From Phaeotremella fagi (lineage: Eukaryota > Basidiomycota > Tremellomycetes > Tremellales > Phaeotremellaceae), in the NCBI GenBank assembly GCA_001599715.1, contig BCHU01000004.1, positions 496,001-560,000 of the forward strand: a stretch of DNA of 64,000 bases. The letters run 5' to 3'. The notes below the pieces were generated by a model. That model did not search any database and was not told where the DNA came from. It was given only the letters and a program-made list of their open reading frames with translations. Shown one piece after another: positions 1-64,000 of this stretch. How positions within the stretch are numbered: position 1 is the stretch's first letter; every line of letters starts with the position of its first letter. The position numbers and the translations under genes are program-made.

Positions 1-158
1 AAAACCTTCCCAAGCTTGCTTGCATTATTATCCTTTATCGATCGGGATACACCCAAATGTTCGTTAAAAGTCATGACATCGTTATACACTACTATTCACC
101 TTGAGGGCGAGTATCGACCCCACCAGATTCCAGCTTCATTTGACCCAAACCAAACCAT

Positions 159-629
159 CTAGTCCTCAACTGTGTCCCGCGGTCTGTAAACACCTCCTCG
201 AGCCTCGATGGCCTCAATGACATCGGCAGGTGGTCGACCAGTAACCCTAACAGCGTAGAACCCTCTTTGTTTCTTGTCTAACTCGACATGTCAGCGTTGA
301 TTACCTCCACGAGTTGACGAAAACGGAAATCAAGGAAATTGGATTCCGACTAACCTATTCTCTGCCATCTCGCGACCCAACTTTCAGTAGGTTCCATCAT
401 AGCTACGAATCCATCATACACAACACTGGTACACTCGGCCACTCGATCGGCACTCCCTTTCATCTAATCTCAAGTTCAGCAAGACATTCTTCTTTCAACA
501 GACAATGTAGGAACTCACCTCGAGAATCTCTTCACAATTTGGACATCCTAGGGTCAGGAATTCGTTGGGTGATTGTAGTATGGAGCAGATGAGACATGCT
601 CGCATGTTGAACGCATTTCTGGGAGGCAT
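159..629 (-). CDS. SPT4: Transcription elongation factor SPT4
   Basis: Small zinc-binding subunit of the Spt4-Spt5 (DSIF) complex, which travels with RNA polymerase II and supports elongation. I assembled three exons: 629-519, 463-355 and 277-159, giving 112 aa, close to the usual family length. Seen: two CxxC-type pairs (RACLIC near residue 10 and GCPNC near residue 28), then CTS, SWVARWQRI around residue 65, and a tail with GFYAVRVTGR and YRPRD, all family hallmarks. Introns are 55 and 77 nt with GTGAG and GTTAG donors. The start is the first ATG before the zinc motif. It is divergent from SNU66, with 199 bp between the two start codons. The identification is from motifs only, but the order and length match the family well. 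Confidence 0.95.
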
Positions 630-828
630 TTTGAATATAAGTTGAATAGTTGACAAATGGAAGTTGAATTGTTTAATCGAAGAGAGGTGTACTTTCGGAT
701 GTTTAAGATTTAGGCGTAACTCCTTACCCGCGCCTTGCTAAATTGCCACCCAACTAAGTATAACAACATCTAATTCCCTCACCTTAATTCGACTTTTCTC
801 TCATTCTACTATCAACATATAACCTAAA
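630..828. promoter_or_regulatory. Shared divergent promoter of SPT4 and SNU66
   Basis: These 199 bp separate the start codons of two genes that act in transcription elongation and splicing, so both core promoters must lie here. I see no clear TATA box. The SNU66 side ends in a pyrimidine-rich leader (TTCTCTCATTCTAC). Confidence 0.5.
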
Positions 829-3512
829 ATGGCTGAAGGATCGGCCAATCAAGAATCCCTCACTCTCGAGGAGACCAACAAAGTCAGAATCAGTCTTGGT
901 CTGGCTCCTATCGGTGTAGCTATCGCAGAAGGAGAAGAGGTTCCCGTTGATCAAGATGCTATCGCTGAAGCTAATTTCGCTGAGCGAATGGCGGAGATGA
1001 AAAGAGCTAAAAATGAACAGTAAGTTGTTTGTCAGCTTTAACAAGATTTCTTTAAGCTGATATTTGTTATAGGGATTTGAAGGAACGAATAGCAAAGTAA
1101 GTTGGCTTTTCTGTGGTTCATTTGAACTTGATTGACTTTATTTCTCAGATCTCAGAATCGTAATGCGCTCAACGCCAAGTTGAAGGGAACCACACTTGGA
1201 GCAGCAGATAAGAAGGAGGAGGAAGTTTCTGCCAAAGATTGGATCAAGAAGCAGAAGAAAGCTGCTAAATTACGTGAAAAGGAGATTGCTCTGCGGCGAC
1301 AAAGAGAATTGGAGGAGGATCAAGCAGTTTATGATGAGAGTAAGTTTTTTCCCTGCTTCCCACGCTACTTGGGATAAAAAACTGATTCCTCGTTTTAGGT
1401 GACTTGACTGGACTTAAAGTAGCCCACGGGGCTGATGATTTTGAGGAGGGAGAAGAAGTGATTTTGACGTTAAAAGATGGGAGAGTTCTTGATGGTGAAG
1501 GTAAGAACACTTTTTATCCTAACCGAGATCCATACTCATTCTTCTTTGCAGAGGACGAACTACAAAACGTCAACCTTGTCGATGATGCAGCCGTCAAAGC
1601 TGCCAAAGAACGTAAACGGAAGGCTCAAGCAGCTTATACTGGATACGACGACGAAGAATTTGACGAAGACAGGATAGGAGTGAAAGCTGAGGTTTTGGGC
1701 AAATATGATGATTCTTTTACAAGTGGTAAAGTCAAATCTGAGGTAAGTTTTACTCCGTTTATTGTAAATGGTCGCATGGCTAACGATTACAGGGATTCCG
1801 ACTCGGTGGACCTATCGAGAAAAAGGCAAAAATCGTAGATGAAGATACCGAAATGCTGGGTGCACCTGTACAGAAGGTCAAGCTCAATCTGGATTATACT
1901 AGTATGTGTCGTAATCATTATGTTGGACAGGTTGCTAATCGAACCACAGAGGATCTTGACGTATCAGATTATTTGAAAGAGGGGGATGCTGGATTCAAGA
2001 AGCCAAAGGTAAGATCATTTTTGGTTGTAAGACATCAGCTGACATTCCACTTTCTGCAGAAGAAGAAGGTCAAACGCTCAGCACGTCGTGCAGAAGGTGA
2101 AGAGGATGACACGATGGACATCGACGTCGCACCGACGTTTTCGCGGAGGAATGTTGGAGATGGACCTGATAATCTGGTGGATGACGACGACCTTCAAGCA
2201 GCGTTATCTCGATCAAGACGAGAGAATGCAAAGAAAAGGTCAAAAACCCGACCTGAAGACATTGCAGCTCAAAGTACTTATATTCCATTTTGATTAGTTG
2301 AATACTCTCTAACAAACTTACAGTTGCTCAACAGCGTAACGAAGAGTCAGCAGCTGTCGACGACGATGCTGAAGACGATGGAAGAATAACGTTTGACGAT
2401 ACGTCAGAGTTTGTTCGAAACGTTACACTGGATTCCTTAGCAGCACCCGTGAAGAGAGAAAGAGCGGCTTCACCACCGGCACCCGAAGCACCTGTTGTTG
2501 TCAAGATCGAGAGAGTAGAGGAAGGTGAAGAAGGAGAAGTTGATGGTGATGAGGAAATGGAATCTGATGATGAAGACGAAGCTTTGGCCGAGATGGCGGC
2601 AAGAGAGGGACTGTCGGTGGCAGAGTATCGGTTGAAAATCGATGCTCAACTGGAAGAAGCTGCTAACCTCAAAGCAGAAGATGCTGAAGTAAGTCGACCT
2701 CTTTTCCCTTTCCCACCAAATTTCATGATACCCATCACGCTTGGTTCGGTATTACCTCCCCCCTCAAACCTTCCTATGCGTGTCAACCACTTAGCACGTC
2801 TTTTACAGGAACCCGAAACGGAAGCCGTCGTAGGACAAGGTGTAGGAGGTATCCTGGCGTTGTTGAAACAGCAAGGTTCACTTAAAGCGAGAACGTCCGA
2901 AGAAGAGGAAAGAGAGAAAGTCCAGAAACAAAAAGATTTATGGATGGCGGATCATCGTCGTCGACTTGCCAAGAGGGAATTAGATAAGATCGCAGCTAGA
3001 GGTGGCAACAAAGATCAAGCTCAGAGAGAATGGGAGAATAGACAGAGGGAACAACAGGAAGCTAGAGACGCTTTGAATAATTACAAGGATTACAAACCTG
3101 ATGTTAATATCGTTTATCATGATGAGTTTGGGAGAGGTACGTTCTTCATTCCTTCAGAGTTGTAGGTTATTTTGACTGACTTTATCGTTATAGAAATGAC
3201 ACCCAAAGAAGCTTGGAAATCACTTTCACATAAATTCCAGTGAGTCTTTTTTTCTACTTGGAACATGAACTTTCACTGACATCACCACTTTATAGCGGTA
3301 AAACATCCGGTCGCATGAAGACAGAAAAGAGATTAAAGAAGATCGCAGAAGAACGTAGACAGTTGACGATGCTAGCCAGTGATACTCCGTTAGGTATGAC
3401 TGACGCTTTCGCTCGTCGTCAACAAAAGACTGGTGAAGCTCATATGGTTCTTTCGGTTGGTAACAAGGGATCTGTCCAGATGGCAGAGAAGAAGGGGAAA
3501 GGTCGTGCATAG
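829..3512 (+). CDS. SNU66: SART1/Snu66 tri-snRNP splicing factor
   Basis: Component of the U4/U6.U5 tri-snRNP, needed for spliceosome assembly in the nucleus. Twelve exons: 829-1019, 1073-1096, 1149-1339, 1399-1500, 1552-1742, 1793-1901, 1950-2008, 2060-2273, 2324-2688, 2809-3136, 3194-3239 and 3296-3512, with all phases consistent, giving 678 aa. Seen: SLTLEETNKVRISLGL at the N-terminus, LKVAHGADDFEEGEEVILTL, DVSDYLKEGDAGFKK, and a C-terminal TPKEAWKSLSHKFHGK followed by SGRMKTEKRLKK, all SART-1 signatures. Long acidic and basic stretches are typical. Exon 2 is only 24 nt. Skipping the intron at 1902-1949 would insert a non-conserved segment, whereas splicing restores LDYTKDLDVSDY. Clear family member. 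Confidence 0.95.
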
Positions 3513-3641
3513 GGTGTGTCAAACTTGATTCCCGCATGTTACATTTATGCATGAATAGCAAACTATGAAAACAGAGTACTAGCAAATTAATATACAAACA
3601 GAGTTCAGGAAGAGAGTGGAGCATGAGATCTAATGAGAAAC

Positions 3642-4521
3642 TCATTGAGAACTACCAATCCCCGGGATCATCTCGGGTCTGATTCTAGGAGCTGGAGACC
3701 CGCTGTCTGGAGGATACGGCTTTTTGGATATCCCTCTGTGAGGATTTTGGGATTGTCTCCGTCTCTTACCCCAGGACCCGGTGGTCTTATTTCTACCGGA
3801 TGCGGGAGGTGTATGATCTGTGTCATCGATCAGTTTAAGAAGCGATTATCAACTGTTACTCACTGGCTGCTTGGGACTTTCTGGTGAGTTGAGCTGATGA
3901 TGTGGTTTTTCGGTTCGATCCTTCGGAGATCTCTTCTTTGACTACTACAGAATATTAGATTTTGTGTTGAATATGTGATCGTCAATGTGACTCACCGACT
4001 TCGTCGTCGTTAACATCAGCGTCATTCTCATAATCTTCCCAATCGTCATCATCAGCCTTTTCCTCAGCAACCAAGGGTTGATTCCATAAATCATCATTCC
4101 AGGGCATACCATAGATTTCGAAGGCACCGGGAGTTGTCTGGTACCATAATTCGAGTGGATAAATGGGTAGGTCATCTTCCTCAGGGAGATCTATTTTGTT
4201 CTCTCCGAGGTCTTGTTGCATATCCATATCAGAGTCTGGCTGTAAGCTTAGATCTCGAAAGGAACCAAGAGCAGAATCGGGTGGATCATGTAGCCCAATT
4301 TTAATTGAATGATCGGTAGCCCAACTTGGGATTTCTGGTTGAGAGAATGGTGTTTGGTCAATATGAGGTTGGACCGTGGACGGGGGAACGTTGTTGTCGT
4401 TCGCAGTGAGAGGGTTGGTGGGAGAAGATTTTTGGGGGGTGGATTCGTTACTACCTTGATAATGGTCGTATTGGGGTTGAAGTTGTGGGAGTGGATGCTT
4501 GTATGGGGGCTGGTGGGACAT
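3642..4521 (-). CDS. Hypothetical acidic/basic bipartite protein
   Basis: I do not recognise this gene. Three exons (4521-3996, 3944-3864, 3817-3642) give 260 aa. The N-terminal half is rich in P, Q and S. A hydrophobic-aromatic patch LELWYQTTPGAFEIYGMPW lies near residue 125 and is followed by a strongly acidic run (DDDDWEDYENDADVNDDE). The C-terminal 85 residues are basic and S/P/R-rich with KRRRQ, which could be a nuclear localisation signal. An acidic-then-basic layout suggests a nuclear or chromatin-associated protein, but that is inference. Splice sites are GTGAG...TAG and GTGAG...CAG. It converges on SNU66 with about 130 bp between stop codons. A remote relation to chromatin-complex subunits cannot be excluded. 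Confidence 0.75.
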
Positions 4522-4777
4522 TTTGTTTGATGTTGGATGTTGAAAGGTGAAAGTAAATGAAATTACATGGTTGAGTCAACTCAGAAGATTAGATTGCGGG
4601 GCACCAATTGATTGCCGAACGTTGCCGAGATCAGTGAGCCTGACAATTGCTTATGTCAGCCTCACCACTTTACATGGAAACCTTTCGCTGATCCTTATGC
4701 ATTACTTGAATTCTTAAAGTCCAGATCCTGCAGTACATACATCTAAAGTCCTGACTTGGGATTCCCTTTCTGCTCAC

Positions 4778-5541
4778 CTAAGATGTCGACCCTTTCTGCT
4801 CCACCTTCAAAGCTCTAATATGGTCATTCACCCATCCCCTAACCTCAAGTTCCTCTATCGAAAGATATTTAGCCCCTCTAATCTTCCCCAAACAATTCTA
4901 TAAAGACTATGAGTATCTATTCAAATACAATAGAGAACATACCTCTGAACCACAAGCGCAATCGAATCCTTGAGCCATATCCCATTCTGTTGAGGGGTAG
5001 AAGAAGGTGATATCTTCCCCTGCACGAATACCTTTCGATGTTGTTCTGACTTCCCATTCGTTTGGGGAGCGAGACGGGAGATAGAGATAGGCAGATGGGG
5101 CGCAGCTGTGATTCACTTTTTGAATCGTTAATCAGGGATTCAGACAGTATGACGTCCAACTCACTGAACAATAGATCAGAATTCAGTTCTAGATGTTCAT
5201 GAGCCGCTGATCCGTACTGTACAGATGAATAAGCTTTAACAGGAGCACTCGAAAGATTAGTCAATTTGACGATAGTAGTTTCAGGAGGGAAATCCTAATT
5301 CCAAAAACTGAATCAGCAAGCTTTCAACTACGAAGTTAGAAGCGAAACCTACACGATCAGCTACCAATCGACTGGAGAATGATTCATCCCCATCGACACC
5401 AGGTATGGAACTGCTCATCTCCACTCTGAACAGACCTGGATGAGTTAGACGATAGGTTTTACCGTCATGCGTTGTTTTCGGGGTGGGTTTGGTGTATGGG
5501 ATTGAGGGTTGGGAGGGGAGGAGGGCGGTGGCAGCGGGCAT
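4778..5541 (-). CDS. Small SET-domain protein
   Basis: Four exons (5541-5353, 5294-5165, 5115-4943, 4897-4778) give 203 aa. The middle contains MNHSCAPSAYLYL, matching the catalytic NHSC core of SET methyltransferases. After it come AGEDITFFYPSTEW, matching the conserved GEE.T..Y segment, and a cysteine-rich CACGSENC that resembles a post-SET zinc site. The N-terminal 60 residues carry no recognisable pre-SET. The protein is short for a histone methyltransferase, so a small SET-only enzyme acting on a non-histone substrate is as likely. Splicing is needed: reading through any of the first three introns breaks or alters the frame. Substrate unknown. Confidence 0.85.
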
Positions 5542-5960
5542 TCTGGGAGGATATCTATGAATGGATATGTCTAAGTCTAAGGTATAGATCTATAAATTCC
5601 GAATCTTATTAGATGGTAGTGACTTGAAGAGTCATTCTCTTTATACCTGACTGTTTGACCATTCCTGTAATGTTTTCAAGCGGTTATGTCATAACCGCTG
5701 AATCTTTACCTTACATGGCTGAGGAGAATGCTCCGATCCGGCCGAAAATCCGGAAATGTTTTATTGGAATTTCGAATTTATTACTTGAGATATCTATGTA
5801 CCGTCTGTAAGAGAGATCTAGAAGCAATTGTATATTGCAGCCTGATGTGTTAAAGCGGTGCCACTTCCTAAATTCCTCATTTCCAAAACTTGACATAATT
5901 TTTCAAACTCAGTACAAACGTTTACAAAACCGACATCATGATATTTCGACTGTAAACCTC
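5542..5960. other. Intergenic; SET gene promoter and a 21-bp palindrome
   Basis: Upstream of the SET gene and downstream of the first array gene. No open frame here is convincing. The only notable element is a near-perfect palindrome at 5679-5699, listed separately. Confidence 0.6.
5679..5699. repeat. 21-bp perfect inverted repeat
   Basis: Arms AGCGGTTATG (5679-5688) and CATAACCGCT (5690-5699) are exact reverse complements around one central T. It lies about 140 bp upstream of the SET gene start, so it may be a dimeric protein-binding site or a DNA hairpin. Function unknown. Confidence 0.75.
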
Positions 5961-6680
5961 CTATTCTGCAGGACTTGCAGCTTCCTCGGCGTTCCGCCCT
6001 TCCCTCTCTTCTTTCTCCTCTTTTCTTCTTTTTCTCTCCTCCTCAATCTCTGTCGCACAAAGGTGTAGTTGAATTTCTTGAGCATTGGATGCGAATGCAT
6101 TTTTCAATGCACCCAAAGTCGACATCAACTGGAGCTTCTCGGTTGGAGTCTTCTTGACATGAGTGCCACAGGTGCAGCCGGAATCGAAACCTGCGGTCTG
6201 AGTTCTTTCGATGTAGCGCATAAGAAGAGCGTGACCTTTGGATACCTTGTATTCTTCTGGAGTGGAGCTGGGTAAAAGCTCGAGACTTTGAGCTTCTTCG
6301 ATACCTTCGGTTTGGTCGCTCAACTCGGTGAGGATTGCGGTGCTGAATTGGGCTTGCTGGGCGTTTCTTCCTTTCAGAACCCAGAGTGTGATCTTGTCTA
6401 AGAAATCGTAATTAGGTTTATAGTAGAGAGTGAGCTTCGTTTCCTCTAAAGTGTTGATTCTAACAGCCTCTGTCAAACTTAACATAGCTTTACCTAATTC
6501 TTGATATTCTTGGTCGAAGTTCTTCTCATCGATATGTTGAAGAAGAAGCTGAGTTGTTTCTACGACTTGGGTGAAAAAGGATTGCATTCGAGAAATGAGA
6601 CAGCTATCAGCTGGAACGTGACTGACTGTATCTGTGGATTGGGTGTTGGCTGGGCCGGTGTCTGTTTGTTGGGCTGACAT
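5961..6680 (-). CDS. Tandem-array family A, copy 1 (Cys-x-Cys protein)
   Basis: Intronless, 239 aa, not recognised. It shares a layout with the next three genes upstream. Near residue 27 is a motif CLISRMQSFF. In the middle lies KPNYDFLDKITLW, matching KPVFEFDQLDELVL of copy 3. Around residue 143 TPEEYKVSKG and YIERTQ lead into CTCGTHVKKTPTEKL, with a Cys-x-Cys and nearby His that could bind metal. The C-terminus is a charged helix (EEERKRRKEEKEEREGR). Predicted soluble and alpha-helical, without signal peptide or membrane segment. Lack of introns contrasts with the conserved genes of the window. A shared promoter block and TACAGTA sites lie upstream. No function can be assigned. Confidence 0.8.
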   Translation of the reverse strand: MSAQQTDTGPANTQSTDTVSHVPADSCLISRMQSFFTQVVETTQLLLQHIDEKNFDQEYQELGKAMLSLTEAVRINTLEETKLTLYYKPNYDFLDKITLWVLKGRNAQQAQFSTAILTELSDQTEGIEEAQSLELLPSSTPEEYKVSKGHALLMRYIERTQTAGFDSGCTCGTHVKKTPTEKLQLMSTLGALKNAFASNAQEIQLHLCATEIEEERKRRKEEKEEREGRNAEEAASPAE

Positions 6681-7352
6681 AGTCTTGGTGTTGTAAGTTT
6701 ATGAAGAGTGGCGAAGTTGGAAGAAGAAAAGAGAAATAAATTTCTCTCTCTTCTGTCCTTGTCCAAAATCAAAGGTCTTCTTGGAAGAACCCTGGCTTCT
6801 GGTTAGATTTCCTCTCATCTTTTCCCGATATGAATTTCGTATCACAGATCCTTTGTGTCTCTACTTCGGCTTTTCCACTTTGCAGTATGTGGAGCTTTTT
6901 CTGTGTTTCACTCTATCTTCCCTTTCTTTCCCTTTCTCGTTTCTTTATCCTCTTCAATCTCAGTAGCTAATATGTCTAGTCCTAAATTATTGTCCATTTA
7001 AGAGGTATGTACTCCTCAAGGAACTCCACATAATGTCACTGGACCTTGTTTCTAGCTGTCGTTTCATTCTTCGAAGCAACATTATGGTCAATCAATAAAC
7101 TGGCTAAAGGGGCTTACTGTAGCACTTGGACGCTTTTACAGTAGTAATGTTGCTCTGATCTTAGAAGACTACTCGAACACAGCTTTTGAAATTGATTCAA
7201 CTTCATTTTATTACATAACGTCACATACCTCCCACCTCAACTGCAATAACCACCTTCCATGTCCCACTTCGCTGACCACATGTACCGAACACTAGCTCTG
7301 AATCCCAAACCCGCACCTAAATCTACGTCTCGAACGAAATATCTGTTTTGTA
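6681..7352. promoter_or_regulatory. Intergenic between array copies 1 and 2
   Basis: About 670 bp without a supported gene. It holds the promoter of copy 1. At 6772-6830 is a block (GGTCTTCTT ... CTTTTCCCGAT) that recurs upstream of copy 2. TACTGTA (7115-7121) and TACAGTA (7137-7143) form an inverted pair with a 15-nt spacer. Pyrimidine-rich tracts lie at 6900-6960. Confidence 0.5.
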
Positions 7353-8015
7353 TTATTCTTCCTGTTCCCCTTGAGCGTTTCGCATCTGATCAAAACGCTC
7401 AAGATGTTCTTTCACAACCTTAGCGTTGGATAGATGTGTCTCAAGCAACGAACGACGAATTGAGTCGTACTGTATCTTCTCTGATCGTGTTCGAGAAAGG
7501 TGATGGTTGCAGATACACTCAGCATCATAAAGATGTACGGCTTTTCTATCGAGAAATCTCTTGATAATGGCTCTACCCTTGTTAGCCATAGTCTCATCGT
7601 AGTAGTCGCTAACTGTATATTCGAGATCTTCTGAAGCTTTGAATGTATAGGATCGAATACCTAACTCCCTTTCCATCCGGAATAAATCCTCCGCAGACTC
7701 TGGATCCTTACCATATACAACTCTACTGGCGAGACTATCCAAAGCATCATTTTCGAATTCGATTTTTTTGCACAGGGTATTGAACTCCAAATCGACTTTG
7801 TTTATTTCGTGAGTCGTCTTGAACCACTCCCGAATTGAACTATTAAAATTTTCGTACGAATCTTTTTCCTTCCTTTCTTCGGTAAAGACTTCAAACAACT
7901 CGTTGCACTTGGCGTAGAGAGTTCTCCTTCGAGTTAAGAGACAGTTTGTAGTCTCGGTTTCGATCTTATTAACTGTCTCACTTGATGCACCTTCTTCTCG
8001 AATTTGTGATGACAT
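7353..8015 (-). CDS. Tandem-array family A, copy 2
   Basis: Intronless, 220 aa from the ATG at 8015. An upstream in-frame ATG at 8108 would add 31 residues, but the shorter start places the motif CLLTRRRTLY at residue 25, as in copies 1 and 3. The later motif is CICNHHLSRTRSEKIQYD, with Cys-x-Cys followed by two His. The middle segment KKIEFENDALDSLA aligns with KPVFEFDQLDEL of copy 3. Overall identity to the other copies is low, so the array is old or fast evolving. Predicted alpha-helical and soluble. Function unknown. Confidence 0.78.
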   Translation of the reverse strand: MSSQIREEGASSETVNKIETETTNCLLTRRRTLYAKCNELFEVFTEERKEKDSYENFNSSIREWFKTTHEINKVDLEFNTLCKKIEFENDALDSLASRVVYGKDPESAEDLFRMERELGIRSYTFKASEDLEYTVSDYYDETMANKGRAIIKRFLDRKAVHLYDAECICNHHLSRTRSEKIQYDSIRRSLLETHLSNAKVVKEHLERFDQMRNAQGEQEE

Positions 8016-8439
8016 GAAATAATCGTTTTCTATGTTTAAGGTGACTTTATTGAAAGCGTAGGAGTAGAGAGTTGAACGTAGAAGATAAAGATAAGAGATC
8101 GTTCTCACGACTTTGTATTGAGATCATTGGTCTTCTTATAAGGACACTAATTGCTAGTTTCCCTCTCAACTTTTCCCGATGATGATTGTGCTTCTGCTTT
8201 TTTGCCGAAATGACAGATGTCAGTTTATGCCGAAAATGGTTTCATCATTCTTTGTTCGAGATAAAGGTTCATCGTGGATGAGTAATAGAAAGGATCCAGA
8301 TCGGCAACAATGATAAAGAGAGATGACGCCAGTTTGAGCAGGAAGACATACAGTAAATCCTGAAAAGACTTTGTAACTTTTCTATAGTATACTCATTTCG
8401 GTGGGATGTTTCTCTAGCTGACTAATGACCTATGATGTA
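8016..8439. promoter_or_regulatory. Intergenic between array copies 2 and 3
   Basis: No gene seen. The block at 8129-8180 resembles that upstream of copy 1 at a similar distance from the start codon, and TACAGTA occurs at 8349-8355. Confidence 0.5.
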
Positions 8440-9087
8440 TCACATGAAATCACTGCTACTAGCTTCTTTGACACCATAGTGGCCGCCTCCTCTCGCACCC
8501 AAACTTTCTAACTTGAAATATTCAGCGTAATACAGACTGCGACTCCGTTCAAGACCCTGGGCATCTACAATCAGTTCAGCTTCTGACAATCCCTCAAGAC
8601 CACCACAAGAACACAACGACTTGTGTTCCTCAATGTTTCTCCTGGTTTTATAACGTTCATAAAGTCTCTTGCCCTCTACCAAATCCTCCTCTGGGGTAGT
8701 GCGAACCATTCGAGTGGCACCGCCGAAAGCTCCAAGCGATTTATTAAAAAACTCGTTCTGGGATAAACCATCTTCTAGCCCTAAGAAACTTAGAACCAAT
8801 TCATCGAGTTGATCAAATTCGAAGACGGGTTTACACTGTTTGACCAGCGTTTGGAGTGATCTGTTTTCTTCTTCCATTGATTTGATCGTGTCTTTGAGCT
8901 CGATTTCATCTGTAGGAGAGAACCCTTTTTCGAAGCATGTTGTATAGTGTTCGACATGATGGTTGACTCTGGAGTGGAAAGACCTCAAACGAGTGATGAG
9001 ACACATGTCTCCGACGATTTCCTTAGAGTTATTGGACTCTCTTGGGGTATGGAAATCAGAGTGGGGTGAGATCTCGTTGAAGCTCAT
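8440..9087 (-). CDS. Tandem-array family A, copy 3
   Basis: Intronless, 215 aa, not recognised. Motifs match the neighbours: CLITRLRSFHSRV near residue 29, KPVFEFDQLDELVL near 86, TPEEDLVEGKRLYERY near 132 and CSCGGLEGLSEAEL near 158. The order and spacing of these blocks are those of copy 1 (CLISRMQSFF, KPNYDFLDK, TPEEYK, CTCGTH). Here the His after Cys-x-Cys is missing, so a shared metal site is doubtful for this copy. Predicted soluble. The upstream region contains TACAGTA at 9317. Confidence 0.8.
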   Translation of the reverse strand: MSFNEISPHSDFHTPRESNNSKEIVGDMCLITRLRSFHSRVNHHVEHYTTCFEKGFSPTDEIELKDTIKSMEEENRSLQTLVKQCKPVFEFDQLDELVLSFLGLEDGLSQNEFFNKSLGAFGGATRMVRTTPEEDLVEGKRLYERYKTRRNIEEHKSLCSCGGLEGLSEAELIVDAQGLERSRSLYYAEYFKLESLGARGGGHYGVKEASSSDFM

Positions 9088-9451
9088 TTGCGAAAGATCG
9101 TACCTTGAATATTAACAAAAATTCGATGGGTACTTATCGCATCGCGTTATTCCACTTGTCAGTGTGGTCTTCCTTAGGAGAAAGCAATTGAAATCATTCT
9201 CCTCCCTTCCCCCTTCTAGCTTATTCCCTATCTCGAGAAGGCAAATTCGGTGTTTTCTCTTCTTTCGGAGGGGGTTTCGTTTTGTGAAAGCCGCGTAGCG
9301 AAGACTTAAACTGATGTACAGTAGTATTGGTTCTCAATTATTGACTTGGGACAGTCTCCCCCCGTAAGGGAGAATGCAAAAAGCCGCAAATATATTCATC
9401 ATGTACAAAGTAAAAATCGTCCGTTCAATGTCGAACAAGCACCTGATTGAA
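9088..9451. promoter_or_regulatory. Intergenic between array copies 3 and 4
   Basis: No gene seen. GGTCTTCC near 9168 and TACAGTA at 9317-9323 resemble elements in the other spacers of the array. Confidence 0.45.
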
Positions 9452-10825
9452 TTAATCATCAGTTAAATCGATGACATCAGGGTCCTTCCTGACTTGATCT
9501 GTAAGATCGATGACATCAACACCACGCCTAGTTTGATTTCCACTTCCACTCCCTGACGCTTGCGGATGACCAAAAGGACGTAAGGACAAGATCGTGTCCC
9601 ATTTTCTCCACAGTTCATCAATACTCGTCAGCTGTTGACCTCTTTTTTCCCAATCCTTTAACAAATTATCAACTTTTGATTTCTTGTCTTCCATTTCCAT
9701 CTCTTTATGGACACCACATTTACAAACCTTCGTAAAGACATCATAAGGATTCTCACCCGAAAGAAAAGGGCTTAAAGTGTAATCATCGTAGTTATCGTAA
9801 ATCTTTGAAAACATTTCTTCACTAAATGAAATGAATTTTTGATATCTTTCCCGACTTTGTTTGAAATTTAAATAATATGGCAACTTCTCACCACCCAAGA
9901 TTTGATACCAACTACTTGTCTTAATTAAAGTTCTCATCAACAAAAGTGATTCGACTTCAATCGGACATTTAGTAGCATTCATTTTACGTGTTTCATCCCA
10001 ATGTTTCCAAAGTTTGTTGATCGCTCTTATCCCACTTTTAAGTTTTGACCAACTAGTTTGGTTGGTCTCGAATATTTGAGTAAGTTCTTCCTCCTCCATT
10101 TCAGAATGGATCGCACAGTCACACAACCCCCGGAACCTTTCCATTTGAGCCTCGACTTCTTCTGGTGACTGTTTCGAAGCCGATTGATATCTAATATCGA
10201 ACGTGTGTTGAAGTTGGACCAGATCAGCGTTGAAATTTAAATATTCACTCCTACATTCTATGTATCGTTTAGGGACACTTTTTTCGGTCAGGTATTGTTT
10301 GTATATATCCGAGAGTTCTTGATAGTTGATGAGTCTCTTGTGATCTTCTGATATTCTACAATTCTCAATGGTGATCCACTCGAACTCCCTCGGACTATCG
10401 TATTTCATCTCAACTTCTTCGGATTTGATTGGATAAACTGGTGAATCTGTTGATGGGATTGATGTTGTTGATGTATCTGGAATAACCGGTCCTCTACTAT
10501 CTTGCTCTTCTTCTTTTATCTCTGGCGATGTGAACCTTGGTGAAACGAGTGAAGCATAAAGAGTTTCTACGGATTCTAAAAGTAAATCTGACGAAGAAGT
10601 AGTGGACTCTTCATCTTCGGTTTTGATTTGAACATCATCAGGGTACACCAATGTATCCTGCGAAGCCGAGAAGTTTGGTGAATTTGCGCCGATCCCAGAA
10701 TAGAGTGCATCTAAATCACTGAAAGATGAATTACCAAGTGAGGAGTAAAGGTTTTCTACATCAAGTAGCAGTGAATCTGAGGATGAGCTTGCGAAATCGT
10801 TCTCTTTCTTTATGCGGCCAGTCAT
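9452..10825 (-). CDS. Tandem-array family A, copy 4 with two Cys-x-Cys units
   Basis: Intronless, 457 aa, not recognised. The N-terminal 150 residues are Ser/Glu-rich and disordered, with repeated SSSDSLLL, SSSDLLLESVETLYASL and VENLYSSLG segments. Two copies of a helical unit follow: FRGLCDCAIHSEMEEEE with NKLWKHWDE, then FTKVCKCGVHKEMEMED with DELWRKWDT. Both have Cys-x-Cys-x2-His, so this protein looks like an internal duplication of the unit found once in copies 1-3. The C-terminus carries two VIDLTD motifs (DVIDLTDQ and DVIDLTDD), which resemble SUMO-interacting motifs flanked by acidic residues. Function unknown; a role in SUMO-linked regulation is speculation. Confidence 0.8.
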   Translation of the reverse strand: MTGRIKKENDFASSSSDSLLLDVENLYSSLGNSSFSDLDALYSGIGANSPNFSASQDTLVYPDDVQIKTEDEESTTSSSDLLLESVETLYASLVSPRFTSPEIKEEEQDSRGPVIPDTSTTSIPSTDSPVYPIKSEEVEMKYDSPREFEWITIENCRISEDHKRLINYQELSDIYKQYLTEKSVPKRYIECRSEYLNFNADLVQLQHTFDIRYQSASKQSPEEVEAQMERFRGLCDCAIHSEMEEEELTQIFETNQTSWSKLKSGIRAINKLWKHWDETRKMNATKCPIEVESLLLMRTLIKTSSWYQILGGEKLPYYLNFKQSRERYQKFISFSEEMFSKIYDNYDDYTLSPFLSGENPYDVFTKVCKCGVHKEMEMEDKKSKVDNLLKDWEKRGQQLTSIDELWRKWDTILSLRPFGHPQASGSGSGNQTRRGVDVIDLTDQVRKDPDVIDLTDD

Positions 10826-11559
10826 CGTTCAATATGTTGTTGTTCAGGAGCGAGGAAGAAATTTTTAAAGTGAAGGGGTGATTTTGAGGTGAGGGAAGAC
10901 GAATCGGACTACATTAGAAGGCTTTTTCTGGAGGTTGTTTCGGTTTCCGACCTCTTTAGAAAGAAGGTGCGTTAAAGGAGGCGTAATGTGGATTTCATTT
11001 GCGAGTCGAATCAGCATTCCAGGCAGAGTGGTGTCGGGAAAGTGGCGAACCACATTCATAAATCTGAAACACCAACGACCCCTGAGGTTTATTGTTTACC
11101 TATTGTTTATTGTTCTCAGCAACTTGCACCACCCCCCTCAAAGCGTTAACAGATCAACGTCAATATACTATTGTATCCTATTGTTCATCAAACATCGACA
11201 TGGATAGCGATACAGTAACACGGACTGTGAACCAAAACATCAGGAGGTAAGGCAACTAGACTACTGAAGATGATGGTGGGAATTCTGTCGTCATGTCTGA
11301 GGAATAATACGCTATAGAGATGATCGAAGAGAATGATATGGTATATAGGATTAGGAAAGCTGTCGATCTACTTCTCCTCTCTCCTCATCTTCACTTCCTT
11401 CAGCTCATTTTACTCGATACAAAGAAAATCCGTTGAATCAACATAACATACAAAGCTGTTTAAATCCCGTTCGATCATTATCTACGGTCCATCAATCCTC
11501 TATATACATCAACATCAACATCAAACTTTCCACATATACATCTTAAACAACATCTCGGA
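10826..11559. promoter_or_regulatory. Divergent promoter of array copy 4 and the LRR gene
   Basis: About 730 bp between start codons. Short open frames here have no support. TACAGTA occurs at 11211-11217. The LRR side ends in a long leader rich in CATCAACATCAAC. Confidence 0.5.
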
Positions 11560-14181
11560 ATGGCTCCCCAAGAAGGTCAATACAGATTCAAATCGAGATT
11601 TTCAATCCTTTCCCTGCTCCCCTCGAGACATCCACCGATCATCATTTCTCATCCACCAGTCCCACCACTTCCACTCTCCATCCCCACTCAAACATTAGAA
11701 CCTATCCCTTACGATCCCCACCAAACAAACAACGTAACAAGGTATCCAACGATCGTATCAGATCCCTCCCCAGTTCATTCACATTACGCCTTACCTTCCA
11801 CCCCATCTCCACCTATCTTGCCACCTTTCACACCACCGAAAGATCATCCCAATTCAACAAGAAATAAGAGTCGATCACCTAAACGTACACCACCACCACC
11901 TATCGATATCGAACGTATTAAAAAAGTTTATCCATCGCCACCAGCACATAATGTCGCTGTGATCACAACACCACCGAAAGAACAGATATCGCCACCGAAA
12001 CCAGACCTCAAAATCGATACCTCACTGGCGAACGATATCAAGAAATCAAAAACTCGTAAACCTTCCAAACCAAAACCGGTGCTAGCAGCAGATCCATTCG
12101 ATTTCGCACAAGTCGAAGTGGGACATCGATATCCTTCATGGAAAGGTGGTAAAGTCAACATCCAACCAGGTCAAATACTTCCTCAAGGTGTTTTGGATTC
12201 TTGGAATCGAAATGAGAACCCAAGTCAGAGTCAGATTGAAAAATCACCGGAATACGATTCGGTCCTTCATAACATCCTTTTAACACCGACTTATCTCAGG
12301 AATTCACCTAACCCTTCACCGAGTTATTTGGATTCACCTTCTCCCATCGGTTCTATAAAGAATAAACGACGGACGTTGTTAGATAAAACGATGGATAAAT
12401 TGATGGTCCCGAAAACGTGGTTGAGGGAAGGGGGTGAATCTGATTTGGAAGCGATTCGGGTGGTTGAAGAGATGAAAGAACGAGAACAGGTTCAAATGGA
12501 TAGATTCAGACGTGGTTTGAAAAACGATAAACGTGATGCCTACACCACGGGGAGATCACCGATTGGTGTAAGTGATTTACATACTAGGAAATCACCTGGT
12601 GAGGATTGGAAAGATGAATTCGAGCTTGAATGGGGTAAGAAACAATCCAAAAGATCTAGATCGATTTGGAGGAGGATTTTCGAGAAGAAGGAAAGTAAGA
12701 AGACGAAGGGGAATCAGAAGTTATGGAGGGTGAGTTGATGCTTTGTTACATGTATCGCTGGACTTACTGACAGCTTCTAGTGGTCAATTATCATCGTGAT
12801 CGTGTGTCTTGCTGGTCTAACAACTGGACTTTGTGTTGCACTTCTCACAAGATCCTCCGCTGCCACAACTCCGAATTCATCTAACTCAACGTCAACCTCA
12901 ACGACCTCCGCCCCCAACCCAACCCAAATCACTTCACAAACCCTCGAAACATGTCTGAGAAATTTCCAAACTTCCGCGTCATCCTCCCCATCGTCGTATT
13001 CATGCTCAGACTGTGTCCCACTATTGTTGTCTACCACCAACGATTTCACTACCCCGCTGATGAACGGAAATTCGACCGGTGTCGGTGCCGCACTTCAGTT
13101 CTGTTCTTTGATGGATATCGTTCGTGGATCTGGTGGGGGTAGCGTGTTGGGTACTGGATGGGGAACGAACGCTAGTCCTTGTGGTTGGAGTGGTGTTGTC
13201 TGTGATTCCAGAGGTCGGGTTACTGGATTGTAAGTGAAGCTCTTGTTTGGTTGTACTGATTGGAAGGACGATGAAATATCCCGCTGTACCCAACGTTCTA
13301 CCATCGACATTGGGGAATATAATTTCTCTTCAAGCTCTTCATCTCATGGGTAATTCAAGTATACCAAGTAGGTCCGATTGATTGTTCTTCTCCTCCAAAT
13401 CTGACACAGTGGATAGTCGGCTCGTTCCCAACTTCTATACTTTCTTTACCAAATTTCAGTACTCTCGATATAGAATACACCGCTCTCACGGGTTTACCAA
13501 CTGGTCCGACCGATGCACCTGGTTTGATAACTTTCGTTCTGGTTAATAATAAAGGATTGGGAACGACACTTCCTAGTTTTAGCAGTAGCAAAAGTTTATT
13601 GACCTTGTGAGTAGGGTTTGAATCTTGGGGTTAGTATTCTGATTGAGGGTCTAGAGTTGCGACTGGTCAGAGTTTGGTGAACGCTTCTCAAGATAGTATG
13701 CCGAGTTCATTGACGTATCTGTGAGTCTATAAGTTAAGATGAATACTAATGTGTTTCAGTGATCTATCCTTCAACTCACTAACCGGAACAATCCCATCGT
13801 TCACCCAACTAACATCGTTAAAAACCTTGTGAGTAAATTCTCTGCTTTATCGAAATCAAATCTAATCTTTGAAACCACAGATATCTCCAATCAAACATGT
13901 TCACATCTCCACCTATATCCCTTCCTCCATCACTCACTACACTTTCTCTAACTTCAAACCCAGCTTTGAGCGGTACGATGCCCTCAGCATTTTGTTCTCA
14001 GACGTTGACATCTTGTGATCTAAGACAAACTGGATTGATTGGTACGAACTCGACTGTTAAAGCTTCTTCGGCGATTTCATCTTCTACGAGAAGTTCAAAT
14101 TCAGTTTCTGGTACTAGTAGTGCTTCGACTGCTGCTGCTAGTTCCATATCTAAATCTTGTGGTATATGTCTGTTTTCATAG
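11560..14181 (+). CDS. Type II membrane protein with plant-like LRR ectodomain
   Basis: Seven exons (11560-12729, 12781-13229, 13267-13367, 13417-13606, 13655-13720, 13760-13828, 13881-14181) give 781 aa. Residues 1-390 are proline-rich then basic (KKQSKRSRSIWRRIF). One membrane segment (WSIIIVIVCLAGLTTGLCVA) begins at about residue 391, and by the positive-inside rule the C-terminal half is outside. That half opens with a Cys-rich cap ending CGWSGVVCDSRGRVTGL, very like the LRRNT cap of plant LRR receptors. Leucine-rich repeats follow (STLGNIISLQALHL, LDLSFNSLTGTIP, LSLTSNPALSGTMP), then a Ser/Thr-rich tail. There is no kinase domain. Several exons end near repeat borders. Probably a cell-surface protein; ligand and role unknown. 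Confidence 0.88.
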
Positions 14182-14447
14182 TTGTCTCTAGTATTCTTAG
14201 ATTTAGATGAAAGATGTATGAAATTGATTCCGTCTCCACCGAAAGTTGATTTCGTTGAATGGCAACAAACGTATGTCGAGTAAAATATTCAACTGCAACA
14301 AATTTAACAGTATCCTACCTTATCTACATTACCTTACACGGATTCTATAGCTCCAAGTTTCTTGTTAGAAGTCAAATATAATCATAAACTACTCCACAGG
14401 TATATTTAGGATCTTGCAAACACTATTAACCAACACTTGGAATAACC

Positions 14448-16953
14448 ATGAGCGACGGACCAGAACCGATTAGAACTAGAACGATAAGTGATTGGTCATT
14501 GGAAGGTGAAGAAGAGGATGAACATGAAGGTGCTGAGAATATGAGGAATGCATTTGGGACACCAGCAAAAAGTGCAACAGGAGTTACTAAAGATGGTAAG
14601 TCAATTCAAGTGAACGTCCGTGCACACACACCTCGCCCCACCATCATATACACACACTGAACTTAATTCAACAAACAACTCCTTCTATTCTTTTGTTTTC
14701 TATCAACTTTCTATTCAACTAACTCAAACATCCAGCTCCAGAACCATCTTCACCAACAAGAAAAGAAAGAGAAGATTCACCAGCAGTCGTCTCTCTAGCA
14801 TCCCGTATATCAGGTTTATCAACTAACGCAACTCCCTTCAAACCTTCAACTACCACCAGTACCACCCCATCCAATCCAGTCCCATTCCCTTCTTTCGAAT
14901 CCCCATCCACATTCACCACACCAAAAGCTAAACCTACAAACGCTTTATTCGGTAAAGCTCTCGCTGGAATTAAAGCCCCTCCAACTCCGTCTTCTACCAC
15001 AGAGAATACTACTTCGACATCAATAGAAACTCCATCAACTTCGAGTTCGAATACGGAGCCAAAATCTGAACCTGCTGTCACGAAAAACGAAGAAACGACT
15101 GAAAAAATGACAGGTCCAGATAATAGTAAGCTATACTTTTCGCAAGATTCGAAATGATAGCTTACAACCATGTTTTTAGGTTGGGGAAATGCAGTCGAAA
15201 GACCAACCTCTCCTGATACCAGTATGAACGACGCGCTTAGTGGTTTAGTCTCCAATAAATTCGAAATTGAAGTAAGCTCTTTGTCGTCTTGGCTGTATTG
15301 ACGTTCAGGTCAAACTTGCGGATTTACAAGCGGATCCCAATTCACCACTTTATTCTATCAAGAAGTTTGAAGAGTTACCACTGTAGGTGGTAAACAAGAT
15401 GCTGTCAACACCTATGCTGATGTGTAATCCCACAGTCACCCTGATTTATTGAAAGGTATCTATTCAGTCGGTTTCACCAAACCCTCCAAGATTCAGGAGA
15501 AAGCTCTTCCGATGTTACTCCACAACCCGTGAGTTTACTTTTGTTTTGTGTGATCAGTGACTGATCTTTGATAGTCCACGAAATCTTATTGGTCAAAGTC
15601 AATCTGGTACTGGTAAAACTGCTGCGTTTACTCTTAACATGTTGAGTCGTATCGATCCAGCATTAAATACACCTCAAGTAAGCTTCAATATGGCACGTAG
15701 TTCGTCAAGTCAGCTTACAAAACTCTACAGGCAATCTGTCTCGCCCCATCAAGAGAACTAGCCAGACAGATCCAAGAAGTAGTTGAAAAACTTGGTAAAT
15801 TCACTCCCATCACTACGTTCCTAGCGGTTCCAGGAGGATGGACACGTGGAGTCAAAATCGATAAACATATCTTAATCGGTACACCTGGGACTCTGGTTGA
15901 TATGCTTAGTAGAGGGAAACAAATCTTTGACCCTAAACAGATCAGAGTTTTCGTTTTGGACGAAGCCGATGAAATGGTTGCCGCTCAAGGTTTGGGTGAT
16001 CAAACCAGTCGAATTAAGCGGTAAGTGGTGATATATATGAACAATGAACAGAGCCTAATGTTGGGATTTATCATAGACAACTCCCACCTGCAGTCCAAAA
16101 CGTTTTATTCTCAGCAACTTTCCCTGAAGAGGTTCAAACTTTCGCAGAGAATTTCGCTCCAGAAGCTAACAAGATCTTCTTGAAACCTGAAGAACTTTCT
16201 GTCGATGCCATCAAACAGTTATGGTTAGAATGTGACGGTGAGGATTCAAAATATGAAGCTTTATCAGCTTTATACGATTGTATGGCCATTGGTCAAAGTA
16301 TAGTTTTCTGTCGTGTAAGTGTTCTTGTCTTCACTTGATGGTGTCATCGTTGACGTTATTGATAGAAAAAAATCACCGCCGATCAAATCGCTCAAAGACT
16401 CACTGAAGAAGGACACGCCGTTGCGTCACTTCATGGGGAGAAACAAACTAACGAGAGAGACGATATCTTGGATGGATTCCGTGACGGAAAAACCAAAGTT
16501 TTGATCACCACCAACGTCGTCGCTCGTGGTATCGATATCCAACAAGTCAACATGGTCGTCAACTACGACGTCCCAGATTTAGGTCCAAGTGGAGGATTCA
16601 GACCTGACGTCGAAACCTATCTCCACAGAATTGGTATGTACCCTATCCCACTCTGCTTTCAACAACCATTAGGCACAGTACTGAAACTTAGGTAACGGTA
16701 ATAGGTAGAACAGGTCGTTTCGGTCGTAAAGGATGTTCAGTCATTTTCGTCCACGACGACAGATCAAGATCAGACGTTGAATATATCCAACAGTTTTTGG
16801 GTAGGAAAATGAAGAAAATCGATGCGAAGAATGCTGAAGATTTGGAGCAACTTGAGAAGGTACGTTTTTTATCCTGATCATGGTGATTGGGTGCTAACGG
16901 TACTCTTTTGGTAGGCTTTGAAAATCGCTATGAAAGGTCCTGCGAAGGAATAG
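14448..16953 (+). CDS. DBP5: DEAD-box RNA helicase DBP5 (mRNA export)
   Basis: ATP-dependent RNA helicase that remodels mRNPs at the cytoplasmic face of the nuclear pore. Eleven exons (14448-14595, 14736-15125, 15180-15271, 15309-15382, 15436-15528, 15575-15677, 15731-16020, 16077-16314, 16366-16633, 16705-16859, 16915-16953) give 629 aa. Seen in order: GFTKPSKIQ (Q motif), [10 protein letters not shown] (motif I), PSRELARQI (Ia), VLDEADE (II), SAT (III), TNVVARGID (V) and [11 protein letters not shown] (VI). The N-terminal 230 residues are disordered and Ser/Thr/Pro-rich, longer than in yeast Dbp5. The insertion [20 protein letters not shown] before motif VI is typical of Dbp5/DDX19. The first intron is 140 nt. 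Confidence 0.96.
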
Positions 16954-17387
16954 GATCTGGGCATAAACGATATTTGTTTGAGGTGAAGTGAAGAATTGGG
17001 GTTTAGGTTTTGGAAGTTTTTTAGGTGGAGGAAGAAGTTGGAGATTTGACGTTAGAAGTTATGAGTGACGAGATTGATAGACAGACACAAGAGACAGAGA
17101 CAGATCATCTATGAGAAGAATCGGTTCATCATTCCTTTTCCTTTACCCTTTTGTCCATAGTCGACCTTTATATGATATATGAACATTATTTCAGATCATG
17201 CAATCAATATATTATTCCAGTTTCTTACCACGAACAAGATATATGTATGATAACATTTTCATAGGTATCAAGTAACAATAAATTCTTTTAGGTATTCTAC
17301 GTCTATGTGCAAAGTAGATTTTTGTGGATATCGATAAGTGCAATATACAGATTTGAAAGACGAGGTGAGGTCATCAAGGACAAAGAT
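16954..17387. other. Convergent 3' region, DBP5 and beta-tubulin
   Basis: About 430 bp between two stop codons, AT-rich, with no open frame of interest. It should hold the 3' UTRs and polyadenylation sites of both genes. Confidence 0.5.
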
Positions 17388-19715
17388 TTATTCCTCGTAT
17401 TCAACAGGTTGTTCTTCGAGGTATTCACCTTCAACCTAACGATTGGTCAGTTGATGCTTAGCCTGGACGAAAGAAGTTGCAACTGACCTGCTCTTCACCT
17501 TCGTATTCCTCGTCCTCATCGGCTCCGTAGGCGTCTATCGCAAGTCAGTACAAACACTTACAAACAAACGAAATTCGATAACTCACATTGGTCATATTCA
17601 TTACAAATATCAGCGAGATCACCTTCAGCTTCGGTGAATTCTTGTTCGTCCCTAAACGATGATAGAGTTAGTATGGGTCACCCCAAGAGGACTGGGTTCC
17701 AATTGTAACTCACATTCCTTCTCCTGTATACCTTGAATTGATAAGTCAGACGATAGAGTCGGGGGGTGATTAGAAAGACTTACCAATGGATGAACGCTCT
17801 TCTTTTGAACAGTGATCTGAATTGCCCGTGAGATCTTTTGAATACCTCTATAATTTCCTGGTTTAGCACACTTCTTGCTAAGAAGAGAAGGGTCAACCCA
17901 CCACTGATCGCTGTTGTGTTTGCTACAAGCGTTGCGGCTGAAGTTTGACCAACTGGAGGAACGGAACATAGAGTTGTTAACGATGAATTAGGGATCTGAT
18001 TTGGGTCAGTTGCGTTTCTGATCGATAAGATACGTGCAACTTACCCATGGAACAAAGAATGCGGAATTCTGACGGAATGTCAGTTCAATACCTTTGAAAA
18101 ATTGAAGTAACTGACCTTATTTTGGAAATCATAGATTGCAGTTTCAACTACATGATCATCAGTTTCTTTGACTGTCACCTAGTAGACTTAGAAACTGACT
18201 GTCTCTCATACTGAGTTTTCCACGATAAGCCAAAGAAACAGTCAAATATTTCCCTAAAGTTGGATCAATAGCCGCCAAAAGACTTTTCTTTTGGAAAAGA
18301 GCTTGAGTGAGTTCGTTAACTCCGGACCCCTGCATCTTGTCAGTTTACAGTTCACCTACAATAAAACTTCAACTCACATGATAAGCTTTTGAAGCTGTTG
18401 CTACAATAGGTGCATAGCCGACTGTGAAGAAATGGAGACGTGGGAAAGGGACTATTTGGGGTTCAGTATTATTTCTTCATGTCTTGCTTACCCATGTTGA
18501 CTGCTAATTTTCTTAGATCTGAGTTTAGAACACCGGGGCTAAATGGTCAGTAGCTCTTGAATGAATAACCCACAATCTGAGAGTAGCTATACGATCAGTT
18601 CAACCCTTTCTTAAAGACTTACTAGTGAAACCAGCCATAACTTTAGCGATCAATCCGTTCAAATCGGTATAAGCAGGAGCCTTCAATTTGAGTTCTTGAA
18701 CACAAATGTTGTAGAGAGCTTCGTTCTATTAACATAACATCAGTAGGGTATATGCATATAACAAAATAACTCACATCGATACAACAGGTGATATCTGTGT
18801 TTTCGATCAAGTTATGGGTAGTCAAAACAGCGTTATAAGGTTCGACAACAGTTTCTGAAACTTTTGGTGAAGGGAAGATTGAGAACGTAGCCAACATTCT
18901 GTCTGGGTATTCTTCACGAATCTTTGATAACATTAAAGCCCCAAGTCCTGAACCCGTTCCACCACCGATAGCTATGTTTGGTCAGTGACACTGCTCAAAG
19001 GAACTGACTTACAATGAGTTAATTGAAATCCTTGAAGGGAATCAGCACCTTCTGCTTGAGCTCTCAAAACGTCCATAATAGGATCAACCAGCTCAGCACC
19101 TGTTCAACATGTTAGTTTTCATGGCATTAATATCCTCAGCCTTGATAGCTAACCCTCTGTATAATATCCTTTAGCCCAATTGTTACCGGCACCGCTTTGT
19201 CCATGAACGAACGTATCAGGTCGATAAAGATTCTTCATATCTCCAGAACGAATGAGATCCAATACACCAGGTTCGAGATCGATTTGTAAAGATCGAGGAA
19301 CATATTTCGAGTTTGACGCTTCATCGAAATAGACCGAAACTGTGGATTGGAAGTTAGATTTATGTCAGGTTTAGAGGATCCACTTGCGTTTTTCTAGTTG
19401 TTGGGGATCATCTCCAATGTATTTACCGCTCACTGAGGGTTAGTACGATTACAATTTGGTGACAACATACGGTCGAGACCATGTTCCTGTAACGGTTGTT
19501 TAGTTGTAGTCAAGACATCCATCTCATCACTTACTATCAAAATGTTTCTCCAGAAAGCAGTACCGATTTGATTACCAGCTACATTGTCATAAGAGATGGT
19601 TTGATTGAGATATGGATTGGTTTACCTTGTCCGACTGATGTAGAGTGTTAGTAAAGGATCAATCACTGAGATGGATCGATGACTAACCAGAAACTGAGAT
19701 AATTTCACGACCCAT
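17388..19715 (-). CDS. Divergent beta-tubulin with many introns
   Basis: GTP-binding subunit of microtubules. Seen: [18 protein letters not shown] at the start, [38 protein letters not shown], the tubulin signature [65 protein letters not shown] and an acidic tail ending VEYEE. Introns are numerous, mostly 45-60 nt. Exon 1 is 28 nt (19715-19688) and exon 2 only 9 nt (19634-19626). One intron has a GC donor (GCAAGT, about 19388). The sequence departs from canonical fungal beta-tubulin at sites that are normally invariant, e.g. TDITCCID in place of SDETFCID, so this is probably a second, specialised paralogue. That inference needs a genome-wide count. Confidence 0.92.
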
Positions 19716-20169
19716 TGTATGAAGTGGAGTAGAGAACTATAATACGATAGAGTATGAGTACTGTGGCTGCTATGAGATGAAGATAAGAATGATATCTGAT
19801 ATTAAGATGATTAAAAGTAGATGTTGATTAAGAAGATTAGAATTGAATCAACAAAGCTGTAACAAAACCGCACAGACTTGAAACAAATCCATGACGATGT
19901 TGAAGTCTCCAAGTGTGGCGGTCGCCAACGTAAACATACGAGGCAGCTCTCCATTGAACATGATAGTCACCGCACGTAAGAATGAAGAATGACATGGTCG
20001 TCTCTCACTTGACATGACTTCTTTGAATCCTTTGTTACCAGACGAAGGCTTTTCTCAAATCATTTCAGGAGCTCTCTCTGCTTTCAAATCATCTTTCCCA
20101 CTTCTTATCCACTTTTCTCCCTTCATACCACATCGTTTCAGCAACCAACACTATCATCCCTCATCCTCC
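19716..20169. promoter_or_regulatory. Divergent promoter of beta-tubulin and F-box-like gene
   Basis: Region of about 450 bp with no gene of its own. An in-frame upstream ATG at 20014 could extend the F-box gene by 52 residues, but the pyrimidine-rich stretch before 20170 reads like a 5' leader. Confidence 0.45.
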
Positions 20170-21574
20170 ATGTCTTCTTTAACACTCACAAAAGCAAACC
20201 TTGAATCACTACCTGATGAGCTGAAGTTGATGATAATCGATCACCTCTGTAATGTTCCATCAGTATCACTCGATGACGCAGAATGGAGTGATTTACATCA
20301 AGGTGATTTGTATGGATTCATAAGAACCTGTAGAGTGAGTCTTTGATTGTCTTTCCAGTACCTAATGATAAAAAGATCATTGACGCTTCCAGAGAAATTG
20401 TGGTATGGGTGTTCGTTCGCTTTACAAATCAGTCTATGCTTATGACCTTGAAAGTTTATTTCACGGTCTTCCCGAAGAAGAAGAAGAAGAAGACGACGAA
20501 GAATTGATCTCAGGTGAAGCTTCTAACTCAAAATCAAAACTTGAAGTAAAAGAAATAACAACTCGATTCTTCCCAACCAAATTGGAACTACTCCAGCAAA
20601 TCTCCCACTTCCATCTGGTTTATAGGAAATTAGATCTATCCACCGAATCAATCACCAACTTTGAAAAATATAACGAAATCCTCAGTGACAAAACCAACAA
20701 AATACAATACATATTGACGCATAGAATGAATGAAGTCATCTCATGGAAACAGAGTCTTGAAAAGCTTTATGCAAATATGGAGAAGCATGATGTCCTGAGT
20801 AATCTGAAGACGATAGCTATTTGTCCGAATTCAAACACCTTGTCGGAGCTCTCTGAATCTTATTATTATGCATCTTCGATGAGGCATTGGGAATGGTCCT
20901 ATGAAATTGGATATGATTCAAATCAACATTGGGAAATGACAAGATCGTTTTTAACTGATTTAACTGGTTTAATCAGAAACTGCAAGGTCAACACCATATG
21001 CAATAGAAGTATGAGAGTTATCAACAAACGCATTGATAGCTATCTTGCAGGATACAAGTCACAGAAAATCCGAACTTTTGTAAATCATCATCATCGGAAT
21101 GACAGTATCACGAACTTAGATTCGGCGATAACCCTCCTACCAGGTTTCACTAATCGACATATTTTTCCACCGAATAATTCTGACAGTTCGAATCTACTCG
21201 AGATTTACTCCGGTGACAACAGAGTATTTTATGTGGATAACAATGCTGGAACTTTCAACAACCTGAGCGAAAGTTTTCGGATTCTGAGAAATAGAATAGA
21301 AGGGGTATCCAGGCGTATGGGGTTATCGAAAGAGCAAAACCATGAAGGCGACAATCAGGGTGAAAGAACGAAGGGACTAGCTTCTAAAACCACAATGGTA
21401 ATTTGTGAGGATTTAGGTAATCAAGAGGTCAATGGTGTCGCTAGCGAAAATCCGTATGAGTGGTGGAAAAACTATTTGCAACAAGTTTATGATTCACTCT
21501 ATCAGGATATTTCTTTAGGGGGTATTGAATGTGAGAAATGGTCCGGAATAAAATGTCCAGCTTGTGAACATTAG
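20170..21574 (+). CDS. F-box-like protein, otherwise unrecognised
   Basis: Two exons (20170-20334, 20393-21574) give 448 aa. Residues 12-25 (LESLPDELKLMIID) match the start of an F-box, suggesting a substrate adaptor for an SCF ubiquitin ligase through Skp1. The rest has no repeat domain I recognise. It includes an acidic run (EEEEEEDDEE), helical segments and a C-terminal KCPAC. Splicing of the 58-nt intron (GTGAG...CCAG) joins GFIRTCR to RNCGMG; frame continuity and the codon phase support it. The start was taken at 20170 rather than 20014. It sits directly upstream of the two large family B genes, and like them it seems lineage-specific. Confidence 0.75.
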
Positions 21575-21865
21575 ACTGTACGTTTTGGTCGACTATCGTG
21601 AGGTTCATACTGTATATACTGTATATACTTTTCGTAGAAGCCTACTTGGTGGAAAATGTAACTTCTTTGTAGAGGAAAAACGAGACGTCAGAACAAAAGT
21701 TACCCTCTTTCCTTCAAACAAATCGGGAATGGAGGAAGGATGTCATTTTCGCCTTCCATTTCAGTCGGACATATTTTTCAGCCGTCGTCGATATTTCTCC
21801 CAGAAACTTATAATCTTTTCCCCAGTTTATCTTTCTTCCCAACTATCAACAAAAGTGTCATCAAA
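21575..21865. promoter_or_regulatory. Spacer with tandem TACTGTA before family B copy 1
   Basis: ACTGTATAT is repeated back to back here, giving TACTGTA at 21608-21614 and 21617-21623. A CT-rich leader (CTTTCCTTC, TTTATCTTTCTTCCC) runs up to the start codon. Confidence 0.45.
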
Positions 21866-24115
21866 ATGCCTTACACCGATCCAAAACTCTCTTCGGTCGT
21901 CATCGCCTTCTATCATCACAAAGAAGATGATACATATAGTATGCGCACCACTTTCTTTTCAGACAAGTCTACTGTTGAACCCTGTCCAAAGGGTCTTGAG
22001 AAATTTATCACCACAGAACCAAGCGAGCAAGCTACTCTGATCGACGTCACGGAACCCTTAACATGGGATCTCAGTAGAATGACATTATCAAGCAAGAATC
22101 TCATCGCTGAACAGATTTTCAGACTTCTGCTTCATCAAGGTTCAGCTGTTCGAAAAGAATTAGACCGATCTTGGAAAGAAATAGAAGGATTCAATCAGGA
22201 AATCAAAGAGGCTAAAGAAACGATCGAGCAGAAGAAAACAAAAACGAGAGTCAAGGTAAGATGTAGAAAAACGGTCAAAGACTTGGAACCCAAAATCAAT
22301 GATCTTCAAGAGCGAAGTTCAAATCAATATCAATACTTGCAAGACATGGGTCGATTCAGTAAAATCATTTACGACAGCTTTTTTGGTAGTCACAACTTTC
22401 AAAGATATTGCCAAAAAGGAGATGAGGCTCTCCTCACAGATAAAACAACAGAAGATTCAGCTTGTTTAGATGCTTTCGAAAAGAAATCCTTCAGCTATCT
22501 CGCCAAAGTGAGCTATTTGAATCTCCTACTCCTAAAAGACATAAATCCGCCTCGTGATGCTGGTGACAAGGATCAATTTGATTTCGGAGTCACCGCGGGA
22601 TCGGATGATGTAAAAGCGACAGGGGAGGATTTGACCGTGTCAATGAAGAATGTTAACCCCAAATTCAATGATGAAAGATATATAGGTTTTGTCGATAGCT
22701 TGAGAGGTCAATATGGTGTTCCAACAAAATCAAACTTAATCAATGGTTGGCTCCAATCACCAAGATCAGAACTCACCAAGAATCAACGTGATACTGTGGT
22801 TGAGCATGCAGCGACAGTCCTTAAAAGGCTACATCACTGTGCTCCACTAGAATATGCTAAATACAACTTTTCACTTTGGAACGAACACTACGACCTGAAG
22901 GAAGCTATCGAAAAAGGAAGGCTCTCTACTTCAAACCCCGAAGAAGGAAATATTTCATATCAAGAATTTGCTAGATGGTATGATCCCCTTGTACAAAAAC
23001 TACTTCAAGATGAACAGACGCCCATCAGTGATACTGAGTATAAAGTCGCTAGAAAATTTGGGATTGATCCTGAGAATTTGTCGATTGCGAAATCAGAAAT
23101 AATTCACGGTAGAAGATTGATGTTATACGGTCAGTGTTCCAAATTTGAAGAGACTATCGATGCACGGTATGCAAAAAAGTGTCAAGATGATTTAGAATGC
23201 TCGCGAAAGATCGAATCTTTCTTCAACTCAGACCCAAATGATTCAGCATATCTCCAAACATTCCTCAACAAAGATCAAGTTGAACGATGGAATATTTTGA
23301 CTGAATTAACAAGACTCAAGGTGAAATTGACAACGGACGAAAACTTGAAAACAAGAGTTTTGGAGTCGTTAGCAAGTCATGAATGGAAAAAACAAGAGTA
23401 TATTACAAATGTTAAAGATTGGAGTGTAAACTTACCAAAAATGTATGATTCGTTAGAAGATTGGATTCTGGCTCGTTGTGAAGCTCATTCAAGGGAGGTA
23501 TTCAAAGGAACAACATGGGAGATTACTGAGGATCCAGAGACTAACAAGGGTAAAGTTAGAGCAGTAAAAGAGTTGGAAGAGATTTACCGATCTGTTGGTA
23601 TGGAAATAGGAGAAGGCAACGACAACGGTGGTTCATATCATGAGAATGAGGATGCTCACGAAGGGGAAAACAGAGCCGAAGAAAACGAGGTTGATGATAC
23701 TGAAACCAACTCCAATCAATCCAACTATGACAGAATCTTGCAAGACGACGACTTCTTCGATACCGCAGATTTAAATGATTGGGAGAATGCCAACGCAAAC
23801 GTCTCGGAGTGGTTGGAAGTCAAAAGGAAACATCGAGAAAAATCGTCAAAATCAAAAGAGTTCATTCCAACAGTTGATGCACTTGATGGTAAAACTTTCA
23901 AAGGTCATTTTAAAATAAGAGACAAAGAACTTGCTAAAGAGGCAGTAAAATATCCGACAAGCTCTGGACAAAAGACAGAGAGTCAAAGTTCAAAGCCATT
24001 TTTCAAACCTGGTGTTGAGATTGTTTATCCAAAGGTCAGTGACAAGCCTCAGACAAGTATAGAGGATGTCAGGAGATACGTTCAATTTCGTTTTCCTTCA
24101 ATGGCTGATGATTGA
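21866..24115 (+). CDS. Family B large intronless protein, copy 1
   Basis: 749 aa in one exon; not recognised. An ATG at 21740 is in frame, but the ATG at 21866 gives an N-terminus (VIAFYHHKEDDTYSMRTTFF) that aligns with copy 2 (EIALYHDKANDKYSIQTIFT). Both then have PKGLEKF.TTE. The body is mostly charged helix, including a coiled-coil-like stretch around residues 95-155. An acidic, disordered region precedes the C-terminus. The final 37 residues (FKPGVEIVYPKVSDKPQTS, then EDVRRYVQFRF) are nearly identical in copy 2, far more than the rest. No signal peptide or membrane segment. Function unknown. Confidence 0.8.
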   Translation: MPYTDPKLSSVVIAFYHHKEDDTYSMRTTFFSDKSTVEPCPKGLEKFITTEPSEQATLIDVTEPLTWDLSRMTLSSKNLIAEQIFRLLLHQGSAVRKELDRSWKEIEGFNQEIKEAKETIEQKKTKTRVKVRCRKTVKDLEPKINDLQERSSNQYQYLQDMGRFSKIIYDSFFGSHNFQRYCQKGDEALLTDKTTEDSACLDAFEKKSFSYLAKVSYLNLLLLKDINPPRDAGDKDQFDFGVTAGSDDVKATGEDLTVSMKNVNPKFNDERYIGFVDSLRGQYGVPTKSNLINGWLQSPRSELTKNQRDTVVEHAATVLKRLHHCAPLEYAKYNFSLWNEHYDLKEAIEKGRLSTSNPEEGNISYQEFARWYDPLVQKLLQDEQTPISDTEYKVARKFGIDPENLSIAKSEIIHGRRLMLYGQCSKFEETIDARYAKKCQDDLECSRKIESFFNSDPNDSAYLQTFLNKDQVERWNILTELTRLKVKLTTDENLKTRVLESLASHEWKKQEYITNVKDWSVNLPKMYDSLEDWILARCEAHSREVFKGTTWEITEDPETNKGKVRAVKELEEIYRSVGMEIGEGNDNGGSYHENEDAHEGENRAEENEVDDTETNSNQSNYDRILQDDDFFDTADLNDWENANANVSEWLEVKRKHREKSSKSKEFIPTVDALDGKTFKGHFKIRDKELAKEAVKYPTSSGQKTESQSSKPFFKPGVEIVYPKVSDKPQTSIEDVRRYVQFRFPSMADD

Positions 24116-24127
24116 TGTGTCGTTGGG
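24002..24127 (+). repeat. Conserved 126-bp 3' block, family B copy 1
   Basis: This block and 27017-27142 have equal length and differ at only about ten positions by eye. They run through the stop codon into the 3' flank (GTGTCGTTGGG), while the rest of the two genes is strongly diverged. This suggests gene conversion or a selected nucleic-acid element. Confidence 0.8.
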
Positions 24128-24679
24128 TAAAGGGGTTTTTGGTAATTGCTATCCAGATTTAGTTATGTTTGTCGTGGATGAAATTTGATTGAGATTGGCT
24201 ATCATTGATTCATGTTTTCCCCACCTTACGACATTTGGAGTCCGCTGCTAAGTTGGTACCGTTGATTATTTGAGGTTGAGACGATGTATGTGTACTGTAC
24301 AAGTAAGTGCTGTATGACCAAAACATGGAAGTGGCAAGCAATTAACAACTCGAGTGCCACACTTGTACGGCACTTGAGACTCTGGGTATTTCTCTTCCTA
24401 TGGATTCTGACGCAAAAGCTACATGCATTCAACTCAAACCAATAACTCGCCATTTAGAAAAAAAGAGACATCAATTGTATCTTCTGCCACTTAGCCCTTT
24501 CAGCAAAGTTCAAGAAGACGAATCTCAAATTGACGCAGTCGAAGATGACATCGGCCTTCCAGTCCTTCCTTTCATTTTACATACTCAGACAATTCACAGA
24601 AGTAATTCGACAACTAGGACTCAGAGATTTTTACCCCTCTTAAATACTCTTAACTCTCCTTCCAAAACAAAAGAGAACA
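24116..24679. promoter_or_regulatory. Spacer between family B copies
   Basis: About 560 bp. An open frame at 24400-24705 overlaps the next start and looks like leader sequence. TACTGTA is at 24293-24299, and the last 80 bp are CT-rich. Confidence 0.45.
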
Positions 24680-27130
24680 ATGTTAGACATAAACTCTTAT
24701 TTTGACCCAAACGTCAAAGCGGAAATCGCGTTGTATCACGACAAAGCGAATGATAAATACAGTATACAAACCATCTTCACCTCCGGCGCCAGCAACGTAA
24801 CGACTCTTCCTAAAGGTCTCGAGAAGTTTCAAACCACAGAAACCACTAAAAACTCTACAAATGTTCGAGTTGACATCAACTTTCATACAACTTGGAGTGT
24901 GAGTGATGTCACTCTCGCAGACAAGACCATCAGCAATCCCGAACGCATCATGAATGCATTCCTGAATCAAAGTCAAACCATCGAAAAAGATATTCAAAAC
25001 ACTTGGAAGAGAATCAAAGAACGTAGTCAAAGTGGTCTCAAAGGAAATCCTTTGAGAGAACTTCAAATGGCGCTCGCTCAAAACCAATCCGAAGACGATA
25101 ATCTGAATGAGGAATTGATGAATCAAATCAAATACCTGCAAGACCTTCAAAACACTGTCGAGAAAGGTTTCACCGTGTACAAGTTATCGTTCGAATCTCA
25201 ACGTGAAGCTAGGGCTGTAACTCGACACCTCTATGAGAGTCTGACTGCAGAAGAAATCGATTGTTTAACAGCTTTTGAGGCTAAATTCAGATCTTGTGAT
25301 TTAGGTGTTCGACTATCAAATGAAAGATGTAATCAGATCTTTAAACCCGGTCCAGATGAACTTGCAAAGGCTATGGTACAAGCGAACATCCGAGCGACTC
25401 TAGAAATCGCCATCAATCGAAAGAAAGAACTAAACGCTTCGCTGCAGAAAGTCGACGTGAAACTACGAAATCAAAGTTATGCTACGTACTCTGAAGGTTT
25501 AAGAATGAAATATGGTGTCCAAACTGAATCAGAATTAATGTACGAATGGTATGAAAGACCCTCATCGACACTCTCAACTTCTCAAAATAAGATACTGGAA
25601 GCCTACCGCCAATCGGTTTCGGAACGACTTTTCAGCGGTTCACCAGAATTTCATAGGTATTCTCCAAAATATTGGTCTGTAATGTATGACCCGACGAAAG
25701 CAGTAATGGGAAATGAAGTCGGTGAAAGATATAGAATCGACCAACCTATTACGACTTCTCCCTTGTCAAGTTTGGTAGAATGGTATACATCAATCGTTCA
25801 AGACTTTGTTGACGAAGAGCCCCAAGAAAACGACGAAGAAGAATATCAAATAGCAAAATCAATCGGAGTCTGTGCTTCAGACTTGACAATGGCCAAAAAG
25901 TCTATGCTTAATTGGCGAAGAAGCAGTCTACACAATTTTGGTAAAGGATTTGGTTTAATGGTCCATAAGAATTGGATCAAAAGACATGGAAGTCAAATGG
26001 CGGAGGTAACAAGTATACCTGATGAATTCATTCATCCAGAAGACAATAATCGAATTACAACCTTTTTCCAGCAACTCGAAATTGATCTTTGCAACTCGAA
26101 TGAAGCTGTCATGAAAGCTATGCTATCTATCTCAAGAACCGAGGAGGATAGGGAAAGAACTTTGGCCATCTTGCATGAAGTTCAATCGAAGAAAATCATA
26201 CTCACTGAACTCCAGGAAGAGCTTAGGAAGACGCTATCATACGAAATTTCATTCGAAGATTGGATGTCAGAGAAACTTAAAGCCATTGCTGAAGCTGTGT
26301 CACGTTCTGAACCCGAACCTGAACCTGAACCTGAACTTGAGGCTGTACCCGAAACGAAACTTGAAGAAATAGATTGGGACGATACTGCAAGTCATAAAAC
26401 CGAGACTGCAAGTCTTAAGACCGAAAAAAGCAAAGGTAAACGTAAAGGCAAAGGTAAAGGCAAGGGTAAGGGCAAAGGCAAAGAAGTGTCCTCGGAAAAT
26501 CGCATCGCGACTGGTACTCATTTGCTTGAAGGGAAAGAGATTCAAGACGATGACCAGGATAGATACTCTGGTTTCAAAATCCCAGAAGATGATGAAATTG
26601 TGGATGACACATTGAAAGGTATTCACGATGTAGATGAAGATGAAACTAAAATTGGGGAGAGGGAAGATATCACCGCCAACCCCTCCGCTCCATCATCAAG
26701 CAAGGATACCGCTGATATTCCAGAATCCAATGATGGAGACCATAACTGGAATAACGGAACATTTGATGTTGAAGAAGTAAAATGGTTCCAAGACGAAGAC
26801 GAAGACGAGGACGAAGACGACTCCAATTGGTTTCAAGTGAAGAAGAAACCTAACAAAACACCCTCGAAAACTTTCGTTCCAACTTACGATGGTCTCGATG
26901 GTGATTCCTTTGAACGACTATTCAAATACAGAGAGAAGAAACTTCTCCGGGAAGCGGCAAAATATCCTTCCAAATCAGCAGGTAATCGCAAGCAGCTTTC
27001 TACGACTCCATCAACTTTCAAACCTGGTGTTGAGATTGTTTATCCAAAGGTTAGTGATAAGCCTCAGACGAGTATGGAGGATGTCAGGAAATACGTTCAA
27101 TTTCGTTTTGGTTCAAAGGTTGATGATTGA
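24680..27130 (+). CDS. Family B large intronless protein, copy 2
   Basis: 816 aa in one exon, paralogue of the gene just upstream. Shared blocks: the N-terminal ALYHDKANDKYSIQT and LPKGLEKFQTTE; YSEGLRMKYGVQTESELM matching VDSLRGQYGVPTKSNLI of copy 1; FVPTYDGLDGDSFERLFKYR matching FIPTVDALDGKTFKGHFKIR; and the nearly identical final 37 residues. Unique to this copy are an EPEPEPEPE run near residue 540 and a lysine-glycine run (GKGKGKGKGKGK) near 590, both encoded by short DNA repeats, plus an acidic DEDEDEDEDD near 720. Such low-complexity inserts look recent. Probably cytosolic or nuclear. Function unknown. Confidence 0.8.
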   Translation: MLDINSYFDPNVKAEIALYHDKANDKYSIQTIFTSGASNVTTLPKGLEKFQTTETTKNSTNVRVDINFHTTWSVSDVTLADKTISNPERIMNAFLNQSQTIEKDIQNTWKRIKERSQSGLKGNPLRELQMALAQNQSEDDNLNEELMNQIKYLQDLQNTVEKGFTVYKLSFESQREARAVTRHLYESLTAEEIDCLTAFEAKFRSCDLGVRLSNERCNQIFKPGPDELAKAMVQANIRATLEIAINRKKELNASLQKVDVKLRNQSYATYSEGLRMKYGVQTESELMYEWYERPSSTLSTSQNKILEAYRQSVSERLFSGSPEFHRYSPKYWSVMYDPTKAVMGNEVGERYRIDQPITTSPLSSLVEWYTSIVQDFVDEEPQENDEEEYQIAKSIGVCASDLTMAKKSMLNWRRSSLHNFGKGFGLMVHKNWIKRHGSQMAEVTSIPDEFIHPEDNNRITTFFQQLEIDLCNSNEAVMKAMLSISRTEEDRERTLAILHEVQSKKIILTELQEELRKTLSYEISFEDWMSEKLKAIAEAVSRSEPEPEPEPELEAVPETKLEEIDWDDTASHKTETASLKTEKSKGKRKGKGKGKGKGKGKEVSSENRIATGTHLLEGKEIQDDDQDRYSGFKIPEDDEIVDDTLKGIHDVDEDETKIGEREDITANPSAPSSSKDTADIPESNDGDHNWNNGTFDVEEVKWFQDEDEDEDEDDSNWFQVKKKPNKTPSKTFVPTYDGLDGDSFERLFKYREKKLLREAAKYPSKSAGNRKQLSTTPSTFKPGVEIVYPKVSDKPQTSMEDVRKYVQFRFGSKVDD
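26312..26484 (+). repeat. In-frame coding microsatellites (EP and KG repeats)
   Basis: GAACCT units (26312-26340) and GGCAAA/GGTAAA units (about 26433-26484) encode the EP and KG runs of family B copy 2. Copy 1 lacks them, consistent with recent slippage expansion. Confidence 0.7.
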
Positions 27131-27735
27131 GGTGTCGTTGGGCGTGGATGGAAAGTCAGGTAGGGAGGAATTCATGAACGTAAAGTTTTTTATCGAGATG
27201 TGATGTTGATGTTGACGATCAAACGTGGTGTTGGTGAATGACACACTCCCTCATAGCTATGCTGCGCCCTCGAGGTATAAGCGCCCCTCCCTCGATTACG
27301 CCCTAGCTTGGCCCCACTTGGCGTTGAAATGTTGTGATGCGCAGTAGCTTAGAATAAGCTTACACTCATTTCAATTGTTAGAACGGTTACTTTTAACAAT
27401 GCTTAACGACAACTAACTTAGCAACACATCATACGTTACAATACCCACTTTAAACAAAGGGCAAAGAGGTAACGACAACGACAACGACGACAGCGACAAC
27501 GACAACGACAAAAGAAAGTTAAAGTTAACCCTTTAACCTCGTCGTATCCATGTTAAGAATAGAAAATAGAACAAAGTAACTTAATATAGAACTAGATTAC
27601 AATAGAATTGCTATCATCATTATCTCTCTCTCTCTTCACAACACACAACTAGAGACCTAGAATATTCATACACACCAACGAATCATCTCTAAAAGTGAAA
27701 ACCGAAAAAGTAGATCAAAAGATCAACCGCCGACC
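27131..27735. other. Intergenic with ACGACA microsatellite
   Basis: About 600 bp without a gene. An (ACGACA)n-like array lies at 27471-27511 and a TCTCTCTCTCT tract at 27622-27636. The 3' half is probably the promoter and leader of the glycosidase-like gene. Confidence 0.55.
27471..27511 (+). repeat. ACGACA-type microsatellite
   Basis: Imperfect hexanucleotide repeats of ACGACA/ACAACG, about 40 bp, in non-coding DNA. Confidence 0.8.
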
Positions 27736-29156
27736 ATGAAAGTTCTCACGTTGTTCACCATCTGTGCCCCGATATCTATTACAGCTATCCATCTATCGGA
27801 TTCAATACTTTCCAAAGTTTACGATGTAATGAATCAAATTTCAAGTATGAGGTGAGTCAAATCAGAGCTGTATACAATTTGAACGCGTCGATATTGATCC
27901 AAAAGCAGTTGGGAAAACGGTACGAAAGCAGAAGCGATTCTTGAATACACCTATCCAAGTTATTCAGTTTTCTCCCCAACAGCCCCTTTACCACTTTCCT
28001 CATCTTTAACCACCAAATCGATCCAATCCATAGTGGACATAGCAACTACAACGCTCAATAATCGAGTTGTAACCGGTAATCTCAGTCATGGAGGTAACAG
28101 TTTATTGAAAGATGGTGCGGCCGGTGATCCAGCTAGTTTGGGTGTTGCAGTGATACTAGCTAACGCTGCTACTGGGAACGCACAAGTCAATGGAGTTGGA
28201 TACGGTGATGCTGCTACTGCTGAATTGAATTATTTGTTATACGATGTCCCGAGGGTAAGTCCAACTTTCATGACCACAATAATTTCAATTCTGACTGGAA
28301 TTTCACGTAGACATCAACAGGGGCTATTTCCCATCGAGCAGACCAAGCCCAATACTGGTCAGATTCAGTCTACATGGTACCCCCCTTCCTAGCCTACTAC
28401 GGAGCCGTCAATTCAAACGGATCCTTAATCGAACAAGCCTACACCCAAATCTCGTTATACAGAAACGCCCTAAAATCGTCCAACGGGTTATGGAGACATA
28501 TCGTCGGTGGGAATCAGACTTCAGATAATGGACTTTGGTGTACGGGTAACGCTTGGGTTGTGGCGGGTATCACTAGAGTTTTGGCTACTATTATCGTCAG
28601 TGGACAGGCTGGGAATATGGCTTCTGAGATGACGGATTTGCAAAATTGGGCTGGGGAGATATTGTCAGCTGCACAGGGTTATGTCGTATGTCAAGACCAT
28701 TTATTGAAATCCTCAGTACTGATGAAATCACAGTCATCCAACGGATTACTTCATAATTATATAGACGACAGTTCAACCTTCGAAGATGCCGCCGGTTCAA
28801 CACTCTTAGCAGCGGGAGGTCTTCGTCTCTCAACCTTAAACCTGACCAACGCCTATGTGAACCTCTCCCTAACCCTTCTCTCAGCGTCGTCATCAAAAGT
28901 CAACAGTTCAGGCTACCTCACCAGCGTAGTTGATCCTAATTCATTCGCTGCTCAGGGCAAACAATCTCCAGAGGGTCAGAGTTTCGTTATACTAGCGTAT
29001 AGCGCTTATAAACAATGGTTGGCCCAAGGTTCTCCTGGTTCATCAAGTAGTAGTCCACTCGGTGCTGATAGTTCGGCTGGAAAGATTGTTGTTGAGATTT
29101 TACCCATGGCTTTTATTGGATTACTATCTTCGATCTTTGTTTGGTCTGTTGTTTAG
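27736..29156 (+). CDS. GPI-anchored six-hairpin glycosidase-like protein (GH88/105-like)
   Basis: Four exons (27736-27851, 27909-28254, 28311-28685, 28734-29156) give 419 aa. A signal peptide (MKVLTLFTICAPISITAIHL) opens the protein. The C-terminus has a Ser-rich linker, then a hydrophobic tail (VEILPMAFIGLLSSIFVWSV), the pattern of a GPI-anchor signal. The central HRADQAQYWSDSVYMVPPF and NGLWCTGNAWVVAGITR resemble unsaturated glucuronyl or rhamnogalacturonyl hydrolases of the (alpha/alpha)6 fold, where HR..., WSD and MxPPFLA are typical. Several N-glycosylation sequons fit a cell-wall location. Whether it is catalytic is not certain, as I did not locate both acidic catalytic residues confidently. 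Confidence 0.8.
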
Positions 29157-29413
29157 ATTTAGCGAGTTTGCTTTACTGTGTTTTGGATAATTCGATTTGT
29201 GTTTTATAGGTTCTATTATAACGGACAATCCAATCTTTTCTTGTAATCTTGATTCTGTGATTTATCGTCACACTGTCATTTCGGTAATACTACATATATA
29301 TATTTATATGTACATACATACATTCCATAATAGATTATTTACTTTCATCTATATTTTTCTAATACATCTAACGAACAACGTATGAACCTTTTCAACCATT
29401 TCCACCTCCCTCG

Positions 29414-30803
29414 TCAAGCAGATATCGACGGTGGCAATACCAGAGGGATATCAACCTGTAGCGGTCTATCCAGTGCTTCCCATTCCACATGAGCGTGAGC
29501 AGAGTACTACAGGTGTTTACCGAATCAGCATGAATCCTCCCAAGAAAAATAAAATGGAAAACCTTACCCGAACCCTCAACCCACATCCAGAAACACTAAC
29601 CTCCCCCTCGGGAACCAAATACCAACCCCCAAAAACCAATTCCCCCTCCCCCCCTCCCCCCAACAACTCAAGCGACCCCACAGCATATCCAGCAACACCA
29701 CTAACCTTCCCATATCCCAACGTCCCGATTCTAGTCCCTGGATATTGGAAACCCTGTTTGTCGTCTAGATTGGATTCGATGGATTTCGTCCAGATATGTT
29801 TGGAGATGCTGAATGATATTTTTAGTTTCTTCTGGTCAAGGTCGCTGGATTGGAGTGTGGGTGATGGTGGAGATGAGGTCAGGTGGATTTTAAAGAGGAT
29901 TTCGAATGGTTTTTGTGGGTTTGAGGGATTGATTGTTAGTTTGGTAAGGAGGTTTGAAGGTCTGTCGGAGGTTGAACGGATTGGTGCGGAGATGCTATTC
30001 TCTAACGTATTCAACGTAGGTGATAAGGGAGGTAGTTTGACGGGGATGTCCATACTCAGTCTGAATTCAACCAATCAGCAACCAACAGCTTTTATCATCA
30101 ACGTCAACAAACGACTCACTTGATATCACGTTTCAACAACCCTTTCCGTTTAACCAGAACCTTCAATTTCCATCTCACGCCGTACCTCTCCATCCCACCG
30201 GTATTGTTTTCATTCATCGATGGAAACACATCGTTGCCATCACAACCACAAGTTTTGCTTGAGGGGATGATAAGCTCAGTGTGGGAACCGCGATCGTCTG
30301 TTTCAATCGAGTTGTTTAAATCTACTAGTATTGAAGTTGAGGCGAAGACGTGCTCCTCGATTGAGGTTATCAGTGCTCCTGCTCCACCTGCTCCAAGCCC
30401 AGCACCAGAAGTGAGTTGTCCAATCTAAAATATTTTGATGAGTACCGATCAGAGCAACGGTATGACCTACCTGATATCTCTGTTTACCCATTATTTGGGT
30501 AGAGCTTATTCCCTCCAGGGTACAGACAACAGGTCCATCGATTTTGGCGATCGATGATGATGGACCATAGATTGAGATGTGGAGTTGGGAATTTGGATAG
30601 AACGGAGGTGGAGATAATAAGGAGAGGGTGAAATCGTTTGAAGAAATTCTTTGGTTGGGGACGGTGCTGGTGTCGCTTTTGCTGGTCGATGGGTGATAGG
30701 GAGGTGGCGGAGGGGAGTCTTCTTTCCCTGTTCCGTTGCCTTTGTCTACTTCTTTGTGTTCTTCTGCCTCTTCTTTCTTGGTACTTGTATACTTTTCCGA
30801 CAT
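29414..30803 (-). CDS. Arrestin-fold domain protein
   Basis: Four exons (30803-30471, 30424-30120, 30060-29568, 29506-29414) give 407 aa. The first 60 residues are Lys/Glu-rich, then Pro/Ser-rich. FTLSLLSPPPFYPNSQLHI and SIAKIDGPVVCTLEGI have the alternating hydrophobic pattern of an N-terminal arrestin beta-sandwich. RYGVRWKLKVLVKRKGLLKRDI and MDIPVKLPPL resemble the end of that fold, and the last 20 residues (ALDRPLQVDIPLVLPPSIS) are typical of arrestin C-domains. Fungal alpha-arrestins recruit ubiquitin ligases to membrane transporters, but no PPxY motif is obvious apart from PPPPPYHP near residue 40 (contains PPPY), which could bind an Rsp5-type WW domain. An upstream ATG at 30854 is possible. 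Confidence 0.75.
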
Positions 30804-31025
30804 TGTCCATAGCAGAGCAGGACAGTTCGATGGTATACTTTTACTTTGCAACATCTGTGATCTGCGTTACGTCACCAACTGCCACTCCACGTGGCCTCGA
30901 CTCGACCCGCTTAAAAGTTAAAAGTTGCCGCAAAAAAAGATTCTAGAAAGGAACAGCAAAAAGAAAAACTTTGGTAACAAAATAATCAACTTTCATTGTT
31001 ACATACATTTAATACACTTCAACCA

Positions 31026-32641
<1,616 letters not shown>

Positions 32642-32788
32642 GGGTTTCGATGCCTGAGGGAGGAAAATCAAAACAAGCTTTAGCTTTATACCTATCTGAT
32701 GTATTGTTGATCATCTACGCAGAGCGTTGAGCAGTTCAGTAAGAATAAGGAGAGGACAAAGGAGAAGTCATGGAATGGGATAAAATCT

Positions 32789-32807
32789 AAAAAATAAAAT
32801 AAAAAAA
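32789..32807 (-). terminator. Pol III terminator of tRNA-Tyr
   Basis: On the minus strand the tRNA is followed within 5 nt by seven T residues (32807-32801), then further T runs, as expected for RNA polymerase III termination. Confidence 0.8.
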
Positions 32808-32811
32808 TCAA

Positions 32812-32913
32812 TCTCCTCTCTGTGAGTCGAACACAGGACCTTCGGTGAACAGTAAACTGTTCAGTTATCTCCGATTACAAACCGACGCTCTAAACCAACT
32901 GAGCTAAGAAGAG
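32812..32913 (-). tRNA. tRNA-Tyr (GTA) with 27-nt intron
   Basis: Cloverleaf read on the minus strand. The acceptor strand CTCTTCT pairs with AGAGGAG (one G-T), the D stem is GCTC/GAGC, the anticodon stem TCGGT/ACCGA and the T arm CTGTG-TTCGACT-CACAG. The anticodon GTA is at 32878-32876. A 27-nt intron (32874-32848) lies one base 3' of the anticodon, the standard position, and tRNA-Tyr is intron-bearing across eukaryotes. A Thr(TGT) reading would break the anticodon stem. Confidence 0.93.
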
Positions 32914-33284
32914 TTGGTTGGGAGTGCGGTGTTTGTGTGTATATATACCTTTGGCGACTGAGAATCAAAAAACCCTCTTTTATGGTCCCCTTGGTGATTT
33001 TCAGATCAGCCAGTGAGGATGTTGGAGTTGAGAAAATTCAGATGTCGTGGATGGTTGCTTCGATGTGCTTGGATGCTCTGGAATAGGAGTTCTATGCATA
33101 GTTTTTAATGATTTACAACGGGTGGAAATACAAGTAGGATCATGATGCCACGAAATCCGTTTTCGGTAATCGTCCACCCACCGTTCCAACTCATTTCAAC
33201 TTCAACTAATCACCCAACAAAAGAACCATAACATTGTGACACTACATCAAAGCCTCAAGCCGTATAAGAACTATCAACATAAAC
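32914..33284. promoter_or_regulatory. tRNA 5' flank and VPS55 promoter
   Basis: No gene seen. A short minus-strand open frame at 33001-33189 has no supporting features. A TATATATA stretch lies at 32939-32946, upstream of the tRNA gene. Confidence 0.45.
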
Positions 33285-33952
33285 ATGGCAGCAGGTCTAA
33301 AAAGTAAGTGTAGTGTCCCACTCCTTTGTCCTCACTACATTGAATCATCTAATCTCCAAACAATCCATCTTCTACCTCAATCATGCCGCAGTCACTAACA
33401 ATTAACCTTACAACTCCAGCTGTCATCCTCCTAGCCTTCGTCCTTGCACTTGGTTTCTTACTCGTCATCCTATCTTGTGCACTCTGGGCGAACTGGTTAC
33501 CCCTTCTCGTCGGTACGTTTTGGTACACTGCCCAAAAAAAACCTTTCTTCGATTCATACTAATATTATTGGGCTTGGTTTAGCACTCACCTTCGTTCTTG
33601 CTCCATTACCCAATTCTATCTGTTCAAGATGCGCAGGCGCAGATGACGTTTCATCAGAATTCAATTCTGCTTATGTCGATTTCGGTCGTTTCTTAACTGG
33701 GATGTTGGTCGTGAGTCATCTATCCGTATCCAACCCCCAACTAAATATCTTCTTTTACAATCCAATCTAAAACCTGGAATGCTGATCTTATAAATTCAGA
33801 TGATCGGTCTATCCCTACCCATCCTACTCGCTCATTCAGCTCTCATCCAACCAGCAGCCTGTATAATGTCAATCGCAGGTGGTGGTTTGGTTTATGGAAC
33901 GATTCTGGTCTATTCAGGTTGGTTTGGCGGTGGTGGTGATGATGATTTCTAA
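33285..33952 (+). CDS. VPS55: Vps55 endosomal membrane protein
   Basis: Small four-helix membrane protein (LEPROT/Vps55 family) that with Vps68 controls late-endosome-to-vacuole traffic. Four exons (33285-33303, 33420-33512, 33583-33710, 33800-33952) give 130 aa. Membrane segments: ILLAFVLALGFLLVILSCAL, LPLLVALTFVLAPLP, GRFLTGMLVMIGLSLPILLA and ACIMSIAGGGLVYGTILVYS. The loop APLPNSICSRC is a family hallmark. The C-terminus is Gly/Asp-rich (GGGGDDDF). The first exon is only 19 nt, joined over a 116-nt intron; the start MAAGLKT agrees with the family. Confidence 0.95.
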
Positions 33953-34520
33953 TTTGGGGATGGATGAGATGAGGTTTTGGAGATAGGGGTGGGGGAAGCG
34001 TCACCTCCACCGTCTTGAATTTTAATGGTAATGAGAGAGGTGGGATGCTGGTAATGAGGGAGATTAGATGGCGGGATGCTTATCTCAATTTGAACAGTGG
34101 ATGGTAGAGGAGGGATTGTATTTTTTATGACAATCATGCATCGATCGATTTTATCCAGCTCACAGTCATCTACAGAAGGAGATTGGCGTTGACAATCAAC
34201 CTCCCATTGCTTTAACTCTTGAATCGAAATTCAGATTCACGCCCTTGTATCGTGTCGTGTCGTAATCGAAACCATACCGAATTTCTCACATGATCTCACT
34301 TCGTAATCTTCTATTTCATCGCTGAATACGAAATGACTACATTCGACTCTGAATATCGCTTCAACATCTTCACTCACCCTACGGTCAAGCTGAAATCAAA
34401 GTAGAATCTCAATCAACATCCTGTTTCAAGTGCGTCGCAGCAGCATCGCCTTGACAACCGAGCTTTCAAATGTGAATTCAACTTCATCTGCAGTTCAATG
34501 ATAAAACGATCACATATGAT
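33953..34520. promoter_or_regulatory. VPS55 3' flank and aspartic protease promoter
   Basis: About 570 bp with no gene. A short run of GTGTCGTGTCGTAATCG occurs near 34250. No other structure noted. Confidence 0.45.
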
Positions 34521-36672
34521 ATGCAGATTTTGATCTATATACTGATCTTTATCAATATCTATCACTGGTGTGTAACAGCCTTGGACGGTAAAGAGATACA
34601 ACAGATACCTCGTGCGAATCACAGGTCTTGGAGTTCAGTTGATGGATCGAGAAGGAGAGTTGAGGGTGTACCGGATATCAAAGTTGGTGGAGTCGAATTC
34701 GATTTAATCAACTTACCTCCGAATCCAAAGTGGAAAAGGGGATTTGGTAATGGAACGATAGTAAATTTATCAGAAACCAAAAAGTGGGTATCAACCATTT
34801 CTATCAAGGTGACACCAATTGACCTACCAAAATCTTAGTACGATCATCATCCAAATTCAAATTGGATCGCAAAGTTATCCACTCCAACTTGATACTGGAT
34901 CTTCGGATCTTCTCATAGCTTCAACGTTATGTACTTCAGATACATGTCCACCAAACACGAATTTGAACCCATATTACGATCCAGGGAATACATTTACAAT
35001 CGTCAACGACAACAACACGATCTTTGAAATTGGTTTCAGTGATGGAAGCGTAGCGAGTGGATTCGTCGGACAAGAGAATGTCTCGTTTGGTAATTCGAAA
35101 ATAGAGAATCAAGTATTTGGTTAGTCCTTCATGTTTATTGAACAACGAGTTCCAGTTGACAGAGTGGAAAAGGTTTAATCAATTCTACTAATCTCACACT
35201 CTCAACTCAACAGATCTCAGGAATCCTGGGACTAGGATTCCCAAGATTATCAACCCTCTCAAAATCACTTCTTCAGACTAACCAACCCTATCTTCCACCT
35301 ATCCTAGAATTAATATTCTCAAAACCTATAGTTCCATATCCGGTTTTCGCGTTATCCCTGATCGAACCGTTGAATGGTTCCTCTTCTACTACTGGTTCAA
35401 TTGGGATCGGTTCGTCTGGAAGTTTGACACTTGGTGGGGTTTCCAGTTTGTTCGTTTCGAATGTTACTGGTTCGGGACGGATGGTTTCTGATATTGAATG
35501 GTGGGAGGTAGTTCCTTTTGGCGTAATCAAACAGAGTTCTACTACAGCTTCGTCTTCTACATCATCTGCTTCAACGAGTCTCTCAACATCAGTAACATCC
35601 TCAACTACGCTCTCGACGTCGTCTACAACAGTAACACAACGCTCTCACAAACGAATACCAACATCCATCCAAGATCTCTCAAAAGAACAATACCTTTACT
35701 GGACACTGAATCTCCGAAACATCTCTTTGAACGGAACCAACATCCCATTGAATTCGACATATTCATCCATAGGTTTACCTAGTATCGCTTTACTTGATAT
35801 AGGTACGAATGGGATATACGGACCACAACAGGATGTCGAGAAGATTTTTGACAAGATTACAGATGCTAGAATGGTGAGTGAAGGTCAATGGGCTATTCCT
35901 TGTAATACCAAAATGACGTTGGGGTTTTCATTCGGGTGAGTTATCTATTTTCTTGATAGTCTTAACTAAGTAATAATGCGTCTCAGAGGAAGATACATCC
36001 AACTACAGCCTTCGGATTGGATCTATGCTCAAGTAGCGTTTTCGACTTTCTGTCTCGCCTGGCCTGTAGTTGCTGTAGGTCAATTTCAACTCTGTCGAGT
36101 TCAACGAAGACACTGACGACGTCTGAAAGCCTTCTACGGGAGACGGTATAGATTGGCAACTGGGTACCCCATTCCTAAAGAACGCTTATACAATTTTCAG
36201 TTATGGTATCAACAACGTTCAAGAACCTTTAATCGGATTTCTTCCACTTGTCGATAATCCTCCGAAAACCAATATAACCACGAACACTACATCACTCACA
36301 CCAACACCTACAACGATCGAACCTCTCTCAGTAACTTTAACCATAGACACCACCCTCCCAAACAATTTATTACCAGATCCAACGAACCCAACACCTTCAT
36401 ACACATTCCAGTCAATCTTATCAACAGGTATAAAACAATCTGATGGATTGGCCAACGCCTCCATCTATTCTATTCGACCAATTCCTGTTATCACTTCTTC
36501 ACCATCAGTCACTACCAACGTGTCCTCGACGATTGGGGTTATGGGTACTGGAAGTGGAAATTCCGTGGGTGGGAATGGTAGGAGTTCATCGGGTAGGAAA
36601 TCGGGGATACACGTTGTCTTGTTGGTTTTAGGAGTGTGTTCGTCTTTCGGGTTGGTATGTTTCAAATTATAG
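34521..36672 (+). CDS. Membrane-anchored aspartic protease (pepsin fold)
   Basis: Five exons (34521-34783, 34839-35119, 35173-35935, 35987-36074, 36130-36672) give 645 aa. The signal peptide MQILIYILIFINIYHWCVTA is followed by a propeptide. The first catalytic motif is LQLDTGSSDLLIAS, preceded by IQIQIGSQSYPL as in pepsins. GILGLGFPRLS is the usual hinge motif. The second catalytic site is LLDIGTNGIYGP: the Asp is present, but Ile replaces the usual Thr/Ser. A Ser/Thr-rich insert lies between the lobes. The C-terminus is Ser/Thr-rich with a final membrane helix (HVVLLVLGVCSSFGLVCF), so it is probably a plasma-membrane or cell-wall yapsin-like protease. Many N-glycosylation sites. The donor of intron 1 (GTGGGT) is weak. 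Confidence 0.87.
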
Positions 36673-37342
36673 CGTAGCATTTTGTAAGCTACTTTATCTC
36701 ATGTGATTACATTGATTTGAAACTACTCCTGTCCAGGTTTTCTTGGCATCAGTCCTGTCTCTGATCTTCTGACTTTTAGGGATCGGGTACCTCCTTCAAT
36801 TCCGTTAAACCTTCTATGGCGGATGGCTGTCATACTCTGAAGCGACGTTCCGTTTGACTTGGTCGCAGAGTATACGCACTCAGGTACTCGTCAGTATCCG
36901 CAAATACCATAAAGCTTAAACTGTAAATGACATTTTCTTCGAGTACAGTTTTCACAGCTTCCATCATTGTAAAGGATATACAATAATCATCTACCAGAAG
37001 CGAGTGCCTGGGTGATGGAAGTACTAAATTAAAATGATGCCAAGTTGCCAAGTTGATGGTGACTAGATTTTATGGATTCATGCACGGTTCCTCTGATTCA
37101 CGAGAATGACATATATAAGATGAGGGAAAAGAGTGATCAATCTAGATCATCTCTTCCCCTTCTTTCCATTCTTCGCCTCTTTTCAACATAACGCCATCTC
37201 CATTCTCTCATTTTTGATCCTCACATCTTTATTTCTGTAAGTCTATCTAACCACAGTAATCATACTGTACACTTGCCTTGTTTGCCGCTAACGACCATTA
37301 GCAATCAATCAACCCAATCCATCAGTTTTTTTTTTCTTCACC
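36673..37342. promoter_or_regulatory. Promoter and probable 5'-UTR intron of metallopeptidase-like gene
   Basis: TATATAA occurs at 37112-37118, and a pyrimidine-rich leader follows. At 37237-37301 GTAAGT ... GCTAACGACCATTAG looks like an intron inside the 5' UTR, spanning TACTGTA at 37263. A 73-aa minus-strand frame at 36830-37051 is not supported. Confidence 0.55.
37112..37118 (+). promoter_or_regulatory. TATA-box candidate
   Basis: TATATAA about 125 bp before the predicted 5'-UTR intron and 230 bp before the start codon at 37343. Confidence 0.45.
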
Positions 37343-38161
37343 ATGGGTGGCACTCTAGGTCATATCATCAAAAAGATCACCGACGCCGGCAAAGCTATCG
37401 ATCCGACCAACAAAAACAGTGATGTCTCCGAAGCCCTTCGTCATATCAACGAAGAAGCCAATCATCAGCTCCGAGGTCTCGATAAACAAGTCCTTCAACC
37501 TCTCGAGAAACAAGTTCTTCTCTCAGCATTCCTTGATATCCCTTACGCAGGTGAAATCGCCGCCACCTATTTCTCAGCATTGTTCATCGACGCCCCAGCT
37601 CATAAACCACTTCCCATCTGGTTGAAATTGGTCTTAGTTGATCTTAACTTGTACCCACGTATCGATCTCACCAAAGTCGCCTATCATGAACATTCAAACG
37701 TCGTCGCGTTAGGTCTTACACTCCATTACAACATCTTCTTCAAAGGTACTATCAACATCGATCGACCAAACGTCGATAAAGGCGATTTACACATGCTTCT
37801 ACACGAACTTCAACATGTGGTCCAATACGAAACTCAAGGTGGTATCGGTGTTGTCTTCCCTCGAATCGTCGCTGAATACGGTATCGAATCTCTCGCTCAA
37901 CTCGGTAAAATCAATAACGGCGCTTCACTCAATAACATCCATGACGACGCTCAATTAGAACAAGAAGCTGAAAATTTCGCTAACGCTCATATCGATGAGG
38001 TTTGGGAGGAGATGCTTAAATATAAGGATATTGGGGAAGACGCTTTACATTTGATTGCTAGTGGTGGAGTTCCTCAAGTTGGTGGGCACGTTGGTGGTTC
38101 TGAGATTCCTGGTCGTGGTGGTATCCACGGTGGAATTCGTCACCCAACACAAGAGAGATGA
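37343..38161 (+). CDS. Intronless HExxH metallopeptidase-like protein
   Basis: 272 aa in one exon. The key motif is MLLHELQHVVQYE (about residues 153-165): HELQH is a zincin HExxH site, and the wording HELxHVVQ is that of the DUF4157-type domains common in bacterial secreted or contractile-injection proteins. About 50 residues on, EQEAENFANAH offers a glutamate for a third zinc ligand, again as in those domains. The N-terminal 60 residues are a charged helix (DPTNKNSDVSEALRHINEE). The C-terminus is Gly/His-rich (GGHVGGSEIPGRGGIHGGIR). There is no signal peptide. Lack of coding introns and a bacterial-style domain make lateral transfer possible, but family assignment by eye is tentative. Substrate unknown. 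Confidence 0.75.
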   Translation: MGGTLGHIIKKITDAGKAIDPTNKNSDVSEALRHINEEANHQLRGLDKQVLQPLEKQVLLSAFLDIPYAGEIAATYFSALFIDAPAHKPLPIWLKLVLVDLNLYPRIDLTKVAYHEHSNVVALGLTLHYNIFFKGTINIDRPNVDKGDLHMLLHELQHVVQYETQGGIGVVFPRIVAEYGIESLAQLGKINNGASLNNIHDDAQLEQEAENFANAHIDEVWEEMLKYKDIGEDALHLIASGGVPQVGGHVGGSEIPGRGGIHGGIRHPTQER

Positions 38162-38319
38162 TTCTGTCGTGACTTGATGAAGTTCACGGTGGGAGTAGTG
38201 GTCAGGTTCTATTAGCGGAAATTGATCGACACGGTATTATTTGTACGATAGAAGGTGGAATATATATCGGTTTCGTATTGATTATGGTCATATGTATATA
38301 AGAGTTTAAATAGTCTAAT

Positions 38320-38342
38320 GCCGCAATTCTCCGTGTGATGAG
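38320..38342 (+). repeat. 23-bp direct repeat, left copy
   Basis: Begins GCCGCAATTC and ends GTGATGAG; identical to 52688-52710 in the same orientation. Allowing one mismatch extends the match 4 bp to the left. The two copies bracket the eight-gene catabolic cluster. Confidence 0.85.
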
Positions 38343-38613
38343 GGGACATTTGGGGGACATCTGGGGACACGATCGTGGACCATTTGGTGGTAACCTTCAC
38401 CAATTTTGGATTGTTTAATCCCAAACCAACAAAATTTGTTGTCACTGAGAAAGAGTGAGAGATATATCCACTTGCATGGTCAATGACTGATCTCTCATGA
38501 ACTCAACAGCACTCATTCATTCACCATCATGCGATAATTTGAGAATCCATTAGTCTCCTTATTAATCGGTCACTAAATCGCGGTAACTTAAATCACGGTT
38601 ACTTACAGTTTTG

Positions 38614-38619
38614 CACGTG
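38614..38619. promoter_or_regulatory. CACGTG site
   Basis: Palindromic bHLH-type site upstream of the esterase. A second CACGTG lies at 42616-42621 in the permease/regulator promoter. Confidence 0.4.
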
Positions 38620-38800
38620 GGTTACTATTTTTTGATCCGTTGGTTCCATCTATCCGGAATCATAATCTCACTTACGGCAAGGAAACGCTTGGCACAATGT
38701 CTCTTGGCCGTTTGTGAGCCGTCGGGGAGAATCTCTGTAAGTGCATTGTTTTAAAGTGCAAGTCGCTTTGGATTTTGGTGAATCACCACCAACACTCAAC

Positions 38801-39880
38801 ATGGATTCCTGGCCATCTCACTCGGATTACGTCTACGCAACTAAAGAAGGTGTACCCATCTCCCTCCGTCTGTGGCCTGCTGTCTCCACAAGCGGTCCAG
38901 CCCCATTCCTACTCTGGACACACGGCGGTTCATTCTGTTTCGCTCTCTTCCCAGACGTTACCGATTATGTCGTCCCCACTTTCACCAAGCTCGGATACCA
39001 CGTCATCTCTGCTGATTTCCGTTTGGCTCCTTGTGCCAACGTCGAGGATCAGCTTCAAGACGCCACGGACGCATTCAAATGGTGTCAAGCCAACCTTCCC
39101 GATATCTTACCGAAGGACTCGATAGATATCAACACCTATTTTGTTGGTGGGGATTCTGCTGGCGGTTACCTCGGTTCGATGCTTGCATTGAATCTTTCAC
39201 CTGCACCAAAAGCTGTAATCAGCTCATGTGGTATCATGGATCTCAGTGATCCTCATTTCAACACTTTAGCCAAAGAAATTCCGTTGTCAGGGAAATTTTC
39301 AAGAGAATCAGTGGAGGCTAAAGTACTTGAAAGGGATTTGACTCAGGCAGTTACAGAGGTTCCCAACCCTGCCGTTCTCGCAGCGATTGGAGCTGAAGGT
39401 ATCGCCAAAAAATTCAATCGACCCGAATTCACAATGACCGACGCTAAAGTCATGCAACTTGATTGTCGAGCTGTCATGTATGGTCGTTCTGGTTGGGTCA
39501 AAGCTGCTCTTCATTCTGAAAGGTTCTCATCAGATGAAGAATTATCTGCGTATGCTAGATCGGTTTCTCCTCTTTGGTTGATTGATACCGCCAAAACCTT
39601 CCCTCCAACGTTCTTCATCCATGGTGAATCAGACACTGCTGTCCCGTGTAGTCATGCCAAACAAATGCAAGCCAAGTTACTTGCAAAGAACATTGATGTA
39701 GAAGCTTACTATGAACCTGGATCGGATCACATGTTTGACAAGAAATTCGTTGTGAGTACCATTGTCTAAGAGTGAAAGGTGACTTGCTAACTTGTCTTGC
39801 AGGGACCAGAAGTACCAGGATACGAGGCTTGTGTAGTGAAATGTGCAGAATTCATTTCTCGACACGTCCGATCTGACTGA
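38801..39880 (+). CDS. Alpha/beta-hydrolase (HSL-type esterase)
   Basis: Two exons (38801-39751, 39803-39880) give 342 aa. The start at 38801 was chosen over 38741 because the 20 extra residues look like leader. Seen: LWTHGGSFCFALFP (HGG oxyanion hole), VGGDSAGGYLGSML (nucleophile Ser in GDSAGG), FFIHGESDTAVP (acid Asp) and PGSDHMF (catalytic His), the complete triad in standard order. No signal peptide, so probably cytosolic. It is the first gene inside the repeat-bounded cluster and could release an ester or lactone from the pathway substrate, but its link to hydantoin breakdown is only positional. Confidence 0.88.
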
Positions 39881-40231
39881 GTGTGGCATATAGTGTATAC
39901 CATAAAGACTTTTTACATGCATATCATTTTGCCAAAAGCATGTCGTAGTGAAGTCATCTTTACACAAGTTTGGTTTGGCTGAGGTGAAGCTGATATTTGG
40001 AGTTACGGCACAGGACATACAGAGTTTTGCAAATTGGTCGCCTAAGCGATGTTTCACGCATGTAGAAAGGAGCTGAGAGGTGCAGCACTTAATCGTGTAC
40101 GAATTTTTATTTGGAAGATACGAACAAAGACAACAATCAAAACTTCTACAACCCTACTTCATCACTTAGTTGCCACCGCTACCGCACTCTGAAACTGCTT
40201 CAACCTCTCCCACTGAATTTGAATCCCCTCC
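39881..40231. other. Convergent 3' region, esterase and permease
   Basis: Between the stop codons of the esterase and the minus-strand permease. No gene or clear element seen. Confidence 0.5.
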
Positions 40232-42216
40232 CTAGTCTCGCTTGAAGTCGACATCTTCGTGAGCAACCAGGTTTTCAGTTTTGCCTAATTTACGTCGTAA
40301 AGTCTGCACACGTCGTGTTTCCTTCTCGGTGTGATATGTCAAGTACCAACACAGACCGGAGACGAGGATAACACCAATTTCAATACAGCCACAGGCAACG
40401 AATGGAATCGTGTCTGCAGATCAAAGTCAGCCTTCTGAGGAAGGATACAGAATAAACTTAACCTACAAGCTGGAGCGTATTTGGACTGGAAGATTTGAGC
40501 GGACCAGAGACCAGCCATTTGACCTGCACCAGTGAGATATGCCATAACGAACGCAGAAGATGTAGTTCCAGAAAGCGATTGAACTCTCCATGGAATCATT
40601 GTTTGGTAGCCCCAAGAGACGATAGGGTACAAAATGACGATGATAGCGTATTGAGCAGACTTGTTTGTGACGTAGGCCAACAAGAACATTCCAACGACCA
40701 TCATAGACATGGCAAACCAGAAGAAGATAGGTCGTGGTACTCTTGAGAATCGGTCGTTGACGTAAGCACCACCGATACCTCCAACCCAGTACAGGAAGGC
40801 GGGAGGGATGGTCACTAGAAGGTAGATTATATCAGCATAATCCTTAATGACTAAGAGGTAAGACTCACAGAGAACAGATGAGGCAGCATTGGAACCGAGA
40901 TTGAAAGACGAAACAATAGTGGGAAGCCAGAAGGAAAGTCCAATGAAACCGGTATTCTAGGGAGATCAGTAATAACCCGGAAAAGATTACAAGGACTGAG
41001 ACTCACAAAGAGTAAGATCATGAACGCAAACGCCAATGTGGTAATATCCTTGAAGGAATCTTTGAACTCTTGCATGTCGAACGCCTTGTCGGACTCCCTT
41101 GAGGATCCTGGACCAAGACGACCTTGAATGAATTTACGCTCATCTGGAGTGAGGAACTTGGCACTTCCGGGGTCTGAAAGACAAAACAGATCAGTCAGCC
41201 ATCAAATCACCTATCAAGGTCGAAATACTCACATTCTGGCATGTAAAAGTAGATCAAGGCAAGGAGTAAGATGGAAAGAAGACCTTGGATAATGTATACC
41301 CATTGCCATCCACTCAGACCACCTCGACCGTCAATGAAGGTGATACCGTAACAGATAAGAGCAGTGAAGACGTTGCAGAAATTAAACATGGCGGAGATGG
41401 CGGCGAATCTAGGACCGACTTCGTCCAAACGATACCAGTAGGTAAGATGAAGATAAGCGCCTGGAGCCATTCCAGCTTCAAAGAGACCGAGGAAAGCACG
41501 AGCCTAACGAAGTAAGATTGTAGAACTTGGTGTAGAAAATGTAAGACTCACGGTCAATAGACCTGCACCGTTAGACGCGGCTGCGTGGCACATGGATGCG
41601 ATAGTCCAGAGTGCGAGAATTCTTGGAAAGTAAGCTTTCAGTTTCATAGACATACGAACCTCATGTAGTGGACACGTGGACCAGTCTTTTTGAACAAAAG
41701 ATTAGATGGGAGTTCACCGAGAGCGTAGAATAGAGTGAAAACAGTAGAGGTGTACCCAAACTGATCAGTAGTCATACCCAATTGGGTAAGGATGTTCGTC
41801 GGTGAACCAACATTCATGGTTTTCACACTGACAAAAGTCAGCCTGTGAATGGCGATGCGGAACATCACTCACTAAGAGATAGCACCACTGTCCATACCCT
41901 GAACACATGTTGTTTCAGTAAGAATGCTTTTCGGGTCAGCCAGTAACTCGCTCGGAGGATGTAGGTGATGACTAAAGGACCGACGAGTCTCAAGTCAATC
42001 TTACGAATAATCTTTTGACCTTCTTCATAGGTGAAACTGTGAGACAGGAACCAGTCAGAGGGGTGTGGCATCAACCAACCTCAGAACTTACAGGTCGCGC
42101 CATTCTTCGTGAGGAATGGGTGAGGAGTTTTTCTCGCTATCTGGAACTCCCGGGACATCTTGGATGTTGGAGACAACCTGATCTTTGGTGTCTATGGTGT
42201 CAATTTCAGTGGGCAT
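40232..42216 (-). CDS. MFS permease, Dal5/allantoate-permease family
   Basis: Plasma-membrane transporter of organic anions in the ACS group of fungal MFS proteins. It starts at 42216 with a hydrophilic N-terminus (EIDTIDTKDQ...) and ends at 40232. Seen: IIRKIDLRLVGPLVITYILR into helix 1, GALGELPSN-like FYALGELPSNLLFKKTGP (loop 2-3), RAFLGLFEAGMAPGAYLHLT, LSGWQWVYIIQGL, a central cytosolic stretch with LTPDERKFI, FLYWVGGIGGAYVNDRFSRV, SSAFVMAYLTGAGQMAGLWS and a basic tail. About 12 helices fit. Multiple introns. One, after YILR (about 41950), seems to use a GC donor. Divergent from the regulator and inside the hydantoin cluster, so a role in uptake of hydantoin, N-carbamoyl amino acid or allantoate-like compounds is inferred. 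Confidence 0.9.
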
Positions 42217-42741
42217 GTTGTTTGAAGATCTTGAAGAGTGTATGGATGTGGGTCATGCTGACATGAGTATTTATGCAGGAACATCTCTTATCATGGCGAA
42301 CATCGATCGTGACGGCCAAGCTGAGACTAGCCGTCGTTTGCCATTTGCTTTACCCGCGGGAATTAAAGAACGCCTACTAAAAATCTCGTTATCAGGTAAG
42401 CTAAGTTCGGGTTTACAGGATGAGTTACAGAATGATGGAATGGTTCTGAAATAACTTTCAAGGCAGGTGAAAAACAACAGAGTGTGTTGCTATTGGGACG
42501 AGAAGAAAGAAGTAGGAATGAAATTGTTTACACTTGCGTGGATGATGATCATGCTTGCATGTTTAAGTAGTGGTAGAATATATATATATACTAGACTCAC
42601 TATCTAAATGCAAATCACGTGTTTTCTTGGCGTTTGCAAAAGCTAGATCTAAAATCCAACTACAGCCATCTGCCTTATCTCGCACCTTGTATCTATCCAT
42701 TTCACTTTATACTACACACCGTTTGTAGAAGCGATTCGACT
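42217..42741. promoter_or_regulatory. Divergent permease/regulator promoter with GATA and CACGTG sites
   Basis: About 525 bp between start codons. CTTATC (GATAAG on the other strand) occurs at 42287-42292 and 42674-42679, and CACGTG at 42616-42621. GATAAG is the site of fungal nitrogen GATA factors, which fits a nitrogen-source transporter. A TATATATATATA tract lies near 42580. Confidence 0.55.
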
Positions 42742-45344
42742 ATGCAGCATCGGGTTGAGAATCAGCAGTATGACAACCACTTCCAGCCAAGTAACAACAG
42801 ATCGACCTCGTCACATCTGGTTTTTGATCTTGGTCAAGCAGATCCGACACTTTTTACTGGGACTGGCTATATGGATGACTTCAATGCATCTCTCCATCTG
42901 GACCAGCATAGCCACATTAATCGGAGTACGGTAGAAACTTCTGGAACTGGGGGATCTGGTGGCCGCCAACGACGATCTCGAAAAAATCGCCCCTGCGACT
43001 TTTGTCGTCGACGTAAAACACGCTGCAACATTGGAGATACTGGACCACCTTGCTTGTTGTGCTTCGAAAACAATCGACCTTGCACCTTTGAGCTTGCTCC
43101 ACCGGTTCGTAAACCCAGGAGGGCCTCACCCACGCTGGTCTCGAAGCGCCAGGAAGAGGCAGAACGGGAATCGGTGGGTACGGATTCCGTCTCTCCAGAT
43201 AGTTTAGGCAATGCAGCTTCAGCTGGCGCCAGTGCCCATCGATCGAACTCAGTCATGGATAGTCCCAACACGTACCAGCACGACACACGACAGGGGAAAC
43301 GACAAAGAAGAGGTGTTAGTGCAGACTTGGAGCGTATCGAGCCAACGGTGTTCGATTGGGATGTTGCAGCAGATGTGCTGCCAGAATCACACGATAGTTC
43401 GTCAGGATCGGGTCAATCCATAACCCACCCCCCTCGTCGAAGTCAAGGTCAACGTCCTCCAGCCTTCGATCATCTCTCAATAGCTGGCTTCGAACCACAA
43501 GGTAAGCAGTAGACCTCGAAGCCTTCACTGACACTTGAAGTGTTAACAAATCCTGTCACCGACGACCTTCTCCCGATAACGGACGACAGCTCAGAGAAAC
43601 CTCGTAACAAGTCTCATGTTCGCCAGATTGTCAGTAATATCTTGCTTACGCGGAAATCATCCACGCTGATACTGTCTGTAGTCCACTGATCCTAAGCACC
43701 CAGTTTTTGTGATCATGCATCCGAATTCCACGCGTGAGCTTTTCCTTCATGTATGCAATAACTGACTTCCCCGTATAGACCGAAAAGCGTCTACACAGGG
43801 TCAAGCTGCGCTTGAAAACATCCGAGCTCTCATCTCCAATAGACCAGAGAAAGAGTTCTCTGAAATAGCATTGTTCAATCTCTACAGCTCCCATTTCCAC
43901 CCTGCGCTACCTATATTACCCAGTGGAAAAGCGTCAAAATTTCCGCCGTATCTTTTGGCTTCAATTCTGACAAAAGCGTTTTCTCACTCTGGAACTACCC
44001 GGTCCATGGGCGGCCTTGCTGCCCATCTCGTGCAATCGGCTGCTCAAGAAGCTACCACCCAAGCCAGCTTGGTGTCAGTAATCTTTGGAATGTTAATGCT
44101 GGACCTTCAGCCTTCCAGTAGCGCTCAGAAGTCGTTTCTTTTACTGGTAAATGTAAGCAGCCTTCAGCTCCACTCAACATACTGGAACTAATCGACTTGC
44201 AAGACTATCGGGATGGCTCAACTTCTAGGACTCCATCTAAACCCCACAAAGTGGTCCGTACCGTCTTGGGAACAAGATCTTCGTGTTCGCCTTTGGTGGC
44301 AGGTCAGGATACATGACGCGTGGATGAGCTTCTGTGAGTGAGCTGGAATACGTTTGGCCAGACCTTGACAATGATCGCAGTGAACTCTCGACCGTCCCAT
44401 ATTCAACCAGGAAACAGTTCAGCACCGTTACCTACTCTTGCTTCTGTCCTAGAAGCGTCGTGCTCATTCACCACAGCATCCTCCGACTCTGCCAAAGCGT
44501 TCATCGCATCGTGTCGCCTTTCACTACTCGTTGCCCGCCTTCAGTCAAAGGTCTGTACGTTGTCTGCTTTGTCAGAACACACCCAGGAGGATCGAATGGA
44601 GGAGGTGGACGACTTGATTTTCAAAGCAGACGAATTGGCCAATTCGTGGCGTGAACACTTGCAACCTTTGAAACAACCTAGGTCTACCGGTGTCAGTGAG
44701 TGCAGTAGTTGGCATTATTTGACACACAGATTCTTTCCTACTTTGTCTACTAGGATTCCGTTGCATGCTGCCTAGGATAAGGATTGAGATCGAACACGGC
44801 TTAGGATCATCATTCAATTTACCAGAAACTGGTCTGAAGCCGTTCAAAGAGATGGTCACCTTTGTCACCACATTGACTCCTGCCGAACTCGATGGTTATT
44901 TTTTAGCCTGTACGTATTCTTGAAATGGTAGATCTGACACCTTTTTCAGACTGCTCTCACATCCTGTCCTCAGTGTTGTCATCTCTCATCCGCTTCTCCC
45001 TTGCCGCCCCGAACCCCATCACTGCGACCGATTTGATAGCACGCTTTGTTCGCTCACTGCATACATATCAGTCGACAAATCTCTGGGAAGTCGCAACTCC
45101 AGCTCTTTGGCGAGCGGCAGCCGTGTGTCAGCGATTTCGGGCGTCTGGGGAGAACGGCCAGTTATGTGAAGCTCTTCGAGGGCATTCATCATCAACTCCC
45201 GACGGCACCTCACCACTGCAAACGCTCGCCCCCATCAATTTCGGGGAAGGAACTGACGCGGCGCTCGAGTCACAGCTAGCTTGGATATGGCCTGGGGGTG
45301 AGCCTACGTTTGACCAGTTTCTTGACTTTACAACGATCACATAA
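42742..45344 (+). CDS. Zn2Cys6 transcription factor, cluster regulator candidate
   Basis: Eight exons (42742-43501, 43541-43629, 43682-43733, 43779-44146, 44204-44333, 44381-44695, 44754-44909, 44950-45344) give 754 aa with consistent phases. The zinc cluster CDFCRRRKTRCNIGD then GPPCLLCFENNRPCTF lies near residues 90-120 and follows a basic run (RQRRSRKNR). The fungal-specific transcription-factor domain follows, with STDPKHPVFVIMHPNST, LFNLYSSHFHPALPILP, GLHLNPTKWSVPSWEQDLRV, RLWWQV and LNSRPSHI. The retained-intron frames end early, so splicing is required. Divergent from the permease; typical of pathway-specific regulators of fungal catabolic clusters. An upstream ATG at 42619 is less likely. 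Confidence 0.9.
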
Positions 45345-45362
45345 TCTACATGCATACGTAAT

Positions 45363-46557
45363 CTATGAATAGGCGTGGTTGTGGCGCTCACTGACGTACT
45401 GAAGCGCGGTCACAGGCTCGTACAACTTGGGTTTGTCGGTGTCGTTGTAAGTGTCAGGCAAACATTCAATAACACTGTCTGGATCGGCCTTGAAAAAGTA
45501 AGGGATAGAATATCGGGCTGGCGTTATGTCACCTTTGAAATTGGGTGGACACCTGACTCGATGACAGGTCGATCGGAGGTGGTTGTTGGACCATCTCTGG
45601 AGAAGATCACCTGGGAGTAAGCTTGCGATCTTATAGAGTAAACTAACCAATGTTGAACACCGCGTGGCCTGGCATGGGCTGTGCCTGCAAGAATGTACCA
45701 GGGTTGTTTGGGTCCTCGACCTCCAACCCGCCAGTTTGGTCCTGATACAGGAAAGTTCCACTTCCGAAATCAGTGTGCTCTCCGATACGCCCGACTTCAC
45801 CATCACGAAGAGCCTGGGTGGATTGAGGAGGGTAGTGGAGCAATCTGACTTGGTTGTCACCCCACTCATGGTATTTTTCGAGGAAGCCTTCTGGAACGTT
45901 CGGCATACCGAGGGCAAGGGCTTTCAGAATGTTGAGAGAGGCTAATCGTCCTGCTTCGAAATAACGGTCGAGCACTTCTTTGAAACCTGGAAGGTCTTCC
46001 TCAGGAAGAGCAATGTTGGGAAGGTAAGGATGGTTATCGTGTCCCCACTCGAAAGATCTAAACTGTCAATGAACGTCGAGGCATTGGACCTACTCTTTCT
46101 TGTCTGGCCACTTTTTGGTTGCCTTGTAGAGAGCTACCTCCTCTGCCGTAGCATCGTGAGGCTGTTGCGAGGGTCAATTCTGAGCCATCTACGATGAGAT
46201 AAAACTCACAAGTTGGACCAAGCTGTTAACACCGAGTGCCGAGTATCCACGGTGATGCCATCCAGCAACTGGGTGTGGGGCTTTCATTTTCACCTCCTTG
46301 GGCAGATCAAAGAATTTTTTGGACCACACAAACATCTCGTCTACGAGTTCGAGCTCCATTCCAAAGTTCTTGATATACGCAAAGCCGACATCGCGACAAG
46401 CTTCGTAGAACTCCTTCGCGACTTCTTGAGCTCGGGGTCCAGTGCCATGATCAAAGCCAGAGAAGTCGATGATAGGGAGAACACTGGCGGCTACCGATCC
46501 ATGTTGATATTTGGCGTGAGCAGGGACAGGACTTTCTGTGGGAACTGATACAGGCAT
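45363..46557 (-). CDS. 2-oxoglutarate/Fe(II)-type oxygenase (IPNS-like fold)
   Basis: Non-haem iron oxygenase of the isopenicillin-N-synthase-like family. Four exons (46557-46210, 46161-46094, 46057-45648, 45610-45363) give 357 aa. Seen: LPIIDFSGF near residue 27 (DIOX_N), KKFFDLPKEVKMK, HHRGYSALGV, NQVRLLHYPP, GEHTDFGSGTFLYQD (His and Asp ligands), LEVEDP, STCHRV (distal His ligand) and ARYSIPYFF (Arg-x-Ser for 2-oxoglutarate). All iron and cosubstrate residues are present. It is divergent from the racemase over 242 bp. It may hydroxylate a ring or side chain before or after hydantoin opening; substrate not deducible. Confidence 0.92.
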
Positions 46558-46799
46558 TTTCGTTTACGTTGAGAGATTGGGGTTGAAAGCAATGGAGATA
46601 AGCCTGATATACTGTTTCCAAAACGCCCTGGACCATTGCCGTGTGGGATGTGATTTAACCGCTGGCCAACCATCGCCCTGGTGACTTACCCGTTACTAGC
46701 CGTTACACTCGGAATCTATGAGATTCTTATTCGACAGCTTGGCGTGAAAGTTCACTTGTCCAACCACTTGTCCAGGCTTTCATACATCGCAAGCTCAAA
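46558..46799. promoter_or_regulatory. Divergent oxygenase/racemase promoter
   Basis: 242 bp shared by two cluster genes. It contains GATAAG at 46597-46602, a candidate nitrogen-GATA-factor site. Confidence 0.5.
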
Positions 46800-47534
46800 A
46801 TGTCTGTCATCAAGCTCCTTATCGTCAATCCAAATTCCTCCAGCTCCATCACTGCAGCCGTTGGAAAGTCTCTCACTCCAGTATGTCCTCCAGGTGTGGA
46901 TCTCACTTTTTGGAACCCCTCTTTTGGCCCACCAGGTATCAAAGACGAACAAACTGGTATCGAATCCGCGGAAGCTTGTATGGTAGAACTAGTTGGTACC
47001 GCAGAACGACCTGCCATTCATCCCCTAGATCCTTACGATGGCGTGTTGGTTTGCTGCTTCAGCGAGCATCCTCTTGTCGACCTTCTTTCCAAACATTTCT
47101 TGTCGATAGGCTCCAGCGCCGTAGCACTATGTATCTTCCAAGCTGGTCTAGCAGCAGCTTTACTCCTTACTTCAAAAGCTATCGGAATCATTGCAACAGG
47201 TACTGGTCGACGCGAGAATCACTACGTTGGCGTTTCTAGATTCTTGGGTACAGACGCCGATAACTGCCCTCGATTTGCAGCATCTATCACAACAGGTCTT
47301 CAGGTGGTTGAGCTACAAGACGGTGATCAAACAAAGGTGGAGAACGGGATCAGAACCACATCGGTCAAATTGGTGAAGGCGGGCGCAGATGTAATCGTGT
47401 TAGGGTGTGCGGGGATGTGCGGCATGGATCCGTGGATTATCGAAGCTGCTCGTTCAGAGGGAGTCTTCGTCAAGGTCGTGGACAGTCCGAAAGCTGGTAT
47501 GCAGATGCTTATCGCTTTGTTGAGATCTCGTTGA
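46800..47534 (+). CDS. Asp/Glu/hydantoin racemase
   Basis: 244 aa in one exon. The family racemises 5-substituted hydantoins or related acids through two cysteines. Seen: LLIVNPNSSSSITAAV (N-terminal NPN), then VLVCCFSEHPLVDLL with the first active-site Cys (a double Cys here), GIIATGTGRRENHY, and VIVLGCAGMCGMDPW with the second Cys in the classic LGCAGM motif. The fold and length match HyuE-type racemases and yeast Dcg1, which sits beside allantoin genes in Saccharomyces. Position next to a D-carbamoylase and in the same cluster as a hydantoinase supports hydantoin as substrate. Confidence 0.92.
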   Translation: MSVIKLLIVNPNSSSSITAAVGKSLTPVCPPGVDLTFWNPSFGPPGIKDEQTGIESAEACMVELVGTAERPAIHPLDPYDGVLVCCFSEHPLVDLLSKHFLSIGSSAVALCIFQAGLAAALLLTSKAIGIIATGTGRRENHYVGVSRFLGTDADNCPRFAASITTGLQVVELQDGDQTKVENGIRTTSVKLVKAGADVIVLGCAGMCGMDPWIIEAARSEGVFVKVVDSPKAGMQMLIALLRSR

Positions 47535-47654
47535 AACTTATGCATTCATGTCAGTAAAATTCTACGCACGCTATTTCTATGCACGTATACAAGCACTATC
47601 CGCAGTGGACAGAAAGGTAGAATGGACCGCCCCCCGACGGCCAAGGAAAAGAAA

Positions 47655-47660
47655 GATAAA
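47655..47660 (+). promoter_or_regulatory. GATAAA site upstream of carbamoylase
   Basis: GATAAA 58 bp before the start codon; matches the loose GATA-factor consensus. Weak evidence on its own. Confidence 0.3.
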
Positions 47661-47717
47661 GCTTGAACCGCGTTTTTGAGATCTTGTTTTCCTACTTTGC
47701 ACATTACACCACCTAAC

Positions 47718-48823
47718 ATGCCTCGTTTTCTTAAAGTTGCTGCAGCTCAAGTTGGCGCCGTTCATCGATCCACGCCACGACAAGAGGTGATGGAAAGATT
47801 GATCGCACTGCTTGAAAAAGCAGCTGCTCAGCAGATCCAGCTGGTCGTCTTTCGTGAGTGATGAGCCCAAGCTGAGTTAACAATGCAGCCGAGACAACCT
47901 TCACAACTTTCTTCCCCCGATACTACATTCCTGACGAAGAGGAATTGGCTTCATACTACGAGCTCGAAGACGAAGCTACAGGTCAGACCATCGTCGATTC
48001 ACCCAATGTCAAAGCTTTCTTTACTCGCGCTTGTGAGCTAGGGATCGATGTTCAAATCGGTTATGGTGAAGACACAGGTGTCAAGGGCAAACGATACAAC
48101 ACAGCGGTTTATGTATCCAATGGGAAGGTTATCAATAAATACCGCAAGGTACATCTTCCTGGGACCATGGAGCCTTTTGATTTGGAGCCAACTACCACCA
48201 ATCAACTCGAGAAGCGATATTTCCTCCCTGGAAATCTTGGCTTCAACGCTTTCCGGGCTCCAGGTATCAGAGACGAGTCGACAAAAGCTTCACCCATTGT
48301 TGGTCAACTCATTTGTAACGATCGACGCTGGGCTGAAGGATGGCGTTGTTACGGTCTGCAAGGTGTAGAGATTCTATGTTGCGGTTATGTGAGTATTCTC
48401 TGCTAAAGATTTGGGCTGATTGTATATTTTCAGAACACTACCGCTTACGCACCTAAACTCTGGGGTGGGGATCAAAATATCAGTCGAGAGAAGGCATACG
48501 CCGAAGCCATGTTCCATCACAAGATTGTCATTCAAGCCCATGCCTACACCAACTCTATGTTCTGTATCACCTCAGCTAGAGCTGGTGTTGACGATGGGAT
48601 CCACCCTTTGATTCCAGGATCAATGATCGTCGATCCAGAGGGTCACATTGTCGCAGAATCGAAAACCGAAGACGACGAGTTGGTTGTGGCCACGATTGAT
48701 TTGGACGATTGTAACCAGGGTAAACAGAGGACTTTCAACTTGGCCAAGCACCGCAGACCAGAGATGTATGGACGACTGGTGGATACTCAAGGTGTAGTTC
48801 CTCCTCCAGAGGTTGATCTGTAG
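47718..48823 (+). CDS. N-carbamoyl-D-amino-acid amidohydrolase (D-carbamoylase)
   Basis: Nitrilase-superfamily enzyme that cleaves N-carbamoyl-D-amino acids to D-amino acid, NH3 and CO2. Three exons (47718-47853, 47889-48388, 48434-48823) give 341 aa, a little longer than bacterial enzymes. The catalytic triad is visible: Glu in LVVFPETTFTTFFPRY, Lys in NKYRKVHLPG and Cys in LICNDRRWAEGWR. The wording TTFFPR and CNDRRW is that of D-carbamoylases rather than beta-ureidopropionase or nitrilase. Splicing the first intron restores VVFPETTF. Same strand as the racemase, 183 bp downstream. Together with the hydantoinase it completes ring opening and decarbamoylation. Confidence 0.94.
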
Positions 48824-49037
48824 TTTGGGAATAGATATGGAATATAGATTTTGGGTTTCCACTAGACTAACAACGTGAATGCATTGGGATGCTTGCCGAA
48901 TAGGGTGTGGTCTAGTCTAGCAAGGCTGGCCCAAACAATGCAGCACAAGTCGTGTAAGATACGTGTAGCGGAATCTTGGACAGTGATTAAGCTCACCAAC
49001 AACACTTGGTATTGGCATCGTAGATCTCTCCTGCAGC

Positions 49038-49189
49038 ATGTTCAATATCGTAAGGTATGCATCCGTATGTACAAACTATAAGTAATGCTTCAGGCTCTCT
49101 CCTCCTCAAATGTTCAATATCATAAGGTATGCATCCGTATATACAAACTAAAGTAATGCTTCAGGCTCTCTCCTCCTCAAATGTTCAAT
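49038..49189. repeat. 72-bp tandem repeat at the aldolase 3' end
   Basis: A unit starting ATGTTCAATATC is repeated at 49038 and 49110 (period 72), and a partial third start is at 49181 (period 71). Copies differ by a few substitutions and one indel. The second unit contains the C-terminal codons and stop of the aldolase-like gene, so the first unit is a decayed copy of its last exon in the 3' flank. Confidence 0.85.
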
Positions 49190-50294
49190 CTCTGGGACAA
49201 GATTGAAATAAACGTTGTCGGGACTACAGAGAAAACGTCAGCACAAATTAACACTACGAAATCGACAAATCGACTCACTGTTGAATCGTAGCCGCAGTGA
49301 AAGCAGCATCCTCGTCTGCAATAACACTCTTCTTCAAACCGTTGGCAGCAGCGGCTTCAATCATGAGCTGGACTTTACATTGTTTATCCAGAGCTGAGAA
49401 CAAGTAAACAGCTTCGTCGACGGTGTGACCCAAAGTCAAGAGACCATGGTTTTGAAGGATTGCGCATTTGTTGTGAGGTCCAAGAGCTTCCGCGATGTTT
49501 TCACCTTCCTCAGCTGCTAGAACGATACCACCAAAGTTCTCATAAACGGTTTGATTCTTGTAGAAAAGACAGGAATCCTGTGTGGTGATCTCGACTGGTT
49601 TACCAAACGCCGACCAGGCTTTTCCATTCAGAGAGTGACAGTGGGCTGCAGCTTCGACTTCTGGTCGAGCGTGGTGGATAGCGGAATGAATGTAGAATCC
49701 AGCTTGCTATTATAAGTGTCAGAGAGGTCGTTTGAGGAACAATGAGAAGACTGACGTTGACTGGTAGTTGCGCTCCTTCAGGGTGAACGAACCCATCAGG
49801 CGTTACGAGGACCAAACTGGAATCGCATCAGGCTCCGCAAACTTAATGTCCACAACCACGAGACAAGCACTCACTCGCTAACGGTCATGTCTTTGAAATG
49901 CAGGCCAAAGGGGTTCATCCAGAAATGGTCTCGTAGGATTGGGTCTCTAACGGTGATATGTCCACTGATACCCTCTCCATAACCGAGACCTCCCCAGAAT
50001 CTGAAACCAAGAGCCAAGTGTTCCTGAATCCCAAGTTAGTCATTGCAGCTGCGTAAACATACACGGAGCACTCACCTTGACCCATTGTCTCTTCTTCAAC
50101 AAACCAGCTTCATCGTCGTCGAATGTAGGAATACTGGAGAGCTTAATCTTGCCCTCCCTGTCCCCTCGATAGATACGGTCAATGGGACTGTCAGCAAGAG
50201 CGGAGACGCTCTGCTTGAAGCCGTGAGGAGTGGGCTTAGAGGGTTGATGAGCGACAGCGACTACAGGTATATCGTTGGTGGCGATGGGAGACAT
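49148..50294 (-). CDS. Class II aldolase/adducin-family protein
   Basis: Zinc-dependent aldolase-like fold (fuculose-phosphate aldolase/adducin head). Five exons (50294-50076, 50023-49875, 49816-49756, 49706-49279, 49223-49148) give 310 aa. Seen: LALGFRFWGGLGYGEGISGHI (N-terminal family motif with GISGHI), WMNPFGLHFKDMTVSDLVLV, AIHHARPEVEAAAHCHSLNG (HxH metal ligands), LQNHGLLTLGHTVDEA (third His) and a tail HPDNVYFNLVPEIEHL. All metal residues are present. In the cluster it may cleave an aldol formed by the oxygenase, or act on a hydroxylated intermediate; this is inference. The last exon is duplicated in the 3' flank. Confidence 0.9.
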
Positions 50295-50682
50295 GATTGT
50301 GGGAAAAGAAGAGGTTTGCTCTCTGAGCGCAACTTTAAGTAATCTGGGGAGTCTGCAATGTGCCGTCGGCAGAGGCAGAGGCAGATCTCGGAGACTTCAC
50401 TCCGGATAGAGCGGGCAATTGTCAGGCACCGCCAAAACGTCGGTGTTTTAATTGGACGGATCAATGCCAAGAGAATGTTCTGCGGAGCTTGACTTGAGTT
50501 ACTGAGTTGCACAATTGCCAGAGATCATTGGTAGAGAATTGTTGAAGCAGCTCTATAGTAAGATAATGCATAAAATGACTTCTAACTTAGAAGCTGGTAT
50601 CGAAATCTAGATACGTGTCATGTCTGAATCACATGAACCCTTTAAACTCTATAAGTTGGCGCTTGCCCACAACACATTCTGT
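50295..50682. promoter_or_regulatory. Aldolase promoter and hydantoinase 3' flank
   Basis: About 390 bp with no gene. AGGCAGAGGCAGAG near 50375 is a short direct repeat. Nothing else noted. Confidence 0.45.
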
Positions 50683-51365
50683 CTAATTGTGGGGGTTGAA
50701 GCCGTTCAACCAGGCTGACGAGTAGCCTCTAGGACCAGGAAGCACGTTGAAACCTCTTTTCAGGAAGTTGCCTGTTCCTACTGGAGCAACTACCTTGTTT
50801 GACTCTCCATCATATGCGACCTTCCCTCGTAAAAGCACAAGCTTTGGCCAATCTTCAATCTCCATACCTTCATAAGGCGTGTAGTCTGCCCCATGGTGCA
50901 GATCTTCCTGTTTCACGATCAACTTTTTTCTTGACTTGTCGCTTCTCCAGATGATCAGATCAGCGTCAGATCCAGGTTGGATAGTACCTTTTTGTGGGTA
51001 CATGCCGTAGAGTTTGGCGGCATTAGTAGAGTTGAGTTCGACGAATTTCTGTGGAGTGATACGTCCCTTGAGTACCCCTTCTGACCACAGGAGAGGGGTT
51101 CTAGTGCAGACGCCGGGCAGTCCGTTAGGTATCCCGCGAAAATCTCCCCGAGGGTTCTTAGTAGGGTTGTTGGTGAGACCTCGCTGTTTCCCCAAATCAT
51201 CATGGAAGTTCGTGGGTGCGTGATCGGAGGAAAAGACGGTAAAAGTTCCGTTTGCCAAGCCTTCCCAGATGCTCGCGTTGTCACTCTTATCTGCTCGAAT
51301 AGGAGGTGCGCACACGCATTTAGCTCTGACTTGAGTCAGCTCAAAGTGCACCCAGAAAACCAAAA

Positions 51366-51405
<40 letters not shown>

Positions 51406-52390
51406 ACCCTTCAAACCCAGGAGCTTGCATTTTCTCAGCAGTCAGGAGGGCGTAGTGTGGACATGTTTCAGCGTACAGTGGTAAACCTCTGGTTTGTGCT
51501 TTTCGAATGACAGCAGTGGCCTCCTTGGAGCTGACGTGGACGATCAAAATTGGAGCATCTACGACCTCTGCCAACGCTATAGCTCTGTTTGTCGCTTCGT
51601 CCTCAACGATTGGTGGTCTTGCCGTTCCGTGATGCCAAGGTTCCACCATACCTCTCTCGACTAGATTGGCTGTCATCCAGTTGATTATGTCTGCGTTTTC
51701 GGCGTGAATCATGGTGGTTACACCGGTGCGACGTGCAGCGCACAGGATATCTAGAATCTGTTTGTCGTTCAAAATCATGGCTGGGTACGTCATGTAGATC
51801 TGAGTATGATTAGAACAAACATCATCAGTTTCCTACCTTGACACTAGTGATTCCAAATTCAACCATCTTGGGAACCTCCACTTTGACCACTTCTTCTGTT
51901 GGATCGGTTATGATAGCGTGGAACGAATAGTCGCAGTGAGTCTTTCCATCAGCAAGCTCGTAGTACGCTTCGATAGCTTTCATTGCCGATGTTCCTTTCG
52001 CCTGAACAGCAAAGGCAACGACAGTAGTTGTTCCTCCACTAATAGCACCGCGGGTTCCAGTCGTCCAATCGTCAGCGCTACGAGCTCCAGAGGCTGATTG
52101 ACCAATGTGGACGTGGGAGTCAACTCCTCCAGGCTAGTAAGTGTCAGCGGATTGAATCAGCACTGCGATGGTTACTCACGGTAACGTACGCTCCTTCAGC
52201 ATCGATAACTTGGCAGTTTGGTCCATAAGGGAGATTCTTGGCCAAACACACCACAACGCCGTCCTTGATACCAATATCGCATTCTGTCTCGTCCTGCAAG
52301 CCAGGTTAATTGGTAAAACCGTGTAGAACTTACGGAAGCTGTTACAACAATTCCATTCTTTACCACAACGTCGAAATCGAAACTGGACAT
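50683..52390 (-). CDS. D-hydantoinase / dihydropyrimidinase
   Basis: Zinc amidohydrolase that opens the ring of 5-substituted hydantoins or dihydropyrimidines to N-carbamoyl amino acids. Five exons (52390-52334, 52293-52180, 52133-51837, 51799-51408, 51325-50683) give 500 aa, the family length. Metal residues are all visible: His-x-His in GGVDSHVHIGQ, carbamylated Lys in TSVKIYMTYP, His in MIHAENADII, His in IVHVSS, and Asp in VFSSDHAPTN. YAETCPHY and GMYPQKGTIQPGSDADLIIW are typical of D-hydantoinases. Intron 4 contains a 35-nt T tract on the coding strand. Pairing with a D-carbamoylase and a hydantoin racemase favours a hydantoinase role over pyrimidine catabolism. Confidence 0.94.
51368..51402 (-). 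repeat. 35-nt poly-T tract inside hydantoinase intron 4
   Basis: 35 uninterrupted A on the plus strand, i.e. T on the coding strand, begins 5 nt after the donor site. Read through as coding it would give a long Phe run, which is an artefact. Confidence 0.9.
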
Positions 52391-52824
52391 CTTTGCAAAT
52401 CACAAGACGCTGAAAAGAGTGTTTATCAAAGTAGAAGAAAGAGATCATAGACTTGACAATATGGGGCCAAGAGAATGAACAAGATCTTGAGATGCCGACG
52501 GCCAATTGTTTTCTCAGGGTGCAAATATTCAACCTCCGAGAGATAGTGACGAGATCTGTCATTGGGCAAAAGATACAATTAGATAGACGAGATCTAGATC
52601 TGGATATTCTTCGGAAAAATAGAGAAGATTTAATTTAAGAGTTCCTCGAGTGTGGCAGCTCTAAGAAAAGACCATCAAGTTTATAACGCCGCAATTCTCC
52701 GTGTGATGAGTGAAGGCGGTTGGACGGCTTAAACTTGGACCGGAAAGTGGAGGTTGTCACTTGTGGTTCGTGCTTACCTTGATATCCATCCAACGAGCTA
52801 CCATCCATCCTACCACCAACCATC
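52391..52824. promoter_or_regulatory. Right boundary of the cluster
   Basis: Divergent promoter of the hydantoinase and the next alpha/beta-hydrolase. It contains the right copy of the 23-bp repeat (52688-52710). Confidence 0.5.
52688..52710 (+). repeat. 23-bp direct repeat, right copy
   Basis: Identical to 38320-38342 and in the same orientation, 14.4 kb away, just outside the hydantoinase. Confidence 0.85.
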
Positions 52825-54338
52825 ATGGTTTATTTTGAGGTAGGTCTCAAAACACAAACCTTGATAGAAACAATCACACTTCCTTATGTCTATCTAATCC
52901 TAAACCCCCTAACATTCATCTACCATTCAATCCGCTATCTAATCTGTCGTAAAGACATCCCAAAATTCTGGACTTTCCAACACTACATCAATCTAAATAT
53001 CGCCCGTGCCCAAAGAGATTATGCCGGGTTTAGAGTGCTACCTAGGATAGATCATGAGCATTGGACTCTACCTGATGGTTCTGAACGTCGCTTGAAAGAG
53101 GTCGATGTTGCTCAGGTCGTTGTCGAACCTATCTCTGATGATGTACCTAGAGTAGAGGTTTTGACCGTTGCTAGAGACGTGGTTAAACCTGTTCAAGTTC
53201 CTGGATTCATGATTCGTGTCAAGAAATCTGATGGATCAAGCTGGAGTAGGGTACGAGCTTTATTCATTGAAGTTGGTGTTAAGCTCATGAAATTTAGGAT
53301 GAATTACTTGCTAAAGCTAATCCCGGAGAGCGGATTGTATATTTCATCGTTGGAGGTGGTTTTGTCGGTGGTCATCCAATTAGAAATCATGTTTCTTGGT
53401 CATTAACTAAAATAACTGGAGGTAGAGTGTTTGGTAAGTATTTCACCCAATTCAACACAAACTCTATGCCTGACATACGATCAAGGTGCGAACTATCGAA
53501 AATCACTTAGAAAAGAAATGGCATTCCCTGCTTCTTTGCTTGACGTTCTTGCTGGTTATCAATATCTAGTCGATGATTTGGGTTTCGAGCCTAAGGTAAA
53601 CCAATTGGATCATTTCCAAACGAGACTTTAAACTGATGGTTGTTATCAGAATATTATGCTTAACGGTGATAGTGCTGGAGCTAATACTGCTATGGCATTG
53701 GCTCGTTATCTCGATGCATTGGAATACACTACCTCATGGAAAAAATGGGGTCAAGTCGGATCAATGTGTTTACACTGTGTAAGTTTGGACCATCTTACAG
53801 ACCTTTCGTTCTCTGACAAACATAGCCATGGTCAGATTTGACATCATCTTTCCCAAGTCTCAGAACCAACCGTTACACAGTATGTTTTACCACTTATAAA
53901 ATTATGATACTAATATGTGATACCTTCAGGACAGCATCATGGATTTCAGATACGCTAACATCGCATCCCACACCAGACACTTCCCAAATCCATCCTCACC
54001 TTATTTCTCACCAGCACTACCCAACAGCTCAGATGAACATTTCAAACATCTGGCTGAGAAAGGTGTTCCGGTATACATATCTGCTGGAACAGCTGAAGGG
54101 TTTTACGATGAGATCAAAGCTTTGCGTGATAGGATGAAGAAAGATGGTGTTGAGGTGACATATCGAGAGGTACGTAGTTTACGTTTGATGATAACTGATG
54201 CTAACTTGCATTGGAACTCAGTTCGTCGGTGCTACCCACAGTGATTTTGTTTCGTGGGATAGACCTGTTAAGACTATGGGTTGGACTTGGGAATTGACTA
54301 AAGAGGATTTCGAAGCTTTCTGGAAGGTTACTGCTTAG
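52825..54338 (+). CDS. Alpha/beta-hydrolase fold-3 protein, membrane-associated
   Basis: Seven exons (52825-53250, 53298-53433, 53486-53595, 53650-53778, 53826-53879, 53930-54169, 54222-54338) give 403 aa. An N-terminal hydrophobic segment (LPYVYLILNPLTFIYHSIRY) probably anchors it to a membrane. VYFIVGGGFVGGHP takes the place of the HGGG oxyanion loop, with Val where His is usual. MLNGDSAGANTAMA is the nucleophile elbow. PWSDLTSSFPS and GATHSDFVSW (catalytic His) complete the fold. Probably a sterol or lipid ester hydrolase of the endoplasmic reticulum, as for similar fungal proteins; substrate not deducible. It lies outside the 23-bp repeat and need not belong to the hydantoin cluster. Confidence 0.87.
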
Positions 54339-54919
54339 TTTTGGTGTCCGTGATTTGTGAACGACATGGACTGTACGAGTATTGTGATTCTCACTCTTTC
54401 TCATCCTCCTTTCAGGACATATGTCACATCTGTTATTCTGTCTCTTCTTATGTGAACTCCCCAAACACGTATGAGCTTCTGCTTGTCATGTTGAATATTT
54501 CAGACCCCATCATATCAGCCCCTTTGATACTCGTGAAACGACTTGAACATAACCTTGGTCCCAACAGATTATATTTCGTCATCACTATAAAATAACGATC
54601 TAGTCATCAGTTTCTCTGTTCATCAAACTTGCCTTCCCTTCAGCTCTTTTCGTAGTTCATACACGTTTGGACGCTCCACAATTTTCTTTCATGAGACCAA
54701 GGAAGAGATTATTGACCACCTTTGTTTCCATCAGTTTTCTTTATCTTTTGTCTTACTGGCCTTCTTCATCATACAGTAAATCGACTCAACTTATGTACAG
54801 TATTATAAAGAACTTCCCAAATCCCCTCTTTTTTCCCATAATCAAACTTTTCAGTTCTATTTTAATCGAAAACTTTCAACCAAGTAAATCTCAAAGTACA
54901 ATACAGAATAGACCCCACG
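54339..54919. promoter_or_regulatory. Upstream part of duplication copy 1
   Basis: From about 54541 this is the first arm of the 1.24-kb duplication. TACAGTA is at 54796-54802. An open frame (from 54667) happens to run through it into the coding part. Confidence 0.5.
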
Positions 54920-55771
54920 ATGTCCGCAAATTCTACATCCGAGATCAAAATCACATCTTTGGACAATATCTTCAGATGTACCGCTTCGCAATGGTTGGTA
55001 GAATCGCCTTCCGAAACCGTACCTGGGACTCAGTTCGTCTCATGTTTCAAAACAAGAATCGCCCCATAGTCGAAGATGAAGATGCCGACAAATGGACGGC
55101 GCGCAAAGTGGTTTGCCAAGCGCTTGAAAGCTCTTTCAAATCAACTAATTTCAACCCCTCTGGTACATCCGAACAACTGATCCCCAAGTTCGCTAAACTG
55201 GTCCAACATATCAACGAACACTACAAAGAAGAGTGTACCAAATTAGGTCTGGCCGCAGAAGGTGGTGAAATCTACGCTATAGATCTAGATCAGTCTCGTA
55301 GATTAGTGGTGCTCGATAGTAGGATCTCTCTCCAGTCATCTCCAGAAGATCCAAAGCCATGGAAATACACTGATCAATTTAAAATATCACCATGTGCTGA
55401 TGAGCAGTCGACTGATGGGTCAGAATATACTTGGATGATTGGGGTCCAAGCTGATCCAGACACACCTCAATTTGGGTTAGACGCCTTCGTCAATATCTTT
55501 GGAGATCTTCGTAGCAATAAGGATGGTTCACCTTGGCGAAAGGAGTGAGGTTTCAGAATTGGAGGAGGAAGTTGAAAGATTGTATGTATGTATGGTTCGT
55601 TGGAGGCTTTTGAACGATCGAGATTTCAAGTAGTATTTAAGTATTTGATGTGATAACGTTTGAGGAGTGCTTGTTCTAGCCAAAAAAATCATTGCATCTG
55701 ACGAACTATTCAATTCAATCTACAAAGCATTCGAAGCAGGTTTAATCGAGTTCGAACATACAGGCTATAAA
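54541..55771 (+). repeat. 1.24-kb tandem duplication, copy 1
   Basis: Matches 55777-57030 in the same order: leader (ATTTCGTCATCACT, TACACGTTTG, CGCTCCACAA), coding region, and 3' flank (TGATGTGATAACGT, TTGCATCTGAC). Divergence is moderate with several indels. Confidence 0.85.
54920..55548 (+). pseudogene. Family C copy 1, frameshifted relative to copy 2
   Basis: Not recognised. The ATG at 54920 corresponds to the start of copy 2 (both begin MSANSTS), and the first 49 codons share FRCTASQWL with it. That frame stops at 55067-55069. At about 55060-55066 copy 1 has one base fewer than copy 2, and homology then resumes in another frame (IVEDEDADKW, then HINEHYKEECTKLGL, EGGEIYAI, SRISLQSSPEDPKPW, MIGVQADPDTP) to the stop at 55546-55548. 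So this is either a one-base-deletion pseudogene or a gene that now uses the in-frame ATG at 54667, giving 293 aa whose N-terminus includes a hydrophobic run (LTTFVSISFLYLLSYW). A sequencing error is the third option. Confidence 0.7.
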
Positions 55772-56123
55772 TGATGCCACTCCAATACAACCTTGGTTCA
55801 AACAGGTTCTATTTCGTCATCACTGAAAACAGACAATGTTTCTCCACTCATCAAACTCGCCTTCCCTTTACAGTACCTCCCTTCGCAGTCTATACACGTT
55901 TGAACGCTCCACAAAGAAGGCATTTTTTACCACCTTTGTTTCCAACTTTTTCATTTATCTTTTGTCTGACTAGCCTTCTGTTCAGAAAATCGACTCGACA
56001 CACAAGTTAAAAGACTTCCCACATCCCCTCTTTCCCATAATCATACTCTTCAGTATTATTTTTAATCGAAACTCTCAACCAAGTCATCTCAAAGTACAAC
56101 AAAACACAGAACACAGGCCCTCA
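55549..56123. promoter_or_regulatory. Spacer and leader of duplication copy 2
   Basis: The 3' flank of copy 1 joins the leader of copy 2 near 55772. TACAGTA is at 55869-55875. Stops interrupt the frame that is open in copy 1. Confidence 0.5.
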
Positions 56124-57030
56124 ATGTCCGCCAATTCTACATCCGATATCAACACCACAGTGGTCTCTGCCACTGACGACAAGTCAGTCGCAAACACCAA
56201 CACCAGCTCCGTCAACGTCGCCACCGACATCGTCGGTACTCTCGATTCGGTTTTTCTCGATTCGGTTATGAAAGACAATGTCTTCAGGTGTACCGCTTCA
56301 CAATGGCTCAGGAATATGCCTGGCACGTTCAATGGCGTCTTACGTTTTGAAACAAAAATCCAGCCCATATTCGAAGATAATGATGCCGATAAGTACATGT
56401 TGCGCCAACTGATTTGCGATGGGCTTTTAGACTCTTACAATTCATCAACCCATATCGACTTCTCTTATATCGACGAGAAGCAGCGACTCCAACACTTCAC
56501 CTCACTGGTTCGACATATCAACGATCACTACAAAGAAGAGTGTTCAAAACTAGGGCTCTCCGCAGAAGGCGGAGAAATTTACGCCGTCGATCCAGATTAT
56601 GATATGCAATTGCGAAATCTAGATAGTAAGATCAGTCTCCAGTCCTCTCCAGACGACCCAAGGCCCTGGGAAAACACTCGTCGCTTCAAAATATCACCGT
56701 GTGTTCCCGGGTTTCTTAGGCATGTTAGGTTTGATTCCATGATTGGGGTCCAAGCTAATCCAGATACACCTACAAAGGGGTTAGACGCCTTCATCAATTA
56801 TTGGGGACAAGTCAGGAGCAGAGGGTATAGCGAGGTTTTGGGTGTCAGAAGTCAAGGGGGCAGTACGGAAAATTTGTGGGAGGCTTTTATAAAACGACCG
56901 AGATTTAAGATTTAAGTATCTGATGTGATAACGTCTGAGGAATACTTATTCTGTCAACATCAAAAATTCTTTGCATCTGACAAACTATTCAAATCCAATC
57001 CACAAAGCATCAGAAGTGGTTTCAACCCAA
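55777..57030 (+). repeat. 1.24-kb tandem duplication, copy 2
   Basis: Second arm of the duplication, directly following the first. See 54541-55771. Confidence 0.85.
56124..56915 (+). CDS. Family C copy 2, unrecognised intronless protein
   Basis: 263 aa in one exon. The N-terminal 50 residues are Ser/Thr/Asn-rich. The body has VFRCTASQWLRNMPGTFNGV, IFEDNDADKYMLRQLICDGL, HINDHYKEECSKLGLSAEGG and KISLQSSPDDPRPWENT, then FDSMIGVQANPDTPTKGLDA. Most blocks are shared with copy 1, which keeps the C-terminal two-thirds in frame, so selection on this part is plausible. No signal peptide or membrane helix; no known domain. Copy 2 is the intact reference for the family in this window. Confidence 0.75.
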   Translation: MSANSTSDINTTVVSATDDKSVANTNTSSVNVATDIVGTLDSVFLDSVMKDNVFRCTASQWLRNMPGTFNGVLRFETKIQPIFEDNDADKYMLRQLICDGLLDSYNSSTHIDFSYIDEKQRLQHFTSLVRHINDHYKEECSKLGLSAEGGEIYAVDPDYDMQLRNLDSKISLQSSPDDPRPWENTRRFKISPCVPGFLRHVRFDSMIGVQANPDTPTKGLDAFINYWGQVRSRGYSEVLGVRSQGGSTENLWEAFIKRPRFKI

Positions 57031-57178
57031 TTCGAACATACTATAGATAATAACGAGTGATACATACCAAAAAAAAGAAAGAGAAAAAGGAAAGATATTC
57101 AGAAAGCTCCAAGACAAAGTGATCAATATACCAAAAACGGTGAACGCAGAGAGCGTTTCCATGATCCAAAAACCATCC

Positions 57179-59519
57179 CTAAGACCTGTGTTGTTCCACC
57201 ATCTCGTGCATTTGAGCTGCAGAGGTTTGAACGAGAGTAGGATCGGTTTCACCAGTACGATCACGTTCAGCTTGAAGTGCCTTTTGAGCGTCTGTGACGT
57301 AGCCCCTGAATCTTTTGTGCAGTACGTCAGTCGATTGTCTGTATAATTGTTTGGGCAAAAACACCTACTTCCATGGTTTGATCTTCTTCTCGAACATCTC
57401 ATCTAGTTCACCTGGAGTACGACGAGAGGTGTCTGGCATAATCCAGAAAGAACCGATGGAAAGTGGTGCACCGACACCGGCGAAGAAGAAACAAGTTTTC
57501 AAACCCCTGTGCAAAAGTTAGAGACTGCCACCTGAACAAATCATGCCACATCGACAAGAAAGTGAATCTTACCAATTGGCATAGTTTGCGTTGATCTTTT
57601 CTATCAGCTCAAAGAACTACATATGTGACTTACCATATATGGAACACTTGTTGAGAAGATTAATCCAAACACTACACCACCTGCAGCGGCGAAACCTGCT
57701 GTTTTGGCTCTGAGTCTACTTGAACCAGTTTCTGCCACATATCTATAAAATGTCAGCTTTTGTTAATGGAAAAAACACTCACGACCATCCCATATCACCC
57801 AAAAGAGTTGAAGACATTCTCCAAACGAGACAGAAGAATACCTGTTAGGCGTCAGTACTGTTCTTTGTAAGAGTTAGGACTCACTGTAGCTTGTTTGAGA
57901 CCATAACTTGGGTTGGGGACTAATCCGATACCACCAATGATCAAAAGTACACACCAAGTGACGATAACTCCACCAAGGAAGAGTGAACGACGTCCGATGA
58001 AATCAGTGATGAAAGCTCCAACGACTGTGATAGCGATAGCGACGACACTAATGTTAGTGCTGAAACACAATCGTAACGTACGCAAGAAGAACCGTGAAAA
58101 GGAATGGATCGGCGAAACCTGATAATTGAGCAAAGTACGAGGAATAGTTGGAAAGCTGAATTCTGTCAGCTCAGGTCAGCTTCATGAACGTACGACAGCG
58201 AGACCGGTAAGTTGTTGCACGGCAGCTGGCATGAAAGCGATCAAAGTTCTCCACTAAGAGGTATAAGTATCGAGAACGGCATTTAATATTGAATCGTCAA
58301 CGTACCCCGTTAACACCCATAAAGATTTCACGTGTATCATAAAGATCTCTCCAGAACGACTTCTTCTCACCAGCGGTTTCGTGCGCCACCTTGTGTTCAA
58401 GTTCGACGGTACGTTTAAGTAAATCGTAGTGGAAATCGACATCGTAGCCTTTAATGCCCCCGTTGAGTCTTTTGATGATAGCTTTGCCTTTCTCGTGTTG
58501 GCCGTGATGAGCGCACCACCCTGTTCATCACGTTAGGTGTCTGCTTTCAAGGTCAGATGTGATCAGACTTACATGGAGATTCGGGGATGTAGATATAGAT
58601 CGCCAACATGATACCCTGAAGATTTAGCGTTCATCTTTATCTTCGCACTCACAAGCATTGCCCATTCACAATAGATTAAATCTAGATAGTCGTATGGATT
58701 GGATACACTCAATACTTTCAAACCAATGGTAGCGAATAATTGACCGATCGAATACCTATCACAATTGTCAGTTAATCGGATTGCATAAAATGAAAAACAA
58801 AGACTTACCAGACAGAGTAGAAGATAAGTAAAGTACCACGAGTTCTGGCGGGTGCGATGTCGGTAACATAAGTACCAGTCAAGAATTGAACACTACCGAC
58901 AGCGTAACCACTGAATAATTTCGCGACAAGCCAAGTATTGGTAGTTCTACCGAAAGATTCCATACAGACTCCAATGAGAAGAGCGAGCCAAATACCGTAA
59001 AAAGCGATTTTTCGACCGAATCGATCGGCAAGGCTACACAGAGAGAGAGAGTAGTCAGCCAAATGCGTGGTCATAGCTATGGTGTGACGTACAAATGCAT
59101 TGAGATCATACCAAGACCTTGACCTGCACTTTGGACACCTCCCCAGGCTGCTACTACGTTGGCATCGAGGATTGGAGCACCCGCTGCATTGACAGCTGTA
59201 CCGTATTGCTTGATGAAACCAGCGTTGGCGATGATATTACCAGTCATGGCAATTTGGAAACCACTGAAACAAGAGGTCAGATATCGATATGTTGATTTGA
59301 GATAATCACTTACTCGGCAGCAGCTGAGAAAGCGGCTAGAAGAGCGATTGCAGTAGCTTTCCAGAACACCCTAACGGTCTTGTTGAATGGCATGTCATCG
59401 AAAGGAGATTTCATAACGATATCGTCGTTATACATATCTTCGAGATGATCAGCTTCAGCGCGAAGCTTTTCATCGGCAAGTGTCATGTTGGCTGCTGGTT
59501 CAATTTCGTTGTTCGCCAT
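57179..59519 (-). CDS. MFS sugar transporter
   Basis: Proton-linked sugar porter of the plasma membrane with 12 helices. Starts at 59519 (MANNEIEPAANMTLADEK) and ends at 57179. Many short introns. Seen: VFWKATAIALLAAFSAAAE into helix 1, the sugar-porter loop LADRFGRKIAFYG between helices 2 and 3, GYAVGSVQFLTGTYVTDIAP, PESPW at the end of helix 6, ITDFIGRRSLFLGG between helices 8 and 9, and a C-terminal PDTSRRTPGELDEMFEKKI corresponding to the PETKG..LEE.D signature. The pattern is closest to fungal alpha-glucoside or oligosaccharide permeases. Divergent from the GH106-like gene, which could supply its substrate. Confidence 0.92.
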
Positions 59520-60069
59520 AATGACTGAATCTACTCAAGAGGGTTGCGAATTGTTATAGTGAAAGGAGGAAAAACCTTTTTCACATCGATTCTCATCTGA
59601 CTTTTATATCTTAATTCTTCTCACTTGGCGTTTGAAGTCGGTAGATTGATTGCTCCCAAGGGGGCGCCACTGGAGACCATGGAGCTTCCATTTCTAGCCC
59701 TATGATGGTGACCAAACAGAAGTACTCATACAAAAAGACACCGATAACCCCCCGGATTTTTCATCTTCTGCTCTTCTCCCTGGACGCTGCCAATCAGTAA
59801 CCCACCTAACAGTTTTCGGTTTATCTTCAATACGAAGATTTTTACTAGTACGCCTTGATTCGTAACCATAGTATTAATAAATAGCTTTATTACGGCATAG
59901 TCAGGATTGCACTTGGCGGGCCGGTCGGCGGGTCGCATCATTTGCGAAGACGTTTCGGGTTATGTTCATCCCACTTTGAGACTGCAAGTAGCCAAAAGAA
60001 CGTTTTGCAGTGAAGACTGCAAGTCAACCACAACACCTTCTTGAAGCAGAAGGATCAACACTCCCCAAG
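59520..60069. promoter_or_regulatory. Divergent transporter/glycosidase promoter
   Basis: About 550 bp between start codons. On the minus strand AAAAATCCGGGG (59761-59750) matches the Mig1-type glucose-repressor consensus with an AT-rich flank. CGG-G-CCG at 59917-59923 within a run of CGG triplets is a candidate Zn2Cys6 site. Both are predictions by pattern. Confidence 0.45.
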
Positions 60070-63000
60070 ATGGTCAATCCATTATCATACCCAACTTCCA
60101 AGAAACCTTTCACGAAGGAGACGTTCAATGATCCACCTAAAGAATATCGCGGTGCCCCCTTTTGGGCTTGGGTCACCAAACAACAATTACAGAAAACTGT
60201 CGATCAAGTCGACATGTTTGATGAAATGGGAATGGGGGGTTTCCACATGCATACCAGAGTCGGTTTAGATATTCCTTATATGGGAGAGGAGTTCATGGCG
60301 ATAGTTGAAGGTTGTGTTGAAAAAGCTAAAGCGAAGGGGATGCATGCTTTCTTGTATGATGAAGACAGGTATGTGTTGTACATCTAGTGCTTGTACTGAT
60401 GTGATAGATGGCCAAGTGGATTCGCTGGTGGTAAAGTCCTTGACGGACATCCTGAACTTAGAGGTTTACATTTACTGTTCACACCTTGGAAATATGGTGA
60501 AGAACTTGGATACAACAAACCGTAAGTTAATCACCACAGTATGACGACTTACGATCAAAGTGTTTTCCCAATTGCAAACGCCGCACCTGTCAGAAGTGAA
60601 CTTGGTGATCTAGTAGCAACGTTTGCTATAACTCTTGAGGAAGGTTACTTGAAATCATATCGTCAATTAAGCGCTCAAGAAACTCTTAAACCAAATGAAG
60701 CTTTGTGGTACGCCTATGCCGAACCCCTACCTAATTCAGGTTTCTTTGGTGATCAAACCTACACCGATCTACTCAGCAAGGACATGACGGAAAGATTCAT
60801 CGAATTGACACATGAGGTATACAAGAAACATGTCGGTTCGGAATTTGGTTCGACGGTTCCATCGATTTTCACTGATGAACCTCAATACTGTCCGATGACG
60901 ACGATAAATAAATCAGAGATGAAACAGGATATCTTCTTACCTTGGACTAGGAATATTGTTCGATCATATCAAGAGAAACATGGGGATGATTTGATCAGTC
61001 TTTTACCCCATTTAATTTGGGATACTAAAGATCAGGTCAATGAGACTAGGTATAGATTTTTGGATCATACTTGTGAACTTTTCGCTACCAACTATGTTGG
61101 AACTATCGCTGCTTGGTGTAAGAAGAACAACATCTTCTGTACAGGTCACATGAACGCTGTAAGTGTGTTATTTGTTTAGGAATGCACTGGTTGCTAATTG
61201 TTGTACTCAGGAACCACGACTCGGTTCTCAAACATCTCAAACTGGGGAAGTTATGAGATGCTATCGTGACATGGATTTACCCGGAATCGACATGCTCTGC
61301 GATGCGAGAGAATACAACACCGCGAAACAAGCTCAATCAGTTTCCAGACAATACGGCAGAGGTGGATTAATGTCTGAATTGTACGGTGTAACAGGTTGGG
61401 AATTCACGTTTGAAGGTCATAAAGGTCAAGGAGATTGGCAAGCAGCTTTAGGCGTAACTCTCCGAGTTCATCATCTCTTCTGGTCGACGATGGAAGGAGA
61501 AGCGAAAAGAGATTATCCGGGTTGTATAGGTTATCAATCACCTTGGTACAAAGAATACAAGAATATCGAAGATCATTTCGCAAGAGTCAACAGTGCTTTG
61601 ACGAGAGGTAAAGCCGTCACTCGAATCGCTGTTATCCATCCGGTAGAAAGTTATTGGTTAGCCAACGGACCTAAAGATCAGAATTTTGAAGAGTTGGAAT
61701 TCAGAGAACAGGCTTTTGCTGATTTGACGAAATGGCTCGTGTTGGGTCATCAAGATTTCGATTTCATTTCTGAATCCCTGTTCAAAGATTTAATTCCAGT
61801 CGATAAAATCTCTGATAACGGGAAATTACCGGTTGGTGAATGTGAATACGATGTGGTCATTTTACCTAATCTCAGAACTATCCGTTCGACGACTTTGGAG
61901 AGATTACGGGCTTTCAAGGGGAAAGTGATTTTCGCTGGTAGTATCCCAACTTTGGTCGATGCTAAACCTGGTTCAACCACGATTGACGGTGCTCTTGAAT
62001 TACCTTGGTCGAAGGCTAGGATTTTGGCGACTTTATCACCTTATCGTGATATCGATATGATCATCAGTGAATCGACACTGTACAGGACACAGGGTTTCCG
62101 AGCGGATAGTTTGATTTATCAAATGAGAGTTGACGGTGATGAGAAATTCGTTTTCATTTGTAATACAGATAGAAGAGAACCTTGTCCTGTTGATATATCC
62201 ATCAAGGGAGAGTATGCTGTCGAGGTAGGTCTGGTGATCAATACATTGGGTCGGTAACTTATTTGGAACAGGTTCTTGACACAGTCACTGGAAAATCTTT
62301 CGAATTGAAAACGAAACATGAAAACGGTTCAACCAAATTTAATTGGTATTTCGACGGCTGTGAAAGTCTTTTAGTTCACTTGACCAACGGTACCTCCTCG
62401 AAATCGGCTAAACCCCAAACAGTCCTTCGTAAAGATTTCAAACAAGTCAAAGATGTAAGTCCAAGTCGTAACGAACCAATCTGTGCTAACTCAACTCCAA
62501 TCAGATCCAACTTGACAGTGTAGAATTGACCGAACCGAATTCCCTTCTCCTCGATTACTGCGAATACAAATGGAACGATGAACCTTGGAACGCTGCCGAA
62601 GAAGTCCTTCGAATCGATCAAATCATGAGAACCCGTTTGAATTTTTACAAGAAAGGCGCTAAATTCCGTCAACCATGGACGATCCCTGCTGAAAATCGTC
62701 GATCAGCCGGTAAACTCACCTTGAAATTCTCTTTCGAATCAACGATCCAACTCTCAAAAGCTAAATTAGCAGTTGAAACACCTGAAAAAGTTAAGTTATA
62801 TCTTGACGATCAACCTATCAACCAAGTCGTTGACGGTTGGTGGGTCGATAAGGATATCAAAACTATCTCGTTACCTTCGATCAGTCCTGGTTCGCATTCC
62901 ATTACGATCGAATTTGGTTATAACCAATTGACGAATCCTGAGAGAATGTATATCATTGGTGATTTCGGGGTGGACGTTCGCGGTAGATCCACCAGGATCG

Positions 63001-63461
63001 TTCCTTTAGATCTCAAAACTGTTGAATGGGGGGACATCACCAGACAGAATTTACCGTTTTACTCTGGAAACGTCGTTTATCATTGTACCGTCAATTCCAA
63101 AGGCGATGAGGAATTAGCACTTCGAGTAGCTCATTACGCCGGTCCAGTGGTATCAGTCGATCTCAACGGTAAGAGGTTAGGTTTGTTAATCAACGAACCC
63201 TACGCTATCCAACTTGGTCAACTACCTGCTGGAACTCATCAAATCGATTTAACATGTTATGGAAATCGTTACAACTCATTCGGAGCCGTTCATCTAGTTC
63301 CTCATAAAACTGATTGGTTGAATGCAGATTCTTGGAGAAGCGATTTCGATTGGTGGTCGGAAGAATACGTTTTAGGCCAGATTGGGATCTTGAACGCTCC
63401 TAGAATCGAGGTTCCTGGGAGAGAAGTGTTCTTACAGGTTAGAAGAGGTTTCGATCATTAA
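60070..63461 (+). CDS. GH106-like glycoside hydrolase (alpha-L-rhamnosidase type)
   Basis: Six exons (60070-60368, 60408-60522, 60562-61158, 61211-62224, 62272-62454, 62505-63461) give 1054 aa with consistent phases. Seen: FWAWVTKQQL, MGMGGFHMHTRVGLDIPYM and AFLYDEDRWPSGFAGG near the N-terminus, then IFTDEPQYC and TGHMNAEPRLGS in the catalytic barrel region, ELYGVTGWEFTFEGHKGQGD, and C-terminal beta-sandwich-like domains. These motifs are those of large bacterial-type rhamnosidase-like hydrolases. No signal peptide, so probably cytosolic, acting on sugars brought in by the divergent transporter. Intron 2 is only 39 nt. An upstream ATG at 60010 is in frame but less likely. Exact sugar specificity is not established. 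Confidence 0.85.
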
Positions 63462-63576
63462 TCTTAGATATCTGTTTATGATGAATGTGATGTAACGTCA
63501 TTTTTACTTTTGAGTGATATGATACTAAGATGACCAAAAAACTCAAAATGGGTACAGAGTATCTCCTAACAAACAA

Positions 63577-64000
63577 CTATCTCTTCCGTTTCGCAGCAGC
63601 TGAATAATCAGAACAGCTCAAAGTATAGACTTACCTTTGGGTTTACTACTTGATTTCCTTTTCCCGCCTGTCGTTTCCTCTCCATCTTTAACGACGATAA
63701 CCTCGTCTTCAGCCTGATCCGTGCTCTCAGCCTCTTTCTCGCAATCTGGACAGAACCATTGTCCATCAGGTAAAGCAGTTAATGGCGGTACAAGACATCC
63801 GATGTGGTATGGTTGATCGCACTGATTTCAATGAGTATGAATCGTAATTGAAGCAAAGAATGTTAATCACCTTTTCACATTCCAGTAAGGTCGCTTCATC
63901 AACGCCAGCACCATGATCTTCTTTACAAGTCACACAGATGTTATCGGAATCAACGTGTTCTGGATATCTGGGTATATCGGATAATTTGGCGTTAGGTTTG
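63577..64000 (-). CDS. PHD-finger protein, 3' part only
   Basis: The gene enters from the right edge, and its N-terminus is outside the window. Three exons are visible: up to 63871, 63821-63635 and 63599-63577 (stop at 63577). The sequence PRYPEHVDSDNICVTCKEDH is followed by ECEKCDQPYHIGCLVPPL and GQWFCPDCEKE, a full C4HC3 PHD zinc finger, then an acidic linker and a basic tail KPKAAAKRKR. PHD fingers bind histone H3 tails, so this is probably a chromatin reader or modifier. Domains upstream cannot be seen. Confidence 0.88.

What the first reader, a model, noticed from the sequence alone, without database searches (positions are those of the whole stretch)
38801..52390. Fungal hydantoin-utilisation gene cluster
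Seen: one 13.6-kb block contains racemase (46800), D-carbamoylase (47718) and D-hydantoinase (50683) genes with intact catalytic residues, plus a Dal5-type permease, a Zn2Cys6 regulator, a 2OG/Fe(II) oxygenase, a class II aldolase-like protein and an esterase. Known: the racemase-hydantoinase-carbamoylase trio is the core of bacterial hyu operons. Inference: this is an intron-bearing eukaryotic equivalent that makes D-amino acids and ammonia from hydantoins, with extra steps from the oxygenase and aldolase. I know of no described fungal cluster of this makeup, but could not search.
Basis: partly seen in the sequence, partly recalled or inferred. Interest (0 to 1): 0.92.

Follow-up and report, generated by a model that had tools for sequence, protein, structure and literature searches.

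The report
Conserved fungal hydantoin-type gene cluster
A fungus carries, side by side, the genes for a hydantoin-splitting pathway known mainly from bacteria, and the core of the set recurs in many related fungi together with an extra enzyme that the bacterial versions examined here almost never have, so fungi probably have an unrecognised way of breaking down ring-shaped nitrogen compounds.

Summary
Eight genes at 38801-52390 include an allantoin/hydantoin-type racemase, an N-carbamoyl-D-amino-acid hydrolase and a hydantoinase/dihydropyrimidinase with known catalytic residues. New here: (1) the genome holds a second, old cluster on another contig with a like regulator, carbamoylase, hydantoinase and aldolase-fold gene (72-82% identical enzymes). 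(3) 11 of the 120 best listed carbamoylases are fused to a racemase domain. (4) The aldolase-fold partner is nearly absent beside bacterial carbamoylases (2 of 80 loci). (5) No dihydropyrimidine dehydrogenase was found, so ordinary reductive pyrimidine breakdown is unlikely. The conserved core is hydantoinase + D-carbamoylase + aldolase-fold enzyme + Zn2Cys6; racemase, T7H-like oxygenase, permease and esterase are accessories of this copy. Substrate is unproven; the oxygenase is not a strict thymine hydroxylase, and the aldolase-fold protein resembles the oxidative decarboxylase TqaM. Seven open-access literature searches on the point listed no described fungal cluster. Best reading: a D-hydantoinase pathway with an extra decarboxylative step (confidence 0.6).

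The parts
38801..39880 (+). Alpha/beta hydrolase (esterase-like), 342 aa, one intron 39752-39802; accessory, cluster membership uncertain
   Evidence: model; Abhydrolase_3 69 bits; no tblastn match in the cluster B region
40232..42216 (-). MFS permease, 509 aa, nine introns, one with a GC donor (41899-41951); accessory
   Evidence: model first drawn, corrected; MFS_1 109 bits
42742..45344 (+). Zn2Cys6 transcription factor, 756 aa, seven introns; core (homologue in cluster B, 31-48% per segment)
   Evidence: Zn_clus and Fungal_trans
45363..46557 (-). 2-oxoglutarate/Fe(II) oxygenase, 357 aa, relative of thymine-7-hydroxylase; accessory
   Evidence: 5c3p 213 bits, next other protein 128; residues
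46800..47534 (+). Allantoin/hydantoin-type racemase, 244 aa, no intron, Cys86 and Cys203; accessory of this copy
47718..48823 (+). N-carbamoyl-D-amino-acid hydrolase, 341 aa, two introns; core
49148..50294 (-). Class II aldolase-fold metalloenzyme, 310 aa, four introns, TqaM-like; core
   Evidence: 43.7% to TqaM
50683..52390 (-). Hydantoinase/dihydropyrimidinase, 500 aa, four introns; core
38321..38342 (+). Left copy of a 22-bp repeat flanking the cluster; possible regulator site, unproven
52689..52710 (+). Right copy of the same repeat

Best explanation
This is a nitrogen-scavenging (catabolic) gene cluster that works like a bacterial hydantoin-utilisation operon. A permease brings in a cyclic ureide; the racemase interconverts the enantiomers at C5; the hydantoinase opens the ring to an N-carbamoyl-D-amino acid; the D-carbamoylase releases CO2, ammonia and the D-amino acid; and the aldolase-fold metalloenzyme, which resembles TqaM more than a sugar aldolase, decarboxylates the product or its 2-oxo/2-hydroxy derivative. 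The T7H-like oxygenase oxidises an alkyl substituent on a ring imide so that unusual substrates can enter. A dedicated Zn2Cys6 protein controls the set. Inferred: substrate, D-stereochemistry, order of steps, role of the aldolase-fold enzyme, of the oxygenase and of the permease, and regulation.
For: Catalytic sets kept. The carbamoylase carries the residues named for the Pseudomonas D-carbamoylase (Cys172, Glu47, Lys127, Asn173, Arg176; PMC11503299 passages) and scores 217-232 bits to that family against 22-38 bits to chains labelled beta-ureidopropionase. Second cluster on C6 with carbamoylase, Zn2Cys6, hydantoinase and aldolase-fold gene within about 7 kb, not a recent copy (trees). Co-location 11 of 15, 15 of 19 and 10 of 17 species, against about 0.6, 0.8 and 0.6 expected (from the listings). 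Racemase-carbamoylase fusions in 11 of the 120 best listed carbamoylases (one checked by Pfam). In bacteria the hydantoinases nearest to this one among the 80 carbamoylase loci (47-48%; L127, L142, L143) lie near the D-carbamoylase and a racemase. Racemase fold nearest to allantoin and hydantoin racemases. No DPD found (the one Fer4_20 protein read as glutamate synthase by inspection) and only one DHO_dh gene. Three bulky pocket residues of D-hydantoinase (L65, F159, W287) are A71, I165 and C292 here; F159A or W287A in the bacterial enzyme opened it to 5-benzyl and 5-indolylmethyl hydantoins (PMC7175128 passages).
Against: The hydantoinase is closer to yeast dihydropyrimidinase than to any D-hydantoinase in PDB (428 against 383 bits), and its best NCBIfam score is to a model named dihydropyrimidinase (613 bits, just under that model's cut-off of 647). 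Cys in place of Trp287 is also seen in the yeast enzyme (alignment), and F159A in the bacterial enzyme kept or raised activity on dihydrouracil, so the pocket does not single out a hydantoinase. The bacterial D-hydantoinase itself hydrolyses dihydrouracil as fast as hydantoin (table). Cluster B lacks racemase, oxygenase, MFS permease and esterase. The window racemase is not the close relative of the fused racemase. No expression or enzyme data exist. Co-location rests on equal contig lengths and locus-tag numbers, not on read sequence; 4 of 15, 4 of 19 and 7 of 17 species did not show it.
Confidence: 0.6

Rival explanations
1. Reductive pyrimidine catabolism: the hydantoinase is a dihydropyrimidinase, the carbamoylase acts as beta-ureidopropionase, and the oxygenase is a thymine-7-hydroxylase feeding thymine into the same route.
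For: Best PDB match of the hydantoinase is yeast dihydropyrimidinase and its best NCBIfam score is to a dihydropyrimidinase model (613 bits, cut-off 647); oxygenase is nearest to Neurospora T7H with metal and 2OG residues, Arg190, Glu122 and Phe292 kept.
Against: The only Fer4_20 protein found reads as glutamate synthase (by inspection) and only one DHO_dh gene was found, so neither DPD nor a class-I-type dihydrouracil oxidase is apparent. No M20-type beta-alanine synthase (36 bits, cut-off 204). Carbamoylase is about 200 bits closer to D-carbamoylase than to chains labelled beta-ureidopropionase. Oxygenase has His, Phe and Lys at T7H Asn87, Tyr217 and Asn294, although the T7H paper calls the substrate residues strictly or highly conserved in T7Hs (PMC4787775 passages). 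A third, separate hydantoinase/dihydropyrimidinase gene exists (C6:660995-662711) and could do that job. Not excluded: a nitrilase-type beta-ureidopropionase among the other PF00795 genes was only eyeballed by a recalled motif.
Confidence: 0.15
2. Allantoin/ureide utilisation: the racemase is an allantoin racemase, the hydantoinase an allantoinase, and the carbamoylase works on an allantoin-derived ureido acid.
Against: Hydantoinase scores 245 bits to the allantoinase model (cut-off 358) but 493 to the D-hydantoinase/dihydropyrimidinase model (cut-off 393). A gene that looks like an allantoinase sits elsewhere (C12:938108, 29% to this one; name by inspection). Cluster B has no racemase.
Confidence: 0.1
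3. A biosynthetic or detoxifying cluster: the enzymes make or clear an unusual D- or non-protein amino acid, with the 2OG oxygenase and TqaM-like enzyme as tailoring steps.
For: TqaM works with a 2OG oxygenase in a fungal non-protein amino acid pathway (PMC11880133 passages); aldolase-fold protein 43.7% identical to TqaM.
Against: No NRPS, PKS or ligase is among the eight genes; cluster B lacks the oxygenase; recurrence in many basidiomycete yeasts looks catabolic (listings; inference).
Confidence: 0.1

Closest known systems
Bacterial hyu operons (D-hydantoinase, D-carbamoylase, hydantoin racemase)
   Same: Same three enzyme families close together; in the 80 bacterial D-carbamoylase loci kept, a hydantoinase-like hit occurs in 34 (15 strong) and a racemase in 40 with the fused-domain query, 25 with the window racemase
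   Different: Eukaryotic, separate genes on both strands, introns in all but the racemase, a Zn2Cys6 regulator; class II aldolase-fold partner recurrent in fungi, 2 of 80 in bacteria (27-29% identity); racemase not part of the second cluster
Fungal reductive pyrimidine enzymes (yeast dihydropyrimidinase 2fty, beta-alanine synthase)
   Same: Hydantoinase is homologous to yeast dihydropyrimidinase (428 bits)
   Different: No DPD and no M20-type beta-alanine synthase found; carbamoylase belongs to the D-carbamoylase line
TqaM (Penicillium) and NovR, class II aldolase-fold enzymes
   Same: 43.7% identity to TqaM over 252 residues; NovR 153 bits
   Different: Sits in a hydantoinase/carbamoylase cluster; reaction untested.
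Thymine-7-hydroxylase of Neurospora (5c3p)
   Same: 41% identity (128 of 311 aligned), all metal and 2OG ligands checked, Arg190, Glu122 and Phe292 kept
   Different: Asn87, Tyr217 and Asn294 replaced by His, Phe and Lys
OpaE, fungal Asp/Glu racemase family enzyme

Membership tests
hyu-type hydantoin-utilisation system | Hydantoinase, N-carbamoylase and racemase genes close together | tested here: met
   all within 46800-52390 in cluster A; cluster B lacks the racemase
hyu-type hydantoin-utilisation system | Catalytic residues of the three enzymes intact | tested here: met
hyu-type hydantoin-utilisation system | Activity on 5-substituted hydantoins and N-carbamoyl amino acids | not testable with these tools
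   needs enzyme assays
hyu-type hydantoin-utilisation system | Conserved co-localisation across species | tested here: met
D-carbamoylase (N-carbamoyl-D-amino-acid hydrolase) | Cys-Glu-Lys triad plus the Asn and Arg that hold the substrate | tested here: met
Reductive pyrimidine degradation | Dihydropyrimidine dehydrogenase in the genome | tested here: not met
   (six-frame search of a 24-contig assembly of unknown completeness)
Reductive pyrimidine degradation | Beta-ureidopropionase/beta-alanine synthase | tested here: inconclusive
   M20 type: only 36 bits against cut-off 204; nitrilase type only eyeballed
Thymine-7-hydroxylase | Thymine-contacting residues Asn87, Glu122, Arg190, Tyr217, Phe292, Asn294 | tested here: not met
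   three of six kept (Glu122, Arg190, Phe292) (roles from PMC4787775 passages); Y217F alone had insignificant effect on thymine in that paper
Allantoinase | Score over the curated allantoinase cut-off | tested here: not met
   245 against 357.85 bits
Allantoin/hydantoin racemase subfamily | Fold and Cys pair | tested here: met
TqaM-type oxidative decarboxylase | Decarboxylative oxidation activity | not testable with these tools
   sequence similarity only

The most novel reading that the evidence does not exclude
Basidiomycete fungi have a previously unrecognised catabolic route for cyclic ureides that is not the bacterial hydantoin pathway with decorations but a distinct one: ring opening and decarbamoylation are followed by an obligatory oxidative decarboxylation by a TqaM-like, aldolase-fold metalloenzyme. 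One concrete form: 5-hydroxylated dihydropyrimidines or side-chain-oxidised hydantoins give a 2-hydroxy-3-amino or 2-amino acid, and the TqaM-like step removes the carboxylate (for example isoserine to glycine), so that oxidised bases or plant ureides become nitrogen sources.
Probability: 0.2. Interest if true: 0.8.

Novelty: new variant of a known kind. Interest (0 to 1): 0.64.

Why it matters
Hydantoinase-carbamoylase systems are industrial catalysts for D-amino acids and are thought of as bacterial (general knowledge). A recurrent basidiomycete version with a regulator and an extra aldolase-fold enzyme, plus racemase-carbamoylase fusions in other fungi, suggests that fungi handle natural cyclic ureides whose identity is unknown. 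It would give function to many fungal proteins now listed as dihydropyrimidinase, carbon-nitrogen hydrolase or arad-like aldolase, offer eukaryotic biocatalysts, and it makes a direct genetic test possible in Rhodotorula toruloides.

Tried and rejected
Pyrimidine degradation, allantoin use and a biosynthetic role were considered and ranked as rivals. The idea that the window racemase is the unfused form of the fused racemase was tested and rejected: 27-34% identity to 11 fused domains, while a 165-residue piece of the unlinked C12 gene is 37-50% (whole-alignment figures for the window racemase are 31-37%). The idea that clusters A and B are a recent segmental copy was rejected: in all three trees A and B lie in the same fully supported Tremellomycete group but about as far from each other as from other genera (B is the nearest row by path in two of three trees, by a small margin; many inner forks are unresolved). 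The idea that the 22-bp repeat flanking the cluster marks a mobile element was dropped: its 16-bp core occurs 80 times exactly in the genome (120 with up to one mismatch), and 0 times when read backwards; one copy lies upstream of what reads as a carbamoyl-phosphate synthase small-subunit gene (name by inspection). It is left as a lead.

Rows first dropped from the co-location count: one search gave 11 of 12, 15 of 18 and 10 of 15. On checking I found that species present in two listings had been left out (Rhodotorula toruloides, Sporobolomyces pararoseus and Exophiala xenobiotica, whose rows differ in contig length or strain; Aspergillus puulaauensis; Bondarzewia mesenterica); counted as not sharing, the figures are 11 of 15, 15 of 19 and 10 of 17, and these are used throughout. 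One of the 11 is an ascomycete (Saccharata proteae). Rhodotorula kratochvilovae pairs two strains with the same listed contig length, and R. nylandii counts by locus tag.

Literature: ten searches of open-access PMC papers, seven of them on fungal hydantoin genes, seen as listings; passages of PMC4787775, PMC11880133, PMC12661438, PMC5640708, PMC12735256, PMC9585004, PMC12732919, PMC3948071, PMC7175128 and PMC11503299. None described a fungal hydantoin cluster. 'Hydantoinase' in the fungal passages seen meant the hydantoinase/oxoprolinase family or a bare annotation list. Subscription papers and preprints were not searchable. No search of fungal genomes for gene order was possible. Five unspliced pieces of flanking window genes matched no Pfam family.


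Full report
What is there. The window lies in a 22.6-Mb, 24-contig genome (C4:496001-560000). Close protein matches are Kwoniella, Naematelia, Saitozyma and other Tremellomycetes (listings; Kwoniella lineage), so the host is probably a tremellomycete. Eight genes were spliced by hand; all but the racemase have introns, GT-AG of 35-82 bases except one GC-AG in the permease. Every model reads through to its stop. In order: alpha/beta hydrolase (+), MFS permease (-), Zn2Cys6 factor (+), 2OG/Fe(II) oxygenase (-), racemase (+), carbamoylase (+), class II aldolase-fold protein (-), hydantoinase (-). Pfam, NCBIfam and PDB comparisons support these names at the family level.

Second cluster. Searching the genome with five of the proteins and a 38-kb stretch of C6 with all eight showed a second set on C6:1128078-1135135: carbamoylase (-), Zn2Cys6 (+), hydantoinase (+), aldolase-fold gene (+), followed by an amino-acid permease. 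A against B identity is 77.5%, 82% and 71.5% for carbamoylase, hydantoinase and aldolase-fold protein and 31-48% per segment for the regulator. Order and strand differ from A. Trees place both copies in the same Tremellomycete group, not as copies of recent origin. Racemase, oxygenase, MFS permease and esterase have no counterpart there. A third hydantoinase-like gene lies at C6:660995-662711 beside a regulator-like frame.

Other fungi. The protein listings (best 120 each) carry contig lengths and locus tags. For species seen in two listings, carbamoylase and hydantoinase share a contig length or near tags in 11 of 15, carbamoylase and aldolase-fold gene in 15 of 19, hydantoinase and aldolase-fold gene in 10 of 17; chance expectation from contig size, assuming 20-Mb genomes, is about 0.6, 0.8 and 0.6. 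Tag gaps are small: Sporobolomyces koalae 5604 (aldolase), 5606 (carbamoylase), 5608 (hydantoinase); S. salmoneus 2269, 2271, 2274; Rhodosporidiobolus poonsookiae 2948 (aldolase), 2955 (carbamoylase), 2950 (hydantoinase). One Tremellales isolate has all three on a contig of 76,217 bases. The species looked up belong to Tremellomycetes, Microbotryomycetes and Agaricomycetes (three taxa; others recalled). Species without co-location for one pair or another: Pseudohyphozyma, Saitozyma, Phenoliferia, Dendrothele, Stygiomarasmius, Fistulina, Flagelloscypha, Bondarzewia, Aspergillus puulaauensis, and three whose strains or contig lengths differ; some may be other paralogues. Of the 120 listed carbamoylases 11 are about 590-residue fusions with a C-terminal racemase domain (P0049 checked); the 8 named ones are from genera I recall as ascomycetes.

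Bacteria as control. Of the 80 best bacterial carbamoylase loci kept (mostly alphaproteobacteria by title, up to 10 kb each side), 34 have a hydantoinase-like hit, 15 of them strong (347-419 bits), 40 a racemase hit with a fused-domain query (25 with the window racemase), and 2 an aldolase-fold hit at 27-29%. So the aldolase-fold partner looks like a fungal addition.

What it does. Reductive pyrimidine breakdown is unlikely: the only Fer4_20 protein found reads as glutamate synthase, there is a single DHO_dh gene and no M20-type beta-alanine synthase. The oxygenase keeps all T7H metal and 2OG residues checked and Phe292, Arg190 and Glu122, but not Asn87, Tyr217 or Asn294 (roles from PMC4787775 passages), so it may oxidise a related ring imide rather than thymine. 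[quoted passage not shown] I therefore favour a hydantoinase-type catabolic route ending in a decarboxylation, at 0.6; the mended co-location counts leave this unchanged because they still exceed expectation more than tenfold.

Limits. No expression data; neighbourhoods in other fungi were inferred, not read; the assembly may be incomplete; racemase, oxygenase, permease and esterase were not traced in relatives.

Noticed in passing
window 38321-38336 and 52689-52704; C6:662946; C17:170092: A 16-bp motif (CCGCAATTCTCCGTGT) occurs 80 times exactly in the genome, often in close pairs, and not at all when read backwards; two copies bracket the cluster, one lies beside the third hydantoinase gene and one upstream of what reads as a carbamoyl-phosphate synthase small-subunit gene. 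It contains a CGG-N7-CGG direct repeat on the other strand and may be a regulator's binding site.
   Followed up: partly
window 51368-51402: A run of 35 A (T on the gene strand) sits inside the last intron of the hydantoinase gene, next to the donor site.
   Followed up: no
window 49038-49192: A 71-72-bp tandem duplication covers the 3' end of the aldolase-fold gene and its downstream sequence.
   Followed up: no
window 41899-41951: The permease model needs a GC-AG intron.
   Followed up: partly
C5:15138-21699: Several further aldolase-fold hits lie close together at one end of contig C5; the nearest non-cluster paralogue is at C2:2275332 (58-59%).
   Followed up: no
window 5961-10828, 20384-27130 and 54604-56915: Groups of long open frames that look alike by eye suggest local gene-family expansions; not analysed.
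   Followed up: no
Rhodosporidiobolus ruineniae contig of 81,822 bases (listing): Three aldolase-fold genes (tags 3083, 3091, 3092) around the carbamoylase (3085) suggest local amplification of the aldolase-fold partner.
   Followed up: no
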